From Bacillota bacterium (GTDB lineage: Bacteria > Bacillota > Clostridia > Lachnospirales > Lachnospiraceae): a stretch of DNA of 38,538 nucleotides. Positions 1 to 38,538 of the stretch are shown here, piece by piece. Each line of letters begins with the position of its first letter. Positions within the stretch are counted from its first letter, which is position 1. The notes below the pieces were generated by a model. It was not told where the DNA came from. It ran no database searches and was given only the letters and a program-made list of their open reading frames with translations. A program made the translations under genes and the position numbers. The DNA is taken from assembly GCA_029226935.1 (NCBI GenBank), contig JAQXYZ010000022.1, positions 1-38,538 of the forward strand, written 5' to 3'.

Positions 1-1291
1 CACCATTTAGCAGAATTTCTGCATTCTGCCCGATTACCCTGGCAGCCTTTGTTTCCGCTTCACCGCTGTCACTTCCCTTGAGAGTGCTAAAGTTGTTGAT
101 CACATCCACTGCCTTGCTGATCTTCTCATCAACATACGCAGCAGCTTCCGTATCGATTGCGTCCTTCGCAGTTCCATCCTCATTCAGATAATCTGTTTTT
201 AATACATTTAATCTATCATTCTTTTCTGTCAGGGATGTCAGATTTGTGTCATATCCTTCTATGTAGGAAAGCTCACCTTTTGCCTTATTGAGAGCCGCAT
301 CTTTTTCTGCCTTCTCCTCCGGCGAAAGATTTTCATCCTCCAGCTCTTTCGTAAGGTTTTCGATCTCCGTATTCAATGCATTCTTACGGTCTGCTCTCTG
401 AGTATCCTTTGTAATGTCAACTGAAGTATTCTTACCATATTCCTCATTATAAGCATCTACCAGCTTGGTCTGCTTTTCTTCAAGGCTCTTAATGGCATCC
501 TCAAGGCTTTTCTTTTCAGCTGTGTAGGATTTCAGCAATACTGCCGCACGCTCGTCGATTGCCGCCTTTCTTTTGGCAACCGCTTCATCTGAAGTACCGT
601 CCATATCTGCATATTTCTGGTAAGCAGCTTTGGTACTCTTATCATAAATCAAAATGCCCAGCTTGGACAAGGCACCTGTTCCATTATCATTAGATGCGGT
701 AATCGTAAAATCCTTATCCTTTCCGGTTCCTTCAGCACCGATAAAGAGTCGCTGATTGGTAGCATCAAAGCTTGCCTTTACGCCCGCTGACTGCAGCTTG
801 CTGACCAGACTGCTGATGGTTGTATTTTCGTCTATTTCTATATCTGTGGTCTTGCCACCTACCGTAAGCTCGAATTTGCTGCCTGCCTGTATGCCAAGTC
901 TGTCTACCACCTTACTTCCTGAACTTAAGCTCTTATTGTCTGTTGCAGACATTTTGGCTCCGGTCAGATAGCCTGCCTTGGCAAGCTTATTAATTTCCAA
1001 TGTCTGGACACTGTCCATTGCAGTATCATCGGTAATGACACTTACCAAATTGCTGTTGGAAACGTTAGTCGTCTTCTTCATAAAGGAAGACTGATACTGC
1101 ATATTATTCAGGGAACCATCAAAGAGTTTACGAATCTTGCTGTTCAGTTCTTTCCATGCGTCCTGTTTCCATTGAAGCTTGGTCTGCTCTTTCGTCAAGG
1201 TGTCTACCTTGGTCTGCTTGGCAGCCACAAGTTCCTGGATGATGCTTTCTGTATCTAATCCGGACATCATTCCGGTTACACGCATTGCCAT
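1..1291 (-). CDS. fliD: Flagellar hook-associated protein 2 (filament cap), C-terminus outside window
   Basis: FliD caps the growing flagellar filament and folds incoming flagellin. About 430 residues are visible; the gene runs off the left edge. The start at 1291 has a GGAGG site 8 nt upstream. The N-terminus reads MAMRVTGMMSGLDTESIIQE, which is typical of FliD, followed by a helical segment (about residues 35-60). A charged, coiled-coil-like stretch rich in E/K/A covers about residues 215-400; FliD proteins in this group are often long in this region. It is the last visible gene of the flaG-fliD unit, 12 nt after flaG, and is read from the sigma-D-like promoter at 1831-1857. Identity is secure from the N-terminus and context; the C-terminal D0 region cannot be seen. 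Confidence 0.93.
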   Translation of the reverse strand, partial: MAMRVTGMMSGLDTESIIQELVAAKQTKVDTLTKEQTKLQWKQDAWKELNSKIRKLFDGSLNNMQYQSSFMKKTTNVSNSNLVSVITDDTAMDSVQTLEINKLAKAGYLTGAKMSATDNKSLSSGSKVVDRLGIQAGSKFELTVGGKTTDIEIDENTTISSLVSKLQSAGVKASFDATNQRLFIGAEGTGKDKDFTITASNDNGTGALSKLGILIYDKSTKAAYQKYADMDGTSDEAVAKRKAAIDERAAVLLKSYTAEKKSLEDAIKSLEEKQTKLVDAYNEEYGKNTSVDITKDTQRADRKNALNTEIENLTKELEDENLSPEEKAEKDAALNKAKGELSYIEGYDTNLTSLTEKNDRLNVLKTDYLNEDGTAKDAIDTEAAAYVDEKISKAVDVINNFSTLKGSDSGEAETKAARVIGQNAEILLNG

Positions 1292-1303
1292 ATCAGTAAC
1301 CTC

Positions 1304-1747
1304 CTATCTTCTCTCATCAACCAGAATACCTGCAAGCTCCCATGCCTTCGCAATCATATCCAAGGTCTTTTCGGGCGGAAGTTCTTTAATCACTTCCTTG
1401 GTCTCCTTGTCTACAATCTTAATGGTAACCCGGTTGGTTTCTTCATGAATTCCAAATACTGCCTCAGAGTGAGACATATTTTTGTTCAGATTTTCCACTG
1501 CCTTCTTAATCTGCTCGGTATTGGCCTGCTGCTGTTCTCTGGCAGTACCGTTTTCAGCGTTTTCCTGTCCGTTACCCTGATCGTCTGTCTTTTCCGCAGC
1601 CGCAACCTTAACAGTGGTCTGGTCGTATACGTTATTCTGCTCCTGTGCAGCAACATCCATGTTTTCTACTGCCTGTTTTACAGGTTTTGCCTGCTGTGTT
1701 GTCTGTGCCTGATAAGTCATTGCACTGCTTAATGGTTCTATTGCCAT
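1304..1747 (-). CDS. flaG: Flagellar protein FlaG
   Basis: FlaG is a small late flagellar protein that influences filament length; its mechanism is poorly known. The start is set at the ATG at 1747, 8 nt after a GGAGG; a GTG three codons earlier lies inside the ribosome-binding site and is unlikely. The product has 147 residues. The first 85 or so are low-complexity and rich in Q, A, N and E. The conserved FlaG part is C-terminal, with VTIKIVDKETKEVIKELPPE followed by a helical tail. It is the first gene after the sigma-D-like promoter and lies directly upstream of fliD, the usual flaG-fliD order. Its ribosome-binding site is inside a CsrA-type hairpin (1752-1767). Confidence 0.9.
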   Translation of the reverse strand: MAIEPLSSAMTYQAQTTQQAKPVKQAVENMDVAAQEQNNVYDQTTVKVAAAEKTDDQGNGQENAENGTAREQQQANTEQIKKAVENLNKNMSHSEAVFGIHEETNRVTIKIVDKETKEVIKELPPEKTLDMIAKAWELAGILVDERR

Positions 1748-1751
1748 CGTA

Positions 1752-1767
1752 ATCACCTCCGTGTGAT
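1752..1767 (-). promoter_or_regulatory. Putative CsrA-binding hairpin over the flaG ribosome-binding site
   Basis: On the minus strand the flaG leader reads ATCAC-ACGGAG-GTGAT: a perfect 5-bp stem with a six-base loop carrying GGA. The string ACACGGAGGT fits the CsrA consensus ACANGGANGU at every fixed base, and it contains the Shine-Dalgarno sequence. Binding here would block ribosome access. csrA is the gene immediately upstream. The structure is read from sequence; the binding is inferred. Confidence 0.6.
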
Positions 1768-1830
1768 ATAAAATAGTTTGTAAGATACATTTAAAATGAA
1801 ATCTTAGAGTTTTCCTGTCTTCTTAACTAT

Positions 1831-1857
1831 ATATCGGATGATATGAAAAAAAATTTA
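1831..1857 (-). promoter_or_regulatory. Sigma-D (sigma-28) type promoter for flaG-fliD
   Basis: The minus strand has TAAA (1854-1857), a 16-nt spacer and CCGATAT (1831-1837), matching the sigma-D pattern TAAA-N15/16-(G)CCGATAT known from Bacillus. Its -35 part lies inside the terminator stem of the preceding csrA gene. It would start the flaG-fliD transcript with a leader of roughly 75 nt. Confidence 0.8.
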
Positions 1858-1880
1858 CCCGTTATCCGAGTAAATTTTTT
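1846..1880 (-). terminator. Rho-independent terminator ending the flgM-csrA operon
   Basis: On the minus strand a 14-bp stem (1867-1880 with 1848-1861, one G-U pair, 5-nt loop) is followed by a T run. The last codons and the stop of csrA form part of the loop and one arm, so stop codon and terminator overlap. Confidence 0.8.
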
Positions 1881-2080
1881 AACGCTTCCATTCCATCCGT
1901 GCTGACGGCTTCCTGATTGGCTTCCTGGATCTGTACATAGACCTCTTTTCTGTATACCGGAACTTCCTTCGGTGCGCTGATGCCCAGCTTTACCTGTTCT
2001 CCTTTAATCTCAAGTACCGTAATTTCTATATTATTATTGATAATAAGGGCTTCATTTTTCTTTCTGGATAAAGCTAACAT
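1862..2080 (-). CDS. csrA: Carbon storage regulator CsrA
   Basis: CsrA is a small RNA-binding dimer that represses translation by binding GGA motifs near ribosome-binding sites; in Gram-positive bacteria its best-known target is flagellin mRNA. The product has 72 residues, the usual length. It begins MLALSRKKNEALIINNNIEI and continues through a VKLGISAPKEVPVYRKEVY segment, the hallmark core. The start codon directly follows the fliW stop (TAA-ATG), with an AGGTGA site inside the fliW end, so the two are translationally coupled. FliW binds and inactivates CsrA, so the pair forms a partner switch. It is the last gene of the flgM operon. Confidence 0.96.
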   Translation of the reverse strand: MLALSRKKNEALIINNNIEITVLEIKGEQVKLGISAPKEVPVYRKEVYVQIQEANQEAVSTDGMEALKNLLG

Positions 2081-2536
2081 TTACTCACCTGCTTTCTTTG
2101 CATTCAAAATATCATAAATAGGGAATTTTACTGCATATTCCTCCCCATCCACGATTACCTGGCATGCTTTCTTTTCTGCCGCATTGATGACGATGGGACC
2201 TCTCAAATTCACGCTCATTTTGGTCAGGTCGCTGGGTACGGTAACCGTAACCATTACCAGCATCTCTTCCGGTACAAGCTCTCCTATGGGCTTTAACAAT
2301 TCATCATCCACCTCAGGATTATACTCCGGCTGCACAAGCAGCGGGTCCATTACAGGCATGGCAAATGCCGGTTCCTGAAGGGATTGGAGCCAGTGGATAG
2401 AGCCCACTCCCTTTTCCTCATCATGTACCAGTGCAAAATCGGTCAGTTCAGGGAAACCGATAATCCCGGACGGGAAATGAATAATCTTATCATCTGCTAT
2501 CTCAATTTCCCCAAAAACTTTCGTATTAATTCTCAT
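2081..2536 (-). CDS. fliW: Flagellar assembly factor FliW (CsrA antagonist)
   Basis: FliW binds both flagellin and CsrA; when flagellin is exported, FliW is freed and sequesters CsrA. The product has 151 residues, normal for the family. It opens MRINTKVFGEIEIADDKIIHF, followed by the family motif PSGIIGFPEL, and later has LVMVTVTVPSDLTKMSVNLR and GPIVIN, all typical. A GGAG site precedes the ATG. The gene sits between flgL and csrA, the standard Firmicutes order, and its stop codon abuts the csrA start. Confidence 0.96.
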   Translation of the reverse strand: MRINTKVFGEIEIADDKIIHFPSGIIGFPELTDFALVHDEEKGVGSIHWLQSLQEPAFAMPVMDPLLVQPEYNPEVDDELLKPIGELVPEEMLVMVTVTVPSDLTKMSVNLRGPIVINAAEKKACQVIVDGEEYAVKFPIYDILNAKKAGE

Positions 2537-2569
2537 AACCGCTCCTATCTGCGCATTCCCACGCGCTCA

Positions 2570-4177
2570 TTAAATATAGTTCATCAGTGACGTCTGCATA
2601 ATTTTGCCTGTTGCCATAAGAGCTGCTTCGTAAGTAAGCTCTGTACTGGTAAGCTGTACAGCCACTTCCGCAATATCCGCATCCTCATTTTCTGACTGCA
2701 GTGTCTGGAAGGTCGTCTTTTGATCCATCAGACGGTTGCTGATCAGGTCAAGTCTCTGGCTCCGGGTTCCGTTATCAGTAATTGCCACGTTAGTATCATC
2801 CAGATATCCCTGTGTTTTGGTAATTGCATTTTCAAAGATATTATGCATACTCTCACGCAGGTAATCATATGCCTTTACCGCCGCGTCATACTTTTTCTTT
2901 ACATCTGCATAGGTTGCATCCTCTTCATTCAGACCTTTCAGCACTTCCTCCATGTCATTCTTAATCGCTTCCACTTCTTTCAGGTTTGCAAGCGTATTCT
3001 CCATGTCATCTACATCTCTGTCCAGATTATGGTTAAACACTTCATCAGCGGTAGTGTTAACCTGAATCTTCTGATTGTATCCCACATCATATTCAATGGT
3101 CTGTTTGGTCTTACCCTGCGTCAGATATTCCTGATTGTATTTAATCTCTATATCATCGCCGTTTTCATCCTTCGTGCCGTCTTTTCCCTTGCAGGCAAAG
3201 TAATGCTCCGGTCTTAAATCACCGTTTCTCCAGCTATCCTTGGTATAGGTAATCTGAATTTCCTTATAGGTTCCGTTATCACCCTTTGCCTTGCTTTCCA
3301 GCTCAGAGTATGCTTTGTTGCTGAATAAGATTTCTCCGGTTTCCGGAATGTAAACTGCAAGATTTTCATCGGCAGCATTGGCATCGGCAATCTTTTTATA
3401 CCCATCATCCTTTGACCATGTCTGGGCAGTAATTGTTGCACTTCCTCCCGCAGCATCAGGGATGGTAATGGTCACACCGTCGGTTTTAGGTGCAGTAGGA
3501 TCTGTGGTAGTCTCTCCCTTCAGGTCATCATACGCAAGACGCATCCTGTAAATACTGGTATTGCTGACGTCTCCCTCCTTTATACCGCCAAACCCCGTCT
3601 CGGTGTAATTATTCTTATTCATTCCTGCAAGTTTTCCGATATCCGTATAGCTGACGGTATCAAAATCCTTCAGGGTGTTCTGCTCAGTAATCTCATAACT
3701 GGGATACCCTGCCCCCAGTCCTTCCACCTCTTCCGTAAAGGACATGGTAGTATCTGTTCTGTAGCCCGTAAACACATATCTTCCGGCGTAATCCACATTC
3801 CCGGTTGCATAAAACTCATCTCTTAAGGATTTCATCTGCTCAACAATAATTTCCAGATCCTCTGTCGCCAAATCCTTATTTGCCCCCTTATTTACCTGTT
3901 TTCCCATGTCAGTCAGCACCTCGGTAACGGTACTGAGCGCCTTACCGGTAACTTCAAGCCAGCTGTCTGCGTCAGGTGCGTTCTTTTCATAAAACTGTTT
4001 AAGTTCCGTAACGCTGGTTCTAAGGCGCAGGGCACGGATTGCAACCACAGGGTCATCCGAAGGTCTTGTCAGTTTTTTCTGTGTGGACATCTGGGTACTT
4101 AACTTATCCTGCAGAATTTTGTTATTGTTAATGTTATACAGCGAATTGTTCTGCATAATTTTATTGGTCATTCTCAT
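2570..4177 (-). CDS. flgL: Flagellar hook-filament junction protein FlgL (HAP3)
   Basis: FlgL joins the hook-associated FlgK to the filament. The preferred start is the ATG at 4177 (MRMTNKIMQNN), 9 nt after GGAGG; an ATG two codons earlier is only 3 nt from that site. The product has 535 residues, clearly longer than the roughly 300 of enterobacterial FlgL. The flagellin-like N-terminal helix (to about residue 130, with the motif RPSDDPVVAIRALRLRT) and the C-terminal helix (ending AALMATGKIMQTSLMNYI) are conserved. The extra length is a central beta-rich, D/T/K-rich segment of about 250 residues, likely surface-exposed. It follows the two flgK genes closely. Confidence 0.92.
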   Translation of the reverse strand: MRMTNKIMQNNSLYNINNNKILQDKLSTQMSTQKKLTRPSDDPVVAIRALRLRTSVTELKQFYEKNAPDADSWLEVTGKALSTVTEVLTDMGKQVNKGANKDLATEDLEIIVEQMKSLRDEFYATGNVDYAGRYVFTGYRTDTTMSFTEEVEGLGAGYPSYEITEQNTLKDFDTVSYTDIGKLAGMNKNNYTETGFGGIKEGDVSNTSIYRMRLAYDDLKGETTTDPTAPKTDGVTITIPDAAGGSATITAQTWSKDDGYKKIADANAADENLAVYIPETGEILFSNKAYSELESKAKGDNGTYKEIQITYTKDSWRNGDLRPEHYFACKGKDGTKDENGDDIEIKYNQEYLTQGKTKQTIEYDVGYNQKIQVNTTADEVFNHNLDRDVDDMENTLANLKEVEAIKNDMEEVLKGLNEEDATYADVKKKYDAAVKAYDYLRESMHNIFENAITKTQGYLDDTNVAITDNGTRSQRLDLISNRLMDQKTTFQTLQSENEDADIAEVAVQLTSTELTYEAALMATGKIMQTSLMNYI

Positions 4178-4192
4178 AGTCATTGTCCTCCG

Positions 4193-6046
4193 TTAAACAC
4201 CGGTGTTTAATATCAACTGATCATAAATTTCCGTTAATGTCTGTATCATCTTAGATGCCAGTGTATAGGAATTCTGAAACTTTACCAGACTTACCGCTTC
4301 CTCATCTTCATCCACGCCCGAGATGGAGTTTCTCTGATTGGCAATGCTGGTCTGAAGTCCATTATAAGTATTATAAAAAGTATTTGCATTGCTTGCATTT
4401 AGTGCCACATCTGACAGGATCATCTCCAGCATCTGACTGGCGCTGCCGTTTCGGAAGCTGAACTTTTCCTTGCTGTTTAGGAGAGTAATCATTTCTTCTA
4501 TCTTTCCGCATTCTTCCACGCCCACATCCACGCTGCTTCTGGTTCCAAGCTTTGATGCGTCCCCGAGCAGATCTGAATTAATGGTAAAATTGCCGGCTGT
4601 CAGTTCATAATATCCATCGGCATCCGTAAGATCGCCGATCCCCAGTTCTTCTCCTGTCCCCTTGGTTCCTGTAAACAAAATGCATCCTTTGTTTCCACTG
4701 GAATCAACACCCGAAGTAAATATGTCGTTTACCTTTTCTGCAAACCCGCGGATCCAGGCATTCATCTGTTCCATGTAATAAGGGATCCCCTGATATTTGA
4801 TTTTGGACTCAGTTTTAATATCCTTCCCTTCCTTGTCTTTAAAGGAAGGGCATTTATCCTCGTCCATGGTAAATGTATAGGTACACTTACCCGTATTCGG
4901 ATCTGTTCCGTTAAACTTCCAGCTGTCATAGTAGTAGATGGTATTTCCGATATTCATAATGCCGCCCGTATTTGAGAGCATGCATTCCTGCATATTTTTG
5001 AGGTAATCCTCTGTCACCTCAACGGTTACAGTTACCTTTCCTCCAGCCTGCGGATTTCCGTCACCATCCACTCCATCAATCTTGGTGACGATACCATTAA
5101 AGTTAGCTCCGTTATTGCCATCCCGTAATTCCACCAGTCCTTTCAGCTTACCTTCCATGGAAGCATTTACCAGACTGAATTCATTACCATTTTCCCATGT
5201 AATGCGATATAAGCCATCCACATCGGTCTGATTGACCTTCTCATCAGTATCCTTTGCCACATATTTCAAAGTATTATAGTCATTTCCATCTACCAGAGGC
5301 TGTCCGCCGGCAATTCGCACCAGATACCTGTGACCACCGGTTTCTCTCTCCGGATTATTGGTATCGTAAATAGGCATTTCAGATACCTCTACATCTACAA
5401 TCTCCGACAATTCATCTATTAAAAGCTCTCTCTCGTCTCTCAGTTCATTTGCTTTCGCCCCTGAAAGTTCCACAACGTTAATCTGCTTATTCAAAGTTGC
5501 AAGCTTTTGTGAAATAGAGTTAATCTGATCAATGTTCTGTTTAATTTCAAGGTTAATATCCTTCTGCAGCTCCTGAAGATTTCCATACATATTGTTAAAG
5601 TAATCTGTAAGGGACTTGGCTGCTGCAATAAATTCAGCCTTGGAGTTATCACTGCTGGCATTGGTGGTTACTGATTGCAGTGCAGAACTCATCTTATTAA
5701 AAACCGTTTTAAAACCACTAACACCGTCGTCATTAAAGTAATCTTCAATGGTTCTGGTATAATACTGTTTTACTGTATATTCTCCGTATTTGCTCTGATT
5801 GTTCCAATATTTTACGTCATAAAAGCTGTCTCTGATTCTCTCAATGGCAATGGTATCCACACCGGCGCCGGCGCATCCATAGGTGGTAAAGGTTCTAAGC
5901 GCATTATTTGCCTGCTGGGTTACCTCCTGACGGCTATAGCCTTTGGTCTGTGCATTGGATATATTATTGGCGGTGGTGTTCAATGCCGCATTAGAGGCAC
6001 GAAGACCCGAACCCGCAATATATAAACCGAAAAATTGTGACGGCAT
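4193..6046 (-). CDS. flgK: Flagellar hook-associated protein FlgK, second copy
   Basis: HAP1 protein at the hook-filament junction, 617 residues. The N-terminal rod/hook motif is clear: LYIAGSGLRASNAALNTTAN followed by NISNAQTKGYSRQEV. The C-terminus has the matching FQNSYTLASKMIQTLTEIYD helix. A helical domain covers about residues 90-200 and a beta-rich domain about 270-450. The start at 6046 has a GGGAG site. It lies 16 nt after another flgK-like gene (6063-7667), and the two proteins differ enough to be old paralogs rather than a recent copy. They could have split roles or act at different stages; the sequence does not say which is the canonical HAP1. Confidence 0.9.
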   Translation of the reverse strand: MPSQFFGLYIAGSGLRASNAALNTTANNISNAQTKGYSRQEVTQQANNALRTFTTYGCAGAGVDTIAIERIRDSFYDVKYWNNQSKYGEYTVKQYYTRTIEDYFNDDGVSGFKTVFNKMSSALQSVTTNASSDNSKAEFIAAAKSLTDYFNNMYGNLQELQKDINLEIKQNIDQINSISQKLATLNKQINVVELSGAKANELRDERELLIDELSEIVDVEVSEMPIYDTNNPERETGGHRYLVRIAGGQPLVDGNDYNTLKYVAKDTDEKVNQTDVDGLYRITWENGNEFSLVNASMEGKLKGLVELRDGNNGANFNGIVTKIDGVDGDGNPQAGGKVTVTVEVTEDYLKNMQECMLSNTGGIMNIGNTIYYYDSWKFNGTDPNTGKCTYTFTMDEDKCPSFKDKEGKDIKTESKIKYQGIPYYMEQMNAWIRGFAEKVNDIFTSGVDSSGNKGCILFTGTKGTGEELGIGDLTDADGYYELTAGNFTINSDLLGDASKLGTRSSVDVGVEECGKIEEMITLLNSKEKFSFRNGSASQMLEMILSDVALNASNANTFYNTYNGLQTSIANQRNSISGVDEDEEAVSLVKFQNSYTLASKMIQTLTEIYDQLILNTGV

Positions 6047-6062
6047 TTACTTCACTCCCTTC

Positions 6063-7667
6063 CTATCTTCCAAGTGTGCTGATAATATGCTCCAAAAGCT
6101 CGCTGATTACGTTAATATATCGGCTGGATGCATTGTATGCATTCTGGAACATGATCATATTGCTTAATTCCTCATCTGAGGACACACCCAAAATCTGTTC
6201 TCTTGCTGCTGCCGTATTGTCCACCGTCATCTGCTGGGTTTCGCTGATTCCCCGAAGAACTGAACCGGTATTTGCCACTTGTGACACCAGATTGTTGTAA
6301 AAGTTAATAAAATTAGTGGTGGTCTTCACATTAGGGTTTAAGGTATGTTCTTCCTTTGTAAAAAGCTCCTTTAACGCATCTGCCGTTATCTGGTCTATCG
6401 TACCGTCATCCTTCTTAAAGCCCAGAAGGGAAGGTGCCTGTTTAATCTCGCCATTAATAATCAGGTTTTCAATGGTAAAAGCTTTCTTATCAGTGCTTCC
6501 ATTCATGGTGTTAAAGATGGTGTATGCATTTCCATCAGAATCCTTCATATAAGAACTGTTTGGTTCTGAATCGGCAGCTGTCTTTAAAACCTCATTAATG
6601 GAAGTCGTAATCCTGTTTACCAGCCTGTCAAATTCTGCCTGGACATTCATCATGATTGACTGCGAAACTTCTCTGTTATATTTGGTTTCATCCTCTAAAT
6701 CTGTGTGTGTGCCGCGTTTGTTTCCTCTTGCAAACATCATAGACTTTAAGGAGCCGATATCAGTATTTGTATCTGTGGAAATGGTCTGTGTCATATCAAA
6801 AACTTCGGCACCTGTAATATCAATGTTGGTGATGCCATTTACTGTATTTGATTTCGCAAGCTGTTTCCAATAAGGTGTATAAAATCCTGTGATTTCATCC
6901 TGATCCAAAGCAATTTCATTAATGGAATCTGCTTTGACATAATCCATTCCCTCCAATTTAATGAGGATATTGCCATCCACATCTTCCCTGCAATCAATAT
7001 TACCCATCTTGGAAAGCTCATCTATCAGACGGTTTCTTTCATCTCTTAAATCATTTGCTCTTTCCGTCTTTCCGGACTCAACCTTCAGAATTTCCATATT
7101 CAGTTCCATGATACGTTGTGCATAATCGTTCATGGTATCTACCTGAGTTTTAATTTTATAATTCAGGTTATCCTGATATTCACACAGTCCTGTATATACT
7201 GCCTTGGATCGTGTCAGGAATTCACTGCATCGCTGCACGAAAACGCCTTGATTGACCGAGTTTCCCGGATCCTTTGTAAGCTCCTGAACTGAACTCCAAA
7301 GGTTTTCAATGGCTTCCTCAAAAGCTTCCCCTTCCAGTTCCTGAAAGAGATTTTCAATCTCCTCCACAGCAGAAGTAGAAGCGTCATAAAATGCGCCTCT
7401 TCCTGCCTCACGGCGATAGGTTTTGTCAAGGAAATAGTCTCTGACCTGTTTTACCTGAATATAGCTGACACCAAGACCAGTCTGCTGATAGGAAATTGCA
7501 GACCCACTGGTAGAAATGGTATTATAAAAACGGGTACCAAGCTGCACCTGCTGCCTGGTATACCCCGTAGTATCAATATTGGACATATTATGTGCAGTAG
7601 TATTAAGTGCGTTCTGACCTGTCTGCAGTCCGCTTGCACCGATGTATAAGCTTCCCATCAAAGACAT
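6063..7667 (-). CDS. flgK: Flagellar hook-associated protein FlgK, first copy
   Basis: HAP1 protein of 534 residues, close to the usual FlgK length. It starts MSLMGSLYIGASGLQTGQNA and continues with ALNTTAHNMSNIDTTGYTRQ, the conserved rod/hook motif, after a GAGGTGAT ribosome-binding site. The C-terminal helix reads MIMFQNAYNASSRYINVISE, the standard FlgK end. The middle (about 85-210) is helical with a charged DLRDERNRLIDELSK motif, also present in the second copy. Position after flgN, its export chaperone, supports this copy being the main HAP1. Followed after 16 nt by the longer paralog. Confidence 0.92.
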   Translation of the reverse strand: MSLMGSLYIGASGLQTGQNALNTTAHNMSNIDTTGYTRQQVQLGTRFYNTISTSGSAISYQQTGLGVSYIQVKQVRDYFLDKTYRREAGRGAFYDASTSAVEEIENLFQELEGEAFEEAIENLWSSVQELTKDPGNSVNQGVFVQRCSEFLTRSKAVYTGLCEYQDNLNYKIKTQVDTMNDYAQRIMELNMEILKVESGKTERANDLRDERNRLIDELSKMGNIDCREDVDGNILIKLEGMDYVKADSINEIALDQDEITGFYTPYWKQLAKSNTVNGITNIDITGAEVFDMTQTISTDTNTDIGSLKSMMFARGNKRGTHTDLEDETKYNREVSQSIMMNVQAEFDRLVNRITTSINEVLKTAADSEPNSSYMKDSDGNAYTIFNTMNGSTDKKAFTIENLIINGEIKQAPSLLGFKKDDGTIDQITADALKELFTKEEHTLNPNVKTTTNFINFYNNLVSQVANTGSVLRGISETQQMTVDNTAAAREQILGVSSDEELSNMIMFQNAYNASSRYINVISELLEHIISTLGR

Positions 7668-7694
7668 AATATCACCTCATTGCATTTAAAAGGA

Positions 7695-8213
7695 TTATTG
7701 TTTGGCATCAAAGCCGCCTCCGCCCACACCCATATGTTCTCCGGTATTATAGGCTCCTCGATTATAATTGGCGGTTTCCGGCGCTGTTTTCATCGCCTGC
7801 AGCATGTTCATGTCAAACTCTACCATTTCCAGAGCATTCTGAATCAAAATCCTGTTTTGTCCGTTTACCCTCTTCACCTCATGAACGGCAGCCTTCAGCC
7901 TGTCATGTACTACAGCCAGTTTCTGCTGCTCTGCGGGTCTTGTCTTCAACATATCGATCAGATCCGCAAGCATCAGATTGTTAACATCCTTGTTAATTAC
8001 ATTGGCGATATCAGTAAATACTTCCTGTCTTTTTTGCTCCAGGTGATTAATTCTACTGACAACTTTTTGTTCCTCATCCGTGATTATGGCTAATTCGTCC
8101 AACTTACCGGCTACAATAACCGGTGTTTTCTTCATGGATAATCCCAGCAAGTTTTCATATTCCTGACTTTCCATATCTAATACTTCTATTAGATTTTCCA
8201 TCAAACTTGCCAC
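7695..8213 (-). CDS. flgN: FlgN-like export chaperone for FlgK/FlgL
   Basis: FlgN family proteins are small helical cytoplasmic chaperones that deliver FlgK and FlgL to the flagellar export gate. The product has 172 residues and is mostly helical, with the typical N-terminal pattern LIEVLDMESQEYENLLGLS and a central LEQKRQEVF helix. The tail (about 150-172) is glycine-rich and probably disordered. The chosen start is GTG at 8213, 8 nt after GAGG; the alternative ATG at 8201 lacks good spacing. Position between flgM and flgK matches Bacillus and Clostridium gene order, which carries much of the weight since the family is poorly conserved. Confidence 0.85.
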   Translation of the reverse strand: MASLMENLIEVLDMESQEYENLLGLSMKKTPVIVAGKLDELAIITDEEQKVVSRINHLEQKRQEVFTDIANVINKDVNNLMLADLIDMLKTRPAEQQKLAVVHDRLKAAVHEVKRVNGQNRILIQNALEMVEFDMNMLQAMKTAPETANYNRGAYNTGEHMGVGGGGFDAKQ

Positions 8214-8218
8214 CGGGA

Positions 8219-8494
8219 TTACCTCATTTCTTCGTATTTCTGAAACAGCTTATCTGCAAAGCTGTCTGCACTTACCTCGTAAGTGCCGGCCTGAATCTGG
8301 GCCTTAATCGGAGCAGTCACATCTTCCCTGATATCGCTGCTTCCTGCCACAGCCTGTTTTGCAATCTGAATGTCCTTTCCGATACTGGAAATCTGTAACT
8401 GATCAGAAAAGCTTACATTGCTCTTAGACTGGGGCTTTGCTGCCTTCTTCGTATTGTACAGCTGCTGAACCTGTGTATAAGCTTCTATACGCAT
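8219..8494 (-). CDS. flgM: Anti-sigma-D factor FlgM
   Basis: FlgM binds and inhibits sigma-D until the hook is complete. The product has 91 residues, the usual size. The N-terminus (MRIEAYTQVQQLYNTK) and the C-terminal helices (SSIGKDIQIAKQAVAGSSDI, then TYEVSADSFADKLFQKYEEM) match Firmicutes FlgM; the motif around GTYEVSADSFADKL is diagnostic. Strong AGGAGGAG ribosome-binding site. It is the first gene after the sigma-D-like promoter at 8552-8578, giving negative feedback on its own sigma factor. Confidence 0.92.
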   Translation of the reverse strand: MRIEAYTQVQQLYNTKKAAKPQSKSNVSFSDQLQISSIGKDIQIAKQAVAGSSDIREDVTAPIKAQIQAGTYEVSADSFADKLFQKYEEMR

Positions 8495-8551
8495 GGAACT
8501 CCTCCTTCCGTGGATTTTCCTATTGTGCCTTGTTATTTTTGTTCACTATTT

Positions 8552-8578
8552 GTATCGGATAATTTCAGCAGGACTTTA
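8552..8578 (-). promoter_or_regulatory. Sigma-D (sigma-28) type promoter for the flgM operon
   Basis: On the minus strand TAAA (8575-8578), a 16-nt spacer and CCGATAC (8552-8558) fit the sigma-D pattern. It lies about 58 nt upstream of the flgM start. The same element, with the same spacing, precedes flaG, which supports both calls. Confidence 0.75.
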
Positions 8579-8620
8579 GTCTATTTTTAATTTTTTCATA
8601 TGTATTTTGCCCTGAAAATC

Positions 8621-8656
8621 AAAAAAGGCGTCCCACATCTGCTGATGTGGGGCGCC
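8621..8656 (-). terminator. Rho-independent terminator of uraA
   Basis: On the minus strand a 13-bp GC-rich stem (8644-8656 with 8627-8639, one mismatch, 4-nt loop) is followed by TTTTTT. It begins about 20 nt after the uraA stop and isolates uraA from the flgM promoter. Confidence 0.92.
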
Positions 8657-8676
8657 ATATTCCGGTTCACTGATAT

Positions 8677-10056
8677 TTATTTGTCAAATTCCGGTTTCAT
8701 ATCAAGTCCTCTGTTCTGATCGCCCTGAGGATTTGCACCAAACACATAGTCATTACCGGGCAGGATTGCGTTTAAGATAATACCTGCAAGCGCTGCAATA
8801 GCAAGTCCTGTAAGCGTAATGGAAGTGCCTCCTATTGTAAAGGTAAGTCCACTGCTGAAGCCCAGACCGCTTACCAGAATAACTGCTGCAATAATCAGGT
8901 TTCTGGATTTTGTAAAGTCTACCTTGTTCTCCACCACGTTTCTTACACCGATTGCAGAAATCATACCATAAAGCATAAAGCTTACACCACCGATGATTGC
9001 AGATGGAATAGAGCCGATTACTTCTGCCATCTTGGGGATGAAGCTGAGTACCACGGCATAGACTGCAGCCAGACGGATAACCTTAGGATCATAAACCTTG
9101 CTAAGCTCTAATACACCGGTATTTTCGCCGTAGGTTGTATTGGCAGGACCACCAATCAATGCAGAGAAAGCGGTTGCAAGACCGTCACCTACCAGTGTTC
9201 TGTGAAGACCGGGCTCCTCAAGATAGTTTTCCCCAACTGTTGCAGAGATAGCTGACATATCGCCGATATGCTCCATCATAGTCGCAAGTGCAATAGGCGC
9301 CATTACCAGAATTGCGGTAATGTCAAACTTGCAGAACTGGAAAGGAGGTAATCCGACCCAGTTTGCAGCCTGTACGCCTGCAAAGTTTAAAATAGCGCTG
9401 CCGTCAGGATTTGTCACACCAAACGCATTCAGGACAAGTGCCACTACATAGGAGATTACCACTCCAAGCAAAATGGGGATAATCTTGAACATTCCCTTTC
9501 CCCAGATGTTAAAAATGATAATGGTTCCCAGCGCAATAATTGCAAGCAGCCAGTTGGTTGATGCATTGGAAACTGCGGAGGGTGCCAGTGAAAGTCCGAT
9601 ACAGATAATGATAGGACCTGTCACAACCGGAGGAAGGAAACGCATAACCTTCTTGACACCGATTAACTTAATTACAAGTGCCAGCACCAGATACAAAAGA
9701 CCTGCCACTACGATACCGCCGCATGCATAGGGAAGCTTTTCTCCCATGGTCATCTCTGCAAAAATTCCTGTGTCCAGATTTGCTACCGTCTGGAAACCGC
9801 CTAAGAATGCAAAAGAAGAACCTAAGAATGCAGGTACCTTTAACTTAGAGCAAAGATGGAAAAATAAGGTTCCAAGTCCTGCACAGATTAAGGTTACCTG
9901 AATCGAAAGTCCTTCTCCTTCAAAGTAAACATTAACTAAAATAGGTACTAAAATTGTTGCGCCAAACATGGCGAACATGTGTTGTAATCCGAGAAGCAGC
10001 ATCTTGGGAATTCCAAGAGTTCTGGCATCGCGAATTGCTTCCTGCTGATGATTCAT
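8677..10056 (-). CDS. uraA: Uracil permease (NCS2 family)
   Basis: Proton-coupled uracil importer of the inner membrane. From the ATG at 10056 (6 nt after AGGAGGAG; a TTG one codon earlier is less likely) it has 459 residues with about 14 membrane segments. Family marks are the early QHMFAMFGATILVP motif, the unwound substrate region with GLPPF, the central ATMMEHIGDMSA with its conserved glutamate, and GGPANTTYGENTGVL. These residues fit UraA rather than xanthine permeases. It is divergent from upp, so uptake and salvage are encoded side by side. It has its own promoter and terminator. No PyrR-type attenuator was recognised in its short leader. Confidence 0.93.
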   Translation of the reverse strand: MNHQQEAIRDARTLGIPKMLLLGLQHMFAMFGATILVPILVNVYFEGEGLSIQVTLICAGLGTLFFHLCSKLKVPAFLGSSFAFLGGFQTVANLDTGIFAEMTMGEKLPYACGGIVVAGLLYLVLALVIKLIGVKKVMRFLPPVVTGPIIICIGLSLAPSAVSNASTNWLLAIIALGTIIIFNIWGKGMFKIIPILLGVVISYVVALVLNAFGVTNPDGSAILNFAGVQAANWVGLPPFQFCKFDITAILVMAPIALATMMEHIGDMSAISATVGENYLEEPGLHRTLVGDGLATAFSALIGGPANTTYGENTGVLELSKVYDPKVIRLAAVYAVVLSFIPKMAEVIGSIPSAIIGGVSFMLYGMISAIGVRNVVENKVDFTKSRNLIIAAVILVSGLGFSSGLTFTIGGTSITLTGLAIAALAGIILNAILPGNDYVFGANPQGDQNRGLDMKPEFDK

Positions 10057-10104
10057 CAACTTCTCCTCCTCATTTCTATTCTTTCGTTTTAACCACTGTA
10101 AAAA

Positions 10105-10133
10105 AGTATAATAATTCTTATCTGTGATTACAA
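10105..10133 (-). promoter_or_regulatory. Probable sigma-A promoter of uraA
   Basis: Minus-strand TTGTAA (10128-10133), 17-nt spacer, TATACT (10105-10110), about 50 nt before the uraA start. The -10 matches 5 of 6 consensus bases and the -35 matches 4 of 6. Confidence 0.5.
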
Positions 10134-10185
10134 GTAAAAAAGTAAAATTTGCGTAAATTTTTTTATAAATAGAAGGCTTGTGTGG

Positions 10186-10214
10186 TTGACTTCATGGTAA
10201 AGTTGCACTAAAAT
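10186..10214 (+). promoter_or_regulatory. Sigma-A promoter of upp
   Basis: Plus-strand TTGACT (10186-10191), 17-nt spacer, TAAAAT (10209-10214), about 40 nt before the upp start codon. Both boxes match 5 of 6 consensus bases. Confidence 0.7.
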
Positions 10215-10255
10215 TTTACATAGTATGATAAATAATGACGCAAGGAGGATTTACC

Positions 10256-10903
10256 ATGGAACAATTAGCCAACATGGATAATGTATTTATACTGGATCAT
10301 CCTTTGATTCAGCACAAAATTTCCCGTCTTCGCGACGAGAATACCGGAACCAATGAGTTCCGTAAACTAATCGAGGAGATTGCCATGCTCATGGGGTATG
10401 AAGCCTTGCGTGATCTTCCTACCGAAGAAGTCGAAATCAAAACTCCTATTGAAACCTGTATGACTCCCGTGATTGCCGGTAAAAAAATGGCAATTGTTCC
10501 CATTCTTCGCGCAGGATTGGGAATGGTAAGCGGCATTCTTGCCCTTGTTCCTTCTGCCAAGGTGGGACACATCGGCTTATACAGAGATCCCGTAACTCAT
10601 GAGCCTCACGAGTATTATTGTAAGCTTCCTGAACCTATCGACCAGCGAACCATTGTGGTTTTGGACCCTATGCTGGCTACCGGCGGTTCCGGAGCGGAAG
10701 CAGTTGACTTTATCAAGCAGCACGGAGGCAGGAATATTAAGTTCATGTGCATTATCGCTGCACCCGAAGGACTGAAAAAGCTGCGCGAAGCACATCCCGA
10801 TATCCAGATTTATGTAGGACATCTTGACAGATGCCTGAATGAAAACGCTTATATCTGTCCCGGTCTTGGAGATGCCGGAGACCGTATCTTTGGAACCAAA
10901 TAA
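10256..10903 (+). CDS. upp: Uracil phosphoribosyltransferase
   Basis: Converts uracil and PRPP to UMP in the cytoplasm (pyrimidine salvage). The start is the ATG at 10256, 6 nt after AAGGAGGA; an ATG at 10235 lies upstream of that site and is not used. The product has 215 residues, close to the usual 209. The PRPP-binding loop [12 protein letters not shown] is at about residues 134-145. PILRAGLGM (82-90) and the C-terminal uracil-binding [17 protein letters not shown] are canonical. It is divergent from uraA and the only confident plus-strand gene. It ends in a strong hairpin shared with the facing ABC operon. Confidence 0.97.
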
Positions 10904-10950
10904 ACTCCTCTTTATAAGGTATCAGTTAAAATCTATGCCACGAAGCGAAG

Positions 10951-10990
10951 AAAGCTGCAGACAGATTTTCATCCCTGCCTGCAGCTTTTA
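10951..10990 (+). terminator. Terminator between upp and the ABC operon (probably bidirectional)
   Basis: AAAGCTGCAG at 10951-10960 pairs with CTGCAGCTTT across a short interrupted stem (CAG/CTG continues inward) and is followed by TTTTATT on the plus strand. On the minus strand the stem is followed by the weaker TTTCTTC, so it may also end the convergent ABC transcript (stop at 11004). Confidence 0.8.
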
Positions 10991-11003
10991 TTATGCATAT
11001 TTA

Positions 11004-11807
11004 TCAGTTTCCCGCACTTTCATATACCCTTGTTCCCAATGTAAATACCCCGTAAGCTATTATAAAGAACACTGCGGCAATCAGACATTCTGTTCCTACT
11101 GTAGCAAATGCCCCAACCTCAGGTTTCAGGAAATAGCTTGCAGGCAGGTATGCCACAAATGCAAAAGGAATTATCCATGTAATGATAAAGCGCATTCCTT
11201 TTGCATAGATTTCTGAAGGATACTTGGCAAAATCAGCCAACTGATATGCCGTGTATAGCACCGGACCACTGATTTTAATCCAAAAAGCAAAGGATGCAAA
11301 CAACAGCTTAATGGATGTATAAATCACGGTTCCTGCCAATACAGAAACCACAAACATCAGTATATGGGGTGCATCCACAATCAATATTCCCCTGTTTAGG
11401 GACATTACAATCAGAATGGTTCCTACCAGCAGTTCTCCCAGCGCATCCGGCTGAAGCTTTTCAAAAATCACCTGTAAAAACAAATTCATAGGCCGCAACA
11501 TATAGCGGTCAAATTTTCCGTTTACCACCAGACGCCATGCTACCAGCCAGATATTGTCTGTAAACAGATGATCGATTCCGCGGGGAATCTGGGCAAATCC
11601 ATAAATAAAGATCAACTGTTCCAGACTCCAGTCCGCCAGCACCGGTATCTGCTCAAATACCAGATACAAAAAGGCAATCCCTGTAATCTGTGTAAAAAAG
11701 AAACCCATCAGACCAATCAGGAAATCCGCCTTTGACTGCACCAGAGATTTAAAGAACTGGGCTACAAACACTTTATATAATCTTGCATATCTTTTTAATG
11801 TTTTCAT
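11004..11807 (-). CDS. ABC-2 family exporter membrane subunit (second permease)
   Basis: Membrane subunit of an ABC-2 type exporter, 267 residues, about six membrane segments. It begins with a charged amphipathic start (MKTLKRYARLYKVFVAQFFK) and contains QIPRGIDHLF followed by a loop and MLRPMNLFLQVI, a layout seen in the PF06182-type ABC-2 permeases. It is the third gene of an operon with an ATPase (12657-13664) and a sister permease (11830-12648), from which it is separated by 22 nt; a GGAGG site precedes the ATG. The two different permeases probably form a heterodimer. Substrate is unknown. Ends face-to-face with upp. Confidence 0.82.
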   Translation of the reverse strand: MKTLKRYARLYKVFVAQFFKSLVQSKADFLIGLMGFFFTQITGIAFLYLVFEQIPVLADWSLEQLIFIYGFAQIPRGIDHLFTDNIWLVAWRLVVNGKFDRYMLRPMNLFLQVIFEKLQPDALGELLVGTILIVMSLNRGILIVDAPHILMFVVSVLAGTVIYTSIKLLFASFAFWIKISGPVLYTAYQLADFAKYPSEIYAKGMRFIITWIIPFAFVAYLPASYFLKPEVGAFATVGTECLIAAVFFIIAYGVFTLGTRVYESAGN

Positions 11808-11829
11808 GATTCCTCCCTGCTATACCGCT

Positions 11830-12648
11830 TTAACCGCCCAGCACGATCAGACGTCTTGTAATCCTGCCCCAGAGAAAGCTCCCCAATCCGTACAGAACTA
11901 CAATCCAGACCAGCTGCCTTCCCAGCACAAATGCAAGCTCCATTCCGCTGTATTTCCCCAGATACACCATTACAGGTGCATAGATCATAGAGGAAAAAGG
12001 CAGAAATTCCAGAATTTGCTGCGCAGCCTCCGGAAAAAAGCTGACAGGGATCAACTGCCCGCTCAGGAAACCAAGGATTGCTTCCTTGGCCATATTCATA
12101 CCAAACATATAAGTAGTCACAAAGGCTACCATACCAAAGCAGAACTCAAAAAGAGTAAAGATAAAAAAGCTCATAATCATACTTACTATGTAAAGCAGCA
12201 GGTTTCTTATGGGTGTAATCCCCAGTCCAAGAACTGTCACTTTATAGATTTCCATCCCGACCCACACAAATACCGCGGGAGCCAGAAAACGGTACAATGA
12301 CTCACCCATTGCTTTGGAAATGAGGCTCATCCGGTAATCAATGGGCTTAATCAGCGTCATTGAAACGGTTCCTTCCATCACATCATCCGAAATTTCATCA
12401 GAAATATCAATTTTGACCAGCGATGAGGTTACATAGGTCATAAAAACATAGACTACCATCTCTGCCTGAGTAAAACCACCCAGCACACTGCCCGTTGCAC
12501 TTCCGTAAATTGCCATCCACAGATAATAGGAAATAAACGGTCCAAAAAGGCTGCATAAAATGAACAAATAAAAACTACCCTTATACGCCAGATTACGTTT
12601 AAACTGGTTTTCCAAAAAGGGCATATATACTTTCAGTTTCCGTTTCAT
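11830..12648 (-). CDS. ABC-2 family exporter membrane subunit (first permease)
   Basis: Sister membrane subunit of 272 residues with about six membrane segments, also of the ABC-2 (PF06182-like) type. The N-terminus MKRKLKVYMPFLENQFKRNL resembles the other permease. The loop DISDEISDDVMEGTVSMTLI followed by KPIDYRMSL is the cytoplasmic coupling region common in this group. It starts 8 nt after the ATPase stop with a GGGGG ribosome-binding site, so translation is likely coupled. Substrate cannot be told from sequence. Confidence 0.82.
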   Translation of the reverse strand: MKRKLKVYMPFLENQFKRNLAYKGSFYLFILCSLFGPFISYYLWMAIYGSATGSVLGGFTQAEMVVYVFMTYVTSSLVKIDISDEISDDVMEGTVSMTLIKPIDYRMSLISKAMGESLYRFLAPAVFVWVGMEIYKVTVLGLGITPIRNLLLYIVSMIMSFFIFTLFEFCFGMVAFVTTYMFGMNMAKEAILGFLSGQLIPVSFFPEAAQQILEFLPFSSMIYAPVMVYLGKYSGMELAFVLGRQLVWIVVLYGLGSFLWGRITRRLIVLGG

Positions 12649-12656
12649 ATTTCCCC

Positions 12657-13664
12657 CTACGCCCTGTGCTGGTAAATTGCTTTTACAATTTCTGCCAGCT
12701 CTGTTTCATAGATTTTGACATCTTTTACCTGAGTATGCTGCATCATCTGTCCGATTACTTCAGACACCTGTACTTTATTTTTATCAAAGGATACCGTAAC
12801 TGTACTGTTCTCTGTATCCGCCCATATTTCATAATCCTCCTTTGAAACAGACAGATACTCGTCAAGCGGCATATTCTCCGTCTGCACAGGATCCGGCACT
12901 TCCATTACCACCTTGCGCTTGGTTCCATACCGTTCTTTCAGTTCCTCCAGTGATCCATCATAAATCAGCTTTCCCTGGTCAATGATAAGAATGCGGCTGC
13001 ATAATTCCTCTATGTCCTCAATGTCATGGGTGGTAAGCACAACGGTGGTTTGATATTTTTCGTTTATTTCCCTTATGGCTGCCCTGATATTATCCTTTAC
13101 CACCAGATCAAGACCAATAGTAGGTTCATCCAGATACAAAACCGGTGGATTATGCAAAAGGGCTGCTCCCAAATCTGCGCGCATTCGCTGTCCTAAAGAC
13201 AAATTCCGCACCGGCTGGGAAAAGAACTCATCAAGCCCCAGCACACGGTTCAAAAACTCCATGCGCTCCCTGTATGCTTCATCGCTCACATCATAAATCT
13301 CTTTCAAAATCGTAAAAGACTCGCTCAAAGGCAAGTCCCACCACAGCTGTGTCCGCTGTCCGAACACAACCCCAATATTTTTCGCATTCTTCTTGCGATT
13401 TTTGTACGGTTCTATACCGTTTACCCTGCAGGTGCCTTTGGTGGGCACCAATATGCCTGTCATCATTTTGATTGTGGTTGATTTTCCTGCGCCGTTACTG
13501 CCGATATAGCCCACAATCTCTCCCTTTCCAATCTGAAAAGAGATGTCATCCACAGCTACTTTTCTGGTTTTTTCCCTGGAAACCAGACCTTTAAGGGCTC
13601 CCTTTAACCCCGGATACTTTTTGGCAGATACAAATTCTTTACTTACATGATTTACCTCTATCAA
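12657..13664 (-). CDS. ABC exporter ATP-binding subunit
   Basis: ATPase of the exporter, 335 residues. The start codon is TTG at 13664, 5 nt after GGAGGGG; no ATG lies nearby in frame. Walker A is GSNGAGKST at residues 55-63. The Q-loop region (FGQRTQLWWDLP), signature LSLGQRMRADL, Walker B VLYLDEPTIGLD and switch LTTHDIEDIEELC follow in order. It has the 20-residue N-terminal extension before the core and a C-terminal domain of about 100 residues after it, like DrrA/NatA-type ATPases of multidrug or sodium exporters. It is the first gene of the operon with the two ABC-2 permeases. Confidence 0.92.
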   Translation of the reverse strand: MIEVNHVSKEFVSAKKYPGLKGALKGLVSREKTRKVAVDDISFQIGKGEIVGYIGSNGAGKSTTIKMMTGILVPTKGTCRVNGIEPYKNRKKNAKNIGVVFGQRTQLWWDLPLSESFTILKEIYDVSDEAYRERMEFLNRVLGLDEFFSQPVRNLSLGQRMRADLGAALLHNPPVLYLDEPTIGLDLVVKDNIRAAIREINEKYQTTVVLTTHDIEDIEELCSRILIIDQGKLIYDGSLEELKERYGTKRKVVMEVPDPVQTENMPLDEYLSVSKEDYEIWADTENSTVTVSFDKNKVQVSEVIGQMMQHTQVKDVKIYETELAEIVKAIYQHRA

Positions 13665-13766
13665 ACTTTCCCCTCCTCCGCACTTTTACAGCAGCATGCC
13701 TTCTTACAGCCGTATTGCTCATCCTGTCTCTTTAAAAAGCAATGTCTTGCAAAAAGTGGCATTAAC

Positions 13767-13795
13767 ATCATTACATGACTTGCAAATGTTTTCAA
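13767..13795 (-). promoter_or_regulatory. Possible promoter of the ABC exporter operon
   Basis: Minus-strand TTGAAA (13790-13795), 17-nt spacer, AATGAT (13767-13772), about 100 nt before the TTG start. The -35 is good (5 of 6) but the -10 is weak (4 of 6). Nothing better was seen between the gene and the palindromic repeat. Confidence 0.35.
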
Positions 13796-13822
13796 GAATT
13801 TTTTATTGTTCAGGGATAAAGA

Positions 13823-14248
13823 GTAATGGCGGTCTGCCTAAGAATGTCTTTGCCGCTGCTATAACAGCTTTCGGGATTTTGGGAAACAGGCATTACAAAT
13901 ATCTATAAGCTGCCCTTCTGGCAAACTTGAAGCCAATCACATGTAAAGATGCGACGCACCATAGGAAAAATTTTGTGAAAAATCAAAAAATTCATTTCAG
14001 AAAATGTACACACCAGTTTCAGTGTCCGAAGCGAAGCAAGTTTCTGAAACTGGCGTGTTAATATCATTTCTGAAATGGATTTTTTAGATTTTTCCAAAAT
14101 TTTTTATTGGTGCTAGCACTTTACACGTGATTGGCTTCTTCAAACATGCCATCCGGGCAGCAATATTTTTGTAATGCCTGTTTCTACAAATCCATCGAAA
14201 GACTGTCAAAAGCAGCGGCAAAGACATTCTTAGGCAGACCGCCATTAC
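13823..14248. repeat. 426-bp imperfect palindrome (long inverted repeat element)
   Basis: The first 38 bases (13823-13860) are the exact reverse complement of the last 38 (14211-14248). Inside, further blocks pair with small gaps: AAACAGGCATTACAAA, GCTGCCC, GAAGCCAATCAC, GTGTAAAG-like, CATTTCAGAAA, and a central hairpin CAGTTTCAG/CTGAAACTG around a CGAAGCGAAGC loop. The whole element could fold into one long stem. It holds no credible gene and no clear target-site duplication. It could be a MITE-like element, a decayed insertion-sequence derivative or a large RNA structure. It fills most of the gene-free stretch between the ABC operon and dnaJ. Confidence 0.8.
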
Positions 14249-14278
14249 TTTAAATACTAAACAATTACAAAAAGGTGC

Positions 14279-15226
14279 TTATGCGACATTACCTCCATGC
14301 CCATGCACCTTACATGCCCTTTCATATTCCATCAGCTTCTGACGTTCATCAGGGCTCAGATTTCTCGGCACTTCTATTTGAATGACAATATATTCATCTC
14401 CTCTGTGGGCAGGATTTTTCATTGAAGGAATACCTTTATTTTTCAGTCGGATTTTACTTCCTGATTGCGTTCCGGGAGCAATCTTGCAGGATACCTTGCC
14501 CGTCAGGGTGGGAACAATTGCTTCGCCGCCCAGCACAGCAGTCGTATAGGGAATATTTACAGTCACATAAACGTCATTTCCCTTTCTTTCATATCCCGCC
14601 TTAGGCGTAATATGAACCTTGAGCATCAGGTCGCCAAAAGCCCCACCGTTGATACCGGATGCGCCCTTTCCTTTCAGACGCACACTCTGTCCTTCATCAA
14701 TACCTGCCGGAATATGCACCTGTAAGGAACTGGTTTTTCCGTTTCCATCCCGCAAATGTATCACCTTCTCACACCCCAAAACCGCCTCGTCAAAGCTGAT
14801 CTGGATGTCTGCCTGTGCATCAGCGCCCTTCTGTCTGAAATGCCTGCTTTCGTAACTGTTTCCAAAGCCGCCTCCGAACATACTTCCAAAAAGATCATCA
14901 AATACGCCTCCCATATCTCCCATATCAGCGCCACCGAAATGAAAGCTTCCCGAAAAGCTATCCCTTCTGCCGGTATGGTCCGTATCTGACCGGAAACCGT
15001 CTTCAAATGCAGCAAAGCCATATTGATCATATAACTTTTTCTTTTCCGCATCACTTAAAACGTTGTAGGCTTCCGTAGCTTCCTTAAATTTCTGTTCTGC
15101 CTGCCTGTCTCCCGGATTTGTATCAGGATGATACTTTTTAGCAAGCTTCCGGTAGGCTCTTTTTATCTCTTTTTCATCCGCACTGCGGCTGATGCCAAGG
15201 ACTTCATAATAATCTTTCTTCCCCAT
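14279..15226 (-). CDS. DnaJ/CbpA-type J-domain co-chaperone without zinc finger
   Basis: J-domain protein that stimulates the ATPase of DnaK. The product has 315 residues. The J domain covers residues 4-68 with HPD at 33-35. A G/F-rich linker (about 85-130, [19 protein letters not shown]) leads into the two C-terminal substrate-binding beta domains. There are no CxxCxGxG repeats, so this is a class II (CbpA-like) protein, not the housekeeping class I DnaJ. The ATG at 15226 has a GAGGTGAT site. It lies about 100 nt after hsp20, on the same strand, and is probably co-transcribed under the CIRCE-controlled promoter. A hairpin lies in the gap. Confidence 0.9.
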
Positions 15227-15252
15227 TTATTATCACCTCACGAACTAAAAGA

Positions 15253-15282
15253 GGGGATACACAGCACATAACCGGTATCCCC
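15253..15282 (-). other. Hairpin between hsp20 and dnaJ
   Basis: A perfect 8-bp inverted repeat (GGGGATAC/GTATCCCC) with a 14-nt loop, followed on the minus strand by TCTTTTAG. The weak T run suggests partial termination or an mRNA processing site that would make more hsp20 than dnaJ message. Confidence 0.5.
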
Positions 15283-15328
15283 ACCTGTTTCATCTTATGG
15301 CGAAAGCCTCTCGCACGCAGGGCGGTCA

Positions 15329-15772
15329 TCAGCCTTCAATGGAAATGAACTTGTTTTCTTCAACCTTTGGCTTTGCATCCTTCTTGGGAACAACAATCTT
15401 AAGGATACCATCTTCAAATTTGGCCTTGATGTCCTCCTGTTCAACGTCCTCTCCCACATAGAAGCTTCTGCTGCAGGTGCCGTAATATCTTTCTCTGCGG
15501 ATATACTTACCTGCTTCATCCTTCTTTTCTTCATTGGTCTTCGTTGTTGCGGTAATCGTCAAATATCCATCCTTAAGCTGTGCCTGAACGTCTTCCTTCT
15601 TATATCCGGGAAGATCAATATCCAGTTCATAGCCGCTCTCCGTCTCCTTCACATCTGTTCTCATCACAGTTGCTGCCGGAGCACTGTACCTTGCAACATT
15701 CTTAACCGGACGTGCAAAATCGTCAAATAAATCATCAAATAAACTTTCTCCAAAAATACTAGGCATTAACAT
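15329..15772 (-). CDS. Small heat-shock protein (Hsp20/alpha-crystallin family)
   Basis: ATP-independent holdase that binds unfolding proteins. The product has 147 residues, normal for bacterial Hsp20. It has a short N-terminal arm (MLMPSIFGESLFDDLFDDFA) and an alpha-crystallin domain (about 38-130) with DIDLPGYKKEDV, KDGYLTITA, RSFYVGEDV and the closing KFEDGILKIVVPKK motif. The ATG at 15772 lies 8 nt after AAAGGAGG. It is first in a two-gene heat-shock unit with the J-domain gene. A perfect CIRCE operator in its promoter shows HrcA control. Confidence 0.95.
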   Translation of the reverse strand: MLMPSIFGESLFDDLFDDFARPVKNVARYSAPAATVMRTDVKETESGYELDIDLPGYKKEDVQAQLKDGYLTITATTKTNEEKKDEAGKYIRRERYYGTCSRSFYVGEDVEQEDIKAKFEDGILKIVVPKKDAKPKVEENKFISIEG

Positions 15773-15837
15773 ATGTCATTCCTCCTTTAATCAACGGTAT
15801 TGTTACCGTAAATGTTTGTTTTATTTGTTATATCTGT

Positions 15838-15866
15838 GTTATAACACTAAAATTAGCACTCGTCAA
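15838..15866 (-). promoter_or_regulatory. Sigma-A promoter of hsp20, -35 inside CIRCE
   Basis: Minus-strand TTGACG (15861-15866), 17-nt spacer, TATAAC (15838-15843). The -35 box occupies the central spacer of the CIRCE element, so HrcA binding would directly block RNA polymerase. The leader before the hsp20 ATG is about 60 nt. Confidence 0.8.
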
Positions 15867-15879
15867 TATGGAGTGCTAA
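15853..15879. promoter_or_regulatory. CIRCE operator (HrcA binding site)
   Basis: TTAGCACTC, a 9-nt spacer and GAGTGCTAA form the perfect CIRCE palindrome. HrcA represses heat-shock genes from this site. hrcA itself is not in the window. Confidence 0.95.
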
Positions 15880-15925
15880 TAATTATCATTAAGCTTTTAT
15901 AAACTTTCTAAAGGAAAAATAAACA

Positions 15926-16624
15926 TCATTCCACTTTCATCATCCTGTATCCCACACCCACATGCGTCTGGATATACTGGACAGAATCAGAATTTTTCTC
16001 TAATTTCTTACGAAGTGTTGCCATAAATACCCTTAAGGATGCCACATCATTTTCCCAGCTGTGCCCCCAAATGTTCTGCGTGATAAAGGTATGGGTCAAT
16101 ACCTTCCCCACATTTTTTGAAAGAAGACAGAGCAGCTTGTATTCAATTGGCGTCAGATGAAGTTCCTCCTCTTCGAGATATGCACATCCCGCGGAAAAAT
16201 CAACCCGAAGCTTTCCGTTTACAAATACAGACGACGACACCTGTTCTCCCGAGCTTGTTACCAGTCTTCTTTCTGTGACGCGAAGTCTTGCAAGAAGTTC
16301 TTCCACCGAGAAAGGTTTGGTAAGGTAATCATCTGCCCCCGCATCCAATGCCTCGACCTTGTCCATGTCCTCACTTCTCGCACTGATCACAATAATCGGC
16401 ACATTCGACCATGTACGTATTTTCCTGATCACTTCAATTCCATCCATATCCGGTAGTCCCAAATCAAGCAGGATAATATCCGGGTTATGAGAAGACGCTT
16501 CCAGAATGGCGCCTTCTCCGTTCATTGCAGTCAGATACCTGTAATCATGTGCCTTCAGGGTTGTTACCATAAGATTTTGTACCGGTCTGTCATCCTCCAC
16601 AACTAAAATGAGTGTTTTATTCAT
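15926..16624 (-). CDS. kdpE: KdpE-like response regulator (OmpR/PhoB family)
   Basis: DNA-binding response regulator, 232 residues. The receiver domain (1-115) has the acidic pair D11-D12, phospho-acceptor D54 in LLDLGLPDMDG, and KPF near residue 104. The C-terminal winged helix (about 135-230) has LTPIEYKLLCLLSKN and YIQTHVGVGYRM, as in KdpE. The chosen ATG at 16624 overlaps the end of the kinase gene by 8 nt and has GGAGG 9 nt upstream; an earlier TTG is less likely. Last gene of the trkH-kdpD-kdpE unit, so it probably controls potassium uptake genes. The kdpE name rests on similarity and on the kinase type. Confidence 0.85.
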   Translation of the reverse strand: MNKTLILVVEDDRPVQNLMVTTLKAHDYRYLTAMNGEGAILEASSHNPDIILLDLGLPDMDGIEVIRKIRTWSNVPIIVISARSEDMDKVEALDAGADDYLTKPFSVEELLARLRVTERRLVTSSGEQVSSSVFVNGKLRVDFSAGCAYLEEEELHLTPIEYKLLCLLSKNVGKVLTHTFITQNIWGHSWENDVASLRVFMATLRKKLEKNSDSVQYIQTHVGVGYRMMKVE

Positions 16625-18332
16625 GTAAATCAACCTCCTCTACAGGCAAAGAAAACGTAAACACCGCACCATGAGGTTTATTGTCTGAAAGCTCCAAATT
16701 TCCTCCATGTGCCGTAATGATTGATTTGCAAAGCGACAATCCAAGTCCCAGACTCCTTCTACTGTCAGCCATGCTCTTTGCTCCACTATAAAACATATCA
16801 AATACAAGCTGCTTCATGTCATCGGGAATGCCCGGACCATTGTCGGCAATTCGAACAACTGCCTTTCCCTGTGCCTTCTGTGTTGAAATTATGATTTCCG
16901 AATCCTTCTGGGTATACTTAATTGCATTATCTACAATATTGATAATAACCTGCATAATCAGTCTCGCATCTGCCTTTACAAGAATAAACTCCTCCGACGG
17001 CTGAAAAGAAATTCTGTGCTCTGTCTTCTTTCTGCTGATATGCTGCAGTGCCTCTGCAATCACTTCATCCAAAAGCTCTGTCTGCAATCGGATATTCAGT
17101 TTCCCTTCCTCTATTTTCGTTACAGAAAGCAGATTTTCCACCAGATTAATCAGCCAGATTGAATCGTCATAAATGTCTGAATATAGCTGTTTCTTGGTGC
17201 TGTCGTCAAATTTTTCACCATTGGAAAGTAAATTGCTGGCATTGCCTGATATGGAAGTCAGCGGAGTACGCAGGTCGTGGGAAATGGATCGAAGCAGGTT
17301 TGCCCTGAGCTGCTCCTTTTGCGCTACTAATGCCGCCTCTGCCTTTTCTCTTGCATTCTTCTCATTTTCAAGTGCCAACGCGCATTCTCCAAGAATAGAC
17401 ATTAGTATACTGTTTTCAAAGGAATCCAGTGGTTTGTCCTTAATGACAATTCCAATCACTCCATATACCATATTGCTTGTCCTGATAGACAAATACAGAC
17501 ATTCTGCATCGGGGAACCTATCTGTTGACGCTCCCGCATTCCTTTTATTTTTCAAAACCCAGAGTGCCACCGCTTTCTCTTTTTCAGAGACATATTCCTC
17601 GCACCGCTTCTCACTGTCTGCCCTAAAAACCTTAGGTTCAAGCAGAGCTTCATTCTCTGAAAGGAAAATCACCATGTCTCTGTTTAGAAGCTTAATCAGC
17701 TGGATAGCCGTCACCGTAATAATCTGCTCCTTTTCCCTGACTCCCTCCAAAAGCTGATTGGTATCAAGCAGTATTTTCGTTCGATATGCTGCCTGTGCTG
17801 CCAGTGCAGCCTGCTTTTTCAGCCGGATTGCCAGAGTTCCTGTCAAAAGGGCTGCCACAAGCATGGTAATGAAGGTGACCGGATAATCCTTATCATAGGC
17901 AAGCAATGTATACCGTGGTTCAGTAAATAAAAAATTAAAGACAAAAACACTTACAATAGAAGCAACAATACTATAAATTCGATGGGTTGTAATGACCGAC
18001 GTAAACAAGACACCGAGAATGTATACCATGATGATATTTGCCTCGCTCATTCCCATCTTCCAAAAGCCAAAACCCAGTGCCGAGGCAAGAACAATCATTC
18101 CGATGCTCTTGATGACATCTGCCCCATTCAGCAGATGCCCCGCACTTTTCTTCGCCTGTAATTCTTTATAGTCTGTCTCCGGCTGTACTTTTTCCGCCGG
18201 TTCCTGCTGTTCCAGACCTCTTAATTCTTCCTGAAAACCATCCAGTTTCTTCATGATTATGTATCCTATCAGTACAATCAAAATAAAAATAACCATTAAT
18301 GCAGCTGCTTCCATTATACCACCACCATTCAT
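16617..18332 (-). CDS. kdpD: KdpD-like sensor histidine kinase lacking the N-terminal KdpD/USP region
   Basis: Membrane histidine kinase of 571 residues, against about 890 for full KdpD. One membrane helix (about 10-28) precedes a soluble stretch and a DUF4118-like block of four helices (about 75-170, containing FNFLFTEPRYTL, a KdpD hallmark). A GAF-like region (about 195-325) is followed by the dimerisation/phosphorylation helix LLRSISHDLRTPLTSISGNA with H352. The ATPase domain has DNAIKYT, DNGPGIPD and LGLGLSLCKSI. The cytoplasmic KdpD domain and the universal stress domain are absent. The start may be the ATG at 18332 or six codons later. It lies 17 nt after trkH and overlaps kdpE. Confidence 0.85.
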   Translation of the reverse strand: MNGGGIMEAAALMVIFILIVLIGYIIMKKLDGFQEELRGLEQQEPAEKVQPETDYKELQAKKSAGHLLNGADVIKSIGMIVLASALGFGFWKMGMSEANIIMVYILGVLFTSVITTHRIYSIVASIVSVFVFNFLFTEPRYTLLAYDKDYPVTFITMLVAALLTGTLAIRLKKQAALAAQAAYRTKILLDTNQLLEGVREKEQIITVTAIQLIKLLNRDMVIFLSENEALLEPKVFRADSEKRCEEYVSEKEKAVALWVLKNKRNAGASTDRFPDAECLYLSIRTSNMVYGVIGIVIKDKPLDSFENSILMSILGECALALENEKNAREKAEAALVAQKEQLRANLLRSISHDLRTPLTSISGNASNLLSNGEKFDDSTKKQLYSDIYDDSIWLINLVENLLSVTKIEEGKLNIRLQTELLDEVIAEALQHISRKKTEHRISFQPSEEFILVKADARLIMQVIINIVDNAIKYTQKDSEIIISTQKAQGKAVVRIADNGPGIPDDMKQLVFDMFYSGAKSMADSRRSLGLGLSLCKSIITAHGGNLELSDNKPHGAVFTFSLPVEEVDLHE

Positions 18333-18349
18333 TTTCTCATCTGTTCTTC

Positions 18350-19702
18350 TTAACCAACTGTAATTTTTTCTTTCGGGAACTTTGCTATACTCCTCTTCTT
18401 ATTGGAAAATGCAGCAAAAACCAGTGTAAGAGCGCCTACTCTTCCCAAAAACATTAGAACAATCAATATCATTCTTGACAGAATTCCTAATTCAGGTGTG
18501 ATACCCAGCGTCAGTCCCACCGTTCCAATTGCAGAAGCGGTTTCAAACAGGCAGGTAAGCACCGGCAGTTTTTCAATGCAGCTGATCATGATTCCGCCTG
18601 TCAGAAATAATGCAAGATACATAAGCAAAATCGTGGAAGCATATTTGATTACACTCTCCTCAATTCTTCTCCCGAAGCACTCTGTGTCCTCTTTTCTTTT
18701 AAAAACAGAGAAAAGTGTCATAAAAAGGACTGCTAAGGTGGTCGTTTTGATACCTCCTGCAGTAGAACCCGGCGAACCTCCAATCAACATCAGAAGAATA
18801 GTAATTGTCTGTCCCGCCTCACTAAACAGTGTCAGATCTATCGTGTTAAAGCCTGCAGTTCTCGGCGTAACCGCCTGAAACAGCGCACCCAGAAACTTTT
18901 CCTTAAGGGATAAATCATCCCATACCGGTCCGCGAAACTCCCCAAAAAAGAAAAACAGAAAGGGAAGAAGAATTAGTATCGCTGTGGTGAGCAGTATTAC
19001 CTTGCTTTGCATCCGGTACTTCTCGATATGAATCCCCTTACACCTTATATCATCCCATGTGAGAAATCCGATGCCGCCCAGTACAATCAAGCTGATAATC
19101 ACAGCATTTATCAGACCATTTCCGGCATATCCGGTCAGAGAGGAAAACGGTGCGGCATTTCCCATCAGGTCGAATCCGGCATTGCAAAATGCCGATATGG
19201 AATGAAACAGGGCATACCATGTCCCTAAAAGTACACCATAATCCTTCCAAAAGACAGGCATCATCATGCACGCACCAATCAGCTCGATTAAAATTGTGGC
19301 TCTCAAAATAAATCCTGTTAATCTCACAATGCCACCCAGGCTGGGAGCCGCAATTGCCTCCTGCATCGTACTTCTTTGCATCAGACCAATCTTTTTTCCC
19401 GAAATTGCCGCTACCGACACGGCAATCGTAACAACACCCATCCCTCCAATCTGGATCAACGCTAAAATAACCGCCTGTCCAAATACTGACCAGTAGGTTG
19501 CTGTGTCATATACGACAAGCCCTGTCACACAGGTTGCTGAAGTCGCTGTAAACAGCGCATTCAAAAAAGGAGTTGACTGACCGTCCCTTGCAGAAACAGG
19601 AAGCATAAGTAAAATGCTTCCTGCCAATATAACAAATAAAAAGCCAATAATAATAATCTGAAAGGAAGTCAGATGTTTTCTTCCGTGAAATAAATGTTTC
19701 AT
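18350..19702 (-). CDS. TrkH/KtrB-type potassium uptake channel subunit
   Basis: Membrane subunit of a Trk/Ktr potassium uptake system, 450 residues, the size of KtrB rather than longer TrkH. Four pore-loop repeats are visible with their filter glycines: TCVTGL (57-62), CNAGFD (173-178), RTAGFN (281-286) and GTVGLT (392-397). The segment GGSPGSTAGGIKTTT is the intramembrane loop typical of KtrB. No ktrA/trkA gene lies in the window, so the gating subunit must be elsewhere. It is the first gene of a unit with a KdpD/KdpE-like pair, suggesting the two-component system senses potassium or turgor and controls this channel. Confidence 0.9.
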   Translation of the reverse strand: MKHLFHGRKHLTSFQIIIIGFLFVILAGSILLMLPVSARDGQSTPFLNALFTATSATCVTGLVVYDTATYWSVFGQAVILALIQIGGMGVVTIAVSVAAISGKKIGLMQRSTMQEAIAAPSLGGIVRLTGFILRATILIELIGACMMMPVFWKDYGVLLGTWYALFHSISAFCNAGFDLMGNAAPFSSLTGYAGNGLINAVIISLIVLGGIGFLTWDDIRCKGIHIEKYRMQSKVILLTTAILILLPFLFFFFGEFRGPVWDDLSLKEKFLGALFQAVTPRTAGFNTIDLTLFSEAGQTITILLMLIGGSPGSTAGGIKTTTLAVLFMTLFSVFKRKEDTECFGRRIEESVIKYASTILLMYLALFLTGGIMISCIEKLPVLTCLFETASAIGTVGLTLGITPELGILSRMILIVLMFLGRVGALTLVFAAFSNKKRSIAKFPKEKITVG

Positions 19703-19791
19703 TGCCTGCCAGCTTTCTTAAGGTATCTTTATATCATCTTAATTATCCTTTCTTTTGCTTAAAATTTGTATAAAGAACAGGCTTCATTGTA

Positions 19792-20919
19792 TTAAGATTG
19801 TATAAAGGAGCTCCTCTTAAGGAGGCATTCTGTCAGTTCCTGATGTGGCCATGCAAAAGTTTCACGATTCACAATCTGGCTATTCTTTCCATTATCCCAC
19901 CAGATGCAGGGAACGCTTAACCTTCCTGCTGCTTCTATGTAATATTCTGCCCACTCCAGTCTCTCATTCTCATCAGGCTTTTCGTGGCAACCGAATTCCG
20001 TTATCATAACCGGAATTCCTCTTCTATAAAAAATACGGTGGATATCTTCCATTAATTGATCTATCTTTTCCGCATCCTCTCCATTCGGATCAAATTCCTT
20101 TTCCCCATCATCATCAAGCGTAAAGTGATAGGGAATATAGGCATGCACCGATACAATTATATGATCATCTTCCGGGATTTTCAGCTGTTCCAGCGCTTCT
20201 GTCTGATAGCTGTTTCCATAGGGAGCTACCAAAAGCCATCGTTGCTCATTGTTTCCTCCTGTCCTTCGAACCGTGCGGACAAAAGCCTCATTCAGGCGAT
20301 TTACTACCTCCCGGGTTTCTGCAGTCCCGCCCTCCCATTCTTCCTTCGTCCCCCGGACTCTCGGTTCATTCATCCCTTCAAATAAGAGGTGGTCTCCCTT
20401 TTCCCGAAAGATCTCTGCAAGCTGTTCCCATATGGTACACAGCTTTGCAGTCACCTCTTCTTCCCTCTCTACAGTGGGTACAAGCCACTCTTCATGATGG
20501 GTATCAATAATCACATAAAGTCCTGTTTCCAGTGCCCAATCAACCACCTGTGCCACGCGTTCCAGCCAGGCCGGTTCGATGATCCCCCTTTCATCCATGT
20601 GTTCTGCAAAACTGACGGGAATCCTTACCGTTCCAAAGCCTTTCTCAGCAATTGCCTGAAACAATGCCGGTGTCATCTTCGGATTCCCCCAATAAACTTC
20701 AAATTCTTCCGGGAGAGCCTGCGGTTTTCTCTTCCGCAGGCCCACCACATCAAGGGAATTGCCAATATTAATTCCTTCTCCCATTTGCGCCACCTCCCGC
20801 AATCTTCTCTGTCTGTCATTGTACTTTACAGTCATGGCAATCAGGTCAAGAATAAGGAATACCACCATCATCCACAAAATTCTTTTTTTATAAATTTTCT
20901 TAAACATGTTCCATCTCAT
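19792..20919 (-). CDS. Membrane-anchored GH5 endoglucanase in a cellulose synthase operon
   Basis: Glycoside hydrolase family 5 enzyme, 375 residues. One N-terminal membrane helix (about 14-32) anchors it outside the cell. The TIM barrel starts at GINIGNSLD and shows TVRIPVSF, the THH motif (about 140-142), the acid/base E185 in FEGMNEP and the nucleophile E308 in MITEFG. It overlaps the end of the BcsA-like gene; the ATG at 20919 or the one at 20907 could start it, neither with a clearly better site. BcsZ/CcsZ-type glucanases are required for proper cellulose export, so this is likely an editing enzyme for the polymer made by the neighbour rather than a digestive cellulase. Last gene of the operon. 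Confidence 0.9.
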   Translation of the reverse strand: MRWNMFKKIYKKRILWMMVVFLILDLIAMTVKYNDRQRRLREVAQMGEGINIGNSLDVVGLRKRKPQALPEEFEVYWGNPKMTPALFQAIAEKGFGTVRIPVSFAEHMDERGIIEPAWLERVAQVVDWALETGLYVIIDTHHEEWLVPTVEREEEVTAKLCTIWEQLAEIFREKGDHLLFEGMNEPRVRGTKEEWEGGTAETREVVNRLNEAFVRTVRRTGGNNEQRWLLVAPYGNSYQTEALEQLKIPEDDHIIVSVHAYIPYHFTLDDDGEKEFDPNGEDAEKIDQLMEDIHRIFYRRGIPVMITEFGCHEKPDENERLEWAEYYIEAAGRLSVPCIWWDNGKNSQIVNRETFAWPHQELTECLLKRSSFIQS

Positions 20920-23236
20920 GAAATTCTCTTTTCGGCTCTTTTACCTTGGTCTTTGCCTCTTCTTCGCGATGCATTTGAGCCAACTTCCAATGCTTTGCCA
21001 GCCATTTTTCCAGGATCTGTTTCTTTTCAGAATTCAGGTAATTTTCATTATAATTGGTAATCTCATAGAGAACTCTGCCCGGAATTTTCTGCTCATTGCG
21101 TCTTAAGCAAAGCACTACCCCTTTTGGCTTATCAATGACCAGCTGAAGTTCTGCCGGAGAGCTTTCGCTTTCTTTGATCGTGCAGAATTTATAATTAAAA
21201 TCCAGTATCGTCCAGTCATTCCCCTTATCATCCTTAACTATTGCGCCAAGCATCATCCGGGGGAGTTTCCTGTTCTGGAAAAACGGTTTGGCGACTCTCC
21301 TTTTTACATTGATTCTGAGATCATCAAAACTTCCACTTGTGTTATCAAGATTCTGCGGCAGTGTAGGCACACGGTCATAGACCATCTGAAGATATTCTTC
21401 ATAAGTATCACAGTAATCGGTAATCCAAAAAGCGTACTTCCAGAATCCCTTTATATTTTCCACGTGTACGACTCTTGCTTTGATACAGGCTTCGTAGTCT
21501 CTGTCATGAAGCTTCATCCTGACTTCACTTTCATCATCCACATTAATTGGATTATCCAGCATCAAAGCAATCCCCTGCTCAGAAACGTTGTGGGTTCTGC
21601 ATGTATATGCCATATCCCCTGTTTCAAGCCTGCAGTCAATCATTACCGCAGCGCGCTCACATTTTCGCAAGGGCTTTCTTCCCATGATAAAGAACATCGC
21701 CATAACCAGCGTAAAGAGATTAACGATTAACCAGAATAATACAACTACCGGTCCCATATCGTTACTTTCAAATATCAGGTGGAAACAGTTTAATATACCA
21801 ATGACCGACAAAATGACCAGTAACAGGAACGGCACCAGATAAATCATATTTTTTCCGGCTTCGTTCTCCACCTTTCCCTTCTGTGTAACCTGAAACTTTT
21901 TCATAGTGATTCCAAAGGTTTCAAGCAGTACCGGAATTAGCAGGAAGGGAAATAAAACGGTTTCATAAATACCGGTCCACTTTGTAGTTCGGATATTCCT
22001 GCTCAGCATCTTCAGGGAAATATTACTTGTGATATACATGGGCAGCCAAAACAGTAAAATCTGCCACAAAGTACATTTAATCACCATGTATCCGAAGGTT
22101 GCATAAAGTATGGGACTGATAAAGTAAACCAGCCTCTTGAAGGGAGCATACCAATACCATTCGGATGCCCAATAGTTAATCTTCTGGGCAAAGCTCAGAT
22201 CCTTTGAAAGAAAAACATGCATTTTACGATTAGATGAAATTACCCCTCTTGCCCAACGGCTTCTCTGATTGATAAGGCTCTTCAAATCTGTAGGTGACAG
22301 CCCGGAAGCAAGCACCTCATTGGTAGCCAGACACAGGTACCCCTTTTTCTGCATCAAAATACCTGTTGCATAGTCTTCTGTAATCGTCCCTGTATAAAAT
22401 CCCCCGATTTCTTCCAGCGCTTTTCTTGAAAGAACCGTATTAGAGCCGCCGTAAATAACACTATTCGACTTATTTCTGGAAACCTGTATATCGCGGTAAA
22501 AATAATCCTGTTCATTGGGGATTCTCCCCTCACTGTAAAGATTATACTGAAAGAGATCCGGGTTGTAGAAAGCCTGAGGAGTCTGCACAAACCCTATATA
22601 TTTCCGATCTTTTTCTTCTTTTCCCTCGTTTTCCATCTCCTGTTTCACAAAGAACGGTATCGTGTGCATCAGCATGTCACCGTGAGGTACCATATCTGCA
22701 TCCAATGTCAGAATATATGGTGAATCCGTTACAGACATGGCATGATTCAGATTTCCCGCCTTGGCATATTCATGGTCTTCTCTATCCAGATAGTTCACGC
22801 CCATTTTTGCTGCAAGGCTGCGAACCTCCTGTCTGCTTCCGTCATCACACAAATAAATATGAACCTTATTTTTATCCGGGTATTTCATATGCTTACAGCC
22901 ATTTACCGTCTTAAGCAGCAGCTCGGCAGGTTCATTATATGTGGCAATAAAAACATCCACATCAGGGTACATGCAGACAGGTATCTGTGGCAGATCCTTC
23001 TTTTGAATGTCATGCATATTAAAATAATGTACCAGCGCCTCAAACATTCCCAAAAATTCCACTACAAAAAGTGTGATGCCGGCAATGATTGAAATCAGCC
23101 CATATTCAAACGGAATCGTAAAAAACAGACGCCAGATCAGATAAATCGTCGTAAACAGGATATTCAGCATAAACCATATCCTGTTCTTTCCTCCTTTCAG
23201 TTTTCTTTTCAATCCCTTCTTTTCTTTTTCTTCCAT
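20900..23236 (-). CDS. BcsA-like cellulose synthase catalytic subunit with PilZ domain
   Basis: Processive GT2 glucosyltransferase. The ATG at 23236 follows GGGGAG and gives 778 residues; a GTG seven codons upstream is possible. Membrane helices at about 20-70 lead to the GT domain with DDG (131-133), DAD (179-181), YGGSN near 263, TED (286-288) and QRSRW (324-328), the processive set. More helices follow, then a PilZ domain with an RxxxR motif (about 520-528) and NVSEQG (550-555), both needed for c-di-GMP binding. About 130 further residues (after 640) form a second soluble domain of unknown role. No BcsB is encoded nearby. Its position next to GH5, MBOAT and AlgX-like genes suggests an acylated cellulose-like polymer. 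Confidence 0.9.
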   Translation of the reverse strand: MEEKEKKGLKRKLKGGKNRIWFMLNILFTTIYLIWRLFFTIPFEYGLISIIAGITLFVVEFLGMFEALVHYFNMHDIQKKDLPQIPVCMYPDVDVFIATYNEPAELLLKTVNGCKHMKYPDKNKVHIYLCDDGSRQEVRSLAAKMGVNYLDREDHEYAKAGNLNHAMSVTDSPYILTLDADMVPHGDMLMHTIPFFVKQEMENEGKEEKDRKYIGFVQTPQAFYNPDLFQYNLYSEGRIPNEQDYFYRDIQVSRNKSNSVIYGGSNTVLSRKALEEIGGFYTGTITEDYATGILMQKKGYLCLATNEVLASGLSPTDLKSLINQRSRWARGVISSNRKMHVFLSKDLSFAQKINYWASEWYWYAPFKRLVYFISPILYATFGYMVIKCTLWQILLFWLPMYITSNISLKMLSRNIRTTKWTGIYETVLFPFLLIPVLLETFGITMKKFQVTQKGKVENEAGKNMIYLVPFLLLVILSVIGILNCFHLIFESNDMGPVVVLFWLIVNLFTLVMAMFFIMGRKPLRKCERAAVMIDCRLETGDMAYTCRTHNVSEQGIALMLDNPINVDDESEVRMKLHDRDYEACIKARVVHVENIKGFWKYAFWITDYCDTYEEYLQMVYDRVPTLPQNLDNTSGSFDDLRINVKRRVAKPFFQNRKLPRMMLGAIVKDDKGNDWTILDFNYKFCTIKESESSPAELQLVIDKPKGVVLCLRRNEQKIPGRVLYEITNYNENYLNSEKKQILEKWLAKHWKLAQMHREEEAKTKVKEPKREFHEMEHV

Positions 23237-23260
23237 TTTTCTCCCCTTACAACTCACTTA

Positions 23261-24088
23261 TTAATCTTCTACATTCAATTTCTTTCCATCACTTTGGAAT
23301 ATTACATCTCTCTCCCCCGTATAAAACACAGCCGTGCCGTTTCTTTCTGCTGCCCGGAGGATCTGTTCGTCTGCCTGATTGGCAGTTACAACTGCATATT
23401 CCGGCTTCAGTCTGTCAAACAATTCCTCTGTCATCACATTGCCTCTCCCATGATGTGCGACCTTATATAAATCTATTTTGGGCCAATCAATCAGAAGAAG
23501 TTCCTCTGTTCTTTTTTTCAATGCATCTCCTGCAAACATCATATTCACATTTCCATGTTTTGCTAAAACTGCCAGTGAATAATTGTTGGAATCCCTATAG
23601 TTCTTTTCCAAAGGCGGATAAACCAGAAGTTGAATCTCTCCTGCCCTCAGATGCTGGGTATGTACCGGATAAAGAACCGGTATCCCCTTTTGCTCAAGCA
23701 AACGGTTTAATTCCTCCATCTCTTCATCTGCCTTCTCGTACCCTGACTCAACAACATATGTTACCGGAATACTTTCCAGAATCTGTGCTGCTCCCCCTAT
23801 ATGATCAGAATCTCCGTGAGAGAGTATCATATAGTCCAGTTTTTCTACATTGCACCTCTTCAACATTTCCATTATATGCTCTGCATCCTCTTTCGTTCCG
23901 GTATCAATCATTACCGCTGCTCCCTCATGATAAATAAGAGTCGCATCCGCATCCTCTTTTGTATTCATACAGATAACCCTTACGCTTTCCCCACCTTTGC
24001 TTATTGTCGGATTACTCTTATAACAGACTCCTGCCAGCAAAAGAAGAAAAAGAGCCCAGCCCAGACCTGTCAGTATTTTTTGTTTCAT
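23261..24088 (-). CDS. Secreted/anchored metallo-beta-lactamase-fold protein (ComEC C-terminal type)
   Basis: The product has 275 residues with an N-terminal membrane helix (about 5-22) that places the rest outside the cell. The metal-binding set is H91, D93, D95, H96 (SHGDSDHIGG), D188 (FAGDAL) and H212-H213, as in the hydrolase domain of ComEC/Rec2. It lacks the ComEC channel and DNA-uptake domains. Its ATG overlaps the stop of the AlgX-like gene by four bases (ATGA), so it belongs to the exopolysaccharide operon. Such stand-alone proteins are usually called phosphodiesterase-like hydrolases; the substrate here is unknown and could be a phosphorylated polymer or lipid. Confidence 0.82.
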   Translation of the reverse strand: MKQKILTGLGWALFLLLLAGVCYKSNPTISKGGESVRVICMNTKEDADATLIYHEGAAVMIDTGTKEDAEHIMEMLKRCNVEKLDYMILSHGDSDHIGGAAQILESIPVTYVVESGYEKADEEMEELNRLLEQKGIPVLYPVHTQHLRAGEIQLLVYPPLEKNYRDSNNYSLAVLAKHGNVNMMFAGDALKKRTEELLLIDWPKIDLYKVAHHGRGNVMTEELFDRLKPEYAVVTANQADEQILRAAERNGTAVFYTGERDVIFQSDGKKLNVED

Positions 24089-25317
24089 GCATCCCCCTGC
24101 TCCACTGTTTTTTGATAGAAATAAAATGACCCCTCATTCAGATTATATGGATAAATTTCAAGTATCACATAATCGGCATCACTTTCTTCCACAAACTTTT
24201 CAAAATCCATATCATTATGTGCCGTCCTGTTCCACACCATTTCAATTTCACTGCACATTGGCGCTAAAAAGCATGCCATGGGAGAAAAGTAAGAATCTCT
24301 GAGTACCGCAAGCTTAGGGCCATTCGGATTGCTGTGATTTACAATCTTATCATGTGTTGTCACTTCATCCAGATACACCATGTTGATACTGCCATTATAA
24401 ATATCTTCCGATTTAAGAACTCTTTGATCAAACAATGCCTCCCTAAAGTCTCCCGTCTGCTCTCTTCCTCTTTCGTAGTTATACCATGTAAATTCCATAT
24501 CACACTTTGGCCAGATCAGTAAATAGTCATCCATACCACTGTAAATGACACCTGCATTGCGCCCCTGAGAGCCTAACATTCTTTGAAGATAAAATTTTGT
24601 CTGGCAGTTTGAAAGATCCGTATAACGACCTTCCGGATCCCACTGTTCTCCATATTGCTTCTCCACCTGCTTTACCAACTCCTTTGTTGCAAGAAAAGCA
24701 GCAAGGGGCGTCCAGTGATGATCTGTCTTAAAGAAAAGATCCTCCAGTTTTTCTCCGGATTTCGTTATTGGAAGACGCATATCAACTGCAAACACACCGT
24801 TTTTCATCATCAGATTTAAAAATTTATCCATTCTTGCATTGGGGTCATTGATTGGCCATTCCCTGTTTACGTCACTGACTCCATAAAGAACCTTGGAGGG
24901 TGGAAGCACCACAATCAATTTTGCCCCCTTTTTTTCTACCACGTCTTTCAGCCTTCTCACATTCCCTGCATATTCATCCAGATCGTCATCCACGGTATCT
25001 GCCAGTGCACCATAATAGAGCATTCCATTATCATCCCTGATATAGGAAAAATGGTTGAACTCTCTTTTTCCAAGTATCTTCTGCATGAAACCATAGGTTT
25101 CAATAAATCGGATATTTCCCAAAGTCTCCTCCGCAGATTTTGCTTCTGCCTCCTGCATCCACGCTTCCAGCATTTCTACCGTTTCCACATCCATCAGTTC
25201 TTTCCGCAATCCTGCCCACACATCCGCACAGGAAAATGCATTCAATACCGAAAAGCCCAGTAAAAAAATCAGGAACAGCGCTGCGAAGAAATACTTTTTC
25301 AAAAAAAACCTTTTCAT
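24085..25317 (-). CDS. AlgX/AlgJ-type (DHHW family) extracytoplasmic acyltransferase-like protein
   Basis: The product has 410 residues with an N-terminal membrane anchor (about 8-28). The body is an SGNH-hydrolase-like fold: the DHHW motif at 199-202 (FFKTDHHWTP) and a serine motif LRDSYFSP with S342. These match the AlgX/AlgJ/DltD-like proteins that transfer acetyl groups from a partner MBOAT protein to a polysaccharide outside the cell. The MBOAT gene lies 15 nt upstream, the usual pairing. The transferred group and the acceptor are inferred; the acceptor is presumably the glucan made by the BcsA-like protein. Confidence 0.85.
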   Translation of the reverse strand: MKRFFLKKYFFAALFLIFLLGFSVLNAFSCADVWAGLRKELMDVETVEMLEAWMQEAEAKSAEETLGNIRFIETYGFMQKILGKREFNHFSYIRDDNGMLYYGALADTVDDDLDEYAGNVRRLKDVVEKKGAKLIVVLPPSKVLYGVSDVNREWPINDPNARMDKFLNLMMKNGVFAVDMRLPITKSGEKLEDLFFKTDHHWTPLAAFLATKELVKQVEKQYGEQWDPEGRYTDLSNCQTKFYLQRMLGSQGRNAGVIYSGMDDYLLIWPKCDMEFTWYNYERGREQTGDFREALFDQRVLKSEDIYNGSINMVYLDEVTTHDKIVNHSNPNGPKLAVLRDSYFSPMACFLAPMCSEIEMVWNRTAHNDMDFEKFVEESDADYVILEIYPYNLNEGSFYFYQKTVEQGDA

Positions 25318-25332
25318 TCTCCTGTATCCCCC

Positions 25333-26775
25333 CTAAAAATTAAAGTAAATAAACGGATTATAGCCGCCCCGGACAAGATAAGTCAGGCAAAGCAGAAAAA
25401 CCGCCGCCATCGCTGCCGGATACAAAATATTCATTATTTTCCCGACAATGCCTGCTTTTCCTTCTGCCAACGCCCGATTACACCGCTTTGCCACAGGAAG
25501 GCAGAACAGAATTCCCAAAAGCAGAAAGAAGCCATATTCCCTGAAAAGGAATCCTGTCAGTTCACTAAAAAAACCGTTTTGATTGAATCCAAACAGATTT
25601 TTGAAATAAATATTTGCCTGATACAGATCTTTTGCCCGAAACAAGACCCAGCCAAACATAACCACCAGCATGGTATATATATGCATCAGAATTTTATGTG
25701 TGTTATTTACCGCATATCCAAAAAAGCGTTCTGCAATCTGAAACAAAAAGTGCCATAGTCCCCAGAAAAGAAATGTCCACGCCGCTCCGTGCCAGATGCC
25801 GGTCAGCAGCCATACAATCAAAAGATTTCGTATCATTCGGTCCTTATTCTCCACCCGGCTTCCTCCCAGCGGAAAATACACATACTCTCTGAACCATCTT
25901 GTCAGACTGATGTGCCATCTGTGCCAAAAATCCTGCATGGAAGAGGCAGCATATGGGTAATCAAAGTTTTCTTCAAACTTAAATCCGAACATCACTCCAA
26001 GTCCGATTGCCATATCCGAGTATCCCGAAAAATCAAAATAAATCTGCAGTGTATACGCAATAATTCCCAGCCATGCCATCAATACCGGCACCTGAAAGTT
26101 TTCCACTCCCATCTGCGACCAGCTGAAAATCTGGTCAGCAAGAATGGCAAAATTATTCGCAAGTAAAATCTTTTTCCCAAGTCCTGTTACAAAGCGGCAT
26201 ACCCCAACCGATATTTTCCTGTAGGTGCTCTTTCTGTTTCGAATTTCCTTGGCAACCTGATTGTAACGGACAATCGGTCCCGCAATCAGCTGAGGGAAAA
26301 ACGCAATATAAAGCCCTACATAAAAAGGATTTTTTTCTGCTTTGGTATCTCCTCTGTAAACATCAATCACATAACTGAGCGCTTGAAAGGTATAGAAGGA
26401 AATACCTATAGGAAGGGTGGGGACCCAGATATTCGGAACATCCATCTTTAACAGCGTACAAATATTGTCCACCACAAATCCCATGTATTTGAACAGAAAC
26501 AGTGTTCCTATATCAATTACGATAACCGATATCAAAATTTTCTTTTTTATCTTTAGTTTCTCTTCCCAGTGGGCAATCAGAATTCCTCCTGCCCAATTTA
26601 AAAATATGAACCCCAGCATAAGAAACACATAGACAGGCTCACCCCATGCATAAAACAGGATGCTCGCCAGAAACAGCCATATATTCTGTGCCATCCTAGA
26701 AAAGGACATCAGATAATACCCTGCAAATACAATGGGCAAAAAATATAACAGAAAAATAATACTCGAAAAAAGCAT
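25333..26775 (-). CDS. MBOAT family O-acyltransferase (AlgI-like)
   Basis: Polytopic membrane protein of 480 residues, typical AlgI/DltB size. Family marks are QALSYVIDVYRG, YFDFSGYSDMAIGLG (about 246-260), FWHRWHISLTRWFREYVYFP (283-302) and the catalytic histidine H329 in GIWHGAAWTF. It moves acyl groups across the membrane for an extracytoplasmic acceptor protein, here the DHHW protein encoded next. In alginate and acetylated cellulose (Wss) systems the same pair O-acetylates the polymer. GGTGAGG site before the ATG; it lies 17 nt after the CotH gene. Confidence 0.93.
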   Translation of the reverse strand: MLFSSIIFLLYFLPIVFAGYYLMSFSRMAQNIWLFLASILFYAWGEPVYVFLMLGFIFLNWAGGILIAHWEEKLKIKKKILISVIVIDIGTLFLFKYMGFVVDNICTLLKMDVPNIWVPTLPIGISFYTFQALSYVIDVYRGDTKAEKNPFYVGLYIAFFPQLIAGPIVRYNQVAKEIRNRKSTYRKISVGVCRFVTGLGKKILLANNFAILADQIFSWSQMGVENFQVPVLMAWLGIIAYTLQIYFDFSGYSDMAIGLGVMFGFKFEENFDYPYAASSMQDFWHRWHISLTRWFREYVYFPLGGSRVENKDRMIRNLLIVWLLTGIWHGAAWTFLFWGLWHFLFQIAERFFGYAVNNTHKILMHIYTMLVVMFGWVLFRAKDLYQANIYFKNLFGFNQNGFFSELTGFLFREYGFFLLLGILFCLPVAKRCNRALAEGKAGIVGKIMNILYPAAMAAVFLLCLTYLVRGGYNPFIYFNF

Positions 26776-26792
26776 TCTTCCTCACCTTCTCT

Positions 26793-28391
26793 CTACTTCC
26801 TAAGGACTACATAAGCCGCCGGAATAAAAAATATACAGGATGCCAGCAGAAGAAGATACCCCATCCACTCGTCAAGTCCTGTTGTCCTGTCGGTCTGTTT
26901 TTCCATTCTCCTGATAGCCTCCGGTATCCGGTCGTCATGATCCCGAAGGGCTGTCTTAATCCGATAAATTTCATCCTGATAGGTTACGGCATTCCTTGTT
27001 AATATCTCACCATCTTCTGCTTCTTCCGGCAGCAGACTGTATTTATTTTCTGTCGCATACCAATGCCCCCAGCGATACCAGTCTCTCTGACTTGCACCTC
27101 CTAAATGGGCTACAATTTCATCTATCTTATCAATCACATGTTTTTCCGAGAAGGAAGTCCGGCGCAGCTCCACATATCGTTTCTCCATTTTTTTAACAAA
27201 ATTCTCATCCCTGCAAAGCCGGTCAAACCAAGGCTTGGTCTGAAATGCCATATCTTCCACCGACAAAGCCTCCGGTCTGTAATTATCCATGGTTCCGTCA
27301 AAGTCCCAAACCGGACCCATCTTCAATTTTCCACCCACGTCCTTGTAACAATATGTGGAAAAATTTCCCGCATCATAGCTTGCAAAAAATTCATTCAATA
27401 GAAAATAGTCAATAAAAGAATCTACATCAATCACTTCTGAATATCGGGAAAATACTTTCGGGTCATCTGAATAAATCACTTCCTCTATCCTGCTGATGTC
27501 CTTTTCCACATACCGGATTGTATCATCACTTGCTTTGAGGCGCGTAGGATAGCGCAATTCAAAAAACTCTTTGCTATATCCATTTATCTGTCCATAAGTC
27601 TTTAGAATATTGACATTCTCCTCATAACGGTCTCTTCGAAGCAGATAGCTGTTAAAAACATCTCCTTCCTTATATTCCGCTATATCTACTCTGTCAGGAC
27701 CCTGTTTAATGCTTTCCATCAGAAGGTAGACACCCTGATAGGTATACCGGTTTCCGTCCCTCATAATTACCTCACAGTAATAACTGTCCGGTGTGCAGGG
27801 CATAAACTCTGATGCGATACTATATGCCAGATAATTTCTCAAAAGGCTTTTATCAAACATAGAACCGTTCAGAATCCATTCATGTTCCTTACCCATTCCC
27901 AAAATATCAATATCATTGTCCTGCCCGGACTGTGCAACAAGCTTTATCATCCACTGTGCTTTCTCATAAAGCATGGAAGAATTTCCTCTTCGCTTGATCC
28001 GCATGGAGCTTACTGTCTGCGGTGTGTCCTTCAAACAGTTTAACTCCTCTTTTCCATTAATAATGGAAATTGTTCCTTCCACATACGGCTCTACTCCATC
28101 TATTGCAATAAATCTCTTCTGTTCCGTGTCCAGCCAGGTATTAATTGGCGGTTCCACTCCATTGGTATCCAGAAGTACAATGGGTAAATGACTGCTGAAG
28201 TTTTCATCTACGGAAAAATCCTTCCCGATATATCTGATTGCATCCTGTTCTACCGGCGCTGCCTTAAGTGGTTCTTCATAAGAATTATGTTTCTCTATCC
28301 TGTGCTCCTTTTGATACAGAATCGTAGCAATTCCGCAGGAGAAGAGCATAAACAGAATACTTAAAGTCCCTATAATCCGAAAGCTTCTCAT
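26793..28391 (-). CDS. CotH-family kinase-like membrane protein
   Basis: The product has 532 residues with a membrane helix at each end (about 7-25 and 508-528), so the large middle domain is outside the cell. The CotH kinase fold is recognised by the N-terminal RRGNSSM motif, YYCEVIM, GVYLLMESI and the active-site string GPVWDFDGTMDN (around residue 360). Spore-coat CotH is an atypical secreted protein kinase, but this gene lies in an exopolysaccharide operon next to VTC-domain and DUF4956 genes, a trio that also occurs together in other bacteria. The target (protein or glycan) is unknown. GGAG site 7 nt before the ATG. Confidence 0.88.
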   Translation of the reverse strand: MRSFRIIGTLSILFMLFSCGIATILYQKEHRIEKHNSYEEPLKAAPVEQDAIRYIGKDFSVDENFSSHLPIVLLDTNGVEPPINTWLDTEQKRFIAIDGVEPYVEGTISIINGKEELNCLKDTPQTVSSMRIKRRGNSSMLYEKAQWMIKLVAQSGQDNDIDILGMGKEHEWILNGSMFDKSLLRNYLAYSIASEFMPCTPDSYYCEVIMRDGNRYTYQGVYLLMESIKQGPDRVDIAEYKEGDVFNSYLLRRDRYEENVNILKTYGQINGYSKEFFELRYPTRLKASDDTIRYVEKDISRIEEVIYSDDPKVFSRYSEVIDVDSFIDYFLLNEFFASYDAGNFSTYCYKDVGGKLKMGPVWDFDGTMDNYRPEALSVEDMAFQTKPWFDRLCRDENFVKKMEKRYVELRRTSFSEKHVIDKIDEIVAHLGGASQRDWYRWGHWYATENKYSLLPEEAEDGEILTRNAVTYQDEIYRIKTALRDHDDRIPEAIRRMEKQTDRTTGLDEWMGYLLLLASCIFFIPAAYVVLRK

Positions 28392-28409
28392 CCATATTCT
28401 CCGTTTCTG

Positions 28410-29087
28410 TTATCGGTTGATCTCATCATTCTGACACACGATATTAACCACATCCAGCTTGGCATTTGATTGAAAATATTTGATGATGTCTCCGCTTTCC
28501 TTCGCTTTTCTTATCTGTCGCTCCGATACTTCATAGATGTATTCCACCCCTGCCTGTGTTGCATTATGTACAATCATTCTCGCCTTCCCGGCAAATTTGT
28601 CATCCACCATATTTTCTACCGTCTCGTCACATTCCTTGTTTCCCCGCAGTATCAGAAGATACCTGTCATTATTCCTTATCATCCCGAAAATCAACATAAA
28701 TCCAAAAATGACAGCCGTCCCTACTGCAGCAATCAGATATTCCGATACCCCACAGCAAATCCCCGCAGCAATGCACCAGAAAATATATACGGTATCTCTC
28801 GGATCTTTAATTGCCGTTCTGAAACGAACAATAGAAAGGGCTCCGACCATACCAAGTGATAACGCAATATTATTTCCAATTACGTTCATAACAAGTGTCG
28901 TTACCAGTGTAAGCATGACCAGCGAAACATTAAATCGCGCACTGTATGCGGCTCCCCCGTGTGAAATGCGATAGGACAGATAAATCACTCCCCCAATTAC
29001 TGCCGCAGTCAGAAAGTTCAGTAACACATCCTGTATCGTCAGTGCTCCTGTACTTGTCACAAGATAGTTCATCATTTCTTCTTTCAT
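28410..29087 (-). CDS. DUF4956 membrane protein
   Basis: The product has about 225 residues. Four membrane helices fill the first 140 residues, including SLGMVGALSIVRFRTAIKDP, the DUF4956 signature that resembles the MgtC-type GxLSIVRFRT loop. A small soluble alpha/beta domain of about 85 residues follows. The ATG at 29087 is preferred because a GGAGGG lies just before it; an ATG four codons earlier overlaps that site. It sits between the VTC-domain gene (16 nt away) and cotH, the usual partners of this family. The function is unknown; a membrane partner of the VTC protein is plausible. Confidence 0.85.
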   Translation of the reverse strand: MKEEMMNYLVTSTGALTIQDVLLNFLTAAVIGGVIYLSYRISHGGAAYSARFNVSLVMLTLVTTLVMNVIGNNIALSLGMVGALSIVRFRTAIKDPRDTVYIFWCIAAGICCGVSEYLIAAVGTAVIFGFMLIFGMIRNNDRYLLILRGNKECDETVENMVDDKFAGKARMIVHNATQAGVEYIYEVSERQIRKAKESGDIIKYFQSNAKLDVVNIVCQNDEINR

Positions 29088-29115
29088 TTTTCCCTCCATT
29101 TTCCTCTACTTTTCC

Positions 29116-29820
29116 CTATATATCTTTCCCCAAAAAGAAATTGCGTGACGCCCCATATTTGCTGGCTGATGTCTGCACACAAAAAGGCAGTGAAACCATA
29201 TCTTTTATGTAAGTTAACAAAAAACGATTAAACTTGATCTCCATCGTCCCGAATCCATCCACACCAATTGGATAAAAAGATAGATTTTCTGCAAAAAGTT
29301 CACTGCATGCTTCACTTGCCCTAAGACCCGTGTCAAAGGTAACTCTGGTGTCATTGTCCTGTACCACAAATGCTTTTCTATCATATTCAATCAGGCATTT
29401 GGGGCGGTAAACAAACTGCTTCATCCTGCCATAAAGCTCCAACGCAAATTCCGTCTGCTGCTTTAGGAGCACCTCATAATCCCCCTCACAGACACACTCT
29501 GCATCCTGCCTTGAAAGTATTAATGAGCGCTTCCTCTGAAGCTTTCCCTGCTTCTCTTTAAGTTCCAGTTTCGCATACTGATCCTTTGAGTCATAAATCC
29601 TTAACCGAATTTTTCTCCGATTCTCATATCCATCCACCTTGTCAAAATAATCTGAATTATCCGGTGTATCAAAATAAAGAGAACGGACCGAATACCCTTC
29701 AGGGCTGCCATGTGCATCCTGACACATCACCTGCGACAGGTGATGTATCATCCATGCTGTTTCTACACGGTTCAACCGATATTTCTGTTCAGTCCGCAAT
29801 ACATCCAATATTTCTGCCAT
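29116..29820 (-). CDS. VTC-domain (polyphosphate polymerase-type) protein
   Basis: The product has 234 residues from the ATG at 29820, which follows a GGAGAGGGGG tract; an open frame continues 39 codons upstream to a TTG but crosses the leader hairpin and is not used. The tunnel-fold motifs of the VTC/CYTH-like superfamily are present: TEQKYRLNR, RSLYFDTPDN, RRKIRLRIYD, KLELKEKQ, LIEYDRKAF, RVTFDTGLRAS and TMEIKFNR. Yeast Vtc4 makes polyphosphate in this tunnel. Bacterial versions are found with DUF4956 and CotH but their products are mostly untested. First gene of the eight-gene operon. Confidence 0.88.
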   Translation of the reverse strand: MAEILDVLRTEQKYRLNRVETAWMIHHLSQVMCQDAHGSPEGYSVRSLYFDTPDNSDYFDKVDGYENRRKIRLRIYDSKDQYAKLELKEKQGKLQRKRSLILSRQDAECVCEGDYEVLLKQQTEFALELYGRMKQFVYRPKCLIEYDRKAFVVQDNDTRVTFDTGLRASEACSELFAENLSFYPIGVDGFGTMEIKFNRFLLTYIKDMVSLPFCVQTSASKYGASRNFFLGKDI

Positions 29821-29871
29821 TCTTCCCCCTCTCCTCTTCTCCCAAGTCCCCTTCATACTTTTTTGGGAAAT

Positions 29872-29921
29872 AAAAAAAAGACAGTACTTTTCCTCCTTAA
29901 GAAGTCTAAGCTCCGTCTTTT
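29872..29921 (-). terminator. Terminator-like hairpin in the exopolysaccharide operon leader
   Basis: On the minus strand AAAAGAC (29915-29921) pairs with GTCTTTT (29876-29882) and is followed by eight T in total. The 32-nt loop can form smaller stems (CTTA/TAAG) and contains an AAGGAGG. It lies between the promoter at 29955-29983 and the first gene, so it could act as an attenuator. No known riboswitch class was recognised. Confidence 0.5.
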
Positions 29922-29954
29922 CTAATAGTATCTTCAATTTTTCAGATGCTGTTG

Positions 29955-29983
29955 ATTATAGCACTCTCTTTTTCTAATTGCAA
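29955..29983 (-). promoter_or_regulatory. Sigma-A promoter of the exopolysaccharide operon
   Basis: Minus-strand TTGCAA (29978-29983), 17-nt spacer, perfect TATAAT (29955-29960). It gives a leader of about 125 nt before the VTC-domain gene. Confidence 0.7.
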
Positions 29984-30040
29984 ACCTTTTTTAATAATTT
30001 TATTGCAATATATGTTTACTCCATATTAATAATTATTTTA

Positions 30041-30069
30041 TTGACCGTCCGGAGACAGATAACTATAAT
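30041..30069 (+). promoter_or_regulatory. Plus-strand sigma-A promoter pointing into the regulator gene
   Basis: Plus-strand TTGACC (30041-30046), 17-nt spacer, perfect TATAAT (30064-30069). Transcription would begin about 20 nt before the 3' end of the XRE regulator gene and run antisense to it. No open frame with a ribosome-binding site follows. Confidence 0.5.
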
Positions 30070-30096
30070 GGAAACAAAAAAGCCTCCAGATTTTCA

Positions 30097-30879
30097 TTAC
30101 AAGAACAGCTTCGCGAGATCTCTTGCCCACGCCAGATAAGTGGGAACAATCTCATCAAGCAGCCTCTTTACCTCAACACTATCCTGTGCTGTAAGTTCTC
30201 CGAGCTTTTCGTAAACGCTGCCTATCGCCTTCGTATCTCCCAAGGCAATCATTGCTCTGGCATGATCCCCCATGGCAAAATATTTTCCTATTGCCATGGC
30301 TCCAACCGAAAAGTTACCAACTGCAATTGCACCGGATGAAATAATTCCTAGGCTGATTGCACCTGCAGCAAGCACACCGGCAGAAAAACAGCCTGCAGAT
30401 AAGATTCCGATTGCCAGCATACCAAGGGAAACTAACCCCAGAGCTAACAATCCATAAGACAATATTCCTATAGAAAGTATGCCGACAGACAGCACGCCCA
30501 TAGCTTTTATTCCAATGGCAATGATACCGCGGGCATTCAGCCCTACAGCCACAATCCCTCTTGCGTTGCGTCCGACATGCCATAAGGGCATACCCCATAG
30601 CATCTTTTTACTTTTCCTTTCTCGAAAAACTTTCCTGAAAACAGAAATTGTGTTGTCATTTTGTACCTTATCATCTGTTTCCATTGTTTCTTTCAGCAGA
30701 TAATCCAATGAGCAGTCATACAGCTCACTGATTCTGATCAGCTTATCCGTTTCAGGATAAGCGATGTCACTTTCCCATTTACTGATTGCCTGTCTGGAAA
30801 CTCCCAGTATATCGGCAAGCTGCTCCTGCGTGTAGTTGTTTTCTTTTCTTAATTTTGATAGTTTATCGCCTAGTGTCAT
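30097..30879 (-). CDS. XRE-family HTH protein with 19 five-residue repeats
   Basis: The product has 260 residues from the ATG at 30879, which has GGAGG 7 nt upstream (a start ten codons earlier precedes that site). Residues 5-62 are an XRE helix-turn-helix (YTQEQLADILGVSRQAISKW). Residues 106-200 are 19 unbroken pentads of the form (A/S)-x-G-x-x, e.g. SVGIL, SIGIL, SLGML, SAGVL. This resembles pentapeptide-repeat solenoids but with a central Gly instead of Leu/Phe. A short helical tail follows. It is not a typical membrane protein because the periodicity is strict. It lies upstream of the exopolysaccharide operon on the same strand but has separate transcription signals; regulating that operon is only a guess. 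Confidence 0.8.
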   Translation of the reverse strand: MTLGDKLSKLRKENNYTQEQLADILGVSRQAISKWESDIAYPETDKLIRISELYDCSLDYLLKETMETDDKVQNDNTISVFRKVFRERKSKKMLWGMPLWHVGRNARGIVAVGLNARGIIAIGIKAMGVLSVGILSIGILSYGLLALGLVSLGMLAIGILSAGCFSAGVLAAGAISLGIISSGAIAVGNFSVGAMAIGKYFAMGDHARAMIALGDTKAIGSVYEKLGELTAQDSVEVKRLLDEIVPTYLAWARDLAKLFL

Positions 30880-31014
30880 AGTGCGTCCTCCATTCTGAGC
30901 TGTCAACTCGTGTCAATCATATCCGACAGCCCTGTTAATAGCCATCATTTTGCGATTTCTAAATGTAAACTTTGGGTTGCGAACCCTCTATGACAGCAAA
31001 TTTTGCACTTAATC

Positions 31015-31323
31015 CTACTGTTCCACCACATAATCCAGACAGGTTCTGGTTGCAGTGAAGGGTCTAACCTTCCCGTCTGCCACAGCCACATGTGCAGGAT
31101 GAACGGAATATCCCTTTAACGCCTCCTCACTTTCAAATGTGGAGTCCAGCATCAGGTCAGCGTTGGAACTGGAAAGCCCATTGATATTTACCTTGATATC
31201 AAGAAGACCGGGAATCTGCCCTGCCAACCCTTCAAGTCCTTCCTTAATCCCAAGCTTGATGTTTTCTTTCTCTTCGCCGGAATATTCGTCCTTCAGTGTC
31301 CATAAAATTACATGCTTTACCAT
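31015..31323 (-). CDS. Dabb-family (stress-responsive A/B barrel) protein
   Basis: Small ferredoxin-like dimeric barrel protein of 102 residues. Family marks are MVKHVILWTLKDE at the start, GLEGLAGQIPGLLDIKVNIN, and the closing HPAHVAVADGKVRPFTATRT followed by CLDYVVE. The exact function of most bacterial members is unknown; some bind or convert small aromatic compounds. It lies 22 nt after the MmcQ-Ogt fusion gene, probably in one transcript. Confidence 0.88.
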   Translation of the reverse strand: MVKHVILWTLKDEYSGEEKENIKLGIKEGLEGLAGQIPGLLDIKVNINGLSSSNADLMLDSTFESEEALKGYSVHPAHVAVADGKVRPFTATRTCLDYVVEQ

Positions 31324-31345
31324 ATTGTGTTACTCTCCTTTTCTG

Positions 31346-31966
31346 TTAGATTCCATATTTCTTCAAATCCACCCTGCCGTCTATGACCTCAATGCCGTCT
31401 TCCTTAAGCAGTCTCTCCTGTGCGCCGGCTCCCCCAAATGCAAATTCGCCAGAAAGCTCGCCTTTGGCATTGACCACTCGAAAGCATGGAATGTGATCGG
31501 GGTCAGGGTTCTTATGAAGTGCATTGCCGACCGCTCTTGCCATCCTTTTATCGCCTGCCAACTCAGCAACCCTGCCATAGGTTGCCACATGACCTTTCGG
31601 GATTTGCATGACCGCCTCATATATTCTTTTGGAAGGACAGTCTGTTATCAGGTCATAGCTTTCGGCAATCATTCGTTTTATGTCCTCGTCCGGTATGGAG
31701 CCGTCCAGAATAATTGTATTCCAATGCTCCTTATTTTGATGATATCCGGGAAGCACTGCTTCAAAAGAATTTCTCCAGAAGTCTCTCCACTCCGGATCAG
31801 TCTTCACATTCAGATTGATGTAACCTCCCCGCTCATAAACCCACAAAAAAGCTTTTCTGCTTCCCTTTACCCTGACAAGCTCCCAATTAGGATCATGGAA
31901 GGGGGCTTCCTTATATGTGTTTGGAAAGGACAATCCGTATGCCAAGGCTTCTTCTCTTGTCTGCAT
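31346..31966 (-). CDS. MmcQ/YjbR domain fused to an MGMT/alkyltransferase-like domain
   Basis: The product has 206 residues from the ATG at 31966, 7 nt after GGAG (an ATG two codons earlier is too close to that site). Residues 1-110 form an MmcQ/YjbR-type (DUF419) domain with NLNVKTDPEWRDFWR. Residues 112-200 are the DNA-binding half of O6-methylguanine-DNA methyltransferase with QIPKGHVATYGRVAELAG and ARAVGNALHKNP. The active-site string is IPCFRVVNAKG: the acceptor cysteine C161 is kept but the usual histidine after it is Phe. It may repair alkylated DNA or act as a non-transferring sensor. Followed by a Dabb gene. Confidence 0.88.
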   Translation of the reverse strand: MQTREEALAYGLSFPNTYKEAPFHDPNWELVRVKGSRKAFLWVYERGGYINLNVKTDPEWRDFWRNSFEAVLPGYHQNKEHWNTIILDGSIPDEDIKRMIAESYDLITDCPSKRIYEAVMQIPKGHVATYGRVAELAGDKRMARAVGNALHKNPDPDHIPCFRVVNAKGELSGEFAFGGAGAQERLLKEDGIEVIDGRVDLKKYGI

Positions 31967-32097
31967 TATCATTCTCCGTTACTTCAAGTTTATTCCCATA
32001 CTATCTTTCGGAGCATCTTCTCTTAAGACGTTCCACGCTTCTGCGCTTCTTTGCGCCACATTTTTTAAGTATAACATAATGGCAGAATTTTTTCACC

Positions 32098-32919
32098 TTA
32101 CGGTTCTATTTTCAGGCGAAATACATGCTTCGCATTCCGGTACATCAGATCCGCATAGCTTTCCGCATCGATTACACTTTGAAGCACATGAAAGTAATCC
32201 TGATAGATGGAACGTTCCCCTTTCGGGTTACATAAATATGTATTTATGCCGTCAATCGGCATGTCACTTCCAAACATAAGCTTTTTGCTTCCATATCGCC
32301 TAATGGCTTCTATTGTCGTCTGCATCGGAACCCATGTCGTGTCACCATACAGATTTTCTGCTTTTCCAAGCAGCTCAAGAGCTTCTTTGTTATCCGAACC
32401 CAGTCCCATATGTACCATAACAAACGGAATTTCGGGATACTTTATTGCCGCCTCGTAAACATGCTGCGGCTCTGCCTCCTCACAGCCTCCGGTGTGAGAC
32501 ACGACCGCCAGCCCATACTTTTGGGCCAGTTCAAGATACGGAGTTACTTTTTCATCCATTGGTGAAATATGGGAATGAAACGGGTGTAGCTTTATCGCAT
32601 GAATGAAGTTCAAATTGTCACTGATTAACTGTTCCAGTTCTGTAGTGACCTGCTCTGTCAGCGGCTTTACCCAGACCGCCACACCAATTTTTTCCGGATG
32701 CTTTTTTGCAAAGGCAAGCACCCGACGCAGCGCATCCTCCTGCGATATCTGCAACTCACTCGGTATCAACTTCTGCTCATGGCTTACCTCTACGGCATCT
32801 CCGTTTGAAACGAGCGCGTAATCAATCCGGTATTTTTCCATCGCCGCAAGCACCATTTCTTCCGTCATGGAAAACCCGACCTTTTCCCCACCGATATGTA
32901 CATGTGTGTCAATTCTCAT
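32098..32919 (-). CDS. Amidohydrolase-family TIM-barrel hydrolase (PF04909 type)
   Basis: Metal-dependent hydrolase or decarboxylase of 273 residues. The metal ligands are visible: HxH at residues 6-8 (DTHVHIG), KLHPF, VVSHTGG, VMVHMGLGS and the late FGSDMPIDG aspartate. The short, complete barrel with these motifs fits the amidohydrolase-2 group, which covers many small-molecule enzymes. The substrate cannot be inferred, and no pathway gene lies beside it. Its own promoter is likely (32962-32992), with a leader of about 35 nt. Confidence 0.85.
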   Translation of the reverse strand: MRIDTHVHIGGEKVGFSMTEEMVLAAMEKYRIDYALVSNGDAVEVSHEQKLIPSELQISQEDALRRVLAFAKKHPEKIGVAVWVKPLTEQVTTELEQLISDNLNFIHAIKLHPFHSHISPMDEKVTPYLELAQKYGLAVVSHTGGCEEAEPQHVYEAAIKYPEIPFVMVHMGLGSDNKEALELLGKAENLYGDTTWVPMQTTIEAIRRYGSKKLMFGSDMPIDGINTYLCNPKGERSIYQDYFHVLQSVIDAESYADLMYRNAKHVFRLKIEP

Positions 32920-32961
32920 ATTCTCACCCCTTGTCCCTTCTTTTGCTGCTTCGCTGTATTT

Positions 32962-32992
32962 ATTATAGCAACATCTCCAAATATTGTCTCAA
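32962..32992 (-). promoter_or_regulatory. Possible promoter of the amidohydrolase gene
   Basis: Minus-strand TATAAT (32962-32967) preceded by TTGC, an extended -10, with TTGAGA (32987-32992) 19 nt upstream. The long spacer lowers confidence; the extended -10 helps. Confidence 0.35.
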
Positions 32993-32996
32993 AAAT

Positions 32997-33206
32997 TTAT
33001 CCACACGAAAAAATATTTTGTTTTGGCAGGAAATGAGACGGACTTCCTGTATAGAAAAGTGTCAGCTTATGCATAGCTCTTGTACAGACAATATAAAGCA
33101 GGTTCCTGTCATAATCCGAATTATAATTTCTGTTATCTGCATCAGGGACAATGACCTCATCGCTTAATTTACCCGTTTTACTATACACAGCACCACTTAT
33201 TTCTTT
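32997..33206 (-). pseudogene. Remnant of a UvrD/HelD-type helicase C-terminus
   Basis: About 69 residues remain, beginning right after the stop of the DUF4143 ATPase gene. The frame contains DEVIVPDADNRNY and YDRNLLYIVCTRAMHKLTLF, which is motif VI and the end of superfamily 1 (UvrD/HelD-like) helicases. All upstream helicase motifs are missing and there is no own start or ribosome-binding site. It is a tail left after deletion or insertion of the neighbouring ATPase gene. Confidence 0.75.
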
Positions 33207-34460
33207 TTATAAATCCAAACTATTTTGATCAAGTAAAAACTGCCTGATTCCCATTGTTGTAATTCCCTTTTCATCTCGCTTTAACTTAATATGATTTCCG
33301 ACTACAACAATTTTCTTAAAGGAATCTCCAATAGAAAGTAATGGTCTCTCTTCCTGTTTCTTTTTTTCTTCATCAGGCAGGACAAACGCAGACTGAATAT
33401 AGTACTTATTATTACCTTTATATGCTATGAAATCTACTTCAAGTTGCTTTCGTAAACGCTTTCCTTCATCATCCATTTCTCTTATTTCTATTAGCCCGAC
33501 ATCAACAGAATATCCTCTTCTTCTGACTTCATTATAGATGATGTTTTCCATCAGATGAGTCTCTTCTATCTGCCGAAATCCTAGCCTTGCATTTCGAAGT
33601 CCCGGATCCACAAAATAGATTTTCTTCGGAGTTCCAATATATTTTCTTCCCTTTATATCATATCGATTTGCAATATCAACTATAAAGGCATCCTGCAGAT
33701 AGTCGATGTAGTTTTTGATTGTTTTTGAAGTAATCTCACTTTTCATTACTGTATGAAAAGTATTCTCTAATTTTGTTGGATTCGTAAGCGATCCAATGGA
33801 AGAAGCCAAAATATTGACAAGATCTTCAAGCTCTGTCGTATTCATAATATGATTATGCTCAATCAGATCCTTTAAATAGGTTTCTTTAAATAAATCAGTC
33901 AAGTACTTAGCTTTCTGTTCGTCCGTATCAAACGAAAGAATTCTAGGTAAGCCACCATAAGTCATATACTCATTAAATGCATCTTCTTCTGTTCCCTCAA
34001 ATGCAGAAACATATTCCTCAAAAGAAAGAGGATATACTCTTATCTCATCACCACGCCCTCTAAACTCTGTAAGAATGTCAGACGATAAAAACTTTGAATT
34101 ACTTCCCGTCGCATAAACATCCAGATTTTCAATCTGCATAAGCGAATTGAGGACTTCTGAGAAATCTGGTACAAACTGTATTTCATCAAGCAGTACATAA
34201 TACTGCTTATTATCTTCTATCAGAGACTTTACATGCTTATATAGAGTCAGTGGTTCACGCAACCACTTATTCTCAATATTATCCAGCGCAATCGAAATAA
34301 TATGATTCTCAGGAATTCCTCTATCCATCAAATCTTTTTTGAATAATTTAAACAAAAGGTATGACTTTCCGCAGCGACGTACTCCTGTTATGACTTTTAC
34401 AAATCCATTTCTTTCTCTCATTCTGATTTGGTTTAGGTAATATTCTCTTGCTATTTCCAT
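33207..34460 (-). CDS. AAA ATPase with DUF4143 domain
   Basis: The product has 417 residues. The N-terminal AAA_14 domain has Walker A GVRRCGKS (26-33), Walker B YYVLLDEIQF (about 87-96) and a sensor motif YATGSNSKFLSS. The C-terminal DUF4143 domain (about 200-400) is a winged-helix plus PD-(D/E)xK-like fold; here EVDFIAYKGNNKYYIQ keeps the Asp but has Gln where nuclease members have Glu, and the lysine is not evident. Such ATPases are common, mobile and of uncertain function in gut Firmicutes and archaea. It has a strong own promoter with a perfect palindromic operator and sits next to a helicase remnant, which suggests acquisition by insertion. Confidence 0.85.
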   Translation of the reverse strand: MEIAREYYLNQIRMRERNGFVKVITGVRRCGKSYLLFKLFKKDLMDRGIPENHIISIALDNIENKWLREPLTLYKHVKSLIEDNKQYYVLLDEIQFVPDFSEVLNSLMQIENLDVYATGSNSKFLSSDILTEFRGRGDEIRVYPLSFEEYVSAFEGTEEDAFNEYMTYGGLPRILSFDTDEQKAKYLTDLFKETYLKDLIEHNHIMNTTELEDLVNILASSIGSLTNPTKLENTFHTVMKSEITSKTIKNYIDYLQDAFIVDIANRYDIKGRKYIGTPKKIYFVDPGLRNARLGFRQIEETHLMENIIYNEVRRRGYSVDVGLIEIREMDDEGKRLRKQLEVDFIAYKGNNKYYIQSAFVLPDEEKKKQEERPLLSIGDSFKKIVVVGNHIKLKRDEKGITTMGIRQFLLDQNSLDL

Positions 34461-34476
34461 ATATCATTCCCCTTTT

Positions 34477-34492
34477 TAGGTCATATGACCTA
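34477..34492. promoter_or_regulatory. Palindromic operator at the ATPase promoter
   Basis: TAGGTCATATGACCTA is a perfect 16-bp palindrome. It lies at about the expected transcription start of the DUF4143 ATPase gene, 10 nt after the TATAAT box, where a bound repressor would block transcription. Confidence 0.65.
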
Positions 34493-34501
34493 TTTTATGT
34501 A

Positions 34502-34530
34502 ATTATAATCCCAGCCACCGCAAATGTAAA
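34502..34530 (-). promoter_or_regulatory. Sigma-A promoter of the DUF4143 ATPase gene
   Basis: Minus-strand TTTACA (34525-34530), 17-nt spacer, perfect TATAAT (34502-34507). The leader to the ATG at 34460 is about 35 nt. Confidence 0.75.
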
Positions 34531-34548
34531 CTCGTTCGTTACATTTTT

Positions 34549-34564
34549 TAGGTCTTGTGACCGC
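34549..34564. promoter_or_regulatory. Second, imperfect copy of the operator
   Basis: TAGGTCTTGTGACCGC repeats the half-sites AGGTC/GACC of the palindrome at 34477-34492, centred 72 bp away and upstream of the -35 box. Two sites about seven helical turns apart could allow looping by one regulator. Confidence 0.45.
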
Positions 34565-34629
34565 TTTTACGGAATAGTTGTTAGAGTTGTAGATCTATAC
34601 ATCACTTATATTCTTCTCAAAATAAAAGA

Positions 34630-34664
34630 ACCGATGCATCGAAATCATAATTCGAAATGCACCG
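34630..34664 (-). terminator. Terminator-like hairpin downstream of the second AAA ATPase gene
   Basis: ACCGATGCATCGAA on one side pairs with TTCGAAATGCACCGGT on the other, with one mismatch and a two-base bulge. On the minus strand it is followed by TTCTTTTATTTT. It lies more than 200 nt after the ATPase stop at 34888, so it is either a distal terminator or guards the next promoter. Confidence 0.5.
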
Positions 34665-34788
34665 GTCTTAATTTTTTGATTTTTCTGAAAAAATCATGCC
34701 CTTTAACATCGGTAGTATTCATCGTATATTTTTCTCTTAAAAACCGGGTTTTCCATTTATAATACCACCTTTCTAAAGAGAGCATAAC

Positions 34789-34858
34789 GCAAATCCCCTT
34801 TCATGCAAACGCATTTTCTGCGCAAATCCCCATTCAGAGCGCAAACAATCCGCAAATC
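34789..34858. repeat. Three short direct repeats CGCAAATC
   Basis: CGCAAATC occurs at 34789, 34821 and 34851, with related GCAAAC strings between. The rest of this 427-bp gene-free stretch (34461-34887) holds the ATPase promoter, its two operator copies and the hairpin at 34630-34664; nothing else was recognised. Confidence 0.45.
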
Positions 34859-34887
34859 TGGATATTTTACGGGTTTTATCTAACTCT

Positions 34888-36684
34888 CTACAACGATTTC
34901 AAGTATTCCTCTACATTCAGATACTGAACACCATCTACCTTGGCATCATCTCCACGGTAAATCACATATCGTCCTGTAATATCACCATACCTATGACTTG
35001 TCATAGCACATTTTTCTTCGTTTGTTATATGACGATACTGTTCCGGAGCCTGCTCCTTGCTGTACTTTACTTCATAGATTTGGCAAGTAAGTGTTTTCTG
35101 GTCGAAAACAACCATATCAAACTCTCCTACTGTGAACTGCAGTTTGAATACCTTTTTATCCGGTTGTGCTATCTTTGTTTCAAGCAGGATGATATCCTCC
35201 ATCATTCTTCCACGGATTTCATTCAGCAATCTTTCTAATATACGCTGTCTTTCCTGAATGGATAGTTCTTGGAATTTTGCATCAAGCAATAAATTTTCCA
35301 CGATAGCATTCGCTTGCGCATATCGCATGCCTGGTTGTGTGATAACAGTAACCTTGCTCTTCCTACTTACTTCAGGCAATGACTCAAGATCAATCTCCAT
35401 AATCAAATCCAATAACGCCAGATATTCCTTTATCTGAACCATATGAGTGTCTTCTATGTCAATGCACTGTTCCTCTTTGTTGAGGATATCGAGCATCTGC
35501 ATGATTCCAAATGTCACTGCATCCAAATCCATATGCTCCTTGATATTTATTGGATTCTCTCTATCTCTAAGCATATTTGCTGCCGTAACAGAAATATCAT
35601 GAGACTTAAAGGTTCTCTCTACAACACTACGTGTAAAGCTATGGTTGATATTCTCTACCACGCGATTGATTACGTTTGTTAATTCTCCTCGCTCATACAA
35701 ATCTAACAACTGACGAAAATGTCCTCCATACTGATAACTCTTAAGCGAGTGCTGGATGTTCTTTGCAATCGCAGTATCAATATACTCCTCCGCAGTCTTC
35801 GAATTGGAAAATGTCGTATCTGCATTATAATTGATACCGCCAAGACTCATTGTTCCGCCATAACGGATATATTCATCGATACCCTTTATTCCCAAAACCT
35901 CTTCAAACTCGCGGTATGGAATAAATGTAGTATGCAACATAATACATCTGTCATAGAGCTGCTCCTCTTTTGAAAATGCAAATCCAAGAGAATCTGTTCC
36001 GGATAAAACTATCTTCATTCCGCTACTTGCATAAATATCTGCAAAGATAGCTGCTCCTTCAATAAAATCTTCCATCAATGTTACTTCATCGATGAATACA
36101 TATTTGAAACCTTTTTCTTCTAACAATCTAAGGTCAGCATCCACGTCTGCTAATGTATCCTTAGATTTCACTTGAATAAATGCAGCCTTCTTAAATTCGG
36201 CATCAGATAGTTCTGTAAGAATCTGACGAATCATTGTTGTTTTACCGGTTCGTCTCAGTCCATAAAGAATAAACACCTTATCCTGCCATCCACCAAAAAT
36301 GTATTCCCTAAGTTCTTTAATACATTCTCTTTTTCTATATTTCTTTGTTAGCGCAATCTGCGACTTAAGTTGTTTTCCAACTCGCACTGTCGTTTTAAAT
36401 GCAAGCTGCTCTTCCTCTTCAGTCTCTGGCTCTTCTTCAGGAACTACTAATAACTTCAATTCCTTTAATTGTTTCTCCAATGCTTTTCTCTTTTCAATCT
36501 GCTCTTTAAGCTCCGGAACTTTTCCAAAATCCAAGTAGCTTTCCATCCTTTTGCCATTTATAGTTATTCTGTGATAATAATATTCTTTATCTCTTATTTT
36601 CTTCTTTGTAATGCTGCCTTCAGGCAATAGTGCGATTTCTCGCTCCAGTTCTGCTATTTTATTCATTAATTCCTCTTGTCCCAT
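34888..36684 (-). CDS. AAA ATPase with N-terminal coiled coil and C-terminal nuclease-like domain
   Basis: The product has 598 residues from the ATG at 36684, which has AGGAGG 8 nt upstream. The first 85 residues combine a coiled coil with a small beta unit (KKKIRDKEYYYHRITINGKR) like the DUF6788 domain seen in mobile-element proteins. The AAA part has Walker A YGLRRTGKT (about 141-149) and Walker B YVFIDEV (about 195-201). The C-terminal domain carries GEFDMVVFD and YEVKYSK, an apparently intact D...ExK nuclease core (about 520-540), unlike the neighbour at 33207. The function is unknown. The promoter is framed by a 16-bp inverted repeat. Confidence 0.82.
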   Translation of the reverse strand: MGQEELMNKIAELEREIALLPEGSITKKKIRDKEYYYHRITINGKRMESYLDFGKVPELKEQIEKRKALEKQLKELKLLVVPEEEPETEEEEQLAFKTTVRVGKQLKSQIALTKKYRKRECIKELREYIFGGWQDKVFILYGLRRTGKTTMIRQILTELSDAEFKKAAFIQVKSKDTLADVDADLRLLEEKGFKYVFIDEVTLMEDFIEGAAIFADIYASSGMKIVLSGTDSLGFAFSKEEQLYDRCIMLHTTFIPYREFEEVLGIKGIDEYIRYGGTMSLGGINYNADTTFSNSKTAEEYIDTAIAKNIQHSLKSYQYGGHFRQLLDLYERGELTNVINRVVENINHSFTRSVVERTFKSHDISVTAANMLRDRENPINIKEHMDLDAVTFGIMQMLDILNKEEQCIDIEDTHMVQIKEYLALLDLIMEIDLESLPEVSRKSKVTVITQPGMRYAQANAIVENLLLDAKFQELSIQERQRILERLLNEIRGRMMEDIILLETKIAQPDKKVFKLQFTVGEFDMVVFDQKTLTCQIYEVKYSKEQAPEQYRHITNEEKCAMTSHRYGDITGRYVIYRGDDAKVDGVQYLNVEEYLKSL

Positions 36685-36705
36685 TAGCAACACCTCCTGC
36701 ACTTT

Positions 36706-36761
36706 GTTATACCCATTATACTCGCTTAATTCATTTTAGTAAAGGGTATAATGGGTATAAC
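36706..36761. promoter_or_regulatory. Inverted-repeat operator around the second ATPase promoter
   Basis: A perfect 16-bp inverted repeat: GTTATACCCATTATAC (36706-36721) and its reverse complement (36746-36761), 24 bp apart. One arm covers the -10 box and start site; the other lies just upstream of the -35. The right arm also contains GGGTATAA twice in direct order. Confidence 0.65.
36715..36743 (-). promoter_or_regulatory. Sigma-A promoter of the second AAA ATPase gene
   Basis: Minus-strand TTTACT (36738-36743), 17-nt spacer, perfect TATAAT (36715-36720), about 30 nt before the ATG. The -10 box is part of the inverted-repeat arm. Confidence 0.75.
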
Positions 36762-36792
36762 GCTTTTAATGCGACTAATTATGCGTTTTATC

Positions 36793-36825
36793 TTATCGGC
36801 AACAAATGCTATTTAGTGCCGATAA
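36793..36825. repeat. Hairpin TTATCGGCA/TGCCGATAA
   Basis: A perfect 9-bp inverted repeat with a 15-nt loop, just after the phage portal remnant. It lacks a T run on either strand, so it is not a typical terminator; it may be another operator or a scar of a lost element. Confidence 0.5.
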
Positions 36826-36838
36826 AATAATCACTCTC

Positions 36839-36991
36839 CTAACCCGCAAACTGCGGCATATCATATGGTAAATATCTGCGCCCTCCTTTTGAAGATGCAT
36901 TTCCACCCCTAAAGAACGAATACGCACTACCCGAAGTTCTGGCTATGGGAGCATCCCTTCCACGAAACAATTTGCTAAACACGCTCATCAT
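36839..36991 (-). pseudogene. Remnant of a phage portal protein N-terminus
   Basis: A 50-codon open frame. It reads MMSVFSKLFRGRDAPIARTS then GSAYSFFRGGNASSKGG, close to the N-terminus of HK97-type portal proteins (the GSAYSFFFGGTSSGK-like segment known from clostridial phages). After about residue 36 it changes to an unrelated RRYLPYDMPQFAG and stops. The ribosome-binding site is weak. It is best read as prophage debris, marking this as a site of past integration. Confidence 0.6.
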
Positions 36992-37002
36992 TTACATCCA
37001 TG

Positions 37003-37031
37003 CAAAAAGACACTTACATTTCTGCAAGTGC
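37003..37031 (-). terminator. Terminator of the toxin-antitoxin operon
   Basis: On the minus strand CACTTGCA-GAAA-TGTAAGTG forms a hairpin with one mismatch, followed by TCTTTTT. It starts about 20 nt after the antitoxin stop codon at 37052. Confidence 0.7.
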
Positions 37032-37051
37032 CCTCTTCGATAAAATATTAT

Positions 37052-38095
37052 TTAAAAACTTCTTATTTCTTTTGCCAAGCTAAAAGGAATAATCTCTCCC
37101 GCATTCGTCTCCTTATATGCCTTTTCTTCATGCATATAATCTACAATGTCCTTCGCCTTATAATTTTTAAATTTCTCTATCACCTTATCCAGAATAGCCT
37201 TTTCTCTATCACTTAATATAGAATAATCCATTCCAACAGTGGGATAAACATGAAGCATCGTATCATAGTTATAACTCATCTCTTCTTTAATGTTGAGATT
37301 TTCAAGATTCATCAAACTATAATGTCCTATAGGCAAGGCTCCCATTGGTTCATGTCTATATACCATACCAGTCATGGCAAATCCATTCTCAATGAATGAC
37401 AGAACATCCGAATACCACAACATTTTCATCAGTTTTACCTTGAATAAGTTTGATACTTTCTCCGCAATATAGGAAATCATTGCCTCTATCTTATCAATAT
37501 TCAAAACCGTAAAACCATTTGAATCAGACGGTTCTTCAAAATTAGCATACTCACCTTCAAAAGTTTGGCGTGTCAGATATTCCTTTCCATATGAAGCAAG
37601 CTTTTCAACGATTTTTGACTTTATTTCCACTCTCTTCATTGGAGTAAATTTATCCGCATTCTTTTTTAAGAATTCTAATGCTTGAAGTGGATTATCCTTA
37701 ATTAGCCGAAGCATGGTATCATAAGCCTCATCTTGAATCGCTTTGCTCTCGTAACGAGAAATAGTAGCCTCTCCCCATCCCAAAAGTTTTGCCAAATCAA
37801 CCTGGGATAGCCCATAGCTTTCTCTTATCGCTACTATCTCATAAGATGTAAGCAAGCCTTTCTTAATACGGTATGCATTTCTAGCATTTAAGAGATTCTC
37901 ATTGGTCATAGCTCCCGTTTCAAATTCATTCTCATCTTCGTCCGCATTGGCACAAAAATAAAACCTCTCCTCGTAGGTTACTTCTTCTCCCTTTAATACA
38001 ATTGATGTAATACGTGTTCTTTCTTCAACTTCATGTGTCTTGTCACATAAAGGACAATTCATATGCACCTTTCTTAATAATGTGTTGGTCTCCAT
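37052..38095 (-). CDS. Antitoxin: MqsA-like zinc/HTH part fused to a Panacea (DUF4065) domain
   Basis: The product has 347 residues. The N-terminus has CPLC (14-17) and one more cysteine (C48, FYFCAN), so the MqsA-type zinc site looks incomplete. An XRE-like HTH follows (about 83-118: YGLSQVDLAKLLGWGEATIS). After a linker, residues 205-335 form a Panacea domain with LFKVKLMKMLWYSDVLSFIE, GMVYRHEPMGALPIGHYSLM and IVDYMHEEKAY. Panacea domains neutralise many unrelated toxins in PanAT systems. The HTH should bind its own promoter. It lies 25 nt after a small acidic/basic gene that ends like an MqsR/RelE-type toxin. AGGAGG site 8 nt before the ATG. Confidence 0.85.
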   Translation of the reverse strand: METNTLLRKVHMNCPLCDKTHEVEERTRITSIVLKGEEVTYEERFYFCANADEDENEFETGAMTNENLLNARNAYRIKKGLLTSYEIVAIRESYGLSQVDLAKLLGWGEATISRYESKAIQDEAYDTMLRLIKDNPLQALEFLKKNADKFTPMKRVEIKSKIVEKLASYGKEYLTRQTFEGEYANFEEPSDSNGFTVLNIDKIEAMISYIAEKVSNLFKVKLMKMLWYSDVLSFIENGFAMTGMVYRHEPMGALPIGHYSLMNLENLNIKEEMSYNYDTMLHVYPTVGMDYSILSDREKAILDKVIEKFKNYKAKDIVDYMHEEKAYKETNAGEIIPFSLAKEIRSF

Positions 38096-38120
38096 TTTTC
38101 TTACCTCCTTTGCAATTCCA

Positions 38121-38534
38121 TTATGCGTAAGGAAATGTCATTTTCTCCTTTGCATAGTGGAACGACACGCATAATACATGTCTCTGCTGATCTCCTTTAA
38201 TCTTTAACTTCACATATACAAGCTTACTATTTATATCCTTCCCAAAAACAAATAATAATGGCGGATTCAAATCGTCTTTATCTATTTTGGTCTCAGAATA
38301 TTCTGCTACGGTAAGTTCTTTCAGCCGCTCTACTACATCTTCCGTATCGTAATCAAGATCCAATAAAGTATATGGTGTTGAATATTTTTGATCTTGACCC
38401 TGTTTCTTTTTGCTAATCAAAGTAAGATCTGTATCTATATCAAAATCTGCATTCTCCAGTATCGACTTTAATTCATCCAGAAATGCAATGACTTCTCTCT
38501 TTTTCGATTGTGTACTAAGGAAAATTATAACCAC
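38121..38534 (-). CDS. Putative toxin partner of the Panacea antitoxin; 5' end uncertain
   Basis: About 137 residues are visible and the frame stays open to the window edge, so the true start may lie outside; the GTG at 38534 overlaps a GGAGG and no good ATG follows. Sequence marks are DFDIDTDLTLI, TPYTLLDLDYDTEDVVERLK, LTVAEYSETKIDKDDLNPPL followed by LFVFGKDI, and the end HVLCVSFHYAKEKMTFPYA. The C-terminus resembles MqsR/RelE-fold mRNA-interferase toxins, and toxin-first order matches mqsRA. Catalytic residues cannot be assigned with certainty. The function is inferred mainly from the neighbour. Confidence 0.65.
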   Translation of the reverse strand: MVIIFLSTQSKKREVIAFLDELKSILENADFDIDTDLTLISKKKQGQDQKYSTPYTLLDLDYDTEDVVERLKELTVAEYSETKIDKDDLNPPLLFVFGKDINSKLVYVKLKIKGDQQRHVLCVSFHYAKEKMTFPYA

Positions 38535-38538
38535 CTCC

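Follow-up and report, generated by a model that had tools for sequence, protein, structure and literature searches.

A ccs-like operon without CcsB carries a VTC, DUF4956 and CotH trio that hints at a polymer phosphorylated outside the cell

Introduction

The closest described system is the clostridial ccsZABHI operon (PMC7710045), in which genes for a GH5 enzyme, a GT2-PilZ synthase, an MBOAT acyltransferase and a DHHW protein are adjacent, as in the locus studied here, and for which an O-acylated cellulose has been predicted. CcsB is the proposed equivalent of BcsB in such Gram-positive cellulose systems (PMC7710045). The words CotH, VTC and DUF4956 are absent from the main text of that paper. 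These families are known from the Gram-positive Pel locus pelDEADAFG (PMC7112168, PMC12345266), where the same three lie contiguous with the polymer genes; the trio, which a first-pass annotation of our locus knew from no described cellulose system, is already in print as a Pel accessory. In S. intermedius, mutants in CotH and DUF4956 change the amount of Pel and aggregation, with more Pel upon loss of DUF4956 and less upon loss of CotH, and the available text gives no effect for deletion of the polyphosphate-polymerase gene (PMC12345266). This 2025 study states that it failed to find the three-gene arrangement outside the Pel locus. Among the search results inspected, all from open-licence PMC papers, none joined the trio to BcsA or to cellulose, and none reported, in the text available, phosphorylated cellulose for such an operon.

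Results

The operon lies within the window, by which we mean the whole stretch of 38,538 nucleotides that was analysed. Its eight genes and the candidate signals ahead of them are given below in the order of reading, and every protein scores above its curated Pfam cut-off.

29955 to 29983, minus strand: promoter-like site TTGCAA-N17-TATAAT, its second hexamer preceded by TG (10/12 matches)
29874 to 29923, minus strand: hairpin in the leader, its 3' arm leading into a run of U (RNA fold)
29116 to 29820, minus strand: VTC-domain polyphosphate polymerase, 234 aa (PF09359, 123.7 bits)
28410 to 29099, minus strand: DUF4956 membrane protein, 229 aa, with an MgtC-like membrane part and a soluble C-terminal part (PF16316, 45.2 bits)
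26793 to 28391, minus strand: CotH kinase-family protein, 532 aa (PF08757, 186.3 bits)
25333 to 26775, minus strand: MBOAT O-acyltransferase, CcsH-like (PF03062, 108.8 bits)
24085 to 25317, minus strand: AlgX/DHHW acyltransferase, CcsI-like (PF16822, 65.5 bits; PF14286, 25.7 bits)
23261 to 24088, minus strand: metallo-beta-lactamase-fold (MBL) hydrolase with a ComEC-like domain (PF00753, 66.9 bits)
20900 to 23257, minus strand: GT2-PilZ cellulose synthase catalytic subunit, BcsA/CcsA (Pfam GT2, PilZ and Cellulose_synt)
19792 to 20919, minus strand: GH5 endoglucanase, CcsZ-like, predicted to act on cellulose (PF00150, 200.7 bits)

The Pfam matches confirm the gene order and families proposed in the first-pass annotation, all eight genes being co-directional. 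The intergenic distances (in order 16, 18, 17, 15, -4, 3 and -20 nt) come close to its estimate of 15-24 nt or overlaps, and its view of the set as one functional unit is supported. Translation of VTC most likely begins at an ATG at position 29820, preceded by AGAGGGGGAAGA, whereas the mechanically called ORF begins at TTG 29937. One strong promoter had also been proposed: the 10/12 site with its TG is present, but promoter-like sites as a class number 37 in the scanned region against 29.8 +/- 5.9 in shuffles and are not clearly in excess over chance, and a single strong promoter driving the operon is plausible. The leader hairpin was rejected as a significant element (z-score -0.75 for the 128-nt leader, no better than shuffles), as was a riboswitch, the window holding no Rfam match at the gathering threshold and the leader one weak match at chance level. 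Of the 19 named trio loci, six were searched against Rfam and gave only an L10 leader and a 6S RNA, both elsewhere; hairpins 5' of VTC occur in some relatives only, judging from a rough script that, for the window, took the mechanical TTG as its point of reference.

The cellulose genes carry the motifs of their families. BcsA contains DAD, TED and QRSRW and scores 399.9 bits against TIGR03030, under the cut-off of 699.1; its PilZ domain has RxxxR and NVSEQG which, together with 24 GGDEF matches in the genome, support the c-di-GMP control suggested earlier. The AlgX/DHHW protein has DHHW at 199 and RDS at 340, and the GH5 protein has NEP and TEF motifs and an N-terminal hydrophobic segment at 14-32. 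The acylated-cellulose logic is likewise borne out, the gene families being those of ccsZABHI except CcsB. In the MBL hydrolase we found the motifs HGDSDH and HHG, an N-terminal hydrophobic segment at 5-23 and metallo-beta-lactamase domain matches, the ComEC/Rec2 match being below cut-off. Its gene is present at 7/19 trio loci versus 0/8 CcsB loci (p 0.07), so that its association with the trio is only suggestive.

A VTC profile built from 21 relatives matches yeast Vtc4 (best E 4.9e-7). The Vtc4-type basic residues are invariant in the 21 rows, R72 and R74 aligning with Vtc4 R264 and R266, and E194 would correspond to E426, a position outside the printed alignment; the triple change of R264, R266 and E426 is described as inactivating Vtc4 (PMC9911596). 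No hydrophobic segment or second domain was detected in the VTC protein. DUF4956 has five hydrophobic segments within 21-141, and hhalign relates it to the MgtC membrane proteins (E 5.6e-5, probability 66%), with no sign of the phosphoryl-transfer type fold that had been ascribed to it; searches among solved structures gave no sequence relative, and its kinship with Vtc1 is putative. The two genes keep close company, DUF4956 adjoining VTC in 30/30 of the best-scoring VTC matches and in all 24 VTCs at BcsA loci.

CotH has hydrophobic segments at 6-24 and 512-530 and is predicted to be membrane-anchored at both ends, with the kinase domain outside. D340, D363 and D365, which we take to be catalytic and metal-binding, are present; a literature search for their role found no paper, and alignment with solved CotH structures is weak (E 0.00024 and 0.0033). 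In a tree built by a quick method, 26/28 CotHs near BcsA form one branch (SH-aLRT 93), separate from seven CotHs of another GT2 set (99) and from 15 Pel-linked CotHs (100). A C-terminal anchor is predicted in 26/26 CotHs of the BcsA-linked branch, against 0/7 and 0/15 in those two groups, and probably reflects one evolutionary event rather than 26. Such a segment is also predicted in 4/11 CotHs at loci without a recognised synthase; for CcsB, a C-terminal anchor is predicted in 10/11. One CotH, at locus L149, has lost D340 and D363 and kept a marginal C-terminal segment. VTC and DUF4956 are absent nearby, and this sole CotH without catalytic aspartates belongs to a genome without a VTC match. 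L149 is a single MAG; among 29 genomes searched from its class (Planctomycetes), this CotH occurs only in L149 itself, with one fragment in one further genome.

We surveyed 80 named BcsA loci. At 19 of them all three trio genes are encoded on the strand of BcsA and no more than 9 kb from it, so that the trio is not a chance neighbour; CcsB is found at eight (at one of these, L133, with only 31 bits), and at none of the 80 do trio and CcsB occur together. Among the 25 loci with BcsA, MBOAT and AlgX, 17 have CotH only, six CcsB only, one both and one neither (Fisher p 2.6e-4, loci counted as if unrelated). As a check, we asked whether trio and cellulose module lie apart in nearly all relatives; they do not, the whole trio being present at 15 of these 25 loci. 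In the window's genus, BcsA occurs in 2/37 genomes, one of them the window's own, and both have the trio. The trio also stands beside BcsA where no MBOAT or AlgX was found (L113, L152, L115 and L207, the right flank of L115 ending at 827 bases). Among culturable carriers, Asaccharospora irregularis DSM 2635 has VTC-DUF4956-CotH-BcsA-GH5 and Anaerophilus nitritogenes has the full set. L133 combines CcsB with a CotH with intact aspartates; at L060, MBOAT and AlgX are present and both CcsB and the trio are missing. In a BcsA tree (quick method, 52 rows, 18 of them of another type) the trio appears in separated parts; with the 18 other-type rows set aside, two switches between trio and CcsB are needed, in a direction that the tree does not give.

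The alternative-partner family at BcsA loci is very likely CcsB, because its profile finds PDB 8smq, named CD630_25440 (E 2.1e-19), and its gene is positioned between BcsA and MBOAT. None of the operon's eight proteins is CcsB, and a profile of five relatives found nothing convincing in the window's genome, an assembly of 161 contigs at 98% completeness (best match E 0.026, 13.2 bits). Two further candidates were considered: BcsA proteins of ~1050 aa as CcsB fusions were rejected, the extension being GH5 in the three checked (hhalign probability against CcsB 2.3%), and a ~620-aa gene behind Paenibacillus BcsA was not supported as BcsB-like, the L128 copy being a polytopic membrane protein without Pfam match or solved relative.

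Discussion

Taken as a whole, the locus may be a variant of ccs in which an anchored CotH is the outer partner of the synthase and VTC/DUF4956 polyphosphate feeds phosphorylation by CotH, a reading that we hold tentatively and a little short of balanced conviction. By homology, BcsA would both synthesise beta-1,4-glucan under c-di-GMP control and carry the chain across the membrane, where MBOAT and AlgX would acylate and GH5 would trim it. Whether CotH takes CcsB's place at the synthase exit seems to us evenly poised; the suggestion is drawn from its predicted anchoring at both ends, which would put the kinase domain outside at that exit. VTC would make polyphosphate from ATP inside, DUF4956 would let it through the membrane, and CotH, having no ATP outside, would draw on this polyphosphate to phosphorylate either the glucan as it emerges or an acceptor in the wall or matrix. 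This chain of steps is unlikely in our estimation, and the polymerase as obligatory phosphate donor is disfavoured because its deletion in S. intermedius Pel has no effect reported in the available text (PMC12345266). Quite unlikely is a broader proposal, that VTC-DUF4956 might be a two-part polyphosphate synthase-exporter feeding an extracytoplasmic CotH that phosphorylates nascent cellulose, a portable module with its own CotH lineage at each of at least three unrelated synthases (BcsA, Pel and a chitin-synthase-like GT2), the CotH of the cellulose lineage also being the anchored partner that replaces CcsB. Weighed against the main reading were the VTC-DUF4956 pairs without CotH, the Deinococcus trio described below, the anchors at loci without a synthase, L133 and L060.

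The trio could instead be regulatory, with CotH phosphorylating the synthase or a wall protein, MgtC-like DUF4956 and VTC tuning the supply of phosphate or ATP, output following phosphate status and the polymer being free of phosphate; this is possible, if on the doubtful side. CotH is described as a spore-coat protein kinase, regulation of Pel by phosphorylation was suggested by Whitfield et al. (PMC7112168), and MgtC, which DUF4956 resembles, is stated to affect both ATP synthase and the metabolism of phosphate (PMC12345266); the rise of Pel without DUF4956 and its fall without CotH would suit such a role as well. However, CotH is predicted to lie outside the membrane, which would separate it from ATP and from the PilZ domain in the cytoplasm, and two features, the C-terminal anchor of the BcsA branch and the near-exclusivity of CotH with CcsB, point to a function at the synthase.

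Unlikely on the whole is a reading in which VTC-DUF4956 exports polyphosphate that serves directly in the matrix, as charged filler or metal chelator, with CotH as a non-kinase structural partner of BcsA. Consistent with this, L149 retains an anchored CotH beside BcsA despite its lost aspartates, and VTC-DUF4956 pairs without nearby CotH exist (0/30 with a CotH match in flanks of roughly 1.5 kb, among the 30 best-scoring VTC matches); yet D340 and D363 are kept in 25/26 CotHs of the BcsA-linked branch, which argues for catalysis. Finally, a very improbable hitch-hiking of two unrelated modules on one transcript, for which one might cite how common the parts are (VTC in 150/200 and CotH in 106/200 genomes of the window's family), is already contradicted by the linkage data, namely the presence of the trio at 19/80 BcsA loci, its scatter over parts of the BcsA tree that lie apart, and the existence of a CotH branch peculiar to BcsA loci.

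Comparison with known systems

The operon shares synthase and acylation logic with the Gram-negative Wss/Bcs systems for acetylated cellulose, but has no BcsB and has GH5 in place of the GH8 of the Gram-negative system (PMC7710045); the sole BcsB match of the window's genome is on contig C147, behind another GT2. With the eukaryotic VTC complex, where polyphosphate synthesis is coupled to membrane passage (PMC9911596), it shares the VTC polymerase domain, although the window's protein has no further domain or membrane segment. The Zetaproteobacteria twisted-stalk genes include a CotH-domain protein, the words VTC and DUF4956 being absent from the text. In Deinococcus the trio has no polymer synthase among its annotated neighbours, and it is therefore not specific to polysaccharide.

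Closer in the trio itself is a VTC-DUF4956-CotH-~700 aa-HEAT-GT2 set, found at seven loci in the window's family and on Planococcus maritimus plasmid NZ_CP059541.1. NELoc-2 of C. perfringens is apparently the same set, judging from the available parts of PMC2879425; we infer from its size and place that the small membrane protein labelled tubulin/FtsZ in the table of that paper is DUF4956. The trio order is that of the window and the CotHs form a sister branch, but the GT2 is chitin-synthase-like, PilZ synthase, MBOAT and AlgX are missing, and no CotH has a predicted C-terminal anchor (0/7). The Pel loci differ in synthase and in trio order, the 12 trio-bearing ones seen in this analysis reading CotH-VTC-DUF4956, and their CotHs, on another branch, show no C-terminal anchor (0/15); PelG (PF16933) has no match in the window's genome. 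The same three families thus accompany three different synthases, in another order at BcsA than at Pel, and a role of the trio in polymer export at large is therefore more likely than one confined to Pel.

Compared with ccsZABHI (PMC7710045), the window has the CcsA-type GT2 with PilZ, the CcsZ-type GH5 and the CcsH/CcsI-type MBOAT and DHHW proteins; it is missing CcsB, the CBM11-like, membrane-anchored partner, and has VTC, DUF4956, CotH and the MBL hydrolase in addition. That a second, unrelated partner set is commoner than CcsB in the 80 loci (19 versus 8) changes which genes count as the machine, and the proposed mechanism suggests, in a form open to testing, a way for a kinase to act extracellularly without ATP; it predicts phosphorylated cellulose. 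Relative to the described ccs operons, CcsB is absent and the trio stands in its place, hinting at a polymer that may be phosphorylated outside the cell.

The operon as a probable ccs variant

The eight genes proposed in the first-pass annotation were all recovered on one strand and in the proposed order, with the following features in and around them:

~29820 to 19792, - strand: eight-gene operon, in order VTC (polyphosphate polymerase), DUF4956 (membrane protein), CotH (kinase family), MBOAT, AlgX/DHHW, metallo-beta-lactamase, GT2-PilZ (the cellulose synthase BcsA) and GH5
29874-29923, - strand: hairpin in the leader, ending ~50 nt ahead of the VTC start, its 3' arm entering a row of U
30097-30906, - strand: HTH regulator (Pfam) with a long C-terminal tract of hydrophobic units repeating around 'SIGILS' (by eye)
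16617-19702, - strand: TrkH potassium transporter and, by eye, a sensor-kinase-like protein, downstream past an 89-nt gap

Intergenic distances were 16, 18, 17, 15, -4, 3 and -20 nt, which matches the claimed spacing (15-24 nt or overlaps) except for the single gap of 3 nt. A promoter-like site does lie upstream, where one strong promoter had been proposed, but sites of this class are about as frequent in shuffled sequence. The leader hairpin, a possible attenuator, folds no better than shuffles, and the TrkH and sensor-kinase-like genes seem to form a separate unit. The synthase carries DAD, TED, QRSRW and PilZ RxxxR/NVSEQG, the AlgX protein DHHW and RDS, the hydrolase HGDSDH and the GH5 protein NEP/TEF, motifs whose functional meaning in these proteins we assume. 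By NCBIfam the synthase is CelA-like at 399.9 bits, below the model's cut-off of 699.1; among the best 80 of 579 confirmed named BcsA loci, those closest to it belong to Eubacteriales and Lachnospiraceae. The window's genome has 24 GGDEF matches.

The clostridial operon ccsZABHI comprises GH5, GT2-PilZ, CcsB, MBOAT and DHHW genes, with O-acetylated cellulose as the proposed product in the accessible parts of Scott et al. 2020 (PMC7710045), the main text of which does not contain the words CotH, VTC or DUF4956. The window's operon carries this trio and no CcsB, the anchored partner protein of ccsZABHI, and it very probably represents a ccs variant in which the trio replaces CcsB. A profile of the CcsB-like family, which matches PDB 8smq (CD630_25440 of C. 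difficile, E 2.1e-19; from gene numbers and common layout, CcsB of Scott et al. in our reading), gave no convincing match in the window's genome. The genome's one BcsB homologue, on contig C147, overlaps a different GT2 gene at the end of the latter and thus most likely belongs to another synthase. That second operon (locus L212, 5618-8766) has a weak GGDEF match followed by the GT2 gene and the BcsB homologue, which extends to the contig end, and resembles a yda-type operon.

Linkage of the trio and of CcsB to BcsA

The co-occurrence that the first-pass annotation had proposed looking for was found: with profiles built for this analysis, the full trio was present in 19 of 80 named loci (the best 80 of 579), no more than 9 kb from BcsA and on its strand, CcsB in eight (one, L133, at 31 bits only) and CotH without VTC and DUF4956 in three more (L100, at a contig end, L133 and L149), counts that take in loci cut by contig ends. 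Where at least 4.5 kb was available on each side (n = 52), the trio occurred in 15 and CcsB in 7. The 25 loci with MBOAT and AlgX divided into 17 with CotH only, six with CcsB only, one with both (L133) and one with neither (L161, cut at a contig end; Fisher p 2.6e-4, kinship among loci ignored). Four trio loci (L113, L115, L136 and L152) are missing either MBOAT or the whole acylation pair in the available sequence, which on the right flank of L115 is 827 bases only. L133 has a doubled gene set, BcsA-CcsB-MBOAT-AlgX and then GH5-CotH-MBOAT, and L118 has two frames each of CotH, MBOAT, AlgX and DUF4956 around a single BcsA.

Other arrangements were also seen. The BcsA frame exceeds 900 aa in 23 of the 80 loci, including one trio locus (L139); the other 22 (L116, L123, L146 and 19 more), and also L063, have an N-terminal extension of ~330-590 aa. 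In the three checked by Pfam, in records named Butyrivibrio, Lachnospiraceae and Fibrobacter, this is GH5 and then a membrane segment, making them predicted glucanase-synthase fusions. The remaining loci include Treponema records. In Paenibacillus L128 a GT2-GtrA protein precedes BcsA and a polytopic 617-aa membrane protein, which had no Pfam match, follows it; L132, L138 and L141-L143 have neighbour genes of similar size.

Across the window's family (200 genomes, one per genus), BcsA was present in 20 at E <= 1e-60. The trio adjoins it in five (G000, the window's own, G100, G168, G086 and G107), a ~380-aa CcsB-like gene in another five (G122, G143, G144, G170 and G054), and MBOAT and AlgX with neither in G127; the remaining nine had no trio, CcsB-like gene, MBOAT or AlgX, save for an other-branch CotH near BcsA in G112. 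Within the window's genus the BcsA-trio locus is patchy: BcsA occurs in 2 of 37 genomes (the window's own and G272), both with the trio.

CotH as a possible partner of the synthase

In a quick BcsA tree (52 rows), trio loci fell in two separated parts and CcsB loci in others; two trio/CcsB changes are enough with other rows ignored, and nine with all three labels. A quick CotH tree (61 rows) placed 26 of 28 BcsA-near CotHs on a single branch (SH-aLRT 93), with L066 and L124 elsewhere. Its sister (99) is a group of seven CotHs at loci with ~700-aa and HEAT-repeat proteins, six also with GT2, and 15 CotHs linked to Pel, another polymer system, form a separate branch (100).

A hydrophobicity scan (threshold 1.6) predicted a C-terminal membrane segment in all 26 BcsA-branch CotHs, with some scores close to the threshold (L149 at 1.62). 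These do not count as independent events, because the tree points to a probable single origin of the anchor. The same segment was predicted in 10 of 11 CcsB proteins, in none of the seven sister-group or 15 Pel-linked CotHs, and in 4 of 11 CotHs at loci without a recognised synthase. An N-terminal segment was predicted in 25 of the 26, the exception (L093) being a shortened frame. Each of the 26 tails carries one or more basic residues among its final eight, and most carry at least two; together with the basic N-terminus, this would place the kinase domain outside the membrane. We give roughly even chances to CotH being a partner of the synthase.

Conserved residues and a candidate phosphate donor

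D340 and D363 are kept in 25 of the 26 CotHs. L149, from a Planctomycetaceae MAG, has neither, and retains the C-terminal segment and the gene order CotH-BcsA-MBOAT-AlgX; no VTC or DUF4956 was found within 9 kb, and no VTC match in its 4.3 Mb MAG. In L133 the aspartates are intact, and its genome has one VTC match. VTC residues R72 and R74 align, with the offset derived by hand, with R264 and R266 of yeast Vtc4, two of three residues changed to inactivate that enzyme according to the accessible parts of PMC9911596. Both are invariant across 21 VTC sequences, as are E11, K13, K88, R148, R159, E194, K196 and K221. DUF4956 adjoins VTC in 30/30 best-scoring VTC matches and in 24/24 VTCs at BcsA loci. 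Its full-length alignment with MgtC proteins (E 5.6e-5, probability 66%) agrees with the description as MgtC plus ACT in the available text of PMC12345266.

An extracytoplasmic kinase would find no ATP outside the membrane, and a polyphosphate synthase with its constant membrane neighbour could provide a phosphate donor; such a supply would explain why these families recur beside several polymer synthases. Against this model, no effect is reported for deletion of the polyphosphate-polymerase gene in the Pel system of S. intermedius in the accessible parts of PMC12345266, where loss of the DUF4956 or CotH gene reduced aggregation and altered Pel amount. Moreover, VTC-DUF4956 pairs exist without a nearby CotH, and a Deinococcus trio has no synthase among its annotated neighbours. 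Because of these points our confidence falls from the gene-level replacement, through the partner role, to glucan phosphorylation driven by polyphosphate, which we consider unlikely.

Comparison with known systems

As far as the consulted part of Whitfield et al. 2020 (PMC7112168) describes them, Gram-positive pel genes are contiguous with CotH, poly-phosphate polymerase, DUF4956 and DUF4832. The authors of PMC12345266 state, in its available portion, that they sought the three-gene arrangement beyond the Pel locus and did not find it. The trio was present in 12 of 14 inspected loci of the Pel marker PelG, which is not a frequency because most were picked by CotH presence or absence (10 and 2, respectively, of 12 fetched in one set). 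By coordinates, CotH lies within ~4 kb of PelG in at least 13 of 35 PelG-bearing family genomes. C. perfringens NELoc-2, in the accessible sections of PMC2879425, has VTC, CotH, a gene named chitin synthase and a small membrane protein labelled tubulin/FtsZ, which we infer is probably DUF4956. A plasmid of Planococcus maritimus (NZ_CP059541.1, L208) carries a VTC-DUF4956-CotH-~690 aa-HEAT-GT2 set. In the window's family six to seven loci are similar to it, and apparently so is NELoc-2.
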